Below are positions 1 to 64,000 of a stretch of 64,000 bases of DNA, piece by piece. A program made the translations under genes and the position numbers. The notes beneath the pieces are model-generated. The model made no database searches. It saw only the letters and a list, made by a program, of their open reading frames with translations, and was not told the origin of the DNA. Location: positions 121,525 through 185,524 of the forward strand of contig JASEFA010000002.1 in the NCBI GenBank assembly GCA_030019365.1, read 5' to 3'. Positions within the stretch are counted from its first letter, which is position 1. Every line of letters starts with the position of its first letter. The stretch comes from Bacillota bacterium. GTDB taxonomy: Bacteria > Bacillota > Sulfobacillia > JACIYH01.

Positions 1-155
1 CGCGCCGATCGCGGCGTATAGTCCGCGGTCGGGCGCGGATCGCGGCGTATAGTCCGCGGTCGCGCGCCGATCGCGGCGTATATTCCGCGGTCGGGCGCGG
101 ATCGCGGCGTATAGTCCACGGTCCACCCCGACATCGTGGCGTATAGTCCACGGTC
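1..155. repeat. 31-bp tandem repeat array (5 units)
   Basis: Five head-to-tail units with period 31 (the last offset 32), starting before the window edge. The conserved core is ATCGCGGCGTATAGTCC followed by (G/A)CGGTC, beginning at about 8, 39, 70, 101 and 133. Two alternating linkers (CGCGCCG and GGCGCGG) sit between cores. There are no unique spacers, so it is not a CRISPR array. No coding frame is convincing. The function is unknown; a protein-binding iteron-like array or an unstable minisatellite are both possible. Confidence 0.85.
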
Positions 156-327
156 GGACCGGCGACTGATGTCGATCTGGACCGTATCCTCGAGCGGGAA
201 CCGGTAGAGGCGTCACGGATCAACCGGGGAAGCCGCGCGTCTGCTGCAACTCGCCGGAGGCCGCCGCCGTCTGTTATCGTGGGTGGGGCGTAGTGAGCAC
301 CACCCGATGGGACAGCCGAGGTAGTCC

Positions 328-431
328 AATGGGCCGGCCTGATGGGAGGGCCTGATGGGAGGGCCTGATGGGAGGGCCTGATGGGCCGGCCTGATGGGAG
401 GGCCTGATGGGCCGGCCTGATGGGACAACCC
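328..431. repeat. 13-bp tandem repeat array (8 units)
   Basis: Eight contiguous 13-mers, GATGGGAGGGCCT alternating with GATGGGCCGGCCT, ending in the variant GATGGGACAACCC. A related single unit lies at 306-318. The array ends about 24 bases before the preferred start codon of the SLH protein gene, so it occupies that gene's leader and presumably its promoter region. Since 13 is not a multiple of 3, it is unlikely to encode a repeated peptide. Confidence 0.9.
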
Positions 432-454
432 GCAGGGAGGGAGTGGCCGCACAC

Positions 455-1939
455 ATGGGCAGACCGTTGAGAGAGCTAGCCGTTTTCACCGTGCTCGTCG
501 TGTTGCTCGGGGGTGCGGTCGCAGGGCCGCAACTCGGCCGAGCGGACGGTCCCGACGCTGGCGGCGGGCACTGGGCGCAGGAGAGTGTCCGCTTCATCCA
601 GGAGATCGGGCTGCGCGCTCCCGCGCCAGCGGGGGCAGAAGAACCGAACTATGGTGCTCCCGTGACCCCGACCGAATGGAACTCCATGGTGTGCCGCCTG
701 TTCGGGGCGGTGCCGGGGGACGACCGCGGCTTGGGCAGCTTGCGCTACTGGCTGTGGTGTTATACCGGCGCCTTCGGTACCGAAGAAGGGATAGCCCGGG
801 GGCACGCCTTTGGAGCGTTCATGAAGATCCTCAACCTGTACGGCCGGGAGAAGTTGTCCTCCCTGGGACCCCCGCGCCACGCCACCAGGTTCGCGGACTG
901 GGCCGAAGTACCGGACCGCCAGGGGGCTCTCGTAGACGTGGCCGTGGAGCGCGGGCTCATCGTGGGATTCCCCGACGGTACCCTGCGCCCCCGGCAGTAT
1001 CTCACCCTGGGCGAGGCGGCCACCTTCCTGCGCCGGGCGGTGGAGAAGTTCGAGCTTACAGAGCGGATCCCGGTTCCCTCCCTCCCCGTGAACCTGACGG
1101 AGAAGAGTACCGGGGATCTCAGGCTGGTCCTGTATACGGATAGGAGTCTGTACCGCAAAGGGGAGACGGTCGGGGTGGTGGCGGGCGTGGAGAACCGGTC
1201 CTCCCGGGAACTGGCTTTCACGCGTTGGAACATCGGGGACCCCGCGATATACGTACGGGCTGAACCGGTTGACCCGGGATCGCCCGCACCTCGCCTGACC
1301 CTGGAGGAGGAGGGGCTTTCGCCCGTCCGGCTGCCGGCGGTGAACACCGGCACCCTGGCGGCGGGAACCAGCATTACACAGCGCATTGCCTGGAAGACGG
1401 TATTCCCGGGGACATCCCTGCCAGCCGACGCCCCGGATCAGCCTCCCGAAGCTTTGCCCCCGGGGAAGTACCGGATAACGGCTTCGTTCTACCTGCAACC
1501 ACTGTCTGTCGCCGGCACGGAGGGGACCGCCACCACCGAGACCAAGGGCGGGACCCAACTTGAGCCGACGGAGATCTCCGCCAGTGTGGAAATCGAGATC
1601 GCCGGCGAGGGCACCATCCTCGTAAACACCGACCAGGCCCGCGACCTGGCCCTGAAGGACCCTGAAGTAGGGCGGTGGTGGGATGCTCACGCGGGCCGAA
1701 ACCTCGTTAAGCAGGAGAACGGGCAGTGGTACGTCAAGACCCCGGAAGGCTGGCAAAAGGCCACCGGAGAATACGCCTCTACGGTTGCCAACCTGCTTCC
1801 GGACGTCCAGGTGACCTTCGCGCGGGGCCTCTGGGAGGTTGTCATGCTCTGCAAGATGGGAGACCCGCCCCATCGCCTGGTGGTACACGTGCATCCCTAC
1901 ACGGGCCAAATCGTCGATCGGCAGGCCCACGAGCGCTGA
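455..1939 (+). CDS. secreted SLH-domain protein with BsuPI-like domain
   Basis: A protein of about 494 aa. The N terminus reads as a signal peptide (MGRPLRELAVFTVLVVLLGG, then an AVAG-type cleavage region). An SLH-like segment begins with GGHWAQESVRFIQEIG. A clearer SLH repeat near residues 145-200 contains RGLIVGFPDGTLRPRQYLT. Residues about 215-330 (LRLVLYTDRSLYRKGE, FTRWNIGDPAIY) resemble the BsuPI intracellular proteinase inhibitor fold. The C terminus has a PepSY-like look (HVHPYTGQIVD). SLH domains usually anchor proteins to secondary cell-wall polymer, so this is probably a surface protein. ATG 455 is preferred because the frame upstream lies in the 13-bp repeats; GTG 443 is an alternative but sits too close to AGGGAGG. 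The substrate or partner is unknown. Confidence 0.8.
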   Translation: MGRPLRELAVFTVLVVLLGGAVAGPQLGRADGPDAGGGHWAQESVRFIQEIGLRAPAPAGAEEPNYGAPVTPTEWNSMVCRLFGAVPGDDRGLGSLRYWLWCYTGAFGTEEGIARGHAFGAFMKILNLYGREKLSSLGPPRHATRFADWAEVPDRQGALVDVAVERGLIVGFPDGTLRPRQYLTLGEAATFLRRAVEKFELTERIPVPSLPVNLTEKSTGDLRLVLYTDRSLYRKGETVGVVAGVENRSSRELAFTRWNIGDPAIYVRAEPVDPGSPAPRLTLEEEGLSPVRLPAVNTGTLAAGTSITQRIAWKTVFPGTSLPADAPDQPPEALPPGKYRITASFYLQPLSVAGTEGTATTETKGGTQLEPTEISASVEIEIAGEGTILVNTDQARDLALKDPEVGRWWDAHAGRNLVKQENGQWYVKTPEGWQKATGEYASTVANLLPDVQVTFARGLWEVVMLCKMGDPPHRLVVHVHPYTGQIVDRQAHER

Positions 1940-2191
1940 GCCTCCAGGGCCCGGCATGCGCGGCGATGATGACGAGGGCGGGGGTTGGCTGGCAGAAATC
2001 CCCGACCTGCCTGGGTGCGCTTCGATATTCCAGAGCCCACCCACATCTCGGAAGACTATAACGGAATGTCTGAGAAAGTACTGGGCGTACCGATACTGCT
2101 GCCGCCGGTGCTTGTCGATGAGAAGCCGAAACGCAAGCGGCCAAAGCGGACCAGCCCCTCATCCTGACTGCCGACCCATGGCTCCCGTCTG

Positions 2192-2331
2192 CTACTTTTC
2201 ACCTGCCACCTGAAAGCCCGAGCTCGTGAGTTCCTGGATTTGGGGGCGTATCGCCTTGACCAGGCCATCCACCACTTCGATCGTGCGGTCTTGAAGCTGC
2301 CCCCAGTCCTCGGTATCTTTCAGGCCCCGAG
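2192..2331 (-). pseudogene. C-terminal remnant of an unidentified protein
   Basis: A minus-strand frame without a start codon encodes about 45 residues ending LTSSGFQVAGEK and a TAG stop, with an internal stretch KDTEDWGQLQDRTIEVV. The helical, charged composition looks like a true protein C terminus, loosely reminiscent of the end of DUF4268-type proteins. It lies directly downstream of the TPR gene stop. Probably a leftover of a deleted gene; identity is unproven. Confidence 0.25.
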
Positions 2332-2348
2332 CCGGCGCGCCGGGCCAG

Positions 2349-3506
2349 TCAGGGAGACCGATCGCCGTACAGGTGACGCCACCTGCGCTCTTCCTCTTCG
2401 CTCATTTCCAGGTAGGTCTTCCCGGCGTCCAGGTCGGCCAGCAGGAAGCGGGCACCCTGGTTGTCCATGGGATTGAGCCACAACATGCGGACGAACACGG
2501 CGCGGGCCTCGTCCGTCCTGCCCAGCCGCCAGAAACTCAACCCCAGCCCGTGCAGGCAGCGCAGGAAGGGACGGTTGTCGATCATGCTCCACGGCAGCAC
2601 GCCGCGGAAGTCCGGCCCCAGCGCGAGATCCCCCATCTGGACCCCGGCGAGGTAGGTGTGCAGGGCACGCTCAACCTGCCCGTACCACTTGTCCTCGCCG
2701 AAGTACATGTTGCCCAGGTGGGCGTAGGCGTCCAAACAACGCAGGTCGGCCTCCAGGCACCTGTGGAGCAGGCGTCGGGCACCCTCCCAGTCACCCGCCT
2801 CCTTGAGCTCCACCGAATCGCTGATGGGGTCGATCATTTCGGCCAGGTTGGCACCCGGCACCACCTGTTCCATTTCGTAGGCCGGTCGCGGGCCGGCCAG
2901 GATGATCTCGCGCTCCCAGGGAGACACGTCCGGGTGTCGGAGCAGGGCCTGCAGCACCGCTTCCCGCCACCTGCGCTCTTCACCCCCACCCTCGCCTTCA
3001 TCGCCGCCTGCGGCTTCGCGGCGGCGGCGATCCCCATTGGGGTGCACGGCTCCCCCCACCAGCGGGACCTCCACCTCGTGGACGTTCTCTTCCGCGCCGT
3101 CCTCCTCGGCGAGCACCTCGTCCAGGTCCGCCGCCACGCCCTCTTCCGCGAGGATTTCGTCCAGGTCCACCGCCAGCCAGTGTTCTTGTAGGGGATCCCA
3201 AATGCCTTCGGGGTGCAGAACAAGGGGCGGGAGCCCGAAACTGGCTGCCACCGCAGCCATGTCCACGCGCGCGGCCACCACCTTGCCCGACAAGTAGTGA
3301 CCCCGCATGTAGCTCCATTCCTTGATGGGCACGACGGTGAGGATCTGGCCCTCGGCTTCGTCCCGCACGCCGCCCGCCGGCCGAAAGGTCACGATGCCGC
3401 CGTCGGTGAGCCTCCGGCAGCGCACCGCATTGAACTTCACCGCGATCGCCAGCAGCTCCACCGCTTCCGGGGTCCCCGGCCCCGCCTCCGAGAGCGATTG
3501 CGTCAC
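2349..3506 (-). CDS. tetratricopeptide-repeat protein
   Basis: 385 aa, GTG start with GGAG nine bases upstream. The N-terminal ~110 residues form a mixed alpha/beta domain (MRGHYLSGKVVAARVDM). A highly acidic, low-complexity linker follows (about residues 115-185). The C-terminal half holds TPR-like helices: SVELKEAGDWEGARRLLHRC, CLDAYAHLGNMYFGED, CLHGLGLSFWRLGRTDEARA. Such proteins are scaffolds for protein-protein contacts and no enzymatic motif is visible. It is convergent with the SLH gene and follows a DUF429 fragment on the same strand. The cellular role is unknown. Confidence 0.75.
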   Translation of the reverse strand: MTQSLSEAGPGTPEAVELLAIAVKFNAVRCRRLTDGGIVTFRPAGGVRDEAEGQILTVVPIKEWSYMRGHYLSGKVVAARVDMAAVAASFGLPPLVLHPEGIWDPLQEHWLAVDLDEILAEEGVAADLDEVLAEEDGAEENVHEVEVPLVGGAVHPNGDRRRREAAGGDEGEGGGEERRWREAVLQALLRHPDVSPWEREIILAGPRPAYEMEQVVPGANLAEMIDPISDSVELKEAGDWEGARRLLHRCLEADLRCLDAYAHLGNMYFGEDKWYGQVERALHTYLAGVQMGDLALGPDFRGVLPWSMIDNRPFLRCLHGLGLSFWRLGRTDEARAVFVRMLWLNPMDNQGARFLLADLDAGKTYLEMSEEEERRWRHLYGDRSP

Positions 3507-3590
3507 AGCGCCATCTCCGAGTTCCCCAGGCGCAACGGACCCCCACCTCCGCCCCGTCCGAGGTCTTCGCGGCAGCCGCCCTGAGCTCCT

Positions 3591-3911
3591 TCACCCCCGG
3601 TCGCCCACGGGGGCGACGACCCCATGCGTGGTGGCGGCCACCCCGCCCGGGATGGCGCTATCCAGACGGGCGGTGACCATCTCCATGCGCAGCCCGTACC
3701 GGTCAAGTTCCTCCCCTTCGTCGGGCAGCACCCGGAAGCCGTGCTCGCTGCCGAGCCAGGCGTTGACGGCAAGGGCCAGGGCGTCCAGCACGTCGTCGGC
3801 AGCGGGACTCCCCCGCCTCTTGCTCCGGGGCACCCCAGCGATGAACGCGTCCACGTCCGGGACGTAACGGCGCAGCATCGCGAGCCTCTCGTCGCGTCCT
3901 TCCTGACCCAC
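3591..3911 (-). pseudogene. DUF429-family fragment (C-terminal)
   Basis: The 106-residue frame contains ERLAMLRRYVPDVDAFIAG and DDVLDALALAVNAWLG, the pattern I associate with the C terminus of DUF429 proteins (predicted RNase H-fold, usually over 200 aa). The N-terminal two thirds are missing. Minus-strand frames just upstream (to about 4060) are open but shifted and not convincingly DUF429. This looks like a truncated gene, though a short functional derivative cannot be excluded. Confidence 0.5.
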
Positions 3912-4462
3912 CTTGCAGCCTGATCCTCTCGCGAAACAGCTGCCTCATTCGGTCGCTCTGGTGGATCACCCGTGCTGGCAACGCTTGCACCTCCGGCTCG
4001 CCTCGTACGACACCCACGCTGAGCTATCCCAGGCTTTACACGGTTTAACCGCGTCACTCAGACTTTCGGAGGTGAGGGCCGGCGAACTCCGAGTATCGCG
4101 AAGCCCAGGTCACCCCAGGTCCATCCCCCGTATTGCCGGAACAAGGTCATGGGGAACGCAGTGGCAAGGCCTCCCACCGTGACGTGTACGACACCATCAC
4201 CCGTTCCTCATACTCCGCCATGGTTGGCGGACGTACCCCCTTTGGCGCCTCTGCGCTGCCGCCACACCCTGCCGGTGGTACCGTTGATAAGGTGTTCCAG
4301 GTTTGGTACTCTTCAGATAGCGCGATGGGTTACCAATCCTGCGACAAACTGGGGCATCTGGGGTACGCGGGGTAGCTGCATGATGGCGTAGGGGCTTCGC
4401 GCGGGGGCGTGAGCCGGGGCCAGAGAAAGACGGCAGATGTGCTGAGTGATGGGGAGAGGACA
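3912..4462. other. non-coding gap upstream of methyltransferase operon
   Basis: About 550 bases with short, overlapping frames on both strands, none with a credible ribosome binding site or recognisable domain. The left part may hold decayed DUF429 sequence. The right part should contain the promoter of the methyltransferase-nurA-herA operon, but I see no convincing -35/-10 pair. Confidence 0.5.
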
Positions 4463-5683
4463 ATGGCGGCCTGCAACTGCTGTGAGCCTGCGGATGCCAA
4501 TACAACAAACAACGCAGCAAGCGACACAGGAAACAACATGGGACAACACGGAGCACATGGAGAACCCGAGGAGGACCGCGTGGCGGGCTTCCCCGCGGAG
4601 ATGCTCCGCTTGAACGGCATTTGCCCCTATTTCTCGATGTTCCCCCTGGATTTCCCGCTGGCACACCTGAGCCAGGCAGGATTTGGCGAGTGGGTGCTCG
4701 ACCCCTTTTGCGGCCGGGGGACCACCAACTACGCGGCCAGGCTGCTCGGGTTGCCCTCGGTGGGGGTCGACCGGTGCCGCGTAGCCGTCGCCATCGCAGC
4801 CGCCAAGGTGGTGCAGGTCACCCCCGAGGAAGTCACCGCCCTGTGCGCCCGCATCCTGCAAGCCGGCGCTGAGCCCGCAGACGTACCCACCGGGCCCTTC
4901 TGGGACCTGTGCTACCACCCGGCAACGCTCCTTGAGATCTGTAAGGTCCGCGAAGCCCTGTTACGCGAATGCATCACCGAGCCCCAGGTTGCCTTACGTG
5001 GGATCATGCTGGGCGCCCTGCACGGCCCCTTGCAGAAAACCGGGGCCGCTTACCTGTCCAACCAGATGCCCCGCACGTATGCAACCAAGCCGAACAGCGC
5101 CGTCAACTTCTGGCTCAAGCGCGGCCTGAAGCCGCCCAGGGTCAGCCTGCTGGAGGTCGTATCCCGGCGCACGCACCGGTTCTTCGCGACCATACCGCCG
5201 CGCACCCCCGGGTGGATAATGGAGGACGACAGCAGGAGCCTGGACGATCACGTTTTCCCCGAGCGGTTCCGCTGGGTGGTCACTTCGCCACCTTACATGG
5301 GGATGCGGAATTACGTACCCGACCAGTGGCTGCGCAACTGGTACCTGGGCGGGCCCCCCAGCGTCGATTATTCATATGAAGGTCAGATCGGCCAACTGAG
5401 CGGTGATGCCTTCGCGACTGCCCTGGCCGAGGTGTGGCGGGCCGTGTCCCGGCTCTGCGCACCGGGGGCCCGCCTGGTGGTGCGCTTCGGGTGCATACCC
5501 AGCGCCCGGTACAGCGGGGCGGAAGTCCTCACGAGGACCCTCGTCCTCGCCGACTGCGGCTGGGCCATCAGAGAAGTGCGCAGCGCCGGGCCCTCGACCC
5601 GGGGGAAGCGGCAGGCCGAGCAATTCGGCAGGGCGGGAACCGCCTTGGAAGAGGTAGACCTGGTGGCCCAACTGGAGGCGTAG
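4463..5683 (+). CDS. DNA methyltransferase (N4/N6 amino-methylase type)
   Basis: 406 aa from ATG 4463. The S-adenosylmethionine motif I is DPFCGRGTT (about residues 80-88) and the catalytic motif IV is TSPPYMGMRNY (about 273-283), the TSPPY form typical of N4-cytosine or N6-adenine exocyclic methylases. The ~190 residues between them could hold target recognition. ATG 4463 follows GGGGAGAGG; ATG 4538 (after AGGAAA) and GTG 4409 are alternative starts. It leads a three-gene operon with a NurA-like nuclease (2-base gap) and a HerA-like ATPase. By analogy with restriction-modification it probably marks self DNA for that nuclease-translocase pair, which is inference from context. Confidence 0.8.
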   Translation: MAACNCCEPADANTTNNAASDTGNNMGQHGAHGEPEEDRVAGFPAEMLRLNGICPYFSMFPLDFPLAHLSQAGFGEWVLDPFCGRGTTNYAARLLGLPSVGVDRCRVAVAIAAAKVVQVTPEEVTALCARILQAGAEPADVPTGPFWDLCYHPATLLEICKVREALLRECITEPQVALRGIMLGALHGPLQKTGAAYLSNQMPRTYATKPNSAVNFWLKRGLKPPRVSLLEVVSRRTHRFFATIPPRTPGWIMEDDSRSLDDHVFPERFRWVVTSPPYMGMRNYVPDQWLRNWYLGGPPSVDYSYEGQIGQLSGDAFATALAEVWRAVSRLCAPGARLVVRFGCIPSARYSGAEVLTRTLVLADCGWAIREVRSAGPSTRGKRQAEQFGRAGTALEEVDLVAQLEA

Positions 5684-5685
5684 CC

Positions 5686-6849
5686 ATGCTGGAACCGGAA
5701 ACCCTGAGGCAGGTGCGCGAACTGATCGCCCGCCGGGCGGAGGAAGACCGCAGGGTGCTGGACGACCTGTGCCGCGAGGTGCGCCCCCTCGCCGGGAACG
5801 TCAAACCCATACGGCCACGGTCGACCACGGCGGTCTCGCTGGTGGGAAGTGATGGGGGAAACAACCGGCTCCTGTTCGACCCCTTCTTCATGCAGTTCGT
5901 GCGCGTGGTTGACTCCTACGGGCAGGAGCACCACATCGAATGCGTCTCCCCCACCACGGACACGGAGGCCCTGAGCCGGGCCCAGTTCACCCCCGACGGA
6001 AAGCCGAAAACGGCGCTCGGGGTCATGATGACCGAACTGGGTGTGCATCCGCCCCTGCTGTGGAATCTGAGCCCTATGATACCGGAGGCAGCCACTCTCA
6101 GGAACCATCCCGAGATGGTCTCCCCGTCGTGGATCCAGGTCTACCGCGACCTGTGCGAATGGGCCGTGCTGTACGACCGCATCCGCAACCACTCCTTCGC
6201 CACGGATACCCTCATCGTGCGGGACGGCATGCTGCGCAGCAAGGTGTTTCGCGGAGAGCTGTTCATCAGGTGGCGCCAGAAGATAGAGGAGGCGATTGAG
6301 AGGGTCTGGCGGACGCAGCGGCGGCGCGTCTACCTGGTGGGGATCGCCAAGCGCAGCAAGGTGCTGGATCGCTACCGCCTGGCCCTGGCCATCGAGAGCG
6401 TGATGTTGCGTGATGAAGCCTGCTACGTGCGCGTGCCCAGAGAGATGGAGGCAAAGGCTTTCGTCTGGCCCGAGTGGGCTCGCGGGCCGGAGGCCGAAGG
6501 CGGCGAACGCGAGGCGCCCAAGTTCGTCGCCGGCGACATGTACTTCGTGCGCTTTGGCTCCCGACCTGGGGACCCCATCTGGACGATAGACGTGTTCTCC
6601 TGCCAGAGCGAGAGCGCAGGCGAGATATTCGGGTACCTCCTGGCCGACGCCATCGCGGGCTTCCCCGTGCCCCTCTACCCTCGGTGCCTGCAGAAGGCCC
6701 ACGAGTATGCCCAGGTGACCGGCTTCGACCTCACCATCCTGCAGGACGAGATCTACCAGGCGGTGCGCGACCTGCTACCCCACGACAAGCGGGGGATCCT
6801 GGATGAGGCCCGACTTCACCCCGAGGTCGGCATGGGAGGTGCGTCATGA
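5686..6849 (+). CDS. NurA-like nuclease
   Basis: 387 aa, ATG with GGAGG seven bases upstream, two bases after the methyltransferase stop. The pattern matches NurA: an N-terminal helix, a glycine/aspartate turn SLVGSDGG (near residue 50), YLVGIAKRSKVLDRYRLALA (near residue 210), and a C-terminal segment SAGEIFGYLLADAIAGFPVP. NurA is an RNase H-fold 5'-3' exonuclease/endonuclease that works with the hexameric HerA translocase in end resection; HerA is the very next gene, with an ATGA overlap. The canonical NurA catalytic aspartates were not all placed by eye. Known family: archaeal repair and bacterial defence modules. Inferred role: DNA degradation directed by HerA. Confidence 0.65.
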   Translation: MLEPETLRQVRELIARRAEEDRRVLDDLCREVRPLAGNVKPIRPRSTTAVSLVGSDGGNNRLLFDPFFMQFVRVVDSYGQEHHIECVSPTTDTEALSRAQFTPDGKPKTALGVMMTELGVHPPLLWNLSPMIPEAATLRNHPEMVSPSWIQVYRDLCEWAVLYDRIRNHSFATDTLIVRDGMLRSKVFRGELFIRWRQKIEEAIERVWRTQRRRVYLVGIAKRSKVLDRYRLALAIESVMLRDEACYVRVPREMEAKAFVWPEWARGPEAEGGEREAPKFVAGDMYFVRFGSRPGDPIWTIDVFSCQSESAGEIFGYLLADAIAGFPVPLYPRCLQKAHEYAQVTGFDLTILQDEIYQAVRDLLPHDKRGILDEARLHPEVGMGGAS

Positions 6850-8980
6850 GCCTCAAGCTATTCCGCAGGGAACAGGTGGCGGGGATCTTCCGCGGGTTCA
6901 ACGAAGGCGGCCTCGAATTCCACGCCGACCTGGTCCTGCCCTACCGGGAGGACTACCAGAACAGCCCCATGCACGGCCAGTTCGTGGTGGTGCAACTGGA
7001 AACCGAGAGCGAAGCCGTGCTGGGCAGGATCTGCTCCATCGCCGCCGAAGGCCGCCTGACCTCAAGCGAGGGCGAAGACTACGGGGTGCGGGCCGTGGCC
7101 GAGGACCGCCCCATACCGGAGGAACTGCGCGAGCGTTACCTCAAGTACCGCATCAACATACGGGTACTGGGAGTGGTCCGGGTGGTCGGCGACCGCCTCG
7201 TCTTCGCCGCCTCCCACCGCCGCCTCCCCCATCTGGGCAGCAAGGTAGCCTTCCTGGCGGAAGACGTGCTGCGGGAGGTGGCCGGCCACAACCTCCCCGG
7301 CGGCGAGCTGGGCTACCTGGCCCTGGGCGAGTACATCTTTGCGGGCGACGACGTCAACGCCAGCAACCCGACCGTCACCGTCGAGGACTGGATGCAGATC
7401 AGGCACCCCAGGGTTACGCCCAAATTCGACATCCGGGGCCTGGTGTCGTGCCGGAGCTTCGTTTTCGCCCGGGCCGGGTTCGGCAAGTCCAACCTCACCA
7501 AGCTCCTGTTCAGCAACCTCTACCGGGATACCCCGACGGTCCAGAAACGCGGCGGGCGCAAGGCCCCCGTGGGGACCATCATCTTCGACCCGGAGGGCGA
7601 GTACTTCTGGCCCGACGACCAGAACCGGCCGGGCCTGTGCGACGTATCCCACCTGGAAGACAAGCTGGTCCTCTTCACCAACCGCACGGGCCCCAGCGCC
7701 TTCTACCACTCCTTCGTCGCCAGCGACATCAGGCTGGACATCCGCAGGCTGCGCCCGGCGGACGTGGTGTCCATTGCGTTGCCGCCCGAGAAGCAGGACC
7801 AGCAGAACGTGCGCAGGCTGAAGCAACTGAACGACTCGGACTGGAGCCGCCTGGTGGATGAGATCTACGCCCAGGGCAACCTGGCCGACCCCGCCGTCAT
7901 CTGCGAACTGCTGCACCTGGAAAAGACACAGGAGGCGGAGATGGCCGCCGCCCGCGCCAACATGACCACCATCGTCAAGATGCTGCACGACCCCGGCAGC
8001 CAGATGCTGGACATGCTGATCAACTCCCTCAAGGCCGGCAAACTGTGCATCGTGGACCTATCCCAGATGCGGGGGCAGGCGGGGCTCATCCTCTCGGCCC
8101 TCATCCTGCAGCGGATCTTCGACTACAACCAGGAGCAGTTCACGCGCGCCGACCCCGAACCATCCCCGTGATCGCGGTAGTGGAAGAAGCCCAGGCGGTG
8201 CTGGGCTCCTCCGGCGGGACCTCCGGCTATGCCCCCTACGTCACCTGGGTCAAGGAGGGCCGCAAATACGACCTGGGCGCCGTGCTCATCACCCAGCAGC
8301 CGGGCAGCATCCCCCACGAGATACTGAGCCAGGGGGACAACTGGTTCGTCTTCCACCTCCTGTCCACCGGCGACCTCCTCGCCCTGAAGAAGGCGAACGC
8401 CCACTTCAGCGACGACATCCTCAGCGCGCTGCTCAACGAGCCCATCCCCGGCCACTGCGTCTTCTGGAGCAGCGCGGGCGGCAAGAGCTACCCCGTCCCC
8501 CTCCGCGTCATGTCCTTCGAAAAGATGTACACCGCCGCCGACCCCACCTACACCAGGCCCGCAGCACCGACGTACGCCGCCCAACTTCGCGCTACCTTCG
8601 CGACGCGACTCGCCCCCGCTCCCGGCCGCCACGCCGGGCCGGCGCCCGATTCCGAGGAAGGGGAGGGTGCCGAAACCCCGGGTACGCCGCCGGTGGATAC
8701 CCAGAAGCTTTGGGTGGAAGAGGCGGTCAAGCGTATCCAGGAAACAGACCTGCCCGAGAAGGTGCGCACTCAGGGTCATCCCTGGAAGGGCATACAGGTG
8801 GAGATCGAAGGGATCCTCCCGGACCACGTGGTGGATAAGGACCACGACGCATACCGGCTGATGCCGCAGGTGCTGGACGCTCTGTTCGGCAAGGGAGCAT
8901 GGACCACCGAGAGAAGGCCCAAGAAGAAGGGGACCGGCTACACCGCATACGTCACCTTGAAGCCCCCCGCCCCAACCTAG
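6846..8980 (+). pseudogene. herA: HerA-like ATPase/translocase, frameshifted
   Basis: Starts at ATG 6846 with GGGAGGTG five bases upstream, overlapping the nurA stop (ATGA). Residues about 1-110 form a HAS-barrel-like domain. Walker A is AGFGKSNLTK near residue 210. The first frame stops at 8171, but the homologous sequence continues one frame back (-1) from about 8155: IPVIAVVEEAQAVLGS (Walker B) and GAVLITQQPGSIPHEI (sensor). One missing base between about 8150 and 8168 (C-rich run) would restore a ~710-aa protein. A C-terminal extension after about 8640 (QKLWVEEAVKRIQ) is extra to the usual fold. It is either a natural inactivating mutation or a sequencing/assembly error; no classic slippery heptamer is visible. 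Confidence 0.75.
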
Positions 8981-9062
8981 GGCCCTGCCGCCCGGCGACC
9001 GACTCCTGTGAAGTTGGGTGCCAACAGAAGCCTGGCTATCCTAGCCCTTTCGCTGGGTGAAA

Positions 9063-10838
9063 TCAAAGGTAGATCGGCTCGTGTGATAGTACCCTGACCC
9101 CATCTCGGTTAAGTCCGCTCACTCTGACGAACTCCTCGAGTTGCTGAGCGCTGTTGTGAAAAAGGATCACCTTCCAGCCAACATCAAGCAGGCTTTCTGT
9201 GAATGATAGAATCGCGGGTTCGGACGAGTGGAAACTCCAGTCCGGAGACGCAACTCTAAGTACCTGCCAAGGCTTCTCCTGATACAGTTCCCTCGGAAGA
9301 GAGCTCCTTAAGGCCAGCGTTCCTACTAGCAGGAGATTACTATCTTGGATCCGCCGCCGGACGGTATCCAGTCTAAGCACGTCCCTCAGCGTAACGAAAG
9401 CGACCACGTTCTCTCGCTCCCTGCACAGCCGGAGCGCACTCAGCGGGTATACCCTGTGGCTTTCAATAAAGTCCGACAAACTTCCCCTAAACAGTGAGGA
9501 AACAACTGGATCCTTAATTCTTCTGGCCAGAACATCTCCCCAAAGGTGTCTACAAAGTTCATAGGTGCGTGCGTTTATAAAGAGTTTGATGTGGGAGTCC
9601 CCCGGGGTGGCGCGTGTTAGGTGAAACGCCCTGAGGTAGGCGTAAACGAGGAGCTCAGGGCTATCGGAAAGGAAGAGTACGTTCCTCGTTTGGACCCCCT
9701 CGACCATTTTCTGCAGAACCAGTTCTGGCGAGTTCTCCTCGTTGATGACCACAGAGCCAAAAGCCTTCCCCACCAAGGCTCCGTCGAGAATCAGCCACTT
9801 GCGCGGAGTAAGAATCTTCTGCAGCTGTGAAAGGAGTCTCGGGAGGAAGTGCAAGAACCCGTTCCCAAGACAGCAGTCTCCGAGGTAAACCAGTGTGGTA
9901 CCGGCACCGGTATACACCAGCGCCTCAGACCCAGGGCAGTGAAATGTAGGGAAGAATGACAGAGGGTCTGGATATGATTGCCCTTCGGTCAAATAGACGC
10001 GGCCTACTAATGAATTCCTCATCTGTGGCGGAGCTAGGAGAGCAAGTTGGGCCAAGCTGGCTCGGGACATGAGAACCGGGACACCAAGACTCCTGAGTAA
10101 CTCCCACAAACCACCTGAATGGTCCCGGTGAAAATGAGATACAAAAACCGCCCTTAACTGATCAATCTCTGCCCAACGGACTCCGAACCCGGTGTCAAGG
10201 AGGATAGATCCAAGTTGGCCCTTGAGGAGGATGCTCTGACCAGTAGGTTCAGCCGACATATTCACGACCGATTCCAGCTTCCCGATGTCGACCTTGAGGG
10301 GCAAGTCCTTGCCCATAAAGCGCGCAAGGGTGGTACGTGGGACCCGCGCCCTGCTCCCGGTCACCAACGGATACCAGCCAGTTGCAAGCGTAACCTCCTC
10401 ACGCTTTAGGAACAACTCTTCCCTGACTGCCGGGACTGGTCGCAAGAATACGACCCCAATGCGGTAGTCGAAACAATCATGATCTTGCCTCATAAACCTC
10501 CAAAAACGGACCCATTCGATGTTAGCATATACAGCCGGCATCGTGACTCGGACATGGTGAAAGAAGGCTGCTTGCGGGCACGGAGGCATCGTTACCGCCT
10601 GCAAAGCCTGTCTGGCACGGCGAGTCGGGCCAAAAAACGGCTTCCCTTCGATCGTCTCATATGGAATACCGTTACACTCTCTGGCGATGATGCGCCCTTG
10701 GCGCGGCATAACCGTCTCGTCAAACCCCTTTACAGCTTTGAACCTGGGGTTCCCTGCTAGGAATCCCCGCCCCTGCTTCTCGTTCACCAGCCGACTCTCT
10801 TGAAGATCCCCACCAAGCCGAGGGCAGAGTGGTTCCAA
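9063..10838 (-). CDS. metallo-beta-lactamase-fold protein
   Basis: 591 aa as drawn from TTG 10838. The zinc-binding signature HFHRDHSGG (residues 236-244) sits in VFVSHFHRDHSGGLWELL, and a later metal-ligand aspartate is likely in LVYLGDCCLGNG. The ~190 residues before the fold and ~250 after it are unassigned. The start is uncertain: no strong ribosome binding site precedes 10838, and GTG 10787 is possible. It is the last gene of a minus-strand operon, 42 bases after the helicase stop. MBL-fold proteins include DNA and RNA nucleases (SNM1, RNase J) and hydrolases. I do not see clear beta-CASP motifs, so nuclease activity is a hypothesis from the helicase/ATPase context. Confidence 0.7.
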   Translation of the reverse strand: MEPLCPRLGGDLQESRLVNEKQGRGFLAGNPRFKAVKGFDETVMPRQGRIIARECNGIPYETIEGKPFFGPTRRARQALQAVTMPPCPQAAFFHHVRVTMPAVYANIEWVRFWRFMRQDHDCFDYRIGVVFLRPVPAVREELFLKREEVTLATGWYPLVTGSRARVPRTTLARFMGKDLPLKVDIGKLESVVNMSAEPTGQSILLKGQLGSILLDTGFGVRWAEIDQLRAVFVSHFHRDHSGGLWELLRSLGVPVLMSRASLAQLALLAPPQMRNSLVGRVYLTEGQSYPDPLSFFPTFHCPGSEALVYTGAGTTLVYLGDCCLGNGFLHFLPRLLSQLQKILTPRKWLILDGALVGKAFGSVVINEENSPELVLQKMVEGVQTRNVLFLSDSPELLVYAYLRAFHLTRATPGDSHIKLFINARTYELCRHLWGDVLARRIKDPVVSSLFRGSLSDFIESHRVYPLSALRLCRERENVVAFVTLRDVLRLDTVRRRIQDSNLLLVGTLALRSSLPRELYQEKPWQVLRVASPDWSFHSSEPAILSFTESLLDVGWKVILFHNSAQQLEEFVRVSGLNRDGVRVLSHEPIYL

Positions 10839-10880
10839 CCTCCCGCGACGTTGTTGGGTTGCCGGGAACCTTGCCCGCGC

Positions 10881-12515
10881 TCAACGGTAGACCCCCAATC
10901 CCGTAGGACCAGCCTGCCAGCCCAAACCGTGTTCTCCGGCTCTTGCGTAACGATCCTTGAGTTCGGGGGGAAGGAGGGGGAAGAACGCCCCCACGGGGCC
11001 GTGCCGGCGGAAGACCGCAGGGGAAGCTCTGCCTGCGAAACGGCGGACCCTGATCACCCCACGCGAGACAGATACCACAGTCCATGTAGAACGCCCCAGC
11101 ACGAACACCTCGTCGAAAACGGCGTGGACGGCTCCTATCTCCTTACCGGAATCGACGTCGATTACCCTGTACTCGCTTTGGTCTGGGATGTTGGAATGAA
11201 TCCGCCCCGCTTCGCCGGCATCCATGAGCTTCTGCGAGGGACACCACAGGCCCCGAGCCTGCTCCACCCAACCGTGGCCCTCCAAATTGCTCAGGACCAG
11301 TGTGGCCTCATACCCGGAGCAAAGTGGAGAAACCAAATCGATCAACTCTTCCTGGTTCAGGCCCCCCGGGTGTTGATAGATGCAGGATAGGGCTTGCTGG
11401 ACAACGACGGACAGGTCCGGCTCGTATACCTGAACCGGCAGTTCACCCGTTGCCGCCGCCTCGAACATGGCCTCCAGCACAGAGCGTTCGTCCGGCGAGG
11501 TGCAAAGCGCCGCCACCTGGACGGTGCCGCGCCGCCGATTGCCGCGCCCAATCCGCTGGAGCAGGGCCGTGATACTCCACGGCACCTCTGCAAGCACCAC
11601 CAGATCGATGTCACCGATATCGATCCCTACCTCCAGGGTCGACGTCGCCACGCACACGGCTACGTCGGCGTCCTTCATCAATGTTTCTGCCTCTTCTCGG
11701 AGCTGGCGACTGAGACTTCCGTGGTGCGCGACTACGGGGTAAGGGTGCCACACACGGGCCAGTTCAGACGCAGTCTGCTCGACCGACTCCCGCAGGTTAC
11801 AGAAGCAAAGTAGCTTCCTCCAGCCCTGAGCGCGCGCCAGCGAGTGCACCTCCTGGTGGGAATTCAGCAAGTGGTACACCATCTGGCGTGGCTCCCCCGC
11901 GCGAACCAGTTCGAAGGTCGATGCGTATCTGCTTGCTGTGTCCGCCGGCTGAGACAGGGTGGCAGACAACAGGTGCACCGAGGGTGGCGAAGTTGCCACC
12001 CTCTCCAGGCGGCGGAGCAGGACGCGCAGTTGGTCACCGCGATACGTGCCGTCAAGCAGGTGAATCTCGTCGACGATCACCACCTGCAGTTGCTCAAACG
12101 CACGGGGTCGCCTGCACAGCAGGGAATCCAGGGACTCCGGGGTCGTGATAAGGCACTCGGGGAGTTGGCTGGGCAACATGGGTCGGTCCCCGTGCTTGAG
12201 GGCGACACTGATACCCATCTCCCCGAGCGGACCAGCCACGCGAGCATGGGTGTCATTGGCCAAGGCGCGGGTCGGCACCACGTAGAGCATCGCCACGCCC
12301 TGACGACGTTCGCTGATGTAACGCTCAGCCACCGGAGCAACCACGGCTTCGGTTTTCCCCGATGCCGTGGGCGCAGCCACAGCCACGTTATACCCGTCAA
12401 GAACCTTGGGGATGGTAAGCACCTGAATGGGCGTGAACCTGCCGAAGCGCCCAAAGAACGGGGCCCAACTCCGCCTCAGCCGGCTACGGATCAATCTCTC
12501 TTCCTGCCGGGTCAC
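10881..12515 (-). CDS. superfamily II DEAD/DEAH helicase, Lhr/BrxHI-like
   Basis: 544 aa. Motif I is APTASGKT (48-55), motif II DEIH (149-152), motif III SATLSQ, and motifs V/VI are TSTLEVGIDIGDIDLV and LLQRIGRGNRRRG. A winged-helix-like region follows (SCIYQHPGGLNQEELIDLV), then a barrel-like end. This is the Lhr-type layout used by BrxHI in type 2/6 BREX, though shorter than full-length Lhr. Its start overlaps the stop of the upstream BrxD-like gene (ATGA). Expected activity: ATP-dependent 3'-5' translocation or unwinding of nucleic acid. Assignment to BrxHI rather than another Lhr-like helicase rests on the neighbouring BrxD-like ATPases. Confidence 0.75.
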   Translation of the reverse strand: MTRQEERLIRSRLRRSWAPFFGRFGRFTPIQVLTIPKVLDGYNVAVAAPTASGKTEAVVAPVAERYISERRQGVAMLYVVPTRALANDTHARVAGPLGEMGISVALKHGDRPMLPSQLPECLITTPESLDSLLCRRPRAFEQLQVVIVDEIHLLDGTYRGDQLRVLLRRLERVATSPPSVHLLSATLSQPADTASRYASTFELVRAGEPRQMVYHLLNSHQEVHSLARAQGWRKLLCFCNLRESVEQTASELARVWHPYPVVAHHGSLSRQLREEAETLMKDADVAVCVATSTLEVGIDIGDIDLVVLAEVPWSITALLQRIGRGNRRRGTVQVAALCTSPDERSVLEAMFEAAATGELPVQVYEPDLSVVVQQALSCIYQHPGGLNQEELIDLVSPLCSGYEATLVLSNLEGHGWVEQARGLWCPSQKLMDAGEAGRIHSNIPDQSEYRVIDVDSGKEIGAVHAVFDEVFVLGRSTWTVVSVSRGVIRVRRFAGRASPAVFRRHGPVGAFFPLLPPELKDRYARAGEHGLGWQAGPTGLGVYR

Positions 12516-13810
12516 GCCAGCACCTCGGCCACGGGCCGACGGTCTCCGAAGCGCATGAGGTCCAATGCCTCTACGGCCGCCTTCACGAACATCCTGGTGA
12601 GACCTCCACGGTCCTTGACCCGGCGGTAAATCAAGTCAACGATTGGGTCCTTCTCCAGGAATCCATAAGCGCTGTCGTAGATGAGGCAGATCTCCTCGAA
12701 CAAACCCTTAAGTGCCTGCTCGCCGAGCGGCTCGAGGTCAAGCCTTACTGGCGTCCCGGACTTGGACAGGTAGTCGAGGAGCCACACCGGCGTGAATGCA
12801 CACACGACCTTCAAACCGCTCGGATCACGGTACAGGAAGGGGATTTCGGAAGCGGAACCCATGCTACAGTAATCAAACCCCGAGCGGAGCGGGGGCCCCG
12901 CCATTTTCGGGTCGTTGGCAGCGGTACGCATCAGCGCTTGCAGGAAGTTGAGGCCCTTAAGAAACTGGTACCCATGGCCGGCCTGTGTTGCCGCCTCCGC
13001 CTCATCGATAAGTACCAGCAGTCCCTTCAGGTCCATTACCTGTAGGGCCGCCCAGCCAAGAGCGCTTAACAGGTAGCAGTATATGTTGGCGGCGGTGGTA
13101 AAGTCGTATAAAGATGGGAACTGCGGGTAACTGACGTCCGCAACCGGCCGCGGCGTACTTTCCCTGGCTTCAATCCACTCCCACAGGCACTCGTCGGGGG
13201 AGCGAGCCAGATGCTGGAAGTATTCATGGTCGGTAAGGCCGCCTCTTGACAGGACTTCGCGGAGGAACTCGCGAAAGCCGCCGGGCTGCTGCTCCCCATG
13301 CCGGGGATAACGAAAGCTCTGAATCAAGCTCGCGTACACGCGCTTGGGTTTGTGAAACGGCGTCTCCGAGGGATCCATGTCCACAGCGGCGACGGCAAAC
13401 CCTTCCCGCAAGGCCCGGCCGCGCACATATTGGACGAGATGGCTTTTCCCTACACCATAGGCTCCCACCAGGAAACAGACTTGGTGTTGGCCGTCGCCGA
13501 GCCAGTCCCTCAGCGCACGTGTCTCACTGTCCCTGCCAAACGTGAACTCATCTACCAGGTCGTATGGCACCACTCCAAGGCGAAAGGCTTCAATCATCCT
13601 GCGGTGTCTGAAGGATTCGTCGGCGGGCTCGCGGGGGGCCGGGCTGACCCGTGCAGGTAACATCAACGGCGGTACATCGCTCAGCTCGTCCACTCTGACC
13701 CAACGCTTGCGCCCATCTGCGAACTCAACCAGTGACTCAAAACCCCTGTGCCGGGTCCGAAGCACCCTCCCCCGCCCGAATCTTCTGTGGGATACCAGGC
13801 GCCCCACCAT
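12512..13810 (-). CDS. BrxD-like ATPase (DUF2791 family) with N-terminal SH3-like domain
   Basis: 432 aa. Walker A is GAYGVGKSH (from residue 116); Walker B is LKGLLVLIDEAEAATQ (near 260). These belong to the DUF2791/BREX ATP-binding group of STAND-like P-loop ATPases. The first ~45 residues (LVSHRRFGRGRVL, VEFADGRKRWVRV) look like the small beta-barrel (Tudor/SH3-like) found at the ends of RapA- and UvrD-type helicases, an addition not found in its upstream paralogue. It begins six bases after that paralogue's stop and overlaps the helicase start. Inferred role: ATP-dependent loading or regulatory partner of the helicase, possibly as a heteromer with the paralogue. Confidence 0.75.
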   Translation of the reverse strand: MVGRLVSHRRFGRGRVLRTRHRGFESLVEFADGRKRWVRVDELSDVPPLMLPARVSPAPREPADESFRHRRMIEAFRLGVVPYDLVDEFTFGRDSETRALRDWLGDGQHQVCFLVGAYGVGKSHLVQYVRGRALREGFAVAAVDMDPSETPFHKPKRVYASLIQSFRYPRHGEQQPGGFREFLREVLSRGGLTDHEYFQHLARSPDECLWEWIEARESTPRPVADVSYPQFPSLYDFTTAANIYCYLLSALGWAALQVMDLKGLLVLIDEAEAATQAGHGYQFLKGLNFLQALMRTAANDPKMAGPPLRSGFDYCSMGSASEIPFLYRDPSGLKVVCAFTPVWLLDYLSKSGTPVRLDLEPLGEQALKGLFEEICLIYDSAYGFLEKDPIVDLIYRRVKDRGGLTRMFVKAAVEALDLMRFGDRRPVAEVLA

Positions 13811-13816
13811 AACACG

Positions 13817-15043
13817 CTACCTCAAGTCGTCGACGGAAGGCGGAACACCCTTTTGCCTAAGATGATGGAGAGCTCTCACAATAGTCTTCACAAACAACCG
13901 CTTATAGCCCTCGTCTGCATAATGCTGATCAGCTGCGAAGCCGGCGACACTGGTGATGGTGGCGGTCAAATGCTCGTCGCGGAACTGGCACCCATAGGCA
14001 ACCCGGTATACTTCAGCCAGCTTCTGGCCGATGGACTCCAGGAACTCCACTGGGTCGGAAACAACGCTCTCCAAGTTAATCCGTACTCCCGCCGGATTCA
14101 GCCCACCGAAAACAGTGTCAAGCCTCTGTTTGAGAGCCTCGTATATCTGAGTCCGTCCCTCCAGGAAATTGTCATCTGGCACCGCATAAAAAATCATGGC
14201 TCCCTGAAAAGACGTGTGACCGCAGGCGTCGATGACCTCCCTCAGATTGCTGAGGTGCTGGTCTCGCTGTCGCGTCGAAAGGCTGGGCACTCGTTCTGCT
14301 TCGTCGAGCAACACAACAAGACCGTTGTACCCCATTTGCCTGAGACACTGGACGAGGGAGCGGATCATGGTGAACGCTGTACTCCTGTCGATCCGCTGGA
14401 GAATGCCGTGCCGTGAGTGTGTCTTACGGTCATAGGACTCACCGGTCAACCATTGACATATGTTCTCGAAGTCGTCCTCGCGCCTCTGGGCAAGCGCACG
14501 GAGAGATGCCTTTATCGCCCTCAGGAAACTCAAACTTTCTACACCGCTGAGGCGTTCCACGTCCGCCTCCAGTTCCGAGTACAAAGGTTCACCGCTCAAG
14601 CCTTTACTGCGGCATTCCTGGAACTTCATGGCGTACCAGCCGCGCAGAAAGCTCGCCATGCCATACTCGAATCCGCTGAGGAGATCCTCGGGGGTTAACG
14701 ACGGGAGTATGCCGCGAGCTATGGCACCATAAACCAGATCCAGTCGGTGAAAGGGGCTCTCGCCCGGGCTCAGGGCGACGTAGGAGACCACGAAGTTATG
14801 CTTCCAGGCAACATCACGGATTGAGTACAGGAGGTGCGTCTTTCCCCCACCATACATACCGATGACCAACTTGAAGGCGGAGCCCCCTTGCGGGATAAAC
14901 GAAGAGAGGTATTCATCCTCGATTATTGCCAGGTACGGCTCAAAGCCCACGCTGAAGAACTGGAAGCCGTATTCGGGCGGGACGCCGTGGGCCCCCACCG
15001 TGTCGATGATGCGGCGGGCAACGGCCTGGGTGAGTTCGCTCAT
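13817..15043 (-). CDS. BrxD-like ATPase (DUF2791 family)
   Basis: 408 aa. Walker A is GMYGGGKTH (from residue 62) and Walker B YNGLVVLLDEAERV; the C-terminal helical part is typical of the BREX ATP-binding group (DUF2791). It is clearly related to the next gene in the operon but lacks that protein's N-terminal barrel. Its start overlaps the stop of the coiled-coil gene (ATGA), so translation is probably coupled. BrxD is a type 2/6 BREX component and usually single-copy; two adjacent, diverged copies suggest a heteromeric machine. The molecular function is not established for the family. Confidence 0.75.
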   Translation of the reverse strand: MSELTQAVARRIIDTVGAHGVPPEYGFQFFSVGFEPYLAIIEDEYLSSFIPQGGSAFKLVIGMYGGGKTHLLYSIRDVAWKHNFVVSYVALSPGESPFHRLDLVYGAIARGILPSLTPEDLLSGFEYGMASFLRGWYAMKFQECRSKGLSGEPLYSELEADVERLSGVESLSFLRAIKASLRALAQRREDDFENICQWLTGESYDRKTHSRHGILQRIDRSTAFTMIRSLVQCLRQMGYNGLVVLLDEAERVPSLSTRQRDQHLSNLREVIDACGHTSFQGAMIFYAVPDDNFLEGRTQIYEALKQRLDTVFGGLNPAGVRINLESVVSDPVEFLESIGQKLAEVYRVAYGCQFRDEHLTATITSVAGFAADQHYADEGYKRLFVKTIVRALHHLRQKGVPPSVDDLR

Positions 15044-15879
15044 GGCATCTCCCCCTCGAATCTCAGGTGAGAGTAAGCGGTGCCCTTCCCCGATTCATCG
15101 TCAGGAACCCACAGGAAGTCCTGACGCCGCTTGGTGTACTCCCTCGTGGCCACGGCCAGGCGCAGGTGCGTGTCAGAAGGTGATACCCTGAGAAACCGGG
15201 TCAGCCGAAACAGGTCGTAACTGAAATCAGCGCGTCCATAGCTCCGGTACAGTTCCTTGCGGGGATCCTGGTGGAAGCGGGCGTCCTGCACGAGGTGGGC
15301 CACTTCTCCCAGGATGGCAGTTATGGGGACCCCCTTCGCGACTGCCGCCGACACCTGACGGGCGTAAGCCTGGCGTAGCTTACCAAGGAACTCGGGCTCA
15401 GGGATACCCGAACCCAGTCTCTTCATAATGCCCTCAAGTCGGGAGGCCATATCAGCCGGGCGCAGGGGACATTCCTCAAGCCTCTCCTGCTTGGGGCCAT
15501 ACCACACCGTGGCCTTGCCGCGCACGAAATCCAACTGCAGAGTGAACAGCCCCGACTTGAGTTCCGGGTACTGCCCGCGCAGTGGGAACCCCTTCTCCGC
15601 CAGCGCCGCCTCCAATTCCCGTCCGAAGCGCACCCTCAATTCGCTCTCGGCCTGTGAGAGTAGGGGTTCGTACTCCCCAACCCAGTGGCGCAACCCATCG
15701 GTGTCGAGGGGCGCTTGATCCAGTTCCTCGATCAGCCTGACCAGCTTGTTCACGCGCGACCGTAACTGGGCAACGTGGTCTCCACGCTGTTGGTCTAGTC
15801 TCCGGATCTCTTCGTACAGTTTGAGAGCTCCGTCCAGCCTCTTCTTGTACTCACCAAGTGCTTGACCCAAATCACTCAA
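15040..15879 (-). CDS. coiled-coil protein of unknown function, first gene of BrxD/helicase operon
   Basis: 279 aa. Residues about 10-60 form a probable coiled coil (KLYEEIRRLDQQRGDHVAQL). The remainder is mixed alpha/beta with LDFVRGKATVWYGPKQ and a conserved-looking C-terminal half (TRFLRVSPSDTHLRLAV). I do not recognise a family. Position and overlapping stop/start with the first BrxD-like ATPase show it belongs to that operon; it may be a structural or substrate-recognition subunit. The organisation is reminiscent of the TerB-N/TerB-C-associated DNA-processing operons that also pair DUF2791 ATPases with helicases, but I see no TerB motif here. Confidence 0.6.
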   Translation of the reverse strand: MSDLGQALGEYKKRLDGALKLYEEIRRLDQQRGDHVAQLRSRVNKLVRLIEELDQAPLDTDGLRHWVGEYEPLLSQAESELRVRFGRELEAALAEKGFPLRGQYPELKSGLFTLQLDFVRGKATVWYGPKQERLEECPLRPADMASRLEGIMKRLGSGIPEPEFLGKLRQAYARQVSAAVAKGVPITAILGEVAHLVQDARFHQDPRKELYRSYGRADFSYDLFRLTRFLRVSPSDTHLRLAVATREYTKRRQDFLWVPDDESGKGTAYSHLRFEGEMP

Positions 15880-16459
15880 CTGCTTTCACCTCTCCTCTGT
15901 CGCACACCCGCGCCTCGCCATGCCCGCGGCGATACCCCCCCCGCCGTCTTGCCCCTTCCCAAAGACCGCCGACAGCCCGGTCAGTGGAGCAAGGCATGGC
16001 ACCCATTACCACGAACTTGGCACATCGTAAAATACGACACTACTCGCGCTGCTTCCTGGTCCGCCATCGATGTCTAACCGGCACTGCACTTCGGGCTCAG
16101 CGTGCACCTGGGGGTTAGCACCTGTGCGGGTAAGCCGCTTGCGCAATCCATTCTCTAGTCAAGGACACCCGTGAAAGCCGTGGCGCAGCGACGACCCTTG
16201 GAACGCACCCCCTTCTTCACCTGATCTCGCCCTGCCGACCGACGCAGTCCCCACCGGTGCTCTCGTCTCCGCTAGCCGGGAAGCGATCGTCTACTACTGT
16301 GGCATGTACAGCGCGAGGATGCCCCGGCAATTCGGCCGCCAACTCCGTCGAGCGTTGGGCACCGACACCACTTGCCACGGCTGGGACAGGGCGCCTTTGC
16401 CGCCCCGCGCGAGGCCGTGGAACGCGTCGCACTCACCCAGGGCCTCAGGCGCTGGCAGC
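15880..16459. other. non-coding leader of BrxD/helicase operon
   Basis: No convincing gene in about 580 bases. It should contain the promoter of the minus-strand operon and holds a 34-base two-part motif (16033-16066) also found upstream of zorA. Short open stretches after 16250 on the plus strand are probably decayed upstream parts of the winged-helix gene remnant that follows. Confidence 0.5.
16033..16066 (-). promoter_or_regulatory. two-part motif shared with the zorA leader
   Basis: TACGAC, 13 bases, then CTTCCTGGTCCGCCA, identical in both parts and in spacing to 63428-63461 upstream of zorA. Here it lies about 154 bases upstream of the operon's first start codon. In the gene-proximal reading it is TGGCGGACCAGGAAG-N13-GTCGTA. 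Possibly an operator or shared promoter element; chance or common descent of the leaders is not excluded. Confidence 0.4.
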
Positions 16460-16853
16460 CCTAGCCCCGGGCATAGTAGAGGCCATTGGACGCGGCAGAG
16501 GCGCGCGCTACCTTCTGGCCCGGCGTTTCTACACAACAAGTGGCCAGCGAGCACTTTACACCCTCCGGAGGGGACTTGACCGGGAGCAAAACAAGGCCCT
16601 GCTAGTCAAGCACCTTCAGGATGTTTTCCCAGAGGGCTGCGCGATGGCCGAGCTTCAGCAGGTCGTGCCGGCCCTGTCCCGCGCGTTCGTCAAGCTCCTC
16701 TTGGATGATCTCCGCCGCGAAGGCAAGGTTCGACTCGACTACCGGAGGCGGCGGTCGCGCTGGTTCGCCGTACAACCGCCTCAAAGGTGGGGTGCGCAGT
16801 TGAAAACAGTTGCACCCAGCCCGGCGTCCTATGGCTCAGACGAACACAAGTGA
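16460..16853 (+). pseudogene. C-terminal remnant of a winged-helix (AlbA/RecG-like) protein
   Basis: The plus-strand frame reads IVEAIGRGRGARYLLARRFY followed by ALYTLRRGLDREQNKALLV, HLQDVFPEGCAMAELQQ and a basic end. This resembles the winged-helix C terminus of AlbA_2/HATPase_c_4-type ATP-binding proteins, where a GRGRGTRY turn precedes the wing. Immediately upstream, a different frame holds a helix-like PREAVERVALTQGLRRWQP, implying a frameshift near 16445-16460. The 5' part of the gene is absent. Probably a broken defence or regulatory gene. PglX in this window ends in a similar GRGRGTRY winged helix. Confidence 0.45.
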
Positions 16854-17077
16854 GCCATAGATGAACCATAGCTGAGCCATAGCAGATGGAAAACAAGGAC
16901 TGCTTTGGTCAGCGATTTCGTGCGCTGCCCAGCCACGGCATCAACCAGTGCGCGGACGTCTGAATCGCTCAGATAAAGGCCGAAGCGAACCAGGCAGTGT
17001 ATCATTACCAACGGGTCGATCTTCTCCGCCGAGTGAAGTCAAGGGGAGAGAGTACATGAAGAGGGCTTAGATTATTC

Positions 17078-17176
17078 GAATCGACCAGGTTTTATGTGAT
17101 GCCGACCACGATTCCGTTATGCCGACCACCGTTGCAAGTGATGTCGACCAGGGTTCCATGCGATGGCGACCAGTCG
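17078..17176. repeat. IS21-type terminal repeats (decayed element)
   Basis: Four to five short repeats of the form GATG(C/T)CGACCA at about 17098, 17118, 17140 and 17162, preceded by a related TCGACCAGG. IS21-family ends carry such tandem terminal repeats. They lie just downstream of the broken istB and mark the 3' end of the remnant. Confidence 0.6.
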
Positions 17177-17201
17177 GAGCGCAGCGACGCTGGTGGGGTG
17201 G

Positions 17202-17952
17202 TCACGAATCGCAGTGGTCGGCTTCCCGTGTATTGTTCTTTACCCTTCTCATCGGTTCCCCCCTAAGCGTGATTTTGTGGGAGCTGTGAACGAGCCGGTC
17301 AAGGATGGCGTCGGCCACGGTGGGGTCCGAGATCGTCGCGTGCCAGTGCTCGACGGGAATCTGGCTGGCCACGACGGTGGAACGTGTCCCCGATCGGTCG
17401 TCGATCACCTCCAGCATGTCCCGGCACTCCTGACCCCAGCGGTGTGATGCCCCAGTCGTCTAGCACGAGCACTTCGCCCTTCACCAGTATGAGAAAGGCA
17501 TAGGAACCGTCTGCCCGCGCGATGGCCAGTTCCGAAAGCAGCCTGGGTACGCGGTAGTATCTGGCGCTGAACCCCTGCCGGCAGGCAGCGTTGGCGAGCG
17601 CACACGCCACGAAGGTCTCGCCCACTCCGGTTGGGCCCACAACGATGGCTCCTTGGTGGGCCCGAATCCAGTTGCCCGTGGCCAGGCTCCGCATGACCGC
17701 GCGGTCAAGGGCGCGAGGCACTTGGTAGTCGATGACCTCTATGCACGCCGGCAGCCTGAGGTTGGCCGCCTTGAGCAACCTGACCAGGCGGCGATCCTGC
17801 CTGGAGATCCATTCCTGGTCCGCCAGCAGGCCGAACCGCTCCTCGAAGGAGAGTCCCTGCACATCTGGCTCGTGCCCCTGGGCCAGGAAGCCCTCCGCTA
17901 TCCCAAACAGCCGCATATCCCGCAACCTAGCCACGGTCTGCTGATCAAGCAT
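17202..17952 (-). pseudogene. istB: istB, IS21-family helper ATPase, frameshifted, istA missing
   Basis: ATG 17952 follows GGAGGG. The N-terminal part is typical IstB (ARLRDMRLFGIAEGF, FGLLADQEWISRQDRRLVRL). The Walker A region reads VVGPTGVGETFVA: the P-loop lysine of GxxGxGKT has become glutamate. Walker B is [13 protein letters not shown]. The frame then shifts near 17420-17440, with the C terminus ([39 protein letters not shown]) in another frame down to 17202. No istA lies upstream on this strand, where it would be expected between 17960 and 19500. It is a dead solo copy: lost lysine, frameshift and missing transposase. Confidence 0.85.
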
Positions 17953-18128
17953 GCCCTGATCCCTCCTCACTGTAGTACGAGGAGCCCCACAGATTGGGGT
18001 GCTCCCCAACCGCCCGAAACAACCAGCCCGTTCACTCGTCACCCAGGAACAGTCCTGGCAGGAAGACTAGGCCATCCTGTCGAAAGGACCTGACTAAGAG
18101 TACTTTCCTTGAGGAAAGGGGAATTAGG

Positions 18129-18755
18129 GTGTCGAGTTACCCCTACACCCAGGTTCCTGGGAAACTCAAGGCATTCATGGATCGAATCCAGCAAGCCGGA
18201 CGCCCGGAAGTAGTTGACAAGAAGTGGCTGGCCTCCAACGGTTTCAAAAGCACGAGCGACGCCTCTATTATTCCTCTGCTCAAGTTTATAGGCTTCATCG
18301 ACCACTCCGGCAAACCGATGGACCGCTGGGTGCAGTACCGCGATAGAGACAGGGCACCATTGGTCCTTGGCCAGGCCATTGAAGAGGCTTACTCGGACTT
18401 GTTTCAAGTGTTCCCAGACGCACCGCAGAGATCCGCCGAGGAACTGGCGAACTTCTTCAGGAGCCGTTCGAAAGCGGGGGAGCAGGCTATCTCCAAGATG
18501 GTTAGCTCATTCAAGGCATTATGTAATCTAGGTGCTTTGCGCAGCACACCAGCAACCGGGGCTGACGTCCCTTGTAGCACAGACAAGGCAGGGACAACTC
18601 CGGCAACGCCCGAGCTAACCCGGCGGTCGCCAGCCGGCATCACCATAAACATTAACCTTCAACTCACCCTGCCGGAAACTACCGACGAGACAGTCTACGA
18701 CAAGCTATTTGCATCGTTGCGGAGGCACCTGTTTGAAGGGGACGGGCGTGCTTGA
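18129..18755 (+). CDS. DUF5343-family protein
   Basis: 208 aa from GTG 18129, preceded by AGGGGA. The sequence VSSYPYTQVPGKLKAFMDRI, then KKWLASNGFKSTSDASIIPL, LKFIGFIDHSGKP and EELANFFRSRSKAGEQAISK is the DUF5343 pattern as I know it. The domain looks like a winged-helix pair and has no assigned catalytic activity. A proline/threonine-rich linker and a short beta-rich C terminus (AGITININLQLTLPE) follow. The stop overlaps the start of the HEPN gene (TTGA), implying a two-gene unit. Related proteins occur in defence neighbourhoods; here it could sense a target or restrain the HEPN partner, which is inference. Confidence 0.7.
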   Translation: MSSYPYTQVPGKLKAFMDRIQQAGRPEVVDKKWLASNGFKSTSDASIIPLLKFIGFIDHSGKPMDRWVQYRDRDRAPLVLGQAIEEAYSDLFQVFPDAPQRSAEELANFFRSRSKAGEQAISKMVSSFKALCNLGALRSTPATGADVPCSTDKAGTTPATPELTRRSPAGITININLQLTLPETTDETVYDKLFASLRRHLFEGDGRA

Positions 18756-19288
18756 TACACCTGGCACGCGAGTGGTTATCTAGGGTAAGAGCGTTCGGCG
18801 AGGAAGTGCACGGAATCTTGTCATGGTGCGAGGCGTCGCCCTCACGGGTGTTATCCCTCGACAAGACGAGACGGCAGTTGCAATTGCTATCGCCTCACCA
18901 GAGCGAACTGTTCGAAGAAGCCTTGTCGTGCATCGAACATGGATTGCATCGGGCAGCTCACGTGATGGCTTGGGCTGGGTTCATCGATTTCTTCCAGCGC
19001 AAACTCGTAAGTACCGGGATGGACAGGGTCATCAGGCTCCGACCCGATTGGGCGAGATACCGTTCCATCGAGGAACTGCGGGAACACGTAAGCGATTTTG
19101 AGCTAATCAGAACCGGTGCTGAGATGGGCCTTGTGTCCAGGAATGAGATGAAGACTCTGCACGGTCTGCTTTCCATCCGCAACGAATGTGCCCACCCAAG
19201 TAGTTACAGTCCCGCGCTCAACGAAAGCCTCGGATACGTGGCGCAACTCCTCAAACGGCTTGACCAACTGACGCAAAGGACGTTGTGA
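18752..19288 (+). CDS. HEPN-domain protein (probable RNase effector)
   Basis: 178 aa from TTG 18752, whose codon overlaps the upstream TGA. Helix-rich, with a paired-helix motif ALSCIEHGLHRAAHVMAWAG and then LHGLLSIRNECAHPSSYSP. R143 and H148 form an RX4H motif, the catalytic signature of HEPN ribonucleases, placed as usual near the end of the penultimate helix. HEPN proteins commonly act as toxins or abortive-infection RNases under an antitoxin or sensor. Its obligate-looking partner is the DUF5343 protein. The pair sits on the plus strand between two minus-strand defence operons, beside a dead IS21, suggesting insertion as a unit. Confidence 0.6.
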   Translation: MIHLAREWLSRVRAFGEEVHGILSWCEASPSRVLSLDKTRRQLQLLSPHQSELFEEALSCIEHGLHRAAHVMAWAGFIDFFQRKLVSTGMDRVIRLRPDWARYRSIEELREHVSDFELIRTGAEMGLVSRNEMKTLHGLLSIRNECAHPSSYSPALNESLGYVAQLLKRLDQLTQRTL

Positions 19289-19310
19289 GGCCTGTAAGTG
19301 CACGGAGCGG

Positions 19311-19359
19311 GCCGGTTCGAACCGGCAGCCCCACCGCGCTAAGCAAGAGGTGGGGGTTT
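19311..19359. terminator. hairpin pair between convergent HEPN gene and brxL
   Basis: A perfect 16-base palindrome GCCGGTTCGAACCGGC (19311-19326) is followed by a second stem, CCCCACC (19329-19335) with GGTGGGG (19349-19355), then GTTT. It lies between convergent genes, where a bidirectional terminator is expected. The T-run is short, so efficiency is uncertain. Confidence 0.4.
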
Positions 19360-19403
19360 GCGCCGGCCATCGCGGTTAAGGGTCCCACGAGGTCGCCCGG
19401 GGC

Positions 19404-21440
19404 TTACGACAGAGAGAGGCCCTTTTGGGCGGCGGCCATGGGGTCCTTGTAGAAGATGGGGTCGACGTGCTCGATGATGTCGGAGGGTACGTCAAGGAGG
19501 TGGCGCTTGTTCTCTATGGGGATCAACGCGCGTCTGGCCCCGTTGTCCATGGCCACACGGAGGGGCTCGGCCAGGGAGCGCACGGGCTTGGGGTTACCCT
19601 GCACGGTCATATCGCCGAGGATCAGCATGGCAGGCAGCACGGGCAGCTTCTTGATGGCGGAGTAGACGGCCAGGAAAAAGGCCACGCCTGCGTCACAACT
19701 GACGCGGGTACCGAGGAGGTCGATGCCTTCTACGTAGAAGTCGGTGGTGTCCAGCTGGTGACCGATGCCCAACTCCACCTTGTGGCCCTGCATGTAAGAG
19801 AAGGCGCGGTTGAGGGCTTCCTTCATGCTGGTGTCCATGCCGCCGGCCACCTTAAGCTTACCAGTGCCAGTAGACGTGCCTACCTCGATGCGGAATAGGG
19901 CCACCCTGCCGTCGTCGCCGACTGAGGCAGCATAGAGGGAACCAGGAGCCAGCGGGTCGGGTGAAATCAGGTTACGGCCCCCCTCTTCGGGCACGCCGAC
20001 GAAACGTTCCTCCCTCGTTTCCTGGTCGATGAACGAGAAGCTGGTCTGGTGATACTCGAACGGCCCGAGTTTCTTGAGCTGCTCCTTCACTCGCCGTCGG
20101 CCCTCGAGGGCCATTTCGAGGTACTCCCGGAGTTCGTCCTTCGTCCATTCGCCGTGCGGGTGCAGGAGCTTGAGGTAGCCGGCCACGGTCTTGCGCACGG
20201 CCTTGGCGTCCCGCGCATTGAGGTGGGAGCCCAGGGCGAAGTGGCTGTCCATGGCCTCGGCGAGGTTGTGCTTGCGCAGTTCCTTAAGAGCCTCTGCCAG
20301 ATAGTCAGAGACGAAGCCGTAGTGATCGGTCAGGAACTCGTTCCGGACCTTGGGGATCTCCCACCCCGGCAAATAAAAGTGAATGCGGTCCAGGAAGGCC
20401 ATATCCTCCCGTATGACTTCCGGCAGGGGGGCGAACAGGGTCGAGCTGCGCACCATCACCTCCACCGGCTGGTTGGTGTTGCCAAACATAGCCACGCTGG
20501 CGCTGGCAGACAGGGACTCCTTGCCCCTTGCGAAGGAACCGGACTCGCAGTATGTCTTAAGGGTGGTTATGACCTCTTTGGGCATTTTCTCCAGATCGGC
20601 AACCTCGTCGAAGGCTATGGCATCCCACAGGCCTACCAGACCCATCTTGCCGCTGGCGATGTTGTAAAAAAGATTGGCGACCGTGGTGGGCCCGGTAAGC
20701 AGGATGACGTAGGGAGAAAGCTCCTGGTAAACGAAGGATTTGCCCGTTGCCCGGGGACCCAGTTCGATGAAGTTGTAGTTTGACTCGACCATGGGGATGA
20801 GGCGGGCGAGCAGTAACAGCTTGAGCCGCCGCTCGAAGTGGGTAGGTTCCAGCCCGATGCTGCGGATCAGCAGGTCGAGCCACTCATCGGTACCAAATTG
20901 GGTCCGGCCCCGCCGGAACTCGTCGAGACGCATCTCCGCCAGCTGTATTGGTTCAAGAGTGTCGATCCAGAAGGGGCTGCGCCGTCGGGACACGGTGTCG
21001 TCATAGCTGTGGCGTATCTCGACACGAGCCCAGATCCCACCTAGCAGCAGGCGATCATACTGCCTCACGTACTCCTCAGGGATGTGAACATGTCTGTGCC
21101 CGAAATGGACGAGCTCAGCCCAGTACTTGTTGTCCTCGGATACGTAGCGCACCTTGACCTTGTCTATAAAAGAGTGGCGACCCTCCTGCTGGACTCTGGC
21201 CTGAGCCTTCATGGCCTCATCGGGGCGTACGTAGTTCTCAGCCACGGTATCATTGACCACTTTGAGCCCCAGTTCCAGGGCCACTGGATCATCCGTGGCG
21301 CAGTATTTCCCGAGAAGGTACTCGAGGACGAAGACCGGAACGTTGGCCCCGACCTTCACCTTGCGGACCAGGTCCTTGCGCACCACCCGGCCGGGGAAAA
21401 CCTGATTGGCCTTCAGATCCAGCGCGTCTGTGGCGACCAC
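19404..21440 (-). CDS. brxL: BREX protein BrxL (AAA+ / Lon-like)
   Basis: 678 aa, GTG start with GGGGAGGGG upstream. Walker A is GPRATGKS (228-235) and Walker B IAFDEVADL (about 275-283); a Lon-protease-like C-terminal domain ends IENKRHLLDVPSDI. Both domains match BrxL, the last gene of type 1 BREX operons. In E. coli and Acinetobacter work BrxL is a DNA-binding AAA+ multimer needed for phage exclusion rather than a classical protease. Where Lon has its catalytic GPSAG, this protein reads SCDAGVAFFLAVYSA, so serine protease activity of the Lon type is doubtful. It begins 33 bases after the pglZ stop and closes the operon. Confidence 0.93.
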   Translation of the reverse strand: MVATDALDLKANQVFPGRVVRKDLVRKVKVGANVPVFVLEYLLGKYCATDDPVALELGLKVVNDTVAENYVRPDEAMKAQARVQQEGRHSFIDKVKVRYVSEDNKYWAELVHFGHRHVHIPEEYVRQYDRLLLGGIWARVEIRHSYDDTVSRRRSPFWIDTLEPIQLAEMRLDEFRRGRTQFGTDEWLDLLIRSIGLEPTHFERRLKLLLLARLIPMVESNYNFIELGPRATGKSFVYQELSPYVILLTGPTTVANLFYNIASGKMGLVGLWDAIAFDEVADLEKMPKEVITTLKTYCESGSFARGKESLSASASVAMFGNTNQPVEVMVRSSTLFAPLPEVIREDMAFLDRIHFYLPGWEIPKVRNEFLTDHYGFVSDYLAEALKELRKHNLAEAMDSHFALGSHLNARDAKAVRKTVAGYLKLLHPHGEWTKDELREYLEMALEGRRRVKEQLKKLGPFEYHQTSFSFIDQETREERFVGVPEEGGRNLISPDPLAPGSLYAASVGDDGRVALFRIEVGTSTGTGKLKVAGGMDTSMKEALNRAFSYMQGHKVELGIGHQLDTTDFYVEGIDLLGTRVSCDAGVAFFLAVYSAIKKLPVLPAMLILGDMTVQGNPKPVRSLAEPLRVAMDNGARRALIPIENKRHLLDVPSDIIEHVDPIFYKDPMAAAQKGLSLS

Positions 21441-21473
21441 CCGACGCCCCTCCCCGCGGCACGGCCCTGATTC

Positions 21474-24026
21474 TCAGTGAACGAGATCCACCGGGACAGA
21501 AGGCAAACTGGCCAACCTCGTGCCGGAAAGCGCGTCCAGTACCACGATGTCGGCCAGCCCGGAACGAAGCTCCGTGTCCGTCACCTGAAAGATAAGAGCA
21601 TTGGGCTCATTGGGCTGGAGCTTTACCTGCCGGGACGCAGGGTCGTAACCCTGGTTGGCTGCGACCAGGATCCCGGCTCTCTTACCCCCCACGATAAGTT
21701 CGGCGGTCAGGGTCAGGGGTTCGGGCACCAGGCTCACGTAGGTAACCTGCACGCTGAAGATACGGTTGGTGATCTTCCCCGGCGGGAACGCGAGCGCCAG
21801 TTGCGGCACACCCTTTTGTTCACTCGGCGGCGCTTTCGCTTTCACCACAACTGAAACCACCGGGATCACCATTTCCTGCAATGTCAGGCCCCCGTGACAG
21901 TAGCCGCCGCCCCCCAGGATGAAGACGCCAAGCCCTACGGGAAACGCCAATTCGAGCTCGCCTGCGATCCCCAGTTTGACCGACGGGACCCTCACGAGAT
22001 CGGCGCCCGTCCTCCCACCTCTCCCGGCCCAGGACCGCCGACGGAGGCAGACGGTATGCCCGCCCGGTGGCTCCACCTTGTTGGCCAGGTCGGCTTCGGG
22101 CAGGAAGAGGTAGCCGTGGTCGGCAGCGAAAACCTGACGCTCGAAGCCCACCCGCGCCAGCGCACGCGAAGCCCGCGCCAGATCGTCCAGGATATCGCTC
22201 ATGTATTTGTGAGCCTGGCGATCATTTCCCCCCTCGCCGAACTCATCCAGCTCTCTAGAGCGCACGACGACCAGGTTCGCCCCTTCAAGCCTGCGCCCCA
22301 GTCTGCGGGTCGAGAGATCGAGCAGCTCGTCAAGCGTAAGGTCCACCGCGGATGGGTACCGGCTTCGTATCAGTTCTGCCCGCTCAGCAGGGCCCCCAGA
22401 AACCCGGCCCCTTACCAGCACCGCAAGCTTCCCGTTCCTGTCAGCCAGCTCCATTCCTTCTTCGGCACCCGGCATGAGAGCTGCCATTCCCACTTCGGTG
22501 ATTCCGGGGAGGATGCCCAGGTACGGTTCGCACGCTGCTTCGCCATCACGCCCCAGGCGGCCGGCAAGGTCAACCCCCATCTCGTAACGGAGGGCGTCCA
22601 CGAGGAAGTAAGCCGTCCTCTCTCGATCAAGGTGCGGGCGTACGTGCCGTTCAAACACCATGTGCTGCTGGGGCAGGCGGCTGAGGTCGAAGTCCTCTAT
22701 TTGCAGCGCCTCACAAAACCCTTCGGCAAGGGCGATGACGGCCTGGGTATACGCCGCGCGCGCGGCCTCCGCGATGCTGCTGATGAAGTCCTCGTCATCG
22801 ACGTACCGCAGTTGCTGCTCCAGCAGGCGGTAAGCGCTATCAAGCCGATACCAGCCCCCCGCAAGCCGGTTCCGGCTCGAGCCTGCGTAATTGCGGATCC
22901 AGTGCTCGACTGGTTTTCCCTTCGAGCACCTGACCTCCTGCCCCACCCGGGAAGCCTCCCGCAGCACTGTTATGGCATAAGTTACAGCGTTCCAGGCCAC
23001 GTTGCGGACCGCCGTCCGCCGGACCCAGAAGCTACTCCGCGCCTTCTCCACCAACACCTCAGCTTCGTCCAACTTACCGCTCTCTATCATGCGGCCCGCC
23101 ACCTCCAGGCGGGTACGCTCCTGGAACGGGAACGTATCGCTGCCCGCACCGGCCTCCCCGGCGGACGCCATAGCGGCCAGGTTGAGGTCGCGTTCGGTCG
23201 CCCAGGCCAGCGCAGCATAGCCTTCCGCGAGAGAACCGGTGTCCCGCATGTAGTGGCAGACGGCCCGGCAGGCCTCGACGTCCTGGGGACGCTCCGGAAC
23301 AGGCACCTTTCCCAGGGACTCGCGTAGCCGTCCGGAGTGTTCGCCGAGATCGTGTAGCAGCTCTCCCAGCAACACGTACCGCGCGAGTGCCTGTCTCAGG
23401 CCAAGGGCATCGGCGGCAGGCACGTCGAGTCCGAAGTGGTCGCGGACATACCTGCGCATGTCGTCCAGGGCCTCCCGGTCGATCACTGCCTGGAGGGCAC
23501 CGTCGTCAAGCAGGAATCGCGCGGCCACTTCGTGCGGACCGACGTCACCGAAGATCACCGCCACCAACCCACCGTCACTGCGCCTTTCTGCAGCCGCGTC
23601 GAGGTCGGCCAGCGTGACGGTAGGGTTCTCGAGGAGCGCCCTGATCTCCGTCTCGGGGAGGACCCCCCTGAGGGGCTCGCGCCCAAGCCCGGCCAGGTCT
23701 TCGCCGGGCCCGTCACCGAACCGACAGCCAGCCTTCCAGAGCGGCAGCAACAGATCGTCGTACTCCCTCGGACGCTCCCGGGGAACATACACGAGCAGCG
23801 TCTTTTGCCCCCCGACCAGGTCCCGGGCGTTGGCCAGCAACCAGCGATCAGCTTCGTGCCTCAGACGCAGCCAGGAGTCCTGCCGGGCAAGGACGGTCAG
23901 GCCGGGCCAACGTAACGTTTCGGCAAGCTCGCGGAAGGTGCCGGTCCGGTCGTACCACACCGTCAACCCCGCCCGCCGTACGCTCTCCTCGATCACCTTC
24001 CGCACGTGGTCGCTTACCCGGCCCAT
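21474..24026 (-). CDS. pglZ: BREX alkaline-phosphatase-like protein PglZ
   Basis: 850 aa from ATG 24026, which has GGAGGAG eight bases upstream; the open frame extends further but without support. The PglZ core is visible: AYFLVDALRYEMG, LGILPGITEVGMAALMPG and, later, VFAADHGYLFLPE, the metal-binding aspartate/histidine regions of the alkaline-phosphatase fold. The N-terminal ~350 residues are helical; the C terminus is a beta-rich domain (YVSLVPEPLTLTAELIVGG). PglZ is the hallmark BREX component, found in every subtype. It starts 22 bases after pglX stops. Confidence 0.93.
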   Translation of the reverse strand: MGRVSDHVRKVIEESVRRAGLTVWYDRTGTFRELAETLRWPGLTVLARQDSWLRLRHEADRWLLANARDLVGGQKTLLVYVPRERPREYDDLLLPLWKAGCRFGDGPGEDLAGLGREPLRGVLPETEIRALLENPTVTLADLDAAAERRSDGGLVAVIFGDVGPHEVAARFLLDDGALQAVIDREALDDMRRYVRDHFGLDVPAADALGLRQALARYVLLGELLHDLGEHSGRLRESLGKVPVPERPQDVEACRAVCHYMRDTGSLAEGYAALAWATERDLNLAAMASAGEAGAGSDTFPFQERTRLEVAGRMIESGKLDEAEVLVEKARSSFWVRRTAVRNVAWNAVTYAITVLREASRVGQEVRCSKGKPVEHWIRNYAGSSRNRLAGGWYRLDSAYRLLEQQLRYVDDEDFISSIAEAARAAYTQAVIALAEGFCEALQIEDFDLSRLPQQHMVFERHVRPHLDRERTAYFLVDALRYEMGVDLAGRLGRDGEAACEPYLGILPGITEVGMAALMPGAEEGMELADRNGKLAVLVRGRVSGGPAERAELIRSRYPSAVDLTLDELLDLSTRRLGRRLEGANLVVVRSRELDEFGEGGNDRQAHKYMSDILDDLARASRALARVGFERQVFAADHGYLFLPEADLANKVEPPGGHTVCLRRRSWAGRGGRTGADLVRVPSVKLGIAGELELAFPVGLGVFILGGGGYCHGGLTLQEMVIPVVSVVVKAKAPPSEQKGVPQLALAFPPGKITNRIFSVQVTYVSLVPEPLTLTAELIVGGKRAGILVAANQGYDPASRQVKLQPNEPNALIFQVTDTELRSGLADIVVLDALSGTRLASLPSVPVDLVH

Positions 24027-24048
24027 GTTCTCGTCTCCTCCAGCCCGA

Positions 24049-27000
24049 TCACTGCCGCAGGTAACGTGTACCACGTCCCCTACCCACCGTACCCACAACT
24101 CCTCTGGCGGTCAAGCCCCGCAGGACCCGCGACAGTCCGCCACTGTCAAGCCCGGTCAGTTCCTGCAACTCGGTCCGGGATCGCGCAGTCCCAGGGGGAA
24201 GCACGTGGAGCACCCTCCGCTCCAGCTCCGATTCATCTGCCCCCCGCCCACTGCCGATGCTGACCGATGCGGCGCCCTTCGCCGAACGAAGCGGCCACAG
24301 CCGCCGCGCCATGGTTGACCAATCGTAACGACCGGCAGCCAGCTCTTCCCAGGTCCGCTCTGCCTCGCTCCACGGTACAAGCTTCCGCAAAGGAGCGACA
24401 TTGATCAATACCCCGTCGTGCAGGTCTGGTTCGTACCCCACCTCTTTCAAGCCCGAAGCCGCCTCCGCCTTGAGACGCAGGACCTCCACCAGGCGGTCAC
24501 GGAACTCCCCGATCTCCTCGCACAGAGCACGCTGCTCGTCGATCTTGCGCAGGAGAGAACGAGTTGCTGCACCGCCCCGCTGTCCACCGTTAGCCTGCAT
24601 CATCAGGGCCTCAAGTGCCTGTTCCTCCCGGTCGAGGCGCGGCTGTACGTAATCATGCAGCACGGTGAACAGCGTGTCCCGGCTCAGGCGATGGTAGTAG
24701 AGCCAGACCCCGTACCGCCGGTTCGTGCTACACAGATACCAGTAGATGGGCGCCTTCCGCCGGCTCCGGGAATACCGCTTGATGTGGAAATCGAAGAACC
24801 CCCGGGGACTGCGGAAGAACTCCCTCAGGTCGCCCACACCCAGCATCTCGCAGGCCTCCCGCTCTATGGCGTGTGCGCGGTCCCCCCAAAGGTACTCGAG
24901 CACTTCGCGTACACGCGCGACTATGTCATCCCGGTGCCCCTCCTCGTCCACCAGGATGCCATTCCAGGCAATGCGGATTGGATACTCGTCATCGCTGATC
25001 GTTGGCTTCTTCACTACCCCCTCAGGGGGCAGATGAATAGCACTCGGCCGCGCACGCAACCACTCTTCGCTGACAATGCCCCCCGGCTTAGCCGGCAACC
25101 CGTCCGGCCCCACCAGCATCCCCGGCGGACACACCGGTGGCGGATCAAACAGATCGGGCAGCATCGGGGCCAAACGCGTCTCGCGGCCTACGCGCACGTC
25201 CCAACGCCCCATTGCGCAGCCTACACAATACGACAACAATCCCGCGAGCCATTCCTCTTCCCGAGGAGCGTTCGATCCGGGTGGCAGTTCTCCGCTTCCC
25301 TCTAGCGGCCCACTGTGGTCCTTCAGATTGTGGCTTACCGTCGTTTCAACCAGAACTCGGTCCTCAGGGGAGACCCGGTACGTGTTCCAGGAGACTTCGT
25401 CTACTTCGTCAGCATGGAGGGAGACGTGAATCTTCAGAGCCTCAACATGGCGAAACTTCTCGAACACCGTGTTCAGTGAATTCACACTCGCCAGCGTCTC
25501 CCACGGGGTGACAAACATACGCGCCAACTCATTCAACGTGTCCCCTTGACGAGCTAGACCCGCCAATGTCAAGCCCAACCGTGCAAGGTTCGGCCCCAAA
25601 TCAACCGGGACGGGCGTACGTTGTATCACGCCGACCTCCCAGGACCCTACCGCCATCTGCAGGGAAACAAGAGTGCGGAACGCAGAAGAATTCCCAAGCG
25701 CAAGCAAGCTTGGGGCAAGCGCATCATCGAATAGAAACAGACCCGGACCTTTGTGCCCAAAAACGCACCCGCAAGGAAGCATCCGCAGGTTCAGACCCTT
25801 TATGGTGCGTAGGGTCCAGGTTAGGCCGGGCCGGAAGTAGTACCGCTCGTTGCGGATGAAGGCACGGGCGAAATGGCGGATCTCGTGGCCGTTGTTCTCC
25901 CAGTTCACAACGAGGTGGATGTCGGCGTAGTACGGGGAGTATTCCCCGCCCTTGGCGAAGAAGGCCCAGCGCTTGCCCGACGACAACTGCCTCAGCATCT
26001 CCTGGCGGAACTCGTCGTGGCCGGGGTACTTCCATCCGGCGGGGAACGGGCCACCCGCGATGGTTTCGGGAGGAACCTCCCAGGCGGCCCTGACGAAACG
26101 GAAGTCGTCCGCCGTGGCAAGGCCCTGCTTTACGGTGCCGGCGTAACCCTCGAAGGGGGGGAATTCCTTGAACTTGTTGCGAAGGCTTTCGCTGACCCAG
26201 TAGGCGAAGGGCGAACCCGGTACCAGGGAGAAAGACGCGGGACGAAGCCGGTAGACGTGGGGAGGCCGGTGACCATCGGCGAGTTCGGCAATCGTCGCTT
26301 CGAGAGCCGATGCCTTTTCGGCCGGATCGGTCTTGAGCAGCCGGACGAAGCACGCGCCGTCGTCCGGATCCTTGGTTCCCCTCGGGCGCTCCACGACGTA
26401 CGCAGCTGCCTCCACCATGGCATCGTCCATTACCCCGAAACCGAGGTCGGCGAGAAGCTTGAACTCGCCCTCCTGGAGCAAGACCTCCTCGCGCCACCGC
26501 TGGTACGTGGTAAGGAAGAATCCCGTCCGGCTGGTGATCACACCCAGGCGCCCGCCTGGCGCGAGGAGTTGCAGCGCTCGTTCTACAAAGGCCGCGTAAA
26601 TATCGTTTTTGCTCCGCGGGTACTTGCGCTGCATGTAGTCTTTGGCCAGCTTCGTCCCCTCTCCAAACGGCGGATTCATGAGAATCACGTCATAGTTCTT
26701 GGACATCACGTCAATGAAGGCTATGCCGGCCGCTGCGTCGTCACGGAACAGCTTCCGGGCGTATTGGCCGCCGTTGGCCACTGCCTCCGCGTGTTCTCTG
26801 AGTGCGTCCAGCAGTACTTCCTCCGCCTGCCCCCACGCCGAGTCGGGGTTGAAGGCGGCCAGCGGGAACTTATCCCGGTGCCTGTTGCACGTCGCCTGCA
26901 CTTCCTCTTTGACCTGGAGGAGGCTTCCGGCCTCGGAGGCGAGCCGCATCATTTTCCAGACGTCTGCCGCCACGTCGTGCAGGCGAGCGGGAAGCCGGGG

Positions 27001-28275
27001 GAGGAACTCCCTCAGATTACCTGGCATGGGCTCCGCGGTAACCACGTTGGTCCGGGTGATACGCGGTCGTTGACCGCGGGGAATGCCCCACCAGAGGGGT
27101 GATCGCTGGGCCCGCAACCACAAGGCGAAGGCAGCGATCTGGGTGGCCCGCAGGTCAATGTCTACACCGTGGAGGTTGTTCTCCAGGATGAGCACGGGGA
27201 TCTGGCGCCGGTATTCCGCCCGGTCGGGGAAATCCGCCCGGAGGCGCGGCCCCAGGTCGGGATCGTCGTAGGCCTCCTCGTACATTACCTCCAGCAGGTC
27301 GAAGCAGTAGAGCAGGAAGTGCCCGCTACCGCAGGCGGGGTCAAGGATGCGTATCTCGCGAGGGTCTTTCTTTGATCCGGGGCGGACCAACCGCGCGTCA
27401 TCTTCCGTATAATTGCCGGTCCTGGCAACAGCCGCCGGGGGACTTGCGGTTCCGTCAAGGAATAGCTCGTCGGGGAAACGAATCATGAAGGTACACCGGT
27501 TCGCCAGCTCTGTCCGACCACGCCGCATTTCGTACCATAGTCGCCCAAGGGTGTTGTCGACCAGAAACCGCACCACGTAACGCGGAGTATAGAATTGATT
27601 GCGGATGGCCAGTTCGTAGGAGCTCCGGGGAACCTGGCTTTGCCTGGCCGCCTGTCGTTCCTCCCTGGGGGTGAAATACTGGTACACCCACCCGATGGTC
27701 TCGTCCTCCTGCCACGCCACATACAGTTCTGGAGAGGAAAGGATTTCCACGGCCCCGTCCACGGTAGCACCGTCGGGAAACACCAAAGAACCCGGGGTGC
27801 GGCGGTCAAACAGTACACCTACCTCTTCCCCCACCTCATCGAACAGGGCCTCGAGGTAATGGCGGTAGGCGCGCCAGACGTCTTCACCGAACGCGCCAGG
27901 CGCGATGCGGCGGAACAGTGCGAACCCAGCGGACGCCCGACCCCGCGAAACCGACTCGGGGATCAGGTCCCTCTGCTCCATCAGGCGTAACGCCACCAGG
28001 CGGTTCAGGTACGTGAAACAGATCTCCCTGGTCAGGTGCCTCACTGCTTCGGCAGCAGTATGGCCATGTGCTGCCTCGTGCTGCAGCACCTCCCGAAGTT
28101 TCTCCGCGACTCCCCGTTCCTTTTGGTCAAGGTGCCGCAGGGCCGCTACGGGGTCGGTGGTCCCGTCCCGCCGGATGCCGTAGCGTCCCTCAAGCTGGCG
28201 TGCGATGTCCTCGCTGAGTAACTCCCGACACCGGACCACGGCTTTCCTCAGTGCAGCCCGCACTGCCTGTTCCAA
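24049..28275 (-). CDS. pglX: BREX adenine-specific DNA methyltransferase PglX
   Basis: 1408 aa from TTG 28275, which has GGAG ten bases upstream and lies seven bases after brxC ends; no ATG is available in frame near the start, and GTG 28305 is an alternative overlapping brxC. Motif I is DPACGSGHFLLY (from 312) and motif IV NPPFGEG (from 534), an N6-adenine methylase. PglX methylates the non-palindromic BREX site on host DNA and specifies self versus phage. The last ~65 residues (ELERRVLHVLPPGTARSRTE, RVLRGLTARGVVGTVGRGRG) add a winged helix, an extra DNA-binding module relative to the common PglX layout as I remember it. Confidence 0.93.
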   Translation of the reverse strand: MEQAVRAALRKAVVRCRELLSEDIARQLEGRYGIRRDGTTDPVAALRHLDQKERGVAEKLREVLQHEAAHGHTAAEAVRHLTREICFTYLNRLVALRLMEQRDLIPESVSRGRASAGFALFRRIAPGAFGEDVWRAYRHYLEALFDEVGEEVGVLFDRRTPGSLVFPDGATVDGAVEILSSPELYVAWQEDETIGWVYQYFTPREERQAARQSQVPRSSYELAIRNQFYTPRYVVRFLVDNTLGRLWYEMRRGRTELANRCTFMIRFPDELFLDGTASPPAAVARTGNYTEDDARLVRPGSKKDPREIRILDPACGSGHFLLYCFDLLEVMYEEAYDDPDLGPRLRADFPDRAEYRRQIPVLILENNLHGVDIDLRATQIAAFALWLRAQRSPLWWGIPRGQRPRITRTNVVTAEPMPGNLREFLPRLPARLHDVAADVWKMMRLASEAGSLLQVKEEVQATCNRHRDKFPLAAFNPDSAWGQAEEVLLDALREHAEAVANGGQYARKLFRDDAAAGIAFIDVMSKNYDVILMNPPFGEGTKLAKDYMQRKYPRSKNDIYAAFVERALQLLAPGGRLGVITSRTGFFLTTYQRWREEVLLQEGEFKLLADLGFGVMDDAMVEAAAYVVERPRGTKDPDDGACFVRLLKTDPAEKASALEATIAELADGHRPPHVYRLRPASFSLVPGSPFAYWVSESLRNKFKEFPPFEGYAGTVKQGLATADDFRFVRAAWEVPPETIAGGPFPAGWKYPGHDEFRQEMLRQLSSGKRWAFFAKGGEYSPYYADIHLVVNWENNGHEIRHFARAFIRNERYYFRPGLTWTLRTIKGLNLRMLPCGCVFGHKGPGLFLFDDALAPSLLALGNSSAFRTLVSLQMAVGSWEVGVIQRTPVPVDLGPNLARLGLTLAGLARQGDTLNELARMFVTPWETLASVNSLNTVFEKFRHVEALKIHVSLHADEVDEVSWNTYRVSPEDRVLVETTVSHNLKDHSGPLEGSGELPPGSNAPREEEWLAGLLSYCVGCAMGRWDVRVGRETRLAPMLPDLFDPPPVCPPGMLVGPDGLPAKPGGIVSEEWLRARPSAIHLPPEGVVKKPTISDDEYPIRIAWNGILVDEEGHRDDIVARVREVLEYLWGDRAHAIEREACEMLGVGDLREFFRSPRGFFDFHIKRYSRSRRKAPIYWYLCSTNRRYGVWLYYHRLSRDTLFTVLHDYVQPRLDREEQALEALMMQANGGQRGGAATRSLLRKIDEQRALCEEIGEFRDRLVEVLRLKAEAASGLKEVGYEPDLHDGVLINVAPLRKLVPWSEAERTWEELAAGRYDWSTMARRLWPLRSAKGAASVSIGSGRGADESELERRVLHVLPPGTARSRTELQELTGLDSGGLSRVLRGLTARGVVGTVGRGRGTRYLRQ

Positions 28276-28282
28276 GGTGCCA

Positions 28283-31200
28283 TCACTCCAGGATGATGCG
28301 TACACCTTCTTGGACGAGCTTAAGCAGGAAATCTCGCAACTGATTGACCGCCCGCTCCACATCTTCGGCGGTCGCCATCTCCCTGCCCACCACTCTGGTG
28401 ACCTTCACCCGTTCCACCCGTTGCTCAGGAGGCGCAACCGCGCGGTGCAGATCGGCGAGAACGCGTTCCTTGGCCGCGGAGACGGTCTGTAACCTCAGTC
28501 CCAACTCCTGCAGGGTCGGGCCCGCCGTCTCGTGTGTCACCATCGACCGAGACGCGTCATCGTCGGCTGAGTGTGCAGGGGCCGGCGGGAGCAGCCGAAG
28601 TAAGGGGGACAGGACAGCCTGCTGGTCGGTCTCAGCGAGTTCGGGCCACCGGGGATGAGCACGCACCTCGTCCGCTGCGTCCTCCACGGCCTGGCACAGT
28701 CTTTCACGGAGCTCGCTGTATCTCGACTGGTAACGATCCTCGAGATAGCGGGCGTCGGTCGCCAGCTGATCCAGTTGAGTACAGAAACTATCGTGGGAGA
28801 GGACAGTGTTAATGCGCACAGTCACCTCCTCTACCCCGACGTCGGAGGGGTTGTCGGCAAGGAGCTGCTGTCCCAATACCTGCACTGCCCGCCTTGCGCG
28901 CCTCAGCGTGGCCAGGTTCCCCTCGGTCAGAGACTCGGCCATCAGGCGCAACCAGTCGCGGTCCTCCTGCAACGACTGCGCCTCGGCGGCCAGCGTACGC
29001 ACGAGATCCTCATCGGAGCCGGAGAGCAGAGCCTGGTACGTCCTCTCGATTTCTCCCGCACGCTCCGCGCCAGGCAGGCTGACTGCGCGCAACGTGGCGG
29101 CCACGCGGAGCGCAACTTCCCTCTCGGCAGGAAGCCGCTTGCGCACAACCGCTGCAATGGCTCCCTCTTCAATATGCGGTGAATCTCCAAACAGCCGCTC
29201 CACCGCTGCTACCGCTGTCATCAGGGTGGTTATGTCGATGGCTTCCCGCAGTTGGAAGACCGAGCCTCGGAAGTTGGGCGTCTTCTCGAAAACCTCGATG
29301 ACTCCCGGTTCGTCTCTCCTGCGCAATCGCCGGCCACCGTGCACGACCTCCACACGTCCCAGCCTGAAGGCTGCCGCCACGAAGAGCCGAACGGCGTCGC
29401 CGTCCCAACCGTAAGGGGGACGTCCAAAATGCTGCTCCAGAGCCTGGCCCGTGGTGCGTTCCCCAAATTGCCGCCGCCGGCGGATGAACTCGGTCACCGC
29501 CTCTAATCCCTCATGGTGCTGGTTGATGCGCCTCTGCGACCCGTGCACCTCTACCAGACCCAGGCCGCCACCCCCAGGGTACAGCACGGCGGGTAGCCCG
29601 GATACGTCAGCATCTTTCAGCAGGCGGGAGGCCTCGTCTCCTTTCAGCCTGACAGCTGCCACCCTGAACCGGTCATAGATGGCAGGTACAGCATCCTGCA
29701 GCACCCCTCGTAGTGCCTGGGCGAGATCGCCCGTAGTGCCCAGGGGGTGAGCCACCCCACGGAAGTAACACTCTCCACGCAGAAGGGCAGCGCGCAAAGC
29801 GGTCTCGAGCCTGGACTTGTTACGATCCCGCTTGGTCTTCTCTGCATTGAGGAGGGTGGCTTCTTCGCCCTTCACGTGCGGTCGGTCGCGATCCTGTATC
29901 ATCTTCTCGGAAAGCGCGATGTCTCTCTCCAGCTCCTCAATATCCCTCGTGAGGGCCGCAACCCAGAAGATGAGGTTCTCGTTTGCCGTCTGTCTGCTAA
30001 GCTGGCGCTTGCTCTCCCGCTCGGAGTCAAACTGGGTTTCGTCAACCAGGAAAAGACGGATCTCCACGTCGCCCTTGCTCACGGCGCTTCCGTCCACCAC
30101 CACGCAGGGTTTGAACTCCCGTAAGCCTTCCAGTTGACAACCCGGCAACCCCTCAGCGATAACGGCCACGACCTCACGCTCGATGCGTTTGACATCACCG
30201 AGGTAAACCTTCTGCTTGTTGCGTTCCTCCTCCCAACTCTTGGCGGCCGGGGTCAGTAATGAGTATCCTTCATCAGTCGCCTGAACTAACCGGGCCGCAA
30301 CCAGCCGATCTAGGGCCTGTTCGACCTCGGACTTCACAGAAGGTGCACCCAGGGCCGGGTAGAGCACGGCCGCCAGGTTTTCAACGGTACGGGCGGGATC
30401 CTTGACGTACTCCAGGAGCGTAATTGCCCTGCCAACCCTGCTTTCCATGGAGCCAACACCGAACGTTCTATCGATCTGGTCTATATCCTGTCGTTTTTCC
30501 GAGGCGATGAGCCCCTCCAGCAAGGGGTAGAACATATCCAGCGTCACCAGGTGACCGATCGGCTGCGACGCCAGGTTCACGTGCTGATGAATAAGAACCT
30601 GCTGCGCCAGCTTCACTATGGTCCGGATGGCGCCACCGGTTTGAAGCGCGGTTGCTTGAGACCCGCGCATGCCGCCCACTATACGGATCAGGAGGTCGAT
30701 CTGGTACGGCAAGAAGGGGTACAGATTGACGAACTCAGCCCGGTCGAGGGGTTTCGCGTAAACGTCACTGTGCAACTTGGCGTTGACCTGCAGTTCCGCG
30801 CAGTGACGATTATAAAGGCCCTCTATTATTGCTCGAGCCTCCGGCTTCTTGGCCAGGATGCGCCGGCTGGTCACCTCAAAAATGTCACTGGGAGCGAGGT
30901 CCACTTCTATCTCGCGCGGGAAACGACCCCGAACCCGTGCCAGTTCCACGCGCCGCTCATCGAGCTGACTTACGATTACGTCCAGCTTCTCCTGGGAAGT
31001 GGCCACGAACCAGGCCCGACCGCGGCCGACGTGGCCCAGTGCCTGCACGAGGCCCTGCACGTCAAGCATCTTGTCCGTAGAACGAGCGACGTATTGCCCG
31101 ACCTCGTCAGCGACGAACACTACGGCCCGCGCCTGCGGAAAGCGCCGGGCTACCAGTTCCATGGCACGTTCGGCTACGTCGCGCGCACCGAGGTCTGCTT

Positions 31201-31897
31201 TCTTATGCCCGCGGGCCCAGGAATCGACCGACGGCCAGGTGTGAGGATCGAGTATGTGCATTATGCGGCTCGCCCTACCGAAGGCCACTGCCACGTTGGC
31301 CCTTCCCTCCACCCAGGGGTGGCCGAAGGTCTCAAAGTAAAGCCGCTCGAATTCTGCCAGGCGCCCTTCCCTTTCCAGATTGATCTCCAGTTCGGCCAAA
31401 TCCAGGTCGTGCGAGTAATGGACGGTACGGAGGAGGGCCCGATAGGCCACCAGGGTTATCTTTTCTTCGCCCACCCGGACCAGGGGGTCCTCGGCCATGT
31501 CGAAGAATACGACGAGAGTAGGAATGTCCCGCCTTGCGCGGCCCAGCAGAACGCGCACCCGATCGTCAGCCAGGCGATCCGCCAGCCGGTCAGCGGCAGA
31601 TATGCCCAGGATCGGCCGGTCTGCCAGTGCCAGCCCGAGGTACTTGGCAAACGACGACTTGCCCGAGCCGAAGAAACCCGACACCCACACTCCAATACCC
31701 TCGTGGGGCTTCAATGGGGTCTCCACATAACGCTCTAAAACTCGCAGATACGCGTTCCTGATGGCCGGTGTCGCTACGTACTCATCCAGCTCCTCTGCGA
31801 CGACGGTCTCGTCCGTCTGGTGGAGCTTGATGACTTCCTCGATGCGCCGACGGATGTCGCGGGCGAAGAGTGACTCGATAGTACCTGCCGGGCTCAT
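28283..31897 (-). CDS. brxC: BREX ATPase BrxC (DUF499-like P-loop protein)
   Basis: 1204 aa from ATG 31897 (GAGGTG upstream); the frame extends 67 codons further but over brxB. Walker A is GFFGSGKS (74-81), in the typical WVSGFFGSGKSSFAKYL of BrxC. The N terminus, IESLFARDIRRRIEEVIKLH, is also characteristic. The rest is a long helical protein with coiled-coil segments (residues about 640-720). BrxC/PglY is an AAA-like ATPase needed for BREX methylation and defence. Its start lies four bases after the brxB stop. Confidence 0.93.
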   Translation of the reverse strand: MSPAGTIESLFARDIRRRIEEVIKLHQTDETVVAEELDEYVATPAIRNAYLRVLERYVETPLKPHEGIGVWVSGFFGSGKSSFAKYLGLALADRPILGISAADRLADRLADDRVRVLLGRARRDIPTLVVFFDMAEDPLVRVGEEKITLVAYRALLRTVHYSHDLDLAELEINLEREGRLAEFERLYFETFGHPWVEGRANVAVAFGRASRIMHILDPHTWPSVDSWARGHKKADLGARDVAERAMELVARRFPQARAVVFVADEVGQYVARSTDKMLDVQGLVQALGHVGRGRAWFVATSQEKLDVIVSQLDERRVELARVRGRFPREIEVDLAPSDIFEVTSRRILAKKPEARAIIEGLYNRHCAELQVNAKLHSDVYAKPLDRAEFVNLYPFLPYQIDLLIRIVGGMRGSQATALQTGGAIRTIVKLAQQVLIHQHVNLASQPIGHLVTLDMFYPLLEGLIASEKRQDIDQIDRTFGVGSMESRVGRAITLLEYVKDPARTVENLAAVLYPALGAPSVKSEVEQALDRLVAARLVQATDEGYSLLTPAAKSWEEERNKQKVYLGDVKRIEREVVAVIAEGLPGCQLEGLREFKPCVVVDGSAVSKGDVEIRLFLVDETQFDSERESKRQLSRQTANENLIFWVAALTRDIEELERDIALSEKMIQDRDRPHVKGEEATLLNAEKTKRDRNKSRLETALRAALLRGECYFRGVAHPLGTTGDLAQALRGVLQDAVPAIYDRFRVAAVRLKGDEASRLLKDADVSGLPAVLYPGGGGLGLVEVHGSQRRINQHHEGLEAVTEFIRRRRQFGERTTGQALEQHFGRPPYGWDGDAVRLFVAAAFRLGRVEVVHGGRRLRRRDEPGVIEVFEKTPNFRGSVFQLREAIDITTLMTAVAAVERLFGDSPHIEEGAIAAVVRKRLPAEREVALRVAATLRAVSLPGAERAGEIERTYQALLSGSDEDLVRTLAAEAQSLQEDRDWLRLMAESLTEGNLATLRRARRAVQVLGQQLLADNPSDVGVEEVTVRINTVLSHDSFCTQLDQLATDARYLEDRYQSRYSELRERLCQAVEDAADEVRAHPRWPELAETDQQAVLSPLLRLLPPAPAHSADDDASRSMVTHETAGPTLQELGLRLQTVSAAKERVLADLHRAVAPPEQRVERVKVTRVVGREMATAEDVERAVNQLRDFLLKLVQEGVRIILE

Positions 31898-31901
31898 GGC
31901 G

Positions 31902-32471
31902 TTACACCTCGCACAAGATGTTCGGACGGTAAGTGGGGTCCGGTGGGAATACACCGAGAAAAGACAGCCCCACCGCGCCCTCCAGCCTCCCCGGATAGAA
32001 CAGGATGGTGGGTATGGCCACCTTGCCGTGCAGGCGGTTGAGGATGGCCGAGCTTCGGAAGAAAGGGAACAGGCCGCCGGTCTCGACGAGGAAAGCAATA
32101 TCCTTCTGGGGATCCAGACCCCGCAACCTACCCGCTATGGCCTGAACGAAAGTCTCTCCGCGCTCCATCAGACTGTTCACAGCCTCGACGACCCGGTCCA
32201 CCCCGGCCAGCCCCTCGGAAGAAAAGAGGCTCTCGAGATCGTCGTCACTTTCAAGGCATTCCCACATGACCTGAGTCAGGGAAATGACAGTGACCCTTCG
32301 ACCCGCTTCCTCAAGGCGTCTGCCAAGCAAGGGAACCTCACGCCGCAGCTGCAACTCTTCGCCGGGCTCGTACCTGAAGATCGCGAAAGGAAGATCGTGG
32401 TAGCCACTAAGTGGCTTCCGGGCCAGCAGGTGCTCCTCCACGCACCGGATGCGCGCCTGCAGCGATGACAT
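31902..32471 (-). CDS. brxB: BREX protein BrxB (DUF1788)
   Basis: 189 aa from ATG 32471, which has GGAGGAGG six bases upstream. The sequence KPLSGYHDLPFAIFRYEPGE, then RRVTVISLTQVMWECLE and KDIAFLVETGGLFPFFRSSA, RLHGKVAIPTILFYPG is the DUF1788/BrxB pattern, with family-typical length. BrxB is an essential BREX subunit of unresolved biochemistry. Its first 65 bases overlap the end of brxA, consistent with coupled translation. Confidence 0.92.
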   Translation of the reverse strand: MSSLQARIRCVEEHLLARKPLSGYHDLPFAIFRYEPGEELQLRREVPLLGRRLEEAGRRVTVISLTQVMWECLESDDDLESLFSSEGLAGVDRVVEAVNSLMERGETFVQAIAGRLRGLDPQKDIAFLVETGGLFPFFRSSAILNRLHGKVAIPTILFYPGRLEGAVGLSFLGVFPPDPTYRPNILCEV

Positions 32472-33246
32472 GGGCAACCTCCTCCGCACCGTCATAGGCC
32501 CAATCAATGCAGACCACCGACCCGGCCTGCTGCAAGGTAATCAACCCTTCCTGCTGGACCTCAGCCAGGACTTGCCTCAACTGAGCTTCACCGACCAGAA
32601 AGAGCCTCCACACGGATGACTCTACCAGTTCGACCGGTGTAACCCCCCGTCGACGCAGGTCGTATGCCACGATCGCCGCTACCTCCCACGGAAGCCGCAT
32701 ACCTCGTATCCGCTTCCGGGTTCTCCCCTCCAGCACGCCGAAATCCCGCAGAGCCGCCAACAGCCCGCGAGCAGTCTTCCGGCGGATATGCTCAGACCAG
32801 GTCCCCCGCATCCTTCCCCGGACAGCGAGTTCGTTTATGTAATCGAGCACATCGTCGGTGGTCACGTACACTCGCCCTTCGGCCCACAGATCCCACAACC
32901 GTTCTACCACGAAGTCGAAAAGCAACCGCTCGGCCAGGGCCGTCCAGTAGTAAATGAGCAGCACAACCACATCTCGGGCGATCCCTGCTTCGATCAGGAC
33001 CTTCAGAATCCGTGCCGGTTCCTCCCCGTGCTTCAGGAACCGTCGACGAAAGACGCGCGTCAGCACATCCCGGCTCCGGCTCCTAGTCGACTTCGCCAGC
33101 ATGTTTTGCGACGCCACCCGTTGGCTGAAGTCAGTAAAATCCTCCTCCGGTTGCCACAGCCGGAGCAGGTGGAACGTCTCCCCCAGCAGTGCCCCACCCT
33201 TCATCAAGTTGCTCGTATAGTCCCCGGTAACCAAGGTCTTCGTCAT
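32407..33246 (-). CDS. brxA: BREX protein BrxA (DUF1819, NusB-like)
   Basis: 279 aa, ATG overlapping the brxE stop (ATGA). Family-typical features: TGDYTSNLMKGGALLGETFH at the N terminus and ASQNMLAKSTRSRSRDVLTR. BrxA is a small DNA-binding protein with a NusB-like fold, present in types 1, 3, 5 and 6. The C-terminal ~60 residues (EEVAHVIAAGAHPVRGGAPA) are read within the overlap with brxB. Confidence 0.92.
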   Translation of the reverse strand: MTKTLVTGDYTSNLMKGGALLGETFHLLRLWQPEEDFTDFSQRVASQNMLAKSTRSRSRDVLTRVFRRRFLKHGEEPARILKVLIEAGIARDVVVLLIYYWTALAERLLFDFVVERLWDLWAEGRVYVTTDDVLDYINELAVRGRMRGTWSEHIRRKTARGLLAALRDFGVLEGRTRKRIRGMRLPWEVAAIVAYDLRRRGVTPVELVESSVWRLFLVGEAQLRQVLAEVQQEGLITLQQAGSVVCIDWAYDGAEEVAHVIAAGAHPVRGGAPAGPEAT

Positions 33247-33833
33247 GACAATCCTATGTAGGGAACCACCAGCCTGCCCACTTCACCTAGAACGTGAGCA
33301 GCGGCCAGGCGCCTCCCCCAGAGCACACGCCCTTCCTCCGTCCGCAGGTTCCCCACCGCCACCTTGCCGATGCACACCGCCCTTTCCCCGACGTCCCCCA
33401 GGTGCTCTCGCACCCACGCGATGTCCCGGGGTTCGCAGGTCCCCGCACGCACCAGGATCGACTCCACGTTCGCGCCCGATCCGGCCACCTCCCGCGCGTA
33501 CTCATCCGCGCCTTCAACGCCCTGCACTAATGATCGTGCCTCGTCCGCGCCCAGCTCTTGCCGCAGGTCACCAGTACGAAAGGCCAAGTCAAAGAGGGTC
33601 ATTGAATTTCCCGGGGGAACCAGGCCCCGGCATGCCTCACGGGCGGCGGTACATGCCAGGAACAGGCTCTGGATGGCCCAGGTATGTGGGAAGGTCCGCC
33701 GCAAGGCCTCCCTCCCGGCCCACGACAGCGCCTCCGAGTCCCACCAATTGAAGATGTCCTTCTCCCCAAGGCGGGCCACCAAGACGGCGACTTTCAGACA
33801 CGCACCCCGCACATCAATCGGTATGTCCCGGGT
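33243..33833 (-). CDS. brxE: BREX protein BrxE
   Basis: 196 aa from ATG 33833. The N terminus, CLKVAVLVARLGEKDIFNWW, matches the BrxE signature (LxxxVxxLGExDxFxWW), followed by FPHTWAIQSLFLACTAAREA and a C-terminal VGNLRTEEGRVLWGRRLAAA. The length suits the family. Longer in-frame starts exist (ATG 33944 with GGAGG eleven bases upstream), but they add only low-complexity sequence. BrxE is the marker of type 6 BREX and its function is unknown. As first gene of the operon, its upstream region must hold the BREX promoter. Confidence 0.75.
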   Translation of the reverse strand, partial: TRDIPIDVRGACLKVAVLVARLGEKDIFNWWDSEALSWAGREALRRTFPHTWAIQSLFLACTAAREACRGLVPPGNSMTLFDLAFRTGDLRQELGADEARSLVQGVEGADEYAREVAGSGANVESILVRAGTCEPRDIAWVREHLGDVGERAVCIGKVAVGNLRTEEGRVLWGRRLAAAHVLGEVGRLVVPYIGLS

Positions 33834-34290
33834 CATCCCCCTGCCCCCACCCACCGTTCGGGTCCCGAAGCCTCCCTCGGCCATCCCAAGCCGCCATCGG
33901 ACAAGTCTTTCTCCAAGACCCGCTGCCTTCCCTCCAGAACCCATAGAATTCACTGCCTCCTGGTGAGGCTGCATGGTTCGCGGGTGGCACGCATTGTCGT
34001 TGACCCCGGCGGCCAAGTTCCGGCACCGGCAGGAAGGTCATGCGGCCCAGACGGATGAGCGTGGTGGCGGCGTGCCAGCCTGTCCCCGCGCGCCAGAGCG
34101 CCGGGGTGGAGCACGGTCATTCCCACGCGGCGGGTCAAGAAATCGAAGGGGTAACTGACCTATATCCCGTACCCTTCCTCCCGACGCCTGTACCGCCCCA
34201 CCCCAACCAGCCCGCGAAACGGCGTGCTGCCCGCCGCGCCCGACATCCCGCTCCCCCTCCTTGCCCGGCGGGACCGCAGACTGTCCCCGT
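33834..34290. other. BREX promoter region and IS110 junk
   Basis: About 460 bases without a credible gene; C-rich on the plus strand. Upstream sequence of the BREX operon lies on its left side. I see no clear sigma-70 hexamer pair. Its right side borders the decayed IS110 transposase. Confidence 0.45.
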
Positions 34291-35049
34291 TCAGACATTT
34301 GCCGGTTCGGGCGTCCGCCCCCCCTGTACCCCCTTACCTGCCGCTGCTCCCCGAGTCCTCCCGCCGAGAGTCGCTCGGGGACCCGGACAAGCTACCCGCA
34401 GGATCTTGATGGCCACCGCCGCCAAAGCCTGCTTACCCTTGAGAGGATTGCACGGGCGCATGGTCAGGGCGGCGTACAGCTCCCGAAACTCACGGTTCTT
34501 CGCTACCGCCACCAGGGCCGCCAGGTACAGGATGTGCCGCAGGCCAGGACGACCACGCTTGGAAATCATGCTCTGGCCCTTCCTCTGGCCCGAACTCTGC
34601 TCAACCAGGTTGTACCCGCAAAGCTTCCTCTGCTTCCAGTTCTTGAACCTGCGGAGATCCCCGCCTCGCCCAGAACAGTGGCTGCCACCACGGGGCCAAC
34701 CCCAGGAATGCTCATGAGGAGCTTTGCCTCGGGCAGCTTGTCCACCAGTTCAGGCATCCGCGCCTCTACAACCTCGAACTGCCGCCGATTAAAACTCCAC
34801 CTCGTCTAGGCAGGACGATAGCTTCCTCCGCGCTCCTTCAATGCCCACCTTCACCCCCACCGACGCCGGAGCAGCCTCCATCAGCCTCTTCACCCGCTTC
34901 ATGCCCACCCGGTTCCCCGCCGCCAACTTCAGGCACGCCGCCAGACCTTGGGCGTCACACTGCAGTACATCCTGGGGGAAGGGACAGTACCGCAGCACCC
35001 ACATGGAGGCCTTCCCCAGCAGGTTCTTGAACACCATGTCATACTCCGG
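34291..35049 (-). pseudogene. IS110-family transposase, 3' part (two frameshifts)
   Basis: Minus-strand pieces in three frames: EYDMVFKNLLGKASMWVLRY to about 34790; then EVVEARMPELVDKLPEAKLL and MSIPGVGPVVAATVLGEAGI to about 34640; then SKRGRPGLRHILYLAALVAV to 34291. Together they are the C-terminal Transposase_20 half of an IS110/IS1111 enzyme (helix-hairpin-helix and catalytic-serine region). The N-terminal DEDD half is at 40837-41451. The two ends match across a break (DEYFP joined to EYDMVF), so this gene was split by the DUF1670 element. The frameshifts show it had already decayed or decayed afterwards. Confidence 0.85.
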
Positions 35050-35051
35050 AT

Positions 35052-35069
35052 TACAGCTAAACTCCCGAA
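35052..35069 (+). repeat. left terminal inverted repeat of DUF1670 element
   Basis: TACAGCTAAACTCCCGAA, pairing with the reverse complement of 40815-40832 at 15 of 18 positions. The TAG stop of the last DUF1670 gene (35057-35059) lies inside it. Confidence 0.6.
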
Positions 35070-36319
35070 GCAAGCTCCTCGACCTTGACGCCGCGGCTGA
35101 CCAGGTAGTTCTTGATGGCGTCCGGGTCGGGGAAGTGTTTCTTTGCCAGTTCCAGGTGCTCCTTCACGAGAGCGGGGCTGGTGCCGGTGATGCGGTGCAT
35201 GGCCTTTTCGGGGACGCGGTAGTACACCAGCATCAGCACTCGGTCGAACAGGCGCAGGTAGGCGTCCACGGAAGAGGGGGCATGGTAGATCCTGCGCGCG
35301 ATCTCGGTGGTGGAAAGACCCTGCAGGGCCAGCTCCACCACGATCGTCTTGTGCGTCAGCGTCCTGCCCATGTCCAGCACGGTGCCGGCCGTGGGCAGCA
35401 GCACCCCGAACCGCTCCTGGTACGCCTCCAGGAGTTCGCGGATGAGCCCCGGGCTGATGTGCAGGATCCACTCCAGGTCCACGGTGGTGAGCACTCCATC
35501 CTGCCGCCACGCCTCGGCCGTGATGCGCTCGAGCTGCCTCATTTTCAGCCGCTTCAGTTCCGCCCTGCTCGACGGCGGGCGCTCCATCTCCTCGGGGGTG
35601 AGGAGCGTGAGCACCACGGGGACGAACAGGCGTGGGTCGGTGCGGCGGCTGCGGTGGGTACCGTGGGCCAGCCACACCACCTGCCCGGGCCGCAGTTCCG
35701 ACACCTCCGGGCAGCACCAGGCCCGGATCTCGGCCGCCGTCCTGACCAGTCCCTCGGCCTGGGCGGGCTTGCACCCGTACTCCGACTCGAGCTTGCTGAC
35801 CAGGAGGGTGAGGACCTCCCTGGGCGGGTCGGCGGCCTCCGGCCTCCTGGGCACCTGGGGCAGCTGGTCGGCGGAGATGGGTTCCTCGGGGAGAAAGCCC
35901 TGGCCCTTGGCTCCCCGCTGCCTGGCCAGTTCGCCCTGGTCCAGGAGTTGCCACACGTCCTGCACGGTGGCGGCGGGGTTTTCCGCCTGCAGCCGCTCGA
36001 GTTCCAGGTGCTCGATCTGGCGCTTCACCGCCTCCACCCTGAGCTCCCCGAGGCGGGAGATGGTCCCGGGATCGAGCAGGGGCAGCCTCACGTTCTGGCC
36101 CTGGTAGGTGACGAGCATTTCGCCCGGCCTGACCCGCTCGATCCCGTGCTGCTTCTCCCAGGCCTCCATGGCCTCGTTGGTCATCCGGGCCACGGCTTCC
36201 GCGAGGTATGACTGGGGAGCCAGTTCGAACCGCGCCCTGAGGTGGGACACCTGGACTGGCAGAAGGTCCCTTGCGGGAAGGGTCGCGTACCTTTCGCTAC
36301 CCTTCCGCTCTCGGGTCAC
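35057..36319 (-). CDS. DUF1670-family protein (second gene of element)
   Basis: 420 aa, GTG 36319 with GGGAGGAG upstream, overlapping the preceding stop (GTGA). The C-terminal core TAGTVLDMGRTLTHKTIVVE, TTEIARRIYHAPSSVDAYLR and HRITGTSPALVKEHLELAKK is the DUF1670 signature with two helix-turn-helix-like repeats. The N-terminal half has RLPLLDPGTISRLGELRVEA and LRPGQVVWLAHGTHRSRRTD. No catalytic motif is known for the family. Its stop codon is within the element's terminal repeat. Possible roles are DNA recognition or recombination within the element, on genetic context alone. Confidence 0.75.
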   Translation of the reverse strand: MTRERKGSERYATLPARDLLPVQVSHLRARFELAPQSYLAEAVARMTNEAMEAWEKQHGIERVRPGEMLVTYQGQNVRLPLLDPGTISRLGELRVEAVKRQIEHLELERLQAENPAATVQDVWQLLDQGELARQRGAKGQGFLPEEPISADQLPQVPRRPEAADPPREVLTLLVSKLESEYGCKPAQAEGLVRTAAEIRAWCCPEVSELRPGQVVWLAHGTHRSRRTDPRLFVPVVLTLLTPEEMERPPSSRAELKRLKMRQLERITAEAWRQDGVLTTVDLEWILHISPGLIRELLEAYQERFGVLLPTAGTVLDMGRTLTHKTIVVELALQGLSTTEIARRIYHAPSSVDAYLRLFDRVLMLVYYRVPEKAMHRITGTSPALVKEHLELAKKHFPDPDAIKNYLVSRGVKVEELASGV

Positions 36320-37191
36320 TGTATCTCCTCCCTTTGCGCCCCCTTTTTCTCCGGGGGGTGGGCCTCGGCCATCCGGCGGATCCTGGCCATGCGGAAGATA
36401 TAGTCGTCCGTGGCCGTGAACTCCCGGTAGAGGGCCGCGTACTTCTCCACCAGCCTGCGCGACCTGCCCACGGCCATCCTCACCGCGGGCACGGGCATGC
36501 CCAGGTCCAGGCAGTAGGTCACGCGGGCAAAGTCGATCAGGTACCGCTCGATGCTCTCGTAGCTGTGGCCGGTGCGGCGCACGATGTCCGTCTCCGTGTA
36601 ACCATCCATGTACAGCCTGATGATCTTCTCCGCGTGCGACAGCGTGGGGCCCATGTCGGCCACCCGGCCCCGGATGGGCAGCACCACCTTGGGGTGCTCC
36701 TTCATACAGTCGGCCACCGCGTCGGTGGACAGCCCCACCAGGAAGCCGAGGTCGGCCAGCGACAGGGCCACGCCCTGGGCGTAGGCGGAGGTGGCAAGAC
36801 GCTCCAGCCGCGCCCACTTGAGCGCCTGGGGACTCTCCCGGTTCACCAGGGCCCAGTCTTCCGGGGTGACGTAGTCCAGGATGACCTCCCGGAGCGTGCA
36901 GTCGCGCAGGCTCTTCCCCGGGGGCTCCGCACTTGAGACCCCGAAGTACACCACCTGGCCCGAGGCCCGGTGCCGGCGGGAGATGCGGTAGGCGAGGTCG
37001 CTCACCTCCTGGCAGAACCGCTCCGAGGAGGCGGGGGTGTACCCGTGCCGCTGCCTCAGCAGGGCTAAGAAGGCTTCCCACTCCTGCCCCGGGGGTGCTT
37101 TGGGCGGAGGCAGCACACCCTTTCGGGGCACCCTCTCCCGGGCACCGTCTTTGCTGTCCCGGTAGCGGGCCCAGAGTCCCAGCCAACCGGC
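36316..37191 (-). pseudogene. DUF1670-family protein, 3' part of gene split by IS21
   Basis: A free-standing frame runs from GTG 37131 (271 aa), but the reading frame is open back to the IS21 edge at 37191 and joins in frame to the 5' part at 39916-40637 when the IS21 and one CCGGC copy are removed. Core sequence: RGRVADMGPTLSHAEKIIRL, TETDIVRRTGHSYESIERYL, VRMAVGRSRRLVEKYAALYR, the DUF1670 HTH array. The reconstructed protein is 530 aa with two DUF1670-like modules. The 3' fragment might still be translated from GTG 37131, since its downstream partner is intact. Confidence 0.75.
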
Positions 37192-37395
37192 TGTTGGATG
37201 TCACGTAATTCACCCACCTGGCCCCCGAAAACGCCAAGTAATTCACCCACCCGACGCCAACTAATTCACCCGCCTGGTGTCAAGTAATTCACCCACCCCT
37301 GCGTCAGGAAATTCACCCACCCACCCCGCAGGACATGTGGCGCACAGAGGAAAACCTGCCCACCTTGGAGCCCGCCCAGAGAGGAGGAGCCCGAG

Positions 37396-38964
37396 GTGGC
37401 ACGGAGGGAGTTCACTGTGCGCGACATCGTGGAGATCTTCGAACACTGGCAGACGGGAAGGAGTATCCGGGCCATCGCCCGGAGCCTCGGCCTGGACCGC
37501 AACACGGTGCGGAAGTACGTCAGGGCCGCCGAGGACGCAGGCTACACCCCGGGGGTGCGGCGCTCCCCCGAGGAGTGGGCGGAGTTCGTGCGCCAGCGCT
37601 TTCCCCGGGCGGCCGACGACCGCTTACGATCCAGTAGCTTCACCAGAGTGGAGCCGTACCGGGAACAGATCCAGAAGGATCTCGCGGAGGTCGGTGCCGT
37701 CAGCATCGTGTGGCAACGCCTGCGGGACGAAGCGGGCCTGGATGTGAGCTTGAGCACCTTTCGGCGCTACGTCCAGGCGGCGCTGCCCGGAACCGTCTCG
37801 CCCGCGGACGTGGTGATTTGGCGGCCGGAGGTGCCTCCTGGGGAGGAAGTGCAGGTCGACTTCGGTCGGCTGGGCATCTGGCGCGATCCCGTTACCGGCA
37901 AGCGGCGGATGGCATACGCGTTCATCATGGTGCTGGCGTACAGCAGGCACATGTTCGTTCGGGTGGTGTTCAGCCTGGACTCCCGCATGTGGCTCACGTC
38001 CCACGTAGTGGGGCTGGAGTTCCTCGGCGGGGTCCCCCGCCGCGTCGTGCTGGATAACCTCGCCGACGGCGTCCTCAAGCCGGACATCTACGATCCCAGG
38101 TTCAACAGAGCCTACGCTGAGCTTGCGCTTCACTATGGGTTCCTCATCGACCCCTGCCGGTCAGGGCACCCAACGGACAAGCCTCGGGTGGAAAGAGGTG
38201 TGCGCTATGTACGTGACAATTTCTGGCGGGGAAGGAACTTCCTGAGCCCCGATGAAGCCAACCGGGAGGCGGTGAGGTGGTGCCTGGAGGTGGCGGGACG
38301 GAGGATCCACGGGACCACCCGGCAGCGCCCTCTGGAGTTGTTCGAGCGGGAGGAACGGCAGCACCTGTTCTCCCTGCCCGCCGAGCCCTGGGAGATGCGG
38401 GAGTGGACGACTGCCAAGGTGGCGCCGGATGCCCACTGCCACGTGGCCAAGGCCTTGTACTCGGTCCCCTGGCGGCTGATCGGTTCGGAGCTCTCGGTCT
38501 GCGTCAAGGAGAACACGGTGCAGTTCTTCAAGGGCGAGGAGATCGTGAAGACGCACCCGCGCGTGCCCCCGGGCAAGAGGCAGACCGACTTCGCCGACCT
38601 GCCGGAGGACCGCATCGCCTTCTTCCAGCGCACGCCCCAGTGGTGCCTCAGGAGGGCTGGGGAGATGGGACCTCACGTGCGGGAGGCCGTGGCCCAGGTG
38701 CTCTCGGTGAACACGCTCTACAACCTCAGGCAGGCCCAGGGGATACTGCGCCTGGAGGAAAAGTACGGGGCCAGGCGCCTGGAGGCGGCCTGCGAACGCG
38801 CCCTGGCCTACGGTGACCCCAGGTACCGCACCGTGAAGAACATCCTGGCCAACGGGATGGACGGACGGCCCATCGATATCAGAGAACAAGACGGTAGCCG
38901 CTCGGTGGGAGCATTCCTGCACGGCCAGCAGCATTTTGCCCTGCCGGCGGCCGGAGGAGAGTGA
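37396..38964 (+). CDS. istA: IstA transposase of IS21 family
   Basis: 522 aa, GTG 37396 with GGAGGAG six bases upstream. N-terminal HTH: FTVRDIVEIFEHWQTGRSIR, AIARSLGLDRNTVRKYVRAA. The DDE integrase core contains EVQVDFGRLGIWRD (first Asp), MVLAYSRHMFVRVVFSLDS, VVLDNLADGV (second Asp) and DKPRVERGVRYVRDNFW (the Glu region). The C-terminal beta domain has SVPWRLIGSELSVCVKEN. The length is normal for IstA. It cuts and joins the element ends with help from IstB. Confidence 0.95.
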   Translation: MARREFTVRDIVEIFEHWQTGRSIRAIARSLGLDRNTVRKYVRAAEDAGYTPGVRRSPEEWAEFVRQRFPRAADDRLRSSSFTRVEPYREQIQKDLAEVGAVSIVWQRLRDEAGLDVSLSTFRRYVQAALPGTVSPADVVIWRPEVPPGEEVQVDFGRLGIWRDPVTGKRRMAYAFIMVLAYSRHMFVRVVFSLDSRMWLTSHVVGLEFLGGVPRRVVLDNLADGVLKPDIYDPRFNRAYAELALHYGFLIDPCRSGHPTDKPRVERGVRYVRDNFWRGRNFLSPDEANREAVRWCLEVAGRRIHGTTRQRPLELFEREERQHLFSLPAEPWEMREWTTAKVAPDAHCHVAKALYSVPWRLIGSELSVCVKENTVQFFKGEEIVKTHPRVPPGKRQTDFADLPEDRIAFFQRTPQWCLRRAGEMGPHVREAVAQVLSVNTLYNLRQAQGILRLEEKYGARRLEAACERALAYGDPRYRTVKNILANGMDGRPIDIREQDGSRSVGAFLHGQQHFALPAAGGE

Positions 38965-38968
38965 GAGC

Positions 38969-39850
38969 ATGAAGGTGCACCAACTGGAACCCAAGCTCAA
39001 GGCGCTGCGCCTGGGAGGTATGCTGGAGTCCCTGGAGATTCGTCTCGACCAGGCCCAGAAGGGCGAGTTGGGATACCTCACCTTCCTGGAGATGCTCCTC
39101 GAGGATGAGATCGGCCGGCGGGCCCAGAAGGCGCTGTCCCGCCGGCTGGTGAGGGCACACTTCGAGGAGGTCAAGACCCTGGCCGAGTTTGACTTCTCAT
39201 ACAACCCCAAGATCCCCGCGGCCACAATCCGGGACCTGGCCACCTGCCGGTTCATTGAGCGCAAGGTGGGAGTGCTCATTTACGGCCCCGCAGGTACGGG
39301 CAAGTCGCATGTCGCACAGGCCTTGGGGCACGCTGCCTGCCAGCAGGAATACGAGGTCCTCTACACCAAGGCCCCGCGGCTCTTCGCCGACTTAGGCGGG
39401 GGTCACGCCGACGGCACCTGGGAGTCCAGGCTGCGGCGCTACCTGCACCCCGACCTGTTGATCCTCGACGACTTCGGGCTGCGGGAACTGGGCGTGCAGC
39501 AGGCCGAGGACCTGTACGAACTGATCTGCGGGCGGTACCAGCGTGCTTCCACCATCGTTGTTTCCAACCGCGCTCCCCAGGACTGGTACCCGCTGTTTCC
39601 CAACCCGGTGTTGGCGGAGGGGGCCCTCGACCGGCTGGTGAACAGCTCCCACCACGTGCTCATGGTGGGCAAGAGCTACCGGCCCATGCGCAGGCCCGAC
39701 CGCGTTCAGCAAGCAGGCGGTGCCGGCACACTGCCGGAAGCTTCGCCATCGCCACCCACACCCCCTCACCACCCGACCCCGCTTCCCTGCGATCAGCAGA
39801 TGGAGGACCAACTGGACCGGGGGGTGGTCACCATGGTACAAATAGGGTAG
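38969..39850 (+). CDS. istB: IstB ATPase of IS21 family
   Basis: 293 aa, ATG 38969 after GGAGGAG, four bases after istA. An N-terminal helical region (KALRLGGMLESLEIRLDQAQ) is followed by Walker A YGPAGTGKSHVAQAL and Walker B LLILDDFGLREL, then SNRAPQDWYPLFPNPVLAEG and RLVNSSHHVLMVGKSYRP. IstB is an AAA+ protein that forms a decamer, bends target DNA and recruits IstA. The C-terminal ~45 residues (SPSPPTPPHHPTPLPCDQQM) are an unusual proline-rich tail. Confidence 0.95.
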   Translation: MKVHQLEPKLKALRLGGMLESLEIRLDQAQKGELGYLTFLEMLLEDEIGRRAQKALSRRLVRAHFEEVKTLAEFDFSYNPKIPAATIRDLATCRFIERKVGVLIYGPAGTGKSHVAQALGHAACQQEYEVLYTKAPRLFADLGGGHADGTWESRLRRYLHPDLLILDDFGLRELGVQQAEDLYELICGRYQRASTIVVSNRAPQDWYPLFPNPVLAEGALDRLVNSSHHVLMVGKSYRPMRRPDRVQQAGGAGTLPEASPSPPTPPHHPTPLPCDQQMEDQLDRGVVTMVQIG

Positions 39851-40637
39851 GCCACATGTCCCGGGGTGGGTGAATTATTTGAAGCACCCCCGGGTGAATT
39901 TCTTGACCTCTGACACCGGCCACCACCTCGGGGGGCTCGTCGATCGCTTGGGCGATCTCGTCTGCGGGCCGGTCGGAAAGGGCCACCGTGTACTGGAACC
40001 CCAGGTACCACCGGTTGAGGAGGTGCCGCGACACCGCCAGCTCCCGCCGGATGGTGGCCGGGTCGTCCCCCCGCAGGTAGCGGTCCACGGCCAGCACCGC
40101 CCGCGGCGTGGTGAGCCTCTCCCGCATCTTCCTGCTCATCCCCGCCAGGGGCAGCAGGCAGCCCTGGTCCCAGAGCTTGCTGAGCCTCTCCCGGACGCCC
40201 TTGTGGCTGAGGGGCCAGAGCAGGCACAGCCTTCTTTCGTCCAGCAGGGCGTCCTGCTCCCAGGCCTCCTCGATGGCCCGGGCCATCCTCCCCAGCACCA
40301 TCACCGCCACCCCGAAGTCGGCCATGAGCTCGGCATCGTCATCGGAGAACACGGTGATCGCCACCAGCTTCTCGGGCTGCCCAGAGCGCCCCCGCCGCAT
40401 GAAGCTTGACCGGCCCGCTATGGCAGGGAGCTCGATCTGGCCCAGGCCGCGGGAGAGCAGGTGTCCTTCGATCAAGTCGAGGGTGTCCCGGGCCACCATC
40501 TCGGCTTCCTCCAGGGAGATCTCCCGCCTGGCCCGAATCTCGCTGGTGAGGAAGGCCAAGAGAGTCTTGGCCTCCACCGAGGCTGCCTCAGTGCGGATGC
40601 GCTGCCTGAAGAAGGTGGGGCGCCCCACTTTCACCAC
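39828..40637 (-). pseudogene. DUF1670-related protein, 5' part of gene split by IS21
   Basis: GTG 40637 opens a frame with RPTFFRQRIRTEAASVEAKT, ISLEEAEMVARDTLDLIEGH and a degenerate HTH module RAVLAVDRYLRGDDPATIRR. Genuine sequence ends at 39916 (EPPEVVAG). The last 30 codons to 39828 are IS21 terminal sequence and give a chimeric tail. Removing the IS and one CCGGC gives EPPEVVAGWLGLWARYRDSK and continues in frame into 37186-36316. The interrupted product lacks its second DUF1670 module. Confidence 0.7.
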
Positions 40638-40675
40638 CCCCGGTAACCCTTACCACACCCGCAGAGGCTGTACCT

Positions 40676-40734
40676 GCCGGCTGCTTGAGCAGCCGGCCCC
40701 CCGGAAACCCGCTCCGCCGGTCGCGGGTTTCCGG
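40676..40734. other. two strong hairpins in leader of DUF1670 element
   Basis: Hairpin 1: GCCGGCTGC (40676-40684), TTGA loop, GCAGCCGGC (40689-40697). Hairpin 2: CCGGAAACCCGC (40701-40712), 10-base loop, GCGGGTTTCCGG (40723-40734). Both stems are perfect and only three bases apart, about 40 bases upstream of the GTG start and 80-140 bases inside the right terminal repeat. They could be subterminal recognition structures, a structured RNA, or a regulatory leader. Confidence 0.7.
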
Positions 40735-40814
40735 GCTCACATTTCATGTCGTGGTTCCAGGCGACACTATCAGGTTTTCAAGGTGCAGCGGTCAGCCTGT
40801 GATCCCTTCCCGCA

Positions 40815-40832
40815 TTCGGGAGCTTGGCGGTA
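40815..40832 (-). repeat. right terminal inverted repeat of DUF1670 element
   Basis: Reverse complement TACCGCCAAGCTCCCGAA matches the left end in 15 of 18 positions. It abuts the IS110 gene within 4-5 bases. Confidence 0.6.
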
Positions 40833-40836
40833 GTAG

Positions 40837-41451
40837 GGGGAAGTACTCGTCCAACACGCTCCTGAGCCTGTTCACCGCCGAGTTGAGCTGCCGCTTCAGG
40901 TGAGAGCGCTGGCTCACAAGCACCCTCAAATCGGCGTAGACACCATCGGCGAAGTAAGAACGCAGGAACCGGCCCTGCTGCACCAGGCTGGCCACCACCA
41001 GGGCATCCTTGCGGTCGCTCTTCATCTGACTGTTGTCGTCCAGTTCCTTGCTCTGCTTCACGTGGTACGGGTTGACGAGCACCACCCGCGCACCCTGGGA
41101 GTGGAAGTGGTGGGCAAGCGGCTTCCAATAATGCCCGGAAGGTTCTACCCCTACGATCACTTTGTCCAAACCCAGCCCCTGCGGGGCCTCCGCGACCACC
41201 TGGCTAGACGGGAGAAGCCCACTTTGCTATTCTCGAACCGCACGGGCTTCACCAAGTCCCGGCCCCGCGGTCACCCTGGCCCGGTGTGAGTGCTTCGCCA
41301 CGTCCACCCCCACTATCACCGCCGCCTCCGACACCTCCGCCAGCTTGATCGCCCTCGCATCCATCGCTTTCTTCGCCTCTTGGTTCCCTGGGTTGTTTGG
41401 CTTTGCATCCAGTCTTACCAGGAGGTTTCTTTGCGCGTCGACCTCCCTCAA
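40837..41451 (-). pseudogene. IS110-family transposase, 5' part (frameshifted)
   Basis: The N-terminal piece from 41451 has EAAVIVGVDVAKHSHRARVT, the first DEDD aspartate region. After a frameshift near 41200-41225 it continues VIVGVEPSGHYWKPLAHHFH, RVVLVNPYHVKQSKELDDNS and KSDRKDALVVASLVQQGRFL, ending at SVLDEYFP where the DUF1670 element begins. It is the RuvC-like catalytic half; the missing C-terminal half is at 34291-35049. IS110 elements use a bridge RNA from their non-coding ends; its ends are not recognisable here. Confidence 0.85.
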
Positions 41452-41482
41452 GAACGCTACAGGAACACTCAGGATTACCTTC

Positions 41483-42028
41483 TTACCCGGTTTCCGCGGT
41501 GACGCGGCGGACTACCTCTTTAAGTGCCTGCCTGCCCGGAAACGTTAGCTCATAGTACCGCTGCCCTTCTATGTCGTCGGCGATGAACCACTTGCTTTTC
41601 CCCATGTGGTAGCCGGCGAAATTCCCCCGGTCGTATAGGTTGTACTTCTTCAAGAGCCCAACCAGTTCATCCGCGCTAGAACGCGGCTTTCTGTTAATGA
41701 CCTCGTTTGCCACCATGTACAGCCCACATAATTCCCGGACGGACTCCGTCTTGGTCCCGGCCTCCTTGTAACCATACAGGACAAAGCCCTCGGTGGTGAA
41801 GTGAAAGAGACGTCTGATCTCGTCAACCGTGCAGTCCAGGGCCTCCGCCAGCTTCTCCACCCGAGCGTCCGAAGAAGCATTTTCGTCTTGTATGGGTGCC
41901 TCTTGGATGGGTAAGCCGGAGGATGCACCCAGCTGGATGAGGGATTGAACGATGGCCGGTTGCAGTCGTTCACTGTAGTTCCTGGCCATCTTAACCGCCC
42001 GCTCTACAATCGCTTCAAGACTCTCCAC
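41483..42028 (-). CDS. unknown protein, last gene of HerA/HEPN operon
   Basis: 181 aa from GTG 42028, with AGGAGG seven bases upstream. The N terminus is helical (LEAIVERAVKMARNYSERLQ). The C-terminal two thirds contain EIRRLFHFTTEGFVLYGYKE and KSKWFIADDIEGQRYYELTF. The second half resembles a small globular domain shared by proteins that ride with HEPN/HerA sets, but I cannot name a family. It starts 16 bases after the HerA-like ATPase stop and closes the operon. Confidence 0.6.
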   Translation of the reverse strand: MESLEAIVERAVKMARNYSERLQPAIVQSLIQLGASSGLPIQEAPIQDENASSDARVEKLAEALDCTVDEIRRLFHFTTEGFVLYGYKEAGTKTESVRELCGLYMVANEVINRKPRSSADELVGLLKKYNLYDRGNFAGYHMGKSKWFIADDIEGQRYYELTFPGRQALKEVVRRVTAETG

Positions 42029-42044
42029 TCTAGTACCTCCTTTT

Positions 42045-43508
42045 TTACTCCGGTGCACCAAGCTTCTCGCAAATCCACGTCGAAAGCGCCGCCGTGATCT
42101 CACCCAATCCCCGTGTGCCTATAGTCGGAAGGTAGACCTCAAACTGGTCAGCGACGAACTTCCTGACGTCCGACCGGAAAACCCGATTCCTGCCCTGCAT
42201 ACTCGCCCGGAGCACACCAATTTTGGTTAACAAGTGCAGGTTGTTCTTGTATAAGGTCGACTCACTGTAGCCGGTCCACGTGGACAATTGCGAGTAAGTG
42301 TACTGTGACGGGTACCGCGATACCAACAGGTGCAGAACGCTTCGCTGCACCCTGTTAAGAGCTAGCAAGCGCCTCTTAATTCGGTTAAGGTGGGAAGCCG
42401 CGTCCGCGGGGAGCTGGACAGGAGCCTCCCGCCCGAAGCCGACAGCGATGAAACCCGTTTGATCCAACCCCGCTCGACCTGCCTGACCCTCGTTGGTTTG
42501 CCGACCCCCCTCGGGGACCACCAACTCCACTCTCAGCCTACTGATCACTTCCAGTTCTGACTCAAGCTGCTCGATCCGTTTGTCGCGCTCAGCCAGTTGC
42601 ATCCGCAATGCTTCGCACTGCTCCCTGAGACGGTGAGCCTCATCCTGGTCTGTTCGTTCAGCCGTCACCTGCTTTAACACCGTCAGTAACTCGGCATTGA
42701 CCTTCCTCACCTTGGGCAGCCGCGCCGCTGCAAAAGAAGGAGTAAAACCAGCATGGAAAGTAGTTCGTGCCCTGACCTTGACAGTCTGGATCATGCCGGG
42801 AGCCACCGCGACACACTCTCCGACGGCAAGGGAGCCTATCACCGTCTCAGTTTTGTCTGCCGGCCACGGAATGATCTCCTTGTAGACCCTCATGTCGACC
42901 GGATGCACTACTTTGTGAAGAAAGAGAAGTTCGGCTTGGGTCAGCACATCCTTATCCACCTTCGCTGAGCGTTGGCTGACCACGAGTATGCCCAAACCCC
43001 GCTTCCGCCCGCGAAGGGCGATGCGCACGAGAATGTCCTTAAGGTCGGTGCGCAGACCCTGGGGCAGGAATTCGTGTGCTTCCTCAATCACGAGATGGAA
43101 CGGACGACGTACTTCTACAGAAGTCTCCCACAGACCCTTCGCAAACCGGTAGAGGAGCTCGTACATCTCGTCTACACTGAAGCTACTCATGTCCAAGATG
43201 AGCGGGATACCACGAGTGAGAGCTTCCTGAGCAAGCACTGCGCCATGCCGAGGCGCAACCGCCAAATCAACAGCCCGGGATCCGCCTGCGGACAGCACCT
43301 CATAGCGCTCCTTGAGCCCCCAATACTCGCCATCTATGTCCGCGATCGCAAGGGGGTACCCGTTCATCAACAGCTCCTCCACAACGACTGCTGCCGTGTT
43401 GGTTTTCCCCGAGCCCCGTATACCCAGGACTGCTGCACACCGTCCGACCAGCATGTCTACGGGAAGGGTGAAGTCCTCACCAATGTTGATCTGCTGTTTC
43501 CCCGTCAT
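42045..43508 (-). CDS. HerA-like ATPase (DUF87) with coiled coil and winged helix
   Basis: 487 aa. Walker A GIRGSGKT (29-36), Walker B HLVIEEAHEFLP (about 138-149) and sensor GLGILVVSQRSAKVDKDVL are HerA/FtsK-type. A coiled coil follows (AERDKRIEQLESELEVISRL, about residue 305-335). The C terminus is a winged helix (YPSQYTYSQLSTWTGYSEST). HerA-family ATPases form hexameric rings that pump DNA and in defence pair with nucleases such as Sir2, DUF4297 or NurA. Here the nearest candidate effector is the HEPN protein two genes upstream. Its start overlaps the preceding stop (ATGA). Confidence 0.8.
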   Translation of the reverse strand: MTGKQQINIGEDFTLPVDMLVGRCAAVLGIRGSGKTNTAAVVVEELLMNGYPLAIADIDGEYWGLKERYEVLSAGGSRAVDLAVAPRHGAVLAQEALTRGIPLILDMSSFSVDEMYELLYRFAKGLWETSVEVRRPFHLVIEEAHEFLPQGLRTDLKDILVRIALRGRKRGLGILVVSQRSAKVDKDVLTQAELLFLHKVVHPVDMRVYKEIIPWPADKTETVIGSLAVGECVAVAPGMIQTVKVRARTTFHAGFTPSFAAARLPKVRKVNAELLTVLKQVTAERTDQDEAHRLREQCEALRMQLAERDKRIEQLESELEVISRLRVELVVPEGGRQTNEGQAGRAGLDQTGFIAVGFGREAPVQLPADAASHLNRIKRRLLALNRVQRSVLHLLVSRYPSQYTYSQLSTWTGYSESTLYKNNLHLLTKIGVLRASMQGRNRVFRSDVRKFVADQFEVYLPTIGTRGLGEITAALSTWICEKLGAPE

Positions 43509-43984
43509 TTCCTGTCGCCGCCGACCGACAAGCGCTCTTCCACAAAGGCCCGCCCCGTATCGGTGAGGTAGTACGCGCGTTTACCCTCGACGCCTTGGGC
43601 CGCCTCCGCAACGTATCCGCGACGTACCGCTTCCGAGAGTGCATCAGAAAGGTTCTTTGGAAGCTTCTGGCGAGCCTTCTCCAATCCGGACTTGATGGCG
43701 CCAACGACGAACGGCGCGTTGCCCTCAGACTGAAGCCAGTAGCCAACTACGATCACCTTTTCCCAAAAGGTCCCCGGGCGTACCCTGTTTACCAGTTCAC
43801 CAATGGGAACCCGCGCGAGATCTCGCTCTGCTACTGGCCTGCCAACACTTCGGGCCGTCTGAGAGCGAAGCAACTCCTCCCAGACTAATGGCAGTGCCGC
43901 GGCCTGCACCTCAGGAGGAGCACCGGGCACCGCATGGACTACCACCTTCCATGCTTCTGCCAACAGTCCACTGAGATCGTTCAT
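43505..43984 (-). CDS. small winged-helix protein
   Basis: 159 aa. Internal FWEKVIVVGYWLQSEGNAPF and LPKNLSDALSEAVRRGYVAE with a terminal GKRAYYLTDTGRAFVEERL fit a winged helix in which the recognition helix precedes the wing (YYLTDTG). The front half, VPGAPPEVQAAALPLVWEEL, is helical and unassigned. It lies between the HEPN gene (18-base gap) and the HerA-like ATPase (4-base overlap). Possibly an adaptor that recognises DNA or the HEPN partner. No family name can be given. Confidence 0.65.
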   Translation of the reverse strand: MNDLSGLLAEAWKVVVHAVPGAPPEVQAAALPLVWEELLRSQTARSVGRPVAERDLARVPIGELVNRVRPGTFWEKVIVVGYWLQSEGNAPFVVGAIKSGLEKARQKLPKNLSDALSEAVRRGYVAEAAQGVEGKRAYYLTDTGRAFVEERLSVGGDRK

Positions 43985-44002
43985 GACTGGACGTGCCTCC
44001 CT

Positions 44003-44758
44003 TCACTCTTCTCGGCTCAGACACCCCCTGATAACGCTCGCTGCTGCACTGAATCCTTTCTGCGTCAGAGCCCACTCCCCCCTTGCAAGCCTTTCGATGA
44101 GCTTCCTTTCCCACAAGCGCTTTAACACCCTGGACACGGTCCTAGGGCCACGCCGGCTTAATGAAGCAAGGATGTTTCCAGTCCGGGCCACATTGGGGTA
44201 CCAACTATGCATGAGCACAAGGACTTCCTTGTCAGCGGGCAAATCCTCCAAGACGATTCGGTGCGTAGCCATATCTTGAATCAGATCTCGGACCGGTATG
44301 TTAACTTGTTCGACAAGACCATGGGCCTCTTCTAGGGGAAGGCCAGAAGCCACGCGGACGAGTTCGGAGAGAATCCACTGAGCGGCGGCGTATAGGAATC
44401 TCAGGTCGTATCGGTTCGGATCGACTGCTCCTTTGTGCACAATCCCTCGTTTGTTTCGCAGGGTGTACATGGCCCGGCCGATTCTGGCCGCGCACAGTCG
44501 CAGGCCTTCGTCCAAAGGGGTGGACCGCGACTCGAGGCCCTGAAGGTACTTGTCCACTTTCGGCTGAGATTCGAATGTGCCACTCTCCAAGTACTGCAAA
44601 ACCTGCACCAGTGTTTCCACAAACTTCCCGGGCGCTGAACGACCAAGCGTGCCGGTGGCTACGTCCTGGGCCATCGTGGTGAAATTGTCCATGAGGTCAC
44701 GGGCCAGACGCTCCGGGATGCGTCTCTGCAATGCCTCGACCAACCGTTCAGAATCCAT
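44003..44758 (-). CDS. HEPN-domain protein with C-terminal winged helix
   Basis: 251 aa from ATG 44758. The first ~150 residues are helical and contain AMYTLRNKRGIVHKGAVDPN; R101 and H108 give an RX6H HEPN motif. The segment resembles the RNKRGVGH(V)GG signature of HEPN domains in defence-linked proteins. The C-terminal ~75 residues form a winged helix (NILASLSRRGPRTVSRVLKR, GEWALTQKGFSAAA). Probable ribonuclease effector or RNA-binding sensor. It starts 26 bases after the first gene of the operon and is followed 18 bases later by another winged-helix gene and the HerA-like ATPase. Confidence 0.65.
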   Translation of the reverse strand: MDSERLVEALQRRIPERLARDLMDNFTTMAQDVATGTLGRSAPGKFVETLVQVLQYLESGTFESQPKVDKYLQGLESRSTPLDEGLRLCAARIGRAMYTLRNKRGIVHKGAVDPNRYDLRFLYAAAQWILSELVRVASGLPLEEAHGLVEQVNIPVRDLIQDMATHRIVLEDLPADKEVLVLMHSWYPNVARTGNILASLSRRGPRTVSRVLKRLWERKLIERLARGEWALTQKGFSAAASVIRGCLSREE

Positions 44759-44784
44759 TGGCGTATACCACCCGAGTTGCACTG

Positions 44785-45177
44785 CTAGGCGCGCAATTCG
44801 CCTGAGGCCCGCTCCAGCATCGCTTTCGCGAGTTCAATCGCCTGATTCGGCACCTTGTACCCATCGGCGTCCTTGTCCAGCAGCCTTTCGTCGTGCAGTC
44901 TCTTGAGAACCGGGCGCAAGGTACCACCTTTGATGCCAGTGTGCCGCTCAATCTGCTTCGGAAGTACCGCCTCCTTTTCAGTGAGGCCCAGAGCCCGAAC
45001 TGCCTTGCGCGCCAACAGGTACGCCAGAACCTTGCCTGGGGCAGGCAGCCGATTCCAGGCAGGCGTAAAGCGAATGGTGCCCGTACCTTTCTCAACCAAG
45101 ACGAAGGCTTTCAAAATGGTGGCCAGCAATTCGCGGTCGAGGGCCTCGGGATCCACCAACAAGTCCTGGAGACCCAT
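44785..45177 (-). CDS. winged-helix protein, first gene of HerA/HEPN operon
   Basis: 130 aa from ATG 45177 with GGAGGTG upstream. The sequence GKVLAYLLARKAVRALGLTE, VLPKQIERHTGIKGGTLRPV and LKRLHDERLLDKDADGYKVP is a MarR-like winged helix. It could be the operon's regulator: the start lies only 21 bases downstream of the predicted -10 box. It could equally be a structural part of the system, since its neighbours also carry winged helices. Confidence 0.7.
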   Translation of the reverse strand: MGLQDLLVDPEALDRELLATILKAFVLVEKGTGTIRFTPAWNRLPAPGKVLAYLLARKAVRALGLTEKEAVLPKQIERHTGIKGGTLRPVLKRLHDERLLDKDADGYKVPNQAIELAKAMLERASGELRA

Positions 45178-45197
45178 GAAACTCACCTCCGACGCCA

Positions 45198-45226
45198 ATG
45201 ATACCCCAAGTCCGCGTCCATGTCAA
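45198..45226 (-). promoter_or_regulatory. sigma-70-type promoter of HerA/HEPN operon
   Basis: On the minus strand: TTGACA (45226-45221), a 17-base spacer, then TATCAT (45203-45198). The -35 is consensus and the -10 matches 4 of 6. The start codon follows 21 bases after the -10, so the leader is very short. Confidence 0.75.
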
Positions 45227-45683
45227 GTATAGGCAGTTGGGAGCGCCGAGTGCGTTCTATGCCACGGTCGAGAACTGAGCAACTATCTAATGCATCACCA
45301 GGAAGTGGAACTCCGCCGCAAACGCGGCCAAGTAACAACCGACTGCCCTAGACTTAGACACATCCGACGATCCGGGATAAACGTTTCTATCTATAACTAT
45401 CTCATACACTGAACGTAGAAGTGAAAACCGCTCACAGAATACCCCCGGGGCAGACGGCCAGGCGGCCTGACACAATATTCCTCTTATGAGTCGGCGCGTC
45501 AGAGATAGTAACGAGGACTGCGCAACCAAATCCTCCGTAAACAAAGGACACAGATAGACGCGCCAATCCAACCGCGTGCAGGGAAAGCTAACTAGTTCCC
45601 CCTGAAAAACGCCCCCCGCGGGTCGCCACCCAATCCCAACCTCCCTGATGAGAGGAGGCTGTCTTCCCCTGAACCACCCTGTC
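45227..45683. other. intergenic, no gene seen
   Basis: About 450 bases, more AT-rich than the surroundings, separating the HerA/HEPN operon promoter from the decayed transposase. Short frames here lack start signals or recognisable sequence. Confidence 0.5.
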
Positions 45684-47150
45684 TCACGTGAGAGCCGCCA
45701 TCTTGCTCAGGTTGTGGGCCAGGATTGCCCAGCCCGCCCAGGTTTCCGCCCCCGCACGACCCCGGGACCTGCTACGATCCAATCCGAACTTGCGCTTCAG
45801 AAGGCTGATCCTGCCCTCGCACCCTGCCCGCCACCTCGCCAGGCGTCTGAACCATGCCTGTCGCTCAAACACCTTGCGGGCGGCACTCTTGTTGCCTCTG
45901 TACGGGATGCACACGTGCTCGATCCCTCGCACCTCAAGCTCCCTTTCCTGGCGCCGGTTGGAGAAGCCACGGTCGGTGGCAAGTTCCTTGGCGGCCTCCC
46001 GAACTGCCGCTCATGGCGCTTGACCGCGGCAGGCAGCAGCTTTTCGTCCGGCGGGTTCCCCTGAGCGAGTTCGCACCCCGAGACGATGCCGTTTTCCACT
46101 TCCTGCAATGCCACCTTGTAACCGAACTCGGTGGGCTCCTTGAGCCTCCCCCGCCTGATCGGCCTCGCATCCGGATCAAAGACGCTGACCAGCCGGTCTG
46201 CGACGTGGCGGTTGCCTGCCACCACCTGCTTTGCTTGAGCCACAGCCCGTCCCAGGAGGGCGACACCGCGCTCGAGCCGGTCCACCAGACGCTCTACCCC
46301 CGCCGCGCATTGAACGCCGGCCTCGGACAGCTCAGCCTTGGCTTGCGAGAGAACCTTCCCAGCCTGGCGGGCCACCCTGCGCCCGATGACCGCAATCTTG
46401 GCCGTAACCTGGTCTACCTCCGCCCACGCGTAACCCGTCCTGCGCCGCAGCACCTTCGCGATCTCAAGCAGCCTCTTTTTGGCCGCGCGGGTGGAGCTGC
46501 GGAATCTGACGGTTGCCGCCACTCCGGAAGCCTAGCTCCTCGTGACCACCCTGGTCACCAGCTTGATCCCGTCCGCCAGCAGGCCGGCGTCGGTTGGGTA
46601 GCGGATGTTGGCCTGGACGAGGGTGGTATCCACCCTCAGCTTCCTGCCGCGAATCAGCTTCTCTTCCCGGGCCTTCTGAACGAGCAACTCGTTGAGTTCC
46701 CTGAGCGTCTCCGGCCCGCACCTCTTCACCAGCTTGATCCGGGTGGTGGGATGGGGAGGCAACTGGTTCAGGGGGATGCGGCAGAATCGCCGCCACATGA
46801 CGCTGTCGGAGACCTCGCGCACCAGGGTCTCGTATCCCAGGCCGTGGCGGAACTTGAGGTACATGAGGCGGAGGAAGGTGTCCAGGGGGATGGTGGGACG
46901 GCCGATTCTCTTGCTGAATCGCCGGCGGTAGGGAGCAAGGAAGCGGTCGTCGTCGAGGATCTTGTCCACCCTGGCAAGTTCGGGGCTGAGTTGGGTCAAC
47001 TCCGGGGGCAGTGCCGCATCCCACAGGGTGATTTGGGTTGGGTCTCGCGCAACATCCGGGTGCCACCTCGCAGGAGGAACAGCTTTCCGTATCGAAACAA
47101 GATACGGGGTTCCTCCTGTGGGTAGAGGGTTTGGTTTGCCAACTCAACCA
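45684..47150 (-). pseudogene. DUF772-type (IS1182/ISNCY-like) transposase, multiply frameshifted
   Basis: Four pieces on the minus strand. About 47150-47045: MVELANQTLYPQEEPRILFR. After a shift, 46999-46532: FSKRIGRPTIPLDTFLRLMY, RHGLGYETLVREVSDSVMWR, the DUF772 N-terminal domain. Then 46522 to about 45940: VRRRTGYAWAEVDQVTAKI-like helical region and SVFDPDARPIRRGRLKEPTE, the DDE aspartate region. Finally 45932-45684: RLARWRAGCEGRISLLKRKF and ILAHNLSKMAALT, the glutamate region and C terminus. At least three frameshifts make it non-functional. No clear terminal inverted repeats were found. Confidence 0.8.
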
Positions 47151-47195
47151 TTCTATCCCGCAGGCAGGGATCCCTCCTTTTACGGGCCGCAAACC

Positions 47196-47411
47196 CTACG
47201 GAATCATGGGTTTCTGCCATCCAGTACCCCAGACTTTTTCATGGGGAACTATATAGGTTACGGCCTCCGACCACGCCCTCAACACACCACCGTAGAGGGG
47301 GACCCGCTGCGAGCCCCCATCCTTCTTTATGGCCTCGACTTCCTCAGCCAGAGCGGTGACCATCTCTTTCGTGACCACTTCATACTGGTCATGAGCTTCC
47401 GGCGACCGCAT
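47196..47411 (-). pseudogene. N-terminal remnant of a helicase-like protein
   Basis: QYEVVTKEMVTALAEEVEAI followed by KKDGGSQRVPLYGGVL, after which the sequence loses meaning. The same N terminus occurs at 56504-56809 (EYEVTTREMIVALAEEIEAV). It resembles the start of a family of UPF1/Dna2-like superfamily I helicases in Bacillota. The rest of the gene is missing. Confidence 0.4.
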
Positions 47412-47747
47412 GCCCCCGCCTCCCTTCGGCCCGCCAACGGACGCCGACCTCCTCACCTTACGGCACCGCTGACCCCCCACCCCTCCCTCGTCGACATGAG
47501 CAAGCGCAAGCGATCGTCTCTACCATAGAGCGCCAGGTGTCTTTCAGCATAGGCCATGACTGTTCCTTCATCGGCCGGATCGGCTGGTAGGCATGTCCGT
47601 CGCGACCGTACTCAGGTGCGTGGCCACCGTGTTGTGGCCCCCGCCATCACCGAGGCGGAGGCAGGCGCAGGCGCCCTAGCTGTAGAATCTGGCAGGGGGG
47701 TTGCACTGGTCCGGAACCTGCCAGGAGTTGCGTAGGTGGAGGGGGAA

Positions 47748-50009
47748 ATGATGGCGGTGCCGGTCCCCGAAGATCTGAGGGAGCAGTTGGTGGCCGTGCA
47801 TAACGAGCTGCGTTCTGAGGGGAAGGTGATCGGTGAGCAGGCGATCCGCGAGTATCAGGCAAGGTTTCGGGAGCGGTTTGGTCCCGAGGCGTTGGTGGCG
47901 CTCGATGGGAAAGATCTGCTGGACACCATGCACAATCACTCCACCCGCGACAGCCTGGTGTACTGGTTGGAGTTCAAGAACGACGACGAATTCCGTACCG
48001 ACTGTTTCGGTGGCATCGGCGGGGGAAGTGCTCTTAACTACAAGATCTACCGCCGGAAGGAAACCGGCGAGTGGATCACGGGGAGCCCCCAACACCAGAA
48101 GCCCATCACGGTCGACGAAGCCATCCTCATTGCCCGCCGCCACAGGGATCAGTTGATCCAGGCGAGCCGTGCCCTGGCAGAGCTTCCGCCGGGCGCCTCA
48201 GACGAGCAATACCTGGCACTTCAGCACCGTCTCGCCGCGGTGGCTCCTGACGTGAGCGACACCGCCTGGGGGCACAAGTACCTGAGCCTCTTGTACCCGG
48301 ACAAGCTCGACGACTTCCACAGTGAACTGTGGCAGAGGTTCTACCTGGTGAAGCTCTTACAGGAGCCCCCGCCCCATGGGGGACGCTATGTGGCTGCCGG
48401 GCGTTACGTGCGCCTGGCAACCCACTTCGGCTGGCCGATGACTGACCTGACCGCGGTGTTGAAAGGACAGTTCGGGAGTCCCCACCGCTACTGGGCGTTC
48501 AATCTCGGACCGCACGCGCCGCCGGGGGAGGTGATGCGAGACCGCCAGATCGTGGCGCTGGGCTTTCCTGCGCTCGGTGACCTGTCCTGGCTAACCCCGA
48601 GGCAAGAAAGTATCGCCAGCCTTGCGGGGAAGATCTCGGCTGCGTATCCGTCCCTGGCGCAGGAGGCGCTGACTCTGGCGAGGCAGATGAACTGGTTCGT
48701 GACCCGAGTTTCCGAGCGGGACATCGTTGTCGTGGTCCGCGGCCAGGACGTGCTCGGCATCGGCCGGGTGGCTGGTGGCTACATGTTCAGCGGGGAGACG
48801 GATTTCCCCCATCGCGTGCCCGTGGAGTGGCTTGCCGAAGGGGATGCCCTGCGGCAGGTGAATCTGAACGCCCTGGGATTGGCACCCATGGGCGAAACAG
48901 CCCTCCTCTCACGCATAGGTGACCACCGCGCAATTCTGCAGATCGAAAGGCTATCCCGGGTCCAGCCTCCGCCACCCCCTCCCGACGGGCTCAGGGACAT
49001 TCCCAGGCGCATCCAGGACATCCTGGAACGCAAGGGGCAGGTGATCCTGTACGGGCCGCCGGGCACCGGCAAGACTTACTGGGCGGAATGGACCGCCCGC
49101 GAACTGGCGGCACGCCACGCCTTCGGTAAGCCCTTCGGTGATCTGGCCTCCGTTCAGAAGGAGGAAGTGGTGGGCTCGGCGGGAGAGGCGGGAGGCCTGG
49201 TGCGGATGTGCTGTTTCCACCCCGCCTTTGGCTACGAGGACTTCATCGAAGGCTACCGCCCTCAGAACATCGAGGGGCAGCTCAGCTTCACCTTGCAAGA
49301 CGGCATCTTCAAGCGGCTCTGCCGGGATGCCGCCGCGCGGCCCGATCGCAGGTTCTACCTGGTCATCGACGAGATCAACCGCGGCGACATCCCGCGCATC
49401 TTCGGCGAGCTCCTCACCGTGCTCGAGAAATCGAGGCGCAGCCAGCCCATCCTGCTGCCGCTCTCGGGCGAGATCCTGCGCGTGCCTGAGAACGTGTACA
49501 TCATCAGCACCATGAACACGGCGGACCGGTCAATCGCCCTCCTGGACACCGCCCTGCGCCGGCGCTTCGGGTTCATCGAACTCATGCCCGATCCCGGCGT
49601 CCTCGCGGATGCGGTAGTGGAGGGGATCCCCCTGGGTCGCTGGCTGGAGGCGCTCAACGAGCGCATCTGCGAGCACATCGGCCGCGACGCCCGCAACCTG
49701 CAAATCGGCCATTCCTACCTCCTGCACCGCGGGCGCCCTGTCACCACCTTCGAGCAACTGGTGCGCGTACTGAGGGACGACATCCTGCCGCTCCTGCAGG
49801 AGTACTGCTACGAGGACTATGCAACCCTGGAGAACATCCTGGGGAACCGCCTGGTGGACCTTCCCCGCCAGCGCTTCCGGGAGGAGCCTTTCGACCCCAA
49901 CCGCAAGGAGGAGTTGCTGGAAGCCCTGCGTGCGATCGCTCCGGACATCATCACCTCGCCGGAGGCCATCCGGGCCGAAGCCGAAGCGGCCGAAGAGGAC
50001 GAGAACTGA
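47748..50009 (+). CDS. mcrB: McrB, GTP-dependent restriction AAA+ subunit
   Basis: 753 aa from ATG 47748 (GGAGG five bases upstream; GTG 47736 after AGGAG is also possible). The N-terminal ~400 residues are DNA-recognition and EVE/PUA-like modules (RDRQIVALGFPALGDLSWL). The motor domain has Walker A GPPGTGKT (436-443), FHPAFGYEDFIEGYRP, Walker B DEINRG (541-546) and the McrB GTP signature MNTADRS (589-595). McrB hexamers hydrolyse GTP, translocate DNA and activate McrC cleavage at modified cytosines. The N-terminal domain decides which modification is read and differs from E. coli McrB. It is followed 47 bases later by mcrC. Confidence 0.95.
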   Translation: MMAVPVPEDLREQLVAVHNELRSEGKVIGEQAIREYQARFRERFGPEALVALDGKDLLDTMHNHSTRDSLVYWLEFKNDDEFRTDCFGGIGGGSALNYKIYRRKETGEWITGSPQHQKPITVDEAILIARRHRDQLIQASRALAELPPGASDEQYLALQHRLAAVAPDVSDTAWGHKYLSLLYPDKLDDFHSELWQRFYLVKLLQEPPPHGGRYVAAGRYVRLATHFGWPMTDLTAVLKGQFGSPHRYWAFNLGPHAPPGEVMRDRQIVALGFPALGDLSWLTPRQESIASLAGKISAAYPSLAQEALTLARQMNWFVTRVSERDIVVVVRGQDVLGIGRVAGGYMFSGETDFPHRVPVEWLAEGDALRQVNLNALGLAPMGETALLSRIGDHRAILQIERLSRVQPPPPPPDGLRDIPRRIQDILERKGQVILYGPPGTGKTYWAEWTARELAARHAFGKPFGDLASVQKEEVVGSAGEAGGLVRMCCFHPAFGYEDFIEGYRPQNIEGQLSFTLQDGIFKRLCRDAAARPDRRFYLVIDEINRGDIPRIFGELLTVLEKSRRSQPILLPLSGEILRVPENVYIISTMNTADRSIALLDTALRRRFGFIELMPDPGVLADAVVEGIPLGRWLEALNERICEHIGRDARNLQIGHSYLLHRGRPVTTFEQLVRVLRDDILPLLQEYCYEDYATLENILGNRLVDLPRQRFREEPFDPNRKEELLEALRAIAPDIITSPEAIRAEAEAAEEDEN

Positions 50010-50056
50010 AGGCCCGGCAGGCGCGCGGGCGTCAGTGGGCCGTCAGGGGGGTAACC

Positions 50057-51472
50057 ATGGACGGCGAGGGCCGGAACGGGGAGAGGGCGCGCGGGGGTGG
50101 CGGGGGTGGCCGCGGCGCCATTCGGCTGCACATGAGCGAATGGCAGACGGCTGCCCCTGATCCGCGTGATCCCCTCGGCAGCAGGCTGGTCGGCCTGAAC
50201 CTGTCCGCTCACCCCGGTGCCCGCCGGCTGGCTGAAGAGTTGTCCCGGGAGGGGATACTGGAGGTCCTCGAGCTGGTCGACGGCCTGCGCATCCGTACCA
50301 GCTCTTACGTGGGTGTGCTGCGCCTGGGCCCCTTGCACATCAGCATCGAGCCCAAGATCCCGGGTCCGGCCCTGCTCTCCCTGCTCCGCTACGCCTACGG
50401 CCTGAGGCAGCTCAGGCTGGTGGGTGAGGTTGACATCACCGCAGGGCAACTGTCCTTCCCCGACCTCCTGCTGCACCAACTGGCCGCCGAGGCGGGGGAG
50501 CTCGTCGCCCGTGGCCTGCATCGCCGCTACATCCGCCGGCACGAGGTACTCCCGGCACCGCGGGGCCGCATCGACTTTGCGACCCTGGCGCGGCGGTACC
50601 CTGCCGACGCCGCCCTGCCCTGCTGGCACCATCCCCGCCTCGCCGACTGCCTGCCCAACCAGGTACTCCTGGCGGGCCTGCAGTTTGGGACGGCCATCAC
50701 CGAGGACGTGGCCCTGCGCGGGAACCTGCGCCGGGTGGCCGCCTTGCTGGCGGACGACGTTGCCCCGGCGCGGCTCGACCGCCCCACCTTCCGCCGGCTT
50801 CACCTGCAAATGGACCGGCTTACCCGATCCTACCGGCCCGCCCTCACGCTGATTGAGATGCTGGTGGAGGGCCAGGGGCTGTCCGCCGACGGCGAGGCGC
50901 ACCCGCTGCAACTCCCGGGATTCCTCTTCGACATGAACCGGTTCTTCCAGGCGCTCCTCACGCGCTTCCTGACTGAGAACCTGGAGGGATATACGGTACG
51001 CCCCGAATACCGGCTCACGGGAATGCTCGGCTACCATCCCGACTATAACCCCCGGGGCCGGACAGCCCATGCGCCCCGCCCCGACATGCTCGTCGTACCC
51101 GCCACTGCCGCTGCTGGCCCATCGGGTCCCGCCCCTGCACCGGCGGCGGTACTCGACGCCAAGTACCGCGACCTCTGGGAGAATCCCCCTCCGCGGGACA
51201 TGCTCTACCAGCTGGCCATGTACGCCCTCAGCACGCCGGGCCGCTCCGCGGCCATCCTGTACCCGACCACCTGCCCCGTGGCCAGCGAGCAGCGCGTTGA
51301 GGTACGCGACCCCGCTTCCGGCTCCCGCCAGGCCCTGGTAGCCCTGCGCCCCGTCCACGTGGACTACCTCGCCGCACTCATAGACGCGCCAGCCGCCTCC
51401 TCGACCGCCCTCCGCCGCCAGCGCCGGCAGTACGCCCACTACCTCGCCTTCTCCCGCTCCCCCGCGCCATGA
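50057..51472 (+). CDS. mcrC: McrC, PD-(D/E)XK nuclease subunit
   Basis: 471 aa from ATG 50057, preceded by AGGGGGG. A glycine-rich tail precedes the McrC N-terminal barrel (YVGVLRLGPLHISIEPKIPG). A helical centre carries LLHQLAAEAGELVARGLHRR and RHEVLPAPRGRIDFATLARR. The nuclease motif is AVLDAKYRDL near residue 365-375 (D-x-K), with the preceding acidic residue in RPDMLVVP. ATG 50132 would remove the low-complexity start but has no ribosome binding site. It cleaves DNA in complex with McrB. Confidence 0.95.
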   Translation: MDGEGRNGERARGGGGGGRGAIRLHMSEWQTAAPDPRDPLGSRLVGLNLSAHPGARRLAEELSREGILEVLELVDGLRIRTSSYVGVLRLGPLHISIEPKIPGPALLSLLRYAYGLRQLRLVGEVDITAGQLSFPDLLLHQLAAEAGELVARGLHRRYIRRHEVLPAPRGRIDFATLARRYPADAALPCWHHPRLADCLPNQVLLAGLQFGTAITEDVALRGNLRRVAALLADDVAPARLDRPTFRRLHLQMDRLTRSYRPALTLIEMLVEGQGLSADGEAHPLQLPGFLFDMNRFFQALLTRFLTENLEGYTVRPEYRLTGMLGYHPDYNPRGRTAHAPRPDMLVVPATAAAGPSGPAPAPAAVLDAKYRDLWENPPPRDMLYQLAMYALSTPGRSAAILYPTTCPVASEQRVEVRDPASGSRQALVALRPVHVDYLAALIDAPAASSTALRRQRRQYAHYLAFSRSPAP

Positions 51473-51601
51473 AGGCCCGCGCGTGCGCCGGCCGCCGGGG
51501 TGCGCGCCCGCACTCATCCTGCCGGACGGTGCGGAAAAGGGGCTGCTAGCCGAGCCCCCAGCAGGCAGTAACACCCACCACCGGGATACACCGGGATGGG
51601 C

Positions 51602-51628
51602 TTGACTTGCTTAACAGATTTGTATAGC
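51602..51628 (+). promoter_or_regulatory. candidate promoter of AbiE pair
   Basis: TTGACT (51602-51607) and TATAGC (51623-51628) separated by 15 bases, in an AT-richer stretch 21 bases before the AbiEii start. The spacer is two bases short of optimal, so it may be weak or mis-drawn. Confidence 0.4.
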
Positions 51629-51649
51629 CTGATGTGGAGGTGATGCCGC

Positions 51650-52477
51650 GTGACCTGGGACGAAATCGCAGACCGCGCCTCTGCCGTAGGGGTCCCCCCG
51701 GAACTCTTCTTCCGGGAAGAGCTGCAGAAGTGCGTCCTGGCCTGCCTCAGCGCACAGGAGTTCTTCACAAAAGCAGTCCTCCAGGGCGGCACCGCCCTCC
51801 GACTATTCTACGGCAACCCCCGGTTTTCCGAGGATCTGGACTTTGTACTCCGCGCACCGGATCACCCGACAACCCTTGAGGCACACGCGAACACCATCGG
51901 CGCATTCGTGCGGACCGCCTTTCCCTTCGTGCACGAGACCCGAATCACAACACAGAAACAGACGCCCGCGCTGGAACGAGTCATACTCCGCGTGCGCGGG
52001 CCCCACCCAGCACAAAACCTGCGCCTCAACCTGGAATTGGCGGCCGTGCCGTCATACTCCAACCTTCCAAAGACGCTGGCCTACCAGCCGCTCAACCCCA
52101 CGGTGAGGGTGGAATCCCTGCCCGAGATCCTGGCCGACAAGGCAACCGCAATCATCTTCCGGCCCTATCTCAAAGGCAGAGACGTGTGGGACCTGCACTA
52201 CCTCATCGAAGAACGGGGCCTCAGTATTGACTGGAGCACGGTGGCGCGGAAGGCAAACGACTACGGACACTCCGCGGCAAAGCTCCGCGCACTCACTGCG
52301 GCGGCTGCCGAAAAGCTTGCCCGCGAGGGCACCTCCGCCCTGGCATACGAAATGTCCCGATTCCTCAGCCCCGCGGCACTCCGACAGTACGCAGACACCT
52401 TTCCGGCAATGGCCGAGGCTGCGGCCCGCAGCTTCCAACAACCTGAACCAAGCCGGGGGAGGGAACTCGAGCTGTGA
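51650..52477 (+). CDS. AbiEii/AbiGii nucleotidyltransferase toxin
   Basis: 275 aa, GTG with GGAGG nine bases upstream. It has the nucleotidyltransferase motifs QGGTALRLFYG (45-55) and FSEDLDFVL (59-67), the DUF1814/AbiEii signature, followed by DKATAIIFRPYLKGRDVWDL. AbiEii toxins add nucleotides to RNA (NTP or tRNA 3' end) and cause growth arrest on phage infection, held in check transcriptionally by AbiEi. The next gene is that antitoxin, with a GTGA overlap. The toxin-first order is the reverse of classical abiEi-abiEii operons. Confidence 0.9.
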   Translation: MTWDEIADRASAVGVPPELFFREELQKCVLACLSAQEFFTKAVLQGGTALRLFYGNPRFSEDLDFVLRAPDHPTTLEAHANTIGAFVRTAFPFVHETRITTQKQTPALERVILRVRGPHPAQNLRLNLELAAVPSYSNLPKTLAYQPLNPTVRVESLPEILADKATAIIFRPYLKGRDVWDLHYLIEERGLSIDWSTVARKANDYGHSAAKLRALTAAAAEKLAREGTSALAYEMSRFLSPAALRQYADTFPAMAEAAARSFQQPEPSRGRELEL

Positions 52478-53082
52478 GAACAGCCGACTGGATGCGCCTG
52501 TTCAAGGAGCATCGCCGGAAGAAGCTATTCTCGCTCGCCGACCTTGTCCAGCTCACCGACGAGAAGAGGCCCTCCCTCCTGGTGCAGCTCTCCCGCCTGG
52601 AAAAGGCAGGACTCGTCGACCGGGTGGCCCGGGGGTGGTACGCAAACCCCTTCAATCCCCCCGCCCTCGACGAGATCGCCACCGCCATCAGATTCCCGTC
52701 GTACATCTCGCTCGAATACGCCCTGGCAAGGCACAGCGTGCTCAGCCAGTTCCCGTATACGGTCACGCTGGTCACCGCGCTGCCGCCAGCCGTGCACCAG
52801 GCACATCGCACCAGGTTCGAGTACAGCCACATTAGCAGGCGGCTCTTCTGGGGGTACCGCTACGAAGAAGGAGTCCCGGTGGCTGAACCGGAGAAGGCCC
52901 TGCTTGACCTCATCCACATCCGGCACGTCCGGACCCGCGAGCTGGACCCCACCCGCCTCGCCTCCCTGCTCGACGACATGTACCTCGACGAACTGAACCT
53001 GGACAAGCTGCAGCACTACGCCAAGCGCTTCGACGCCAGGACAAGGGATGCCCTCACCCAAGCAATGACGGCAACCGGTTGA
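52474..53082 (+). CDS. AbiEi antitoxin (winged-helix regulator)
   Basis: 202 aa. N-terminal winged helix (KKLFSLADLVQLTDEKRPSL, LSRLEKAGLVDRVARGWYAN), then the AbiEi C-terminal domain with PSYISLEYALARHSVLSQFP and EGVPVAEPEKALLDLIHIRH. AbiEi represses its own operon and neutralises AbiEii without stable complex formation (type IV behaviour). Start GTG 52474 overlaps the toxin stop. Confidence 0.88.
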   Translation: MRTADWMRLFKEHRRKKLFSLADLVQLTDEKRPSLLVQLSRLEKAGLVDRVARGWYANPFNPPALDEIATAIRFPSYISLEYALARHSVLSQFPYTVTLVTALPPAVHQAHRTRFEYSHISRRLFWGYRYEEGVPVAEPEKALLDLIHIRHVRTRELDPTRLASLLDDMYLDELNLDKLQHYAKRFDARTRDALTQAMTATG

Positions 53083-53099
53083 CGCTGCAACCGGGCTCC

Positions 53100-53160
53100 C
53101 TAGCGCGAGAGGCCCGCGATCAGCCACGCATCGCCGCGACCTACGAAGGAGACCGTGGCT
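53100..53160 (-). pseudogene. C-terminal scrap duplicated at 55947
   Basis: Encodes TVSFVGRGDAWLIAGLSR and a stop on the minus strand, almost the same as VTISFVGRGNAWPIAGFSR at the end of the 55947-56499 remnant; the DNA also matches over about 60 bases. A second, largely deleted copy of that gene. Confidence 0.55.
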
Positions 53161-53251
53161 CTTCCGCCACTCGGGGCCGCAGGAGCGCCAGACCGGCCGC
53201 CAGACGTCGCCACCGGGCGGCAGACGCCACGGGTAGAAAACGGGTATCGAC

Positions 53252-53512
53252 TCATGCGGAGTGGCGGAGCACGGGCAACATAACGTCGAAATGCTTCGTC
53301 AACAACGCCCCCGCTGCCGCAGCAGCCGACTCCCTGGGGCCCCAGAGCGGATGCTCGGCCACGGCGGCGAGCACCTCTAGGACGTCCTCCGCGCGCTGGG
53401 GGAAGAGGGGCACCACCGCCCAGACCGCCACTTCGGCCCCTGCGGCGGCGCCCTGCGTGTGGAGCAGGCGGGCGGCCTCCAGAAGGTCGCCGAGTCGCTG
53501 CCCACGGCGACG
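53252..53512 (-). pseudogene. HEAT-repeat protein remnant
   Basis: A minus-strand frame with RAEDVLEVLAAVAEHPLWGP and RESAAAAAGALLTKHFDVML reads like a HEAT/DNA-alkylation-type repeat (paired helices, 'WxVRExxAxALGxLL'). No intact start and no downstream continuation. It is probably part of a lost larger protein; a chance frame is possible given the high GC. Confidence 0.3.
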
Positions 53513-53814
53513 TGCAGTTCTTCCAGGGCGCGCCTTCGGGCTTCCCGGGTGAGGCCTGAAGTCCCTCTCAGTGCATCTGGATGGGGTTGCGACTACCCGG
53601 GAGCCAGGTGGCAGGATCTCTCTACCCGATGGCGAATGCTTGTTTGTGCAGGGGGTGGGAATCGCGTTGTCTGAAGAAGTCAGGCACCTCATTACGGAGG
53701 CAAACCCTTCGCCGACCAACCTGGCTGATCGACTCCATTGTGCTCGCCGCATCTCAGCTCCTGTACCGCCCCAGAATTAAGTCAGATCGCGGTCCAAGGA
53801 AGGAGGGCACCCGA

Positions 53815-54834
53815 GTGGAGTTGGCTGAGCCCGAAGGGTTGCGCCTGGAGGAAACGCCAGCCGGGCGTTTTACCCGCTATGCAGGACGTGAGGCCCTGCT
53901 GCTCGAGACGGGGCTCGCGCGAATCCCCAACCGCACGTTCGGTGACGTGGAACTGTCTGTGGACCTTGCCTTTAGCACCCGGACTGGCTTTGGGGGCCTC
54001 GCCTTCAGGGGATCTGATCCCGGAAACTTCGAGCTGTGCTACGTAACACCCCTCGGCAGCGAGGAGGCAGTGCAGTACGATCCTGTGTTCAACGGCTCCA
54101 ACACCTGGCAGGTATACTGCGGGGCTGACCACCTGACGGCGGCACATGTTCCCCGGGGCCGCTGGGTGACGCTGACGGTGTGCGCAGTGGGCAGCAGGGC
54201 CACCGTGTTCCTCGACGGGGTGGAGGTGATGAGGGTTCACGACCTCAAGCACCGGCGCGCAGAGGGTTTCGCAGGCGTGTGGTGTTACAAGCCCTGTTAC
54301 TTCAGCCGCCTGACCGCCAGGCCGGTCAACTCAGGCACATCAGGAACCGAGCCTGTCCGCTACTGGGAGATTTCGCGGAAGTTCCCGGACGATGAGGAGA
54401 TGTCCAAGGAGATCGAGCCGGGGCACTGGCAGCCGGTGGCGACGGAGGAGGACGGCTCGGTGTGCCTGAACCGGCTTCACCGCAAGGAGCCAGGGTGGGA
54501 GTCCGTTTACGCAAGGACGTTCATTGAGTGCGCAGACGATCGCTGCGTCGAGTTCGTGTTGGGGTTCAGCGACGCCTGCGTGGCGAGGGTAAACGGCAAA
54601 GTCGCGTTCAGGGGCAGTAACCTCTGGGGGGACACCGACACCGGCAGGCTCAGCTGGAAGCCCGCCCGGTTCCACGTGCGGATGCGGCGCGGTCACAACG
54701 AGGTTCTGCTGAAAGTTGCGGAACGGGATTTCTTCGGGTGGGGGTTCCGCCTGTCAGTACCGGACCCGAGCGGCGCGTTGAGAGTGAGGCACCACGAGAT
54801 GTCGCTCGGAACGATGCTCGGAGACGCTCCGTAG
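53815..54834 (+). CDS. concanavalin-like (LamG/DUF1080-type) domain protein
   Basis: 339 aa from GTG 53815, with GGAGGG about eight bases upstream; upstream frame sequence is not protein-like. The N-terminal ~170 residues are a beta-sandwich: TFGDVELSVDLAFSTRTGFG, FRGSDPGNFELCYVTPLGSE and GRWVTLTVCAVGSRATVFLD. This matches 3-keto-disaccharide-hydrolase/LamG-type modules. A second beta-domain (RTFIECADDRCVEFVLGFSD, ARVNGKVAFRGSNLWG) resembles galactose-binding folds of glycosidases. No signal peptide or catalytic domain is visible, so it is likely a carbohydrate-binding protein. It is unrelated in theme to the defence genes on either side. Confidence 0.7.
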   Translation: MELAEPEGLRLEETPAGRFTRYAGREALLLETGLARIPNRTFGDVELSVDLAFSTRTGFGGLAFRGSDPGNFELCYVTPLGSEEAVQYDPVFNGSNTWQVYCGADHLTAAHVPRGRWVTLTVCAVGSRATVFLDGVEVMRVHDLKHRRAEGFAGVWCYKPCYFSRLTARPVNSGTSGTEPVRYWEISRKFPDDEEMSKEIEPGHWQPVATEEDGSVCLNRLHRKEPGWESVYARTFIECADDRCVEFVLGFSDACVARVNGKVAFRGSNLWGDTDTGRLSWKPARFHVRMRRGHNEVLLKVAERDFFGWGFRLSVPDPSGALRVRHHEMSLGTMLGDAP

Positions 54835-55013
54835 GGGGAGCCAGGTCGGACCGGAGGGCGTAACATGTCGCGAGCTGGAATGCTCGCGGACCGGCTAGTG
54901 CGGCTGGGCACCGAGTTGGGAGTTGAGGGTATTGGAGCCGTTCCGATACGGTCTTTCCCGCTCCGAACGGGAGGAGGCCCCTCAGGGTGTCAAGGTTGTG
55001 GGTTCTGGGGAAA

Positions 55014-55172
55014 TCAATTTGCAGGAAGGGCCGCCAGTTCCTGCTCGAGCTTTCCCACCCGCTCCTTGAGCTGGTTGACGTCGTTCTGCATGGCCGAACC
55101 GGTGCAACCCGCGCCGGCGAGCAGCAGGACGAGCATAAGCAGCGCTACCGGGGCCGCAAGTACTGCCCGCAT
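55014..55172 (-). CDS. small lipoprotein with coiled coil
   Basis: 52 aa: a hydrophobic signal ending in the lipobox LLAGAGC (cysteine at 23), then a short heptad-like segment NQLKERVGKLEQELAALP. Such tiny outer-leaflet lipoproteins occur in many Bacillota. ATG 55172 is used; GTG 55187 lies closer to the GAGGGGG stretch. The function is unknown. Confidence 0.6.
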   Translation of the reverse strand: MRAVLAAPVALLMLVLLLAGAGCTGSAMQNDVNQLKERVGKLEQELAALPAN

Positions 55173-55348
55173 CCGTTGCAGGGGCACCACCCCCTCGCTG
55201 TTATTCTATACCGGGAGCGTCTCGCCTCTCCGGGTTACCGCCCCCCCTGGTCACCACGGCGTGGTCGGAGGGAGCACCACGTGATACAATGCGAGGGCAT
55301 GGGCGAGGGCAGGTAACTCAAGCTGGATTTTTCCGTAGCTGCGCCAGT

Positions 55349-55744
55349 CTAGCCCTCCATCATCTCGATGGCTCCGGCCTCGACGAAACCCGCAGTGCCG
55401 TCGGAGAGACGCACGTGGGCGAACCCGTCTTCTTCGCGGACGACCTCGACCACTTCGCCGGCGGGGACCTCCCTTATGACGCGGGCGCCCGGCATGGGGA
55501 ACTCCCGCACGATAATGCGCACGCGTATGCGCGCACGCAGGCGGCGCACCGGGCAGGGTCCGCCGATCTCTCCCAGGACCCACCGGAGGGCGGTAATCTG
55601 CGATTGTTGCAGGGTGCGCACGCGCTCCAGACACGCCCGCTGGGAGAGGGTGGGGGCCCGGCGCACGAGGTCGTCATAATCCTCCGCCAAGTCCTGCTCG
55701 ATGCGCAGCACGCGCCGCACCGCATCGGTGAACGCGGTTGACAT
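55349..55744 (-). CDS. SH3b-domain protein
   Basis: 131 aa from ATG 55744 with GAGGTG upstream. The first ~60 residues are helical (FTDAVRRVLRIEQDLAEDYD, ferritin-like spacing). The C-terminal ~55 residues are a bacterial SH3 barrel: IREVPAGEVVEVVREEDGFA followed by HVRLSDGTAGFVEAG. There is no signal peptide. SH3b domains typically bind cell wall or peptides. The role is unknown. Confidence 0.65.
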   Translation of the reverse strand: MSTAFTDAVRRVLRIEQDLAEDYDDLVRRAPTLSQRACLERVRTLQQSQITALRWVLGEIGGPCPVRRLRARIRVRIIVREFPMPGARVIREVPAGEVVEVVREEDGFAHVRLSDGTAGFVEAGAIEMMEG

Positions 55745-55946
55745 TTGGCATTATCACCTCGTCCCCATCCTATGCCGGGCACCCGCCGGACGTCCCGTCG
55801 TGGGGCTCCCGCACACCCGGTAACATAAGTCAACGCCCGAGGGAGTGACGGTGGGCCACGCACCGGTGTATTCCCCCTCGTACCGGGAGCACACCCACGG
55901 TGGGGTGCAGCCGCGCGGTCCCGTGCGGCGGGGTCGGGCCGGAACC

Positions 55947-56499
55947 CTAGCGCGAGAAACCCGCGATAGGCCACGCATTGCCGCGGCCTACGAAGGAGAT
56001 GGTGACACCGGCGGCCGGCCCGTCGAGGATGGTCAGAGGGCCCGCCGTCTCCGCGGCCGGATCCGGGAAGCTGAGCATCCAGCGCTGGCCCAACGGAAGC
56101 TGCAGCAGCCCCAGCCGGCGCCCCTCATCTACCAGAACCGCATCCGCCACCAGTTCCCGCGCCCGCGCCTCCGTCCCCGTGCTGAGGGCCGCCACGAACT
56201 CCACCAGGGTGGCGTAGGCGCGCGCGTCTCCCGCCCTCACCTGGGCCAGCGCCAGGCAGTACCACTGTGGCCCGCACGTCGGGGTGCTCGCGGGTCCTCT
56301 GCGCGTAAAAGTCCACCACTACGGGGTAGTAGGTGCAATAGGTGTCCGGGGCGGGCGCGAACCGTCCCTCGTACCACCGGTATACCTCCATCGAAAAGGC
56401 ATCGCCCGCATCCTTGGTCCACACCGCCAATTCGCAGCACCCATCCCGATCATAGGTGCGATCGAAGTCGACCACGTTCAGGCGGTGATATCCCTGCTG
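55947..56499 (-). pseudogene. remnant of FG-GAP/VCBS-like secreted protein
   Basis: The upper frame (to about 56250) has NVVDFDRTYDRDGCCELAVW and VYRWYEGRFAPAPDTYCTYY, a calcium-loop style propeller repeat. A frameshift near 56240-56270 leads to RAYATLVEFVAALSTGTEAR, LLQLPLGQRWMLSFPDPAAE and the C terminus ISFVGRGNAWPIAGFSR at 55947. The N terminus is missing and is replaced by the helicase scrap upstream. A related C-terminal fragment lies at 53100. Confidence 0.5.
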
Positions 56500-56503
56500 C
56501 GTA

Positions 56504-56809
56504 GTAAGGGGAAAGATCCAGGACGGCGGCGGGCACTTTCTCCCCCAGGTCCCCCTGTACTGCAAGCGTGACCGTCAAGCTCTGCACGCCAGCTACGGGG
56601 GCTTCCCATGACCGATCGCCCACACGGACGCGGGCTGGAGTGTCATCCAGCACCGTGAGTTCAAGAGGAGCGTTGAAGCTGTACAGGTAGCGGCCCGCGA
56701 CCGTACCCTCGCGAACACCTCCGCAGAGCGGAACCTGCTGCGACCCGCCGTCCCCCTTGACGGCCTCGATCTCTTCGGCGAGGGCGACGATCATCTCTCT
56801 CGTTGTCAC
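56504..56809 (-). pseudogene. N-terminal remnant of a UPF1/Dna2-like helicase
   Basis: From GTG 56809: TTREMIVALAEEIEAVKGDG, RYLYSFNAPLELTVLDDTPA, RVRVGDRSWEAPVAGVQSLT and TLAVQGDLGEKVPAAVLDLS. The 'DDTPxRxRVGxR ... DLGExVPxAxL' pattern is that of the N-terminal barrel of superfamily I helicases. The coding sequence breaks off after LSPYY, where the propeller remnant begins. The first 30 residues repeat the fragment at 47196-47411. Confidence 0.5.
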
Positions 56810-56993
56810 TTCATATTCTTGCTCATCGTACGGGGCTGACGCCGCCCGCCCCTGCCCGGGTGGGGGCCCCGACCGCTGCGAGGGAGCCCCCTCCGGGCCC
56901 CATCACCTGACCGCATGCGGCGCAGTTTTTTGAGACGCACCGTGCAGAGCGCGGGTCAACAACCTGCGCTCTGCCCTTGACGCCCACTCCCCC

Positions 56994-59768
56994 CTACGTG
57001 CCAAGTCCCATGCGGGCGGCGAACTCTTTCTCGGAGATCTCCAGTCGGCTCGTGGGCACCAGTACGGAATCGGCCAGTTCGCGTTTCTCCCTGAGCAGTT
57101 CGTCCAGGATCACGTCCGCCGTTTTGAACTGGGGATGGGTCAAGATGGGGTAGTGGACGTGCACCGCCCGCGACTGACCAATCCGGTGCACGCGCGCGGT
57201 CGCCTGGCTCTCCACGGCCGGGTTCCACCAGCGCACGTAGTGGATCACGTGGTTCGCGCCCGTAATGTTGAGGCCCACCCCGCCCGCCTTGGGCGAGATT
57301 ATCATGGCCCCGAAGTCCGGCTGCCGGTTGAAGCGCTCAACCATGTCCAGCCGGTTTTGAGTCTCTCCGTTCAGGATGAAGCATTCCGGGAGTTTGTACC
57401 GCCACATGAACACCCGCTTCAAAATGCGCTGCATGTTTCGGAGGTGGCAAAAGACCACCACCTTTTCTCCCTGAGCGGCCACCTCATCCATGAGGCGCAA
57501 GGTGAGCTGGAGTTTGCTGGAGCGACGAACCGTTTGGCCGGGGTCTAAAGGCAGGCTTCCATTGGCCGGCAGGTCGGGATGGGCACAGATATCGAGAAGG
57601 CGCCTTATGGCCACCAGTGGTTCCATCTCCCTCGCCCGGACCCTGGCGAGAACGTCCAGGTACAGTTCGGTCTCCAGGTCGGTCATCTCGGCCGTCCACT
57701 CGTGCTCGCTGATTGCCGGTAAGTTCTCGAGCACCTCTTTCTTGGTCCGGCGGAGGTAGATGGGAATCAGCCTCTCAAACAGGCGCGACTCCACGGCCCC
57801 CTTCTCCGCCGGGGCAGCCCTGGCCAGGGGAAGCTCGAACTCAGACCGGAACTCCCGGTAGCTGCCCAGCAGCCCTGGCTGCACGAAATCCCCTATACAC
57901 CACAACTCGCTCAGGCTGTTTTCCACCGGGGTCCCGGTCAGGCCCAGGCGAATGGTGGCCTTGAGTGCTTTAGCGACCTGCGTTGCCATGGCGGTGTAGT
58001 TCTTGATCTTCTGGGCTTCGTCGCAGACCACCACCCGCCAGTCGGCCTGACCCAGCAACAACTGGTCTCTCACCAGGGTCTCGTAGCTTGTGAAAACCAG
58101 GTCGGCCCTGCTGATGGAATCGAGATCCTTCAACCGATTGGGCCCCAGGTGTTTGTAGCAAATCACCGGGGGGAGGCAACGCTCCAACTCCGCCACCCAG
58201 TTGTCGATGATGGCCAGCGGTGCCACCACTAGGGAGGGCCTGAGTTGCCCCCGCTCGTGGAGGTGGCACAGAAAGGCCAGTGTCTGAATGGTTTTCCCCA
58301 GACCCATCTCGTCGGCCAGCAGACACCCCAGCTTGCGCAGGCGCTGCCGCCTCATCCAGGCGTATCCGGCCCGCTGGAACGGTCGTAACTCCAGCTTAAA
58401 TGCTGCGGGGACAGCATCACCGGCTTCGACCTCAGTCTCCAGCTTTGCCTTCTCCTCAACCAGAGTTGGGCTGTACTCCAGGTCGACGACGTTCTCGAAG
58501 ATCTCCAGGACGTACGGGAGGCGGGTAACGTCGACACGGCTTGCAGGGGCCAGGCGTCTGAGCTTGTCGTCGCCCGCCAGGAAGGTTTGCATCGAGGCCG
58601 GTAAGTGTATCCACTTGCCGTTCCACTCCACATACTCCTGACCCGACTGCAGCGCTTTCTCGGCTATGTCGCGAAACTCGCTCATGGGTATGTCGATATC
58701 CTCACCCAGGTCCGACACATCCCTGAGCCTGACACCCGTATGCACGTCAAACCAGCCCCTGCCGCTGGGGTTGGCCGAAATGAAGGGCTGGGCCCGGTAA
58801 ACGCGGAGCGCCAATCCCTTGACCCGATCGCTGAAATCGGTCAGGTCAAGATCGAGATCCTCGGGGAGGAAGGCAGCCGGGTTCTGGACGAACCTGGCCG
58901 CCTCAGGTCCCCGCAGGACCCGGTTTCTGCGCACAGCCCGCAGCTGGTCCACCACCTTGTCTCCCACGAAGACTCGGATGCGCCTCCGGCCATCGCGCGA
59001 GATACACGTGCCATACTTCCTGCCCGGGGGAAGCACGGTGTCCAGTTGCTGGTTTACTTCTGGCGGCACACCCCGCAGGACGGGCCTGAGCCCAATCGTG
59101 CCGGGTGCCGGGCTGCTCACGTCCGCGCTCACCTTATCGGGGAAGAGGTACTCTTCCCGTTCTAGATAGGGGTCGAGCCTGGCCCCTGCTTGCAGAGCCC
59201 TGGTCCGTACCCTGGCAACGTACTCGACCTGCCTCGCCATGTGTCCCGCCCATGCGACCGGCCTATCCGCGAGCGCTTCCAGCAGGACCAACACCTCGGG
59301 GGGTAGCAGCACGGCAACCTCGCCCCGCACCATCACGCATCCCCGGCGTTCCCACGATGCGTCGAGGTAGCCGTGTTCCGGGTGGCGCAGGACGCACTGG
59401 ATCTGGAAATGAGGCTGGCCTACCGCCCCCACCGAGCGCAGGGATACGTCCACACCCGCGCGTTCGGGAAGTCCCAGGCCGCGGCGCACCTCCGGGTCGA
59501 GGCCATAGAGCTTATCGTACGAGAGGATGTAGGCCCCCTCGCGGTCGGCCAGCTCGCCGCTCATCCACAGGTCTTCCAGGCATTCAAGCTGGGTAATGCA
59601 GCTTTGCCGGAGCAGGTCACGCAGAGACATGTAGGGTCCGAAGTTGATCGGAAAACAGAGGGTGACACGGTCGGTCCCCTTGGTCACGTGAATGGCGAAC
59701 GCGACTCCATCCTGCTTGTAAGACCTCTGTATCCCCAGGGCATCTCGCGTCGATCCCAATCTGAGCAT
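56994..59768 (-). CDS. zorD: Zorya protein ZorD (SNF2-type helicase)
   Basis: 924 aa. The C-terminal half is a SNF2 motor: Walker A DEMGLGKT (486-493), DEAQ box (583-586), LTGTPVENSLSELW, SPKAGGVGLNITGANHVIHY and RVHRIGQ. The N-terminal ~450 residues are unassigned. In type I Zorya, ZorD is a helicase/nuclease effector that acts on phage DNA after the ZorAB motor senses infection. I see no separate C-terminal nuclease domain; any nuclease activity would have to lie in the N-terminal part. It begins 18 bases after zorC stops. Confidence 0.9.
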   Translation of the reverse strand: MLRLGSTRDALGIQRSYKQDGVAFAIHVTKGTDRVTLCFPINFGPYMSLRDLLRQSCITQLECLEDLWMSGELADREGAYILSYDKLYGLDPEVRRGLGLPERAGVDVSLRSVGAVGQPHFQIQCVLRHPEHGYLDASWERRGCVMVRGEVAVLLPPEVLVLLEALADRPVAWAGHMARQVEYVARVRTRALQAGARLDPYLEREEYLFPDKVSADVSSPAPGTIGLRPVLRGVPPEVNQQLDTVLPPGRKYGTCISRDGRRRIRVFVGDKVVDQLRAVRRNRVLRGPEAARFVQNPAAFLPEDLDLDLTDFSDRVKGLALRVYRAQPFISANPSGRGWFDVHTGVRLRDVSDLGEDIDIPMSEFRDIAEKALQSGQEYVEWNGKWIHLPASMQTFLAGDDKLRRLAPASRVDVTRLPYVLEIFENVVDLEYSPTLVEEKAKLETEVEAGDAVPAAFKLELRPFQRAGYAWMRRQRLRKLGCLLADEMGLGKTIQTLAFLCHLHERGQLRPSLVVAPLAIIDNWVAELERCLPPVICYKHLGPNRLKDLDSISRADLVFTSYETLVRDQLLLGQADWRVVVCDEAQKIKNYTAMATQVAKALKATIRLGLTGTPVENSLSELWCIGDFVQPGLLGSYREFRSEFELPLARAAPAEKGAVESRLFERLIPIYLRRTKKEVLENLPAISEHEWTAEMTDLETELYLDVLARVRAREMEPLVAIRRLLDICAHPDLPANGSLPLDPGQTVRRSSKLQLTLRLMDEVAAQGEKVVVFCHLRNMQRILKRVFMWRYKLPECFILNGETQNRLDMVERFNRQPDFGAMIISPKAGGVGLNITGANHVIHYVRWWNPAVESQATARVHRIGQSRAVHVHYPILTHPQFKTADVILDELLREKRELADSVLVPTSRLEISEKEFAARMGLGT

Positions 59769-59786
59769 TCAGCGCCCGCCCCCGTC

Positions 59787-60968
59787 TCAGAGGATTTGCT
59801 CGAGCGTCTCATCGGCTACCAGTTCCCACCATCCGCGGTGTTCAATCCTGTCCACGCACCGCTCGCGGTACTTGAGGTCCTGTGGTCTCCACAGGGTGCG
59901 CCAGCGGAGGTGGTCCTGGTAAATCGCCTTCCACACCTCGTGGGTGTACAGGTAGGCGGCGTTGCCCGGTTGCCCGAATTCCACCGCGACCCCGCGCGCA
60001 AAGAACATCACCAGGATGGGAGGGTCATCACGGCGGATTACATCCCGAATCCTGTCGGCCTGTCGCATCCAGTACCGCCAACGGGCCGGATCTCCCGCAA
60101 TCTCATCGAAGAAGAGCCTGAGTTCCGACTCAACGAGCCAGCGCTGGAACTTCCTCCTGGCCCCCTCATCGATCCCCTCCCAGCGCCGGTTGTGGGGGTC
60201 ACCCGGCTTCCCCAGTCTGCTGACAATCAGTGTGGTGACGTCCTCCTGAAAGAACGTGGGCTCCATCTCGAGCAAGTACCGCTCCGTAAACCGCCTGAAG
60301 GGCGGCATCTGAAGCGACCGCGCGTAGGAAGCCAGGACCGCACCGCCCTCCCGCAAGAAGTGCTTCTTGGTCGAACGCAGCACGTAGTGCTGGAGCACCT
60401 CAGCGGCAAGGGGACACTCCCGTTCCACACCCATGTTCCCGACCAGGTCGGGGAACAACAGGTCGTCCGCCGATAGCAGGTAGGAGGCCATTGCTCCCGC
60501 CGGGTCGTCCGTTCGAACGCTCTTCTCCAGAAGGGCCCGGTACCGGTCCGGTAGCTCAGGGCCCGCGCGCTGGGCCAGCGCCTCAGCCAGTAACATGCGG
60601 CACCCGGGGTGTCGTGGGTGACCCTTGAACATCGGCCAGGCATGACCGAGCAGACACCGCTGGCGCCGCCAGATGATGACCTTCGCCACCTTCACGGCCA
60701 CCTCGGCTTCGGGCACCTCCGGCACGGCAAAGAAGAGGGCGGTGATTTCGGGGGCGCTGAGCGACAGTGCGATCTCCCGGAGGGCTTCGTCGGAAGGGGT
60801 GCGCGCAATGGTCTCCAACAGCGATTTCACGTCCACGGATGCGGACTTGTGCCGCCGACGCTCCAATACCGCTGCGGGGCTGTACCGCCGGGATATCTCC
60901 TCCACCGCGGCCTCCAGCTTGGCCGGACGGTAAACGAAACGCCACCGCCGCGCGTCAGGCCACAACAT
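59787..60968 (-). CDS. zorC: Zorya protein ZorC (EH_signature)
   Basis: 393 aa, starting one base after the zorB stop. The sequence is helical throughout, ending in the EH_signature-like stretch RRWEGIDEGARRKFQRWLVE, LRLFFDEIAGDPARWRYWMR and FARGVAVEFGQPGNAAYLY. ZorC binds DNA and works with ZorD in the type I system. Assignment rests on this motif and on its fixed place between zorB and zorD. Confidence 0.9.
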   Translation of the reverse strand: MLWPDARRWRFVYRPAKLEAAVEEISRRYSPAAVLERRRHKSASVDVKSLLETIARTPSDEALREIALSLSAPEITALFFAVPEVPEAEVAVKVAKVIIWRRQRCLLGHAWPMFKGHPRHPGCRMLLAEALAQRAGPELPDRYRALLEKSVRTDDPAGAMASYLLSADDLLFPDLVGNMGVERECPLAAEVLQHYVLRSTKKHFLREGGAVLASYARSLQMPPFRRFTERYLLEMEPTFFQEDVTTLIVSRLGKPGDPHNRRWEGIDEGARRKFQRWLVESELRLFFDEIAGDPARWRYWMRQADRIRDVIRRDDPPILVMFFARGVAVEFGQPGNAAYLYTHEVWKAIYQDHLRWRTLWRPQDLKYRERCVDRIEHRGWWELVADETLEQIL

Positions 60969-60969
60969 G

Positions 60970-61659
60970 TTACTGCCCGTCCTCGCCCAGCAAAGCCTTG
61001 AGTTCCTTGATGAACTCGTCCTCCTTGAGCCGGAAGTGGAACTCCACCCGCCGCAACTTCTGTGGGTCGTCCTCTCCCGGAACCGGGCGTGTGTACGAGC
61101 GGCCGTTGGCCGTTATGTACTCCTGAAGCTTCTGCCGACCGGGGAAGTCGGGGAAATCCTCACTGAAAATGGCCCGGACCACTGCATAGGCACGGCGCTG
61201 GGATAAGTCAAGGTTGTACAGATACGATCCTCGCCGGTCAGTATGACCCTCCACGATCACCTGAGCCAAGTACCCCTCGTACTCGGGCTTCAGGATGGTT
61301 CTTACGTACTTGGGTACGAAGTCCTCGAGGTGAGCCATGCCCTCGGGGGAAATCACATCACTGTCGAAGGCAAAGAAGACGCCGGCCGGGAATGTCACAG
61401 CACCGGTGCCCGGGTCGATTTTCATCTTCAGCTTGCTGTCCTTGAATTCCTCGCTCAAATCGCGGATGAGTTGCGCCCGCACCCCCAGAACACGCTCGAT
61501 GCCTTTCTGCTTTTCCACGACATAGTCGAGCATTACCAGGGTTAGCAGCAGCACGAACATCAGGATGAGGGCAGCCATCACGTCCGAGTATGACATCCAG
61601 TAATCGGCCTTTTCGCTCTCCTTCAACGCCCCCAGCTTTACCCTGGCCGAGGCCCTCAT
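60970..61659 (-). CDS. zorB: Zorya protein ZorB (MotB/OmpA-like)
   Basis: 229 aa, ATG overlapping the zorA stop (ATGA). One membrane helix (about residues 29-46) is preceded by the conserved YSDVMAALILMFV, whose Asp26 is the ion-channel aspartate of MotB-like stators. An OmpA-type peptidoglycan-binding domain follows, with VTFPAGVFFAFDS and VIVEGHTDRRGS (to about residue 145). It forms the membrane motor with five ZorA subunits and anchors it to peptidoglycan. Confidence 0.93.
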   Translation of the reverse strand: MRASARVKLGALKESEKADYWMSYSDVMAALILMFVLLLTLVMLDYVVEKQKGIERVLGVRAQLIRDLSEEFKDSKLKMKIDPGTGAVTFPAGVFFAFDSDVISPEGMAHLEDFVPKYVRTILKPEYEGYLAQVIVEGHTDRRGSYLYNLDLSQRRAYAVVRAIFSEDFPDFPGRQKLQEYITANGRSYTRPVPGEDDPQKLRRVEFHFRLKEDEFIKELKALLGEDGQ

Positions 61660-63371
61660 CTGGTGCCCTCCTCCCGCAGCCCGACGACAGCGATGGCCTG
61701 CGCAACCGTGCGCTCAAACTGGGTGAGCCCACCTGACATCTCTACGACCGATTTCTGCAAGCCGGTCAGGGCCCCTGAGATGTCTGTCACCAGTCGGCGG
61801 AACTGCCCCAACTGACCAGAGATCTGCTCTACGGTCTCGTTCATCTGGCCGAGGGAGCCGGCGAGGTGGGCGGTGGCTCGGGCCAGGTTGTCATCAAAGC
61901 TTTCGAATGTACGCGTCAAACCCGCATGCAAGTTGCTGGCGAACGCCTCTGCACTATGCTCCAGGCTACCGTTCAGGGTGGCAAGCTTCTCGTGGGTTTC
62001 TTCCCACACCTTGGCCAACTGAATAACTCTGGGCTGCATGTCCGTCGACAACCGTGACCAGGTATCGTTCAAGCTGGTCTGGATACCCGCCATGCTCGCA
62101 AGATGCTCGCTAAGCTGCACGTGAAACCCCTGGGCCTGCTCGGCGGCTTCCCGCATTCCCCGCATGGCAGATTCAAGCGATCCGTGAAAGTGACGGAATT
62201 CCTCCGTGTAGGCGCCCAAAACGGACAGCATGTCGCCCACCTTGCCACCTACGCTCTCGTTCAGAATGGCGAACTCCTCCATGCGCTGGGCGAATACCGA
62301 GGCGTCCGCCGTAAGCTTCGTACTGGCGTCCATGAGTTCACGCACCAGCAATGCCAGGTTATCGAACTGGTCCCGCACCTTCCCATCCAGAGCATGCAAG
62401 AACTCGGTCGCCATCTGCTGCACGCCTTCGACCTGTTTCGCCGTTCCCGCCCGGGCAAACTCCTCGACGGCTGCCGCAGTTGCGCGTACGTGGGGCGCGA
62501 GAGAGGTCTCCACCGCCTCGCGGAAGACCGACGCGATTCCGGGCAACGTTTCTGCCAGGGACTTCGTGCTCTTCTCCAGCTCCGGAACCAAAGTTTCCTG
62601 AACCGCGGTGCTGAAGCCTTCCACCAGTTTCGGTAGCAAAGAATCGCTCAGGAAGGTCTTGATCGTGCTGGCGTGCTCCTGCTGGGCCTGCAGCATCTGC
62701 TGCAGGAGTTCCGGCTCCGCCGGCGCCGGAAGCAGCCTCAGGAGGCGGTCATGGAGCTGGTCTACCTCCGCCATGGCCTTTCCCAGGAAGCTACGATCCG
62801 CCCCCAGCCATACAATGGAGCAAGAGATCGCTGCCACGGAGGTATGGAAGGCCACATTCATCCCGCCCAGCAGTGTGTTTATGCTGGTCCGGATATGTTC
62901 TACATCCGCTACCGCCAGACCGCGCAGTCCTACCGATAGCCCCACGAACGTGCCCAGAATCCCAAATGCCGTCAGCATTCCGGGGATCGCCTCGGCCAGC
63001 CTCCTCCGACCCATCCTCTCTATCAGGAAGGTCGCGGGGAAAAAGCCGGTGACGTCGGGATAGCGACTGTCAGTCCACTGAAGGAGCGGGTCGTTCCGCG
63101 CCTGGCGATACGACGCCCAGCACGTGGCCAGGTTTCCCTGGTCGCTCGCGAAGTACTGATCGAGGGCTTCCGCATTGGCGGGCGAGCGAGGGGCCAAATC
63201 TTTGGTGTGGTCGAGAAAGGCCTTGATCTGCCGCCTCAGCCGCCATAGCGGGTTCCAGAAACAGAGCGCTGCAACCCCGGCCCCGCCCAGTGTGACGTAT
63301 ACCCAGATGGACGTAACCTTGCTTAGCCCAACCGACTGAAGCAGGCGGAAGAACCAATCCATGAGGCCCAC
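61656..63371 (-). CDS. zorA: Zorya protein ZorA (MotA/ExbB-like motor with long tail)
   Basis: 571 aa from GTG 63371, which has GGAGG nine bases upstream; ATG 63362 is nearly equivalent. Membrane helices lie at about 20-40, 129-150 (GMLTAFGILGTFVGLSVGLR) and 168-192, followed by a ~370-residue helical tail (200-571), rich in coiled coil. ZorA forms a pentamer around ZorB; the tail projects into the cytoplasm and is thought to signal phage entry to ZorC/ZorD. It is the first gene of the operon. Confidence 0.93.
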   Translation of the reverse strand: MGLMDWFFRLLQSVGLSKVTSIWVYVTLGGAGVAALCFWNPLWRLRRQIKAFLDHTKDLAPRSPANAEALDQYFASDQGNLATCWASYRQARNDPLLQWTDSRYPDVTGFFPATFLIERMGRRRLAEAIPGMLTAFGILGTFVGLSVGLRGLAVADVEHIRTSINTLLGGMNVAFHTSVAAISCSIVWLGADRSFLGKAMAEVDQLHDRLLRLLPAPAEPELLQQMLQAQQEHASTIKTFLSDSLLPKLVEGFSTAVQETLVPELEKSTKSLAETLPGIASVFREAVETSLAPHVRATAAAVEEFARAGTAKQVEGVQQMATEFLHALDGKVRDQFDNLALLVRELMDASTKLTADASVFAQRMEEFAILNESVGGKVGDMLSVLGAYTEEFRHFHGSLESAMRGMREAAEQAQGFHVQLSEHLASMAGIQTSLNDTWSRLSTDMQPRVIQLAKVWEETHEKLATLNGSLEHSAEAFASNLHAGLTRTFESFDDNLARATAHLAGSLGQMNETVEQISGQLGQFRRLVTDISGALTGLQKSVVEMSGGLTQFERTVAQAIAVVGLREEGTR

Positions 63372-63427
63372 GCGCTTCCACCTCCGCGGAAGGTTCCTAC
63401 GGGAGATAAACAATGTCATAGTGTTCG

Positions 63428-63461
63428 TACGACGCGCAACATTCGTCTTCCTGGTCCGCCA
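63428..63461 (-). promoter_or_regulatory. two-part motif in zorA leader
   Basis: TACGAC-N13-CTTCCTGGTCCGCCA, identical to 16033-16066. Here it is 57 bases from the zorA start and lies between the divergent zorA and the small plus-strand gene at 63594. An AT-rich ATTATAAT sits 20-30 bases further out. Confidence 0.4.
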
Positions 63462-63593
63462 CCTACTGTCGGACCTAAGGATTATAATCCAGCTTGGGCA
63501 TGGCCCGTTCCGCCACAAGGCTAGTTCTCGGCGGCCCCACACATTCTCCACATGCGTGTCACGAAACCCCATTCGTCAGGAGGCGTCTGGGCT

Positions 63594-63797
63594 ATGGTTA
63601 AGGTCGAGCGTAAAGACGGGCCGACGCCGGCCGGCGGGGCCTATGCAGTGGCCGTGTACATGGACGACGAGGAGAACGTGGTGGACAAGTCGGTTGCCAC
63701 CCGTGTTGTGATCACTGAGTATGACGAGAGGGGAGAACGGCTCAGGGAAACGTGGGCCTATCTCCCCTCGCGATCGGCCGGGCCGGCTGCAGTTTGA
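63594..63797 (+). CDS. small conserved-looking protein of unknown function
   Basis: 67 aa from ATG 63594, with AGGAGG ten bases upstream. Composition is acidic and beta-rich: YAVAVYMDDEENVVDKSVAT and RVVITEYDERGERLRETWAY. No signal peptide or known motif. Divergent from zorA across a 222-base spacer. Its last 40 bases overlap the end of the ABC-F frame on the other strand. Confidence 0.55.
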   Translation: MVKVERKDGPTPAGGAYAVAVYMDDEENVVDKSVATRVVITEYDERGERLRETWAYLPSRSAGPAAV

Positions 63798-64000
63798 GAG
63801 CGACCGCGTTGTCCCCCGTTTCTGCGGTCGACCGCGGTGTCCTCCGCTTCTGTGGCGAGCCGCACCATGGACTCCCACCTCTCGTAGAGCGCGGCAAGGT
63901 CCTTCTCCACCCGGCCGAATTCCTTCGACGGGAGAGTCTCGGGGTTCTCATACGAGGCGGGGTCCTTGAAGAGTTCCAGCAGTTCGCCCCTCCTCTTTTC
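63758..64000 (-). CDS. ABC-F ATPase, C-terminal part (runs off the window)
   Basis: An open minus-strand frame enters from the right edge: ELLELFKDPASYENPETLPS, EFGRVEKDLAALYERWESMV, then a looser tail to a TAG stop. The helical 'LFxDPxxYxxPE ... ELxxLYxRWE' ending is characteristic of Uup/ABC-F translation-associated ATPases. The stop position is uncertain because the tail after WESMV is not family-like; a frameshift near there is possible. Confidence 0.5.
   Translation of the reverse strand, partial: EKRRGELLELFKDPASYENPETLPSKEFGRVEKDLAALYERWESMVRLATEAEDTAVDRRNGGQRGRSQTAAGPADREGR

What the first reader, a model, noticed from the sequence alone, without database searches (positions are those of the whole stretch)
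9063..15879. Five-gene operon: coiled-coil protein, two BrxD-like ATPases, Lhr-like helicase, MBL-fold protein
The genes overlap or nearly abut and lie in a defence island. Tandem diverged DUF2791 ATPases with a helicase and an HxHxDH hydrolase do not match a named system I know; TerB-associated DNA-processing operons are the closest relative by memory. The MBL protein could be the nuclease of a helicase-driven defence machine.
Basis: partly seen in the sequence, partly recalled or inferred. Interest (0 to 1): 0.8.

Follow-up and report, generated by a model that had tools for sequence, protein, structure and literature searches.

The report
Four-gene ATPase–helicase operon beside BREX
Next to a BREX antiviral gene cluster sits a four-gene set (an unnamed coiled-coil protein, two BREX-type ATPases and an Lhr-like DNA helicase) that recurs in the same order in many unrelated bacteria without BREX, and in one bacterial phylum is inherited like a core gene, which is unusual for a relative of antiviral systems.

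Summary
The operon is real, but it has four genes, not five. A (unnamed coiled-coil family), B and C (BrxD-like ATPases) and D (Lhr-like helicase) overlap or abut. The same A-B-C-D order recurs on plasmids, in Poribacteria, Bacillota and other phyla, and above all in candidate division WOR-3. Most carrier genomes have no BREX-size PglZ, so it is not a BREX appendix. No PADLOC, Pfam or NCBIfam model covers the set; A has no model at all. The closest known kinds are Shango (TerB–SngB–SngC) and the BrxD–BrxHI pair of type-2 BREX. The D helicases form their own clade beside BrxHI+SngC, and A is not TerB-like. The MBL gene is not conserved: none of 32 loci with a visible gene after D has it; Poribacteria L087 has a PLD nuclease there. 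C has a PcrA/UvrD-Tudor-like N-terminus. In WOR-3 the B tree matches the RpoB tree (17 of 21 splits), B diverges only about 1.4 times as far as RpoB, and in one clade it is as common as Mfd. Best reading: B and C act as an ORC/Cdc6-type loader that puts helicase D on DNA; in the window probably a Shango-like defence module, in WOR-3 perhaps core DNA maintenance.

The parts
15040..15879 (-). A: unnamed 279-aa protein; N-terminal helical coiled coil, small beta sheet and a helical C-terminal part in a confident model. Conserved first gene of the set.
   Evidence: No Pfam, NCBIfam or PADLOC match and no consistent Pfam family in 33 members; a family profile finds it before the tandem ATPases in 22 loci; AlphaFold2 model pLDDT 93.7; no PDB fold match at E<=0.001.
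13817..15043 (-). B: BrxD-like (PF10923) AAA+ ATPase 1, Walker A GMYGGGKTH and Walker B LVVLLDEAE intact.
   Evidence: PF10923 5e-45; 64-66% identical to three Poribacteria-phylum genomes, 56% to a genome of the same class.
12512..13810 (-). C: BrxD-like ATPase 2, with a ~45-residue N-terminal Tudor-like domain (VxHPxFGxGxV, as in PcrA/UvrD); Walker A GAYGVGKSH and Walker B LLVLIDEAE intact.
   Evidence: PF10923 2e-19; motif conserved through 33 relatives; PF21196 PcrA/UvrD tudor matched in one member, E 0.005.
10881..12515 (-). D: Lhr-like SF2 helicase (544 aa) related to BrxHI and SngC; the short C-terminus is natural.
   Evidence: PADLOC BrxHI 1e-69, SngC 4e-67; best PDB match Lhr 5v9x 2.7e-29; short orthologues of 523-536 aa in L139, L087, L181, L090.
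9063..10838 (-). E: metallo-beta-lactamase-fold protein, intact HxHxDH; neighbour, probably not part of the conserved set; start codon uncertain.
   Evidence: Lactamase_B 5e-8; weak RNase J, Artemis and RNase Z similarity; no orthologue beside D in any relative; AF2 model unusable, pLDDT 33.
19404..34016 (-). Neighbouring type-1-like BREX locus (brxL, pglZ, pglX, brxC, brxA, brxB/E-like): context, not part of the set.

Best explanation
A-B-C-D is a distinct four-gene DNA-processing system, sister to Shango and to the BrxD-BrxHI pair of type-2 BREX. Proposed mechanism (inferred): B and C, two old paralogues of the ORC/Cdc6-type BrxD family, form a mixed AAA+ ring or loader with A as scaffold or DNA adaptor. 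C's Tudor-like domain tethers the complex to a nucleic-acid machine (RNA polymerase or DNA, as in PcrA/UvrD). ATP hydrolysis places the Lhr-like helicase D on DNA, and D unwinds or remodels it. In the window, inside a BREX island, it most likely works as a Shango-like antiphage module, with variable and optional nucleases nearby (PLD in Poribacteria, possibly the MBL here). In WOR-3 the same set is a vertically inherited core operon and may serve DNA maintenance. Shown: gene set, conservation, separate clades, BREX independence, vertical inheritance in WOR-3, no fixed MBL. Inferred: complex, loading, substrate, antiphage effect.
For: Syntenic four-gene operons on Aulosira and Desulfomonile plasmids. 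43 loci found with a profile of B, ABCD order in most. Trees: all D in one clade (100/100) apart from BrxHI+SngC; B and C are old separate groups. Most carrier genomes lack a BREX-size PglZ. Defence neighbours outside WOR-3 (OLD, GmrSD, DUF1156 methylase, PLD) against housekeeping neighbours in WOR-3. B tree against RpoB: r 0.90, 17/21 splits shared. WOR-3 census: 60/147 genomes, 50/55 in one run where Mfd scores 51/55. BrxD is described as an ORC-Cdc6 AAA+ and a possible loader of BrxHI (PMC12839542). Tandem BrxD genes are also found with a BrxL-like protein in place of D, and BrxL is MCM-like (PMC10164562).
Against: No experiment exists. A's fold gives no functional clue. Antiphage function is inferred from kin and neighbours only, and the WOR-3 pattern speaks against pure defence there. 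The Tudor assignment rests on a motif and one weak Pfam hit. Several WOR-3 loci have no D within the fetched flank, so D may not always be linked.
Confidence: 0.6

Rival explanations
1. It is simply a divergent Shango system in which SngA was replaced by A and SngB was duplicated.
For: Same plan (helper, BrxD-type ATPase, BrxHI/SngC-type helicase); D matches SngC at 4e-67; Shango operons L146, L147, L150, L151 have this order; a Paenibacillus Shango has a PLD nuclease two genes on, like Poribacteria ABCD.
Against: A shows no relation to TerB-N SngA; SngC is sister to BrxHI, not to D, and SngB groups with BrxD, not with B or C.
Confidence: 0.2
2. A housekeeping DNA-replication or repair operon (helicase loader plus helicase) that spread secondarily into defence islands.
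For: Clade-wide, single-copy, RpoB-congruent and slowly diverging in WOR-3, among housekeeping genes; ORC/Cdc6-like ATPases with an Lhr-type helicase (Lhr is linked to DNA repair: own knowledge); PcrA-type Tudor in C.
Against: Patchy elsewhere, on plasmids and beside BREX, OLD, GmrSD; absent from both same-genus genomes; Mfd is present in the same genomes, so it does not replace Mfd.
Confidence: 0.3
3. The five genes form one nuclease-armed defence machine with the MBL as effector.
For: E follows D on the same strand, HxHxDH is intact, weak similarity to RNase J and Artemis; a PLD nuclease holds the same place in Poribacteria L087.
Against: No MBL next to D in any of 32 loci; gap of 42 bp or more and uncertain start; no relative of E in 100 related genomes beyond generic MBLs, in plasmids or viral contigs.
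Confidence: 0.1
4. An accessory of the neighbouring BREX locus.
For: Same strand, next to BREX here and directly downstream of a BREX in Aulosira.
Against: Most carrier genomes lack a BREX-size PglZ; IS21 and an opposite gene separate it from brxL in the window.
Confidence: 0.08

Closest known systems
Shango (SngA TerB protein, SngB ATPase, SngC helicase)
   Same: Helper gene + BrxD-family ATPase + Lhr/BrxHI-type helicase, in that order, in defence islands; antiphage activity shown in P. aeruginosa (PMC10250203).
   Different: TerB protein absent, unrelated A instead; two ATPases instead of one; helicase in a separate clade; vertical core-gene pattern in WOR-3.
BrxD-BrxHI dyad of type-2 BREX
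   Same: BrxD-family ATPase next to a helicase of the same broad family; a loader role has been suggested (PMC12839542).
   Different: No PglW/PglX/PglZ in the unit; two ATPases plus A; a plasmid can hold both units side by side (Aulosira).
Lhr helicase
   Same: SF2 core; best PDB match.
   Different: Shorter, and encoded with A, B and C.
ORC/Cdc6 loaders with MCM or BrxL motors
   Same: BrxD family classed as ORC-Cdc6 AAA+ (PMC12839542); tandem BrxD genes also occur with a BrxL-like protein in L066, L183, L184, and BrxL resembles MCM (PMC10164562).
   Different: Analogy of plan only; loading has not been tested.

Membership tests
Shango | SngA with TerB domain | tested here: not met
   A has no PADLOC or Pfam hit; hhalign of the A family with a Pantoea SngA, probability 2%.
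Shango | SngB ATPase | tested here: inconclusive
   B hits SngB 2e-25 but BrxD better (6e-37); the tree puts SngB with BrxD, not with B or C.
Shango | SngC helicase | tested here: inconclusive
   D hits SngC 4e-67 and BrxHI 1e-69 but lies outside the SngC+BrxHI clade.
BREX type 2 (BrxD-BrxHI) | Part of a locus with PglZ, PglX, PglW | tested here: not met
   Most carriers have no BREX-size PglZ; the window's BREX is type-1-like and 3.5 kb away.
BrxD family (PF10923) | PF10923 over cut-off with intact Walker motifs | tested here: met
   B 154 bits, C 70 bits, cut-off 22.2; motifs seen in the sequence.
TerB-associated operons | TerB, TerB-N or TerB-C domain | tested here: not met
   None in A-E.
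Beta-CASP MBL nucleases (for E) | HxHxDH plus beta-CASP motifs A-C | tested here: inconclusive
   HxHxDH intact; weak RNase J and Artemis similarity to the MBL part only; no beta-CASP Pfam hit; model unusable.
PcrA/UvrD Tudor (C N-terminus) | PF21196 or GDxVxHxxFGxGxV motif | tested here: inconclusive
   Motif in the family, Pfam in 1 of 33 members at 0.005.
Antiphage defence system | Protection against phage when cloned | not testable with these tools
   Needs an experiment.

The most novel reading that the evidence does not exclude
A-B-C is a general bacterial motor-loading module (two ORC/Cdc6-like ATPases plus a new adaptor family) that can drive different DNA motors (Lhr-like helicase, MCM-like BrxL, SNF2 or XPB-type helicases). 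In WOR-3 it is an essential or near-essential core DNA-maintenance operon, and the related BREX-2 and Shango ATPase-helicase pairs share its origin.
Probability: 0.3. Interest if true: 0.88.

Novelty: new variant of a known kind. Interest (0 to 1): 0.68.

Why it matters
BrxD and BrxHI/SngC helicases are known only as parts of antiviral systems whose mechanism is open. A stable four-gene relative with a new conserved subunit, without BREX or TerB, and inherited like a core gene in a whole clade, gives a small system in which to test whether BrxD-type ATPases load helicases, and suggests that the module may also serve the host's own DNA.

Tried and rejected
MBL as conserved effector. BREX appendix. 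A as a TerB protein or a known fold. Truncated helicase: rejected, close relatives have the same short D. Replacement of Mfd in WOR-3: rejected, Mfd is present in the same genomes. Viral carriers of B or E: none found. AF2 of E alone: unusable. Rfam: nothing in the window. Terminator or promoter between D and E: the scans found neither, which says little. Literature: no description found of the tandem BrxD set, though only open-access text was searched.

Full report
What is there. On the minus strand of the window five ORFs follow each other: A 279 aa, B 408 aa, C 432 aa, D 544 aa, E 591 aa. A/B and C/D overlap by four bases and B/C are six bases apart; E starts at least 42 bases after D, its start is unclear, and codon statistics give no firm answer. 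B and C are BrxD-like (PF10923), D is an SF2 helicase, E has an MBL domain with HxHxDH, and A matches nothing. The two ATPases are the only PF10923 proteins in the genome. A type-1-like BREX locus lies upstream on the same strand, separated by an IS21 istB and a DUF5343 gene.

The set recurs as four genes. Plasmids of Aulosira laxa and Desulfomonile tiedjei carry A-B-C-D in the same order. Each of B, C and D of the window finds its counterpart at the same position as best hit there, D with 3e-68 against 3e-41 for the true BrxHI next door, and A matches the Desulfomonile A at 4e-4. A scan of 398 genomes of the phylum for PF10923 showed about 20 with tandem BrxD-like genes. A profile seeded with three A proteins found a gene of the same family in front of the tandem ATPases in 22 loci. 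A scan of a genome collection with B found 43 more loci, nearly all with 39-55% identity, in WOR-3, Poribacteria, KSB1, Zixibacteria, Latescibacterota, Acidobacteriota, Deltaproteobacteria and Bacillota; most show A-B-C-D. In 47 close loci, 31 are complete and many others are cut by contig ends; median gaps are 0, 10 and 29 bases.

E is not part of it. In 32 loci where the gene after D can be seen, none has HxHxDH. The closest relatives have a PLD nuclease (L087), a small PUA-like protein (L126/L078; by eye), an HTH protein (L139) or an SF1-helicase-like protein (L181; by eye). E itself has no close relative in 100 related genomes, plasmids or viral contigs and resembles RNase J, Artemis and RNase Z only weakly.

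Not BREX. Among 37 carrier genomes, PglZ-domain hits in WOR-3 are about 510 aa, which is the size of PorX-type regulators (own knowledge); BREX-size PglZ appears in only a few (G000, G485, G458, G515, G489). G054, of the same class as the window, has none and carries A-B-C-D with B 56% identical.

Relation to known systems. ML trees of 63 ATPases and 24 helicases: D proteins of all ABCD operons form one clade (100/100) apart from BrxHI+SngC (100/100); SngB groups with BrxD (97/87); B and C fall in separate, old groups. Shango references came from plasmids and BREX-2 references from others. A shows no similarity to SngA. The 2026 BREX survey (PMC12839542) describes BrxD and BrxHI as a single dyad of type-2 BREX, calls BrxD an ORC-Cdc6 AAA+ and proposes helicase loading; I found no mention of tandem BrxD genes in its main text. 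A helicase phylogeny in PMC12278908 puts SngC, BrxHI, DruE and DpdJ in a potential antiphage clade.

Structure. A folds with high confidence (33 sequences, pLDDT 93.7): three long N-terminal helices, a small beta sheet, a helical C-terminal part with strands. No PDB match reaches E 0.001. C has an N-terminal VxHPxFGxGxV domain that resembles the PcrA/UvrD Tudor domain. D's best solved relatives are Lhr helicases.

Core-gene behaviour in WOR-3. All 147 held genomes of the phylum were searched: 60 have B or C; in one contiguous run of the listing 50 of 55 have it, against 51 of 55 for Mfd. I drew the limits of that run after seeing the result, and that the listing follows kinship is my assumption. 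Neighbours are transporters, glycosyltransferases and other housekeeping genes, conserved within subclades. The B tree agrees with the RpoB tree over 24 genomes (distance correlation 0.90, 0.92 in WOR-3 alone; 17 of 21 splits shared against at most 2 in random relabelling), and B's distances within WOR-3 are on average 1.4 times RpoB's. This is not what a fast-moving defence gene usually shows. Elsewhere the set is patchy (absent from both same-genus genomes), on plasmids, or beside OLD, GmrSD and BREX genes.

Variants. Two BrxD genes, with A before them in L183 and L184, also occur without D and are followed by a BrxL-like protein (L066, L183, L184; about 30% identical to the window's BrxL), in genomes with no PglZ (G009) or only sub-cut-off PglZ matches in ~505-aa frames (G079, G087). 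A-B-C also occurs near SNF2 or XPB-type helicases. BrxL is structurally close to MCM (PMC10164562). ORC/Cdc6-like ATPases next to an MCM-like or Lhr-like motor fit a loader-plus-motor plan; this is inference.

Limits. The PADLOC copy is of 2023 and DefenseFinder was not available; many carriers are MAGs; I found no experiment on this set.

Noticed in passing
window 19404-34016: Complete type-1-like BREX locus: brxL, pglZ, pglX, brxC, brxA and a 257-aa gene in the brxB place that hits only BrxE weakly.
   Followed up: partly
window 6846-8980: HerA-like ATPase split over two overlapping + strand ORFs in different frames (6846-8171, 8045-8980), as by a frameshift, downstream of an N6/N4 methylase fragment (4409-5683).
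   Followed up: no
window 17299-18755 and 37396-39850: IS21 istB-like ORF between BREX and the operon, overlapping a DUF5343 (PDC-M34A) gene; an istB-like relative with an upstream ORF at 37396-39850 looks like a second IS21 element.
   Followed up: no
L066 1155-5759, L183 963-6213, L184 4631-9833: Variant unit with BrxD-like ATPases (A seen in L183 and L184) followed by a BrxL-like protein, without BREX-size PglZ in the genome: possibly a separate undescribed system.
   Followed up: partly
L060, L061, L064: Variant with three BrxD-like ATPases in a row between A and the helicase.
   Followed up: partly
L068 624-10000: A-BrxD-BrxD followed by an unknown gene, an HSP70-like protein, another unknown and a different MBL protein.
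   Followed up: no
L030 (Deinococcus psychrotolerans plasmid NZ_CP034187.1): Near-identical repeated BrxD-type ATPase, helicase and HNH cassettes, one with a shortened ATPase, next to McrBC.
   Followed up: no
L151 9864-10445: Paenibacillus Shango operon with a PLD nuclease two genes after SngC, parallel to the PLD nuclease after D in L087.
   Followed up: no
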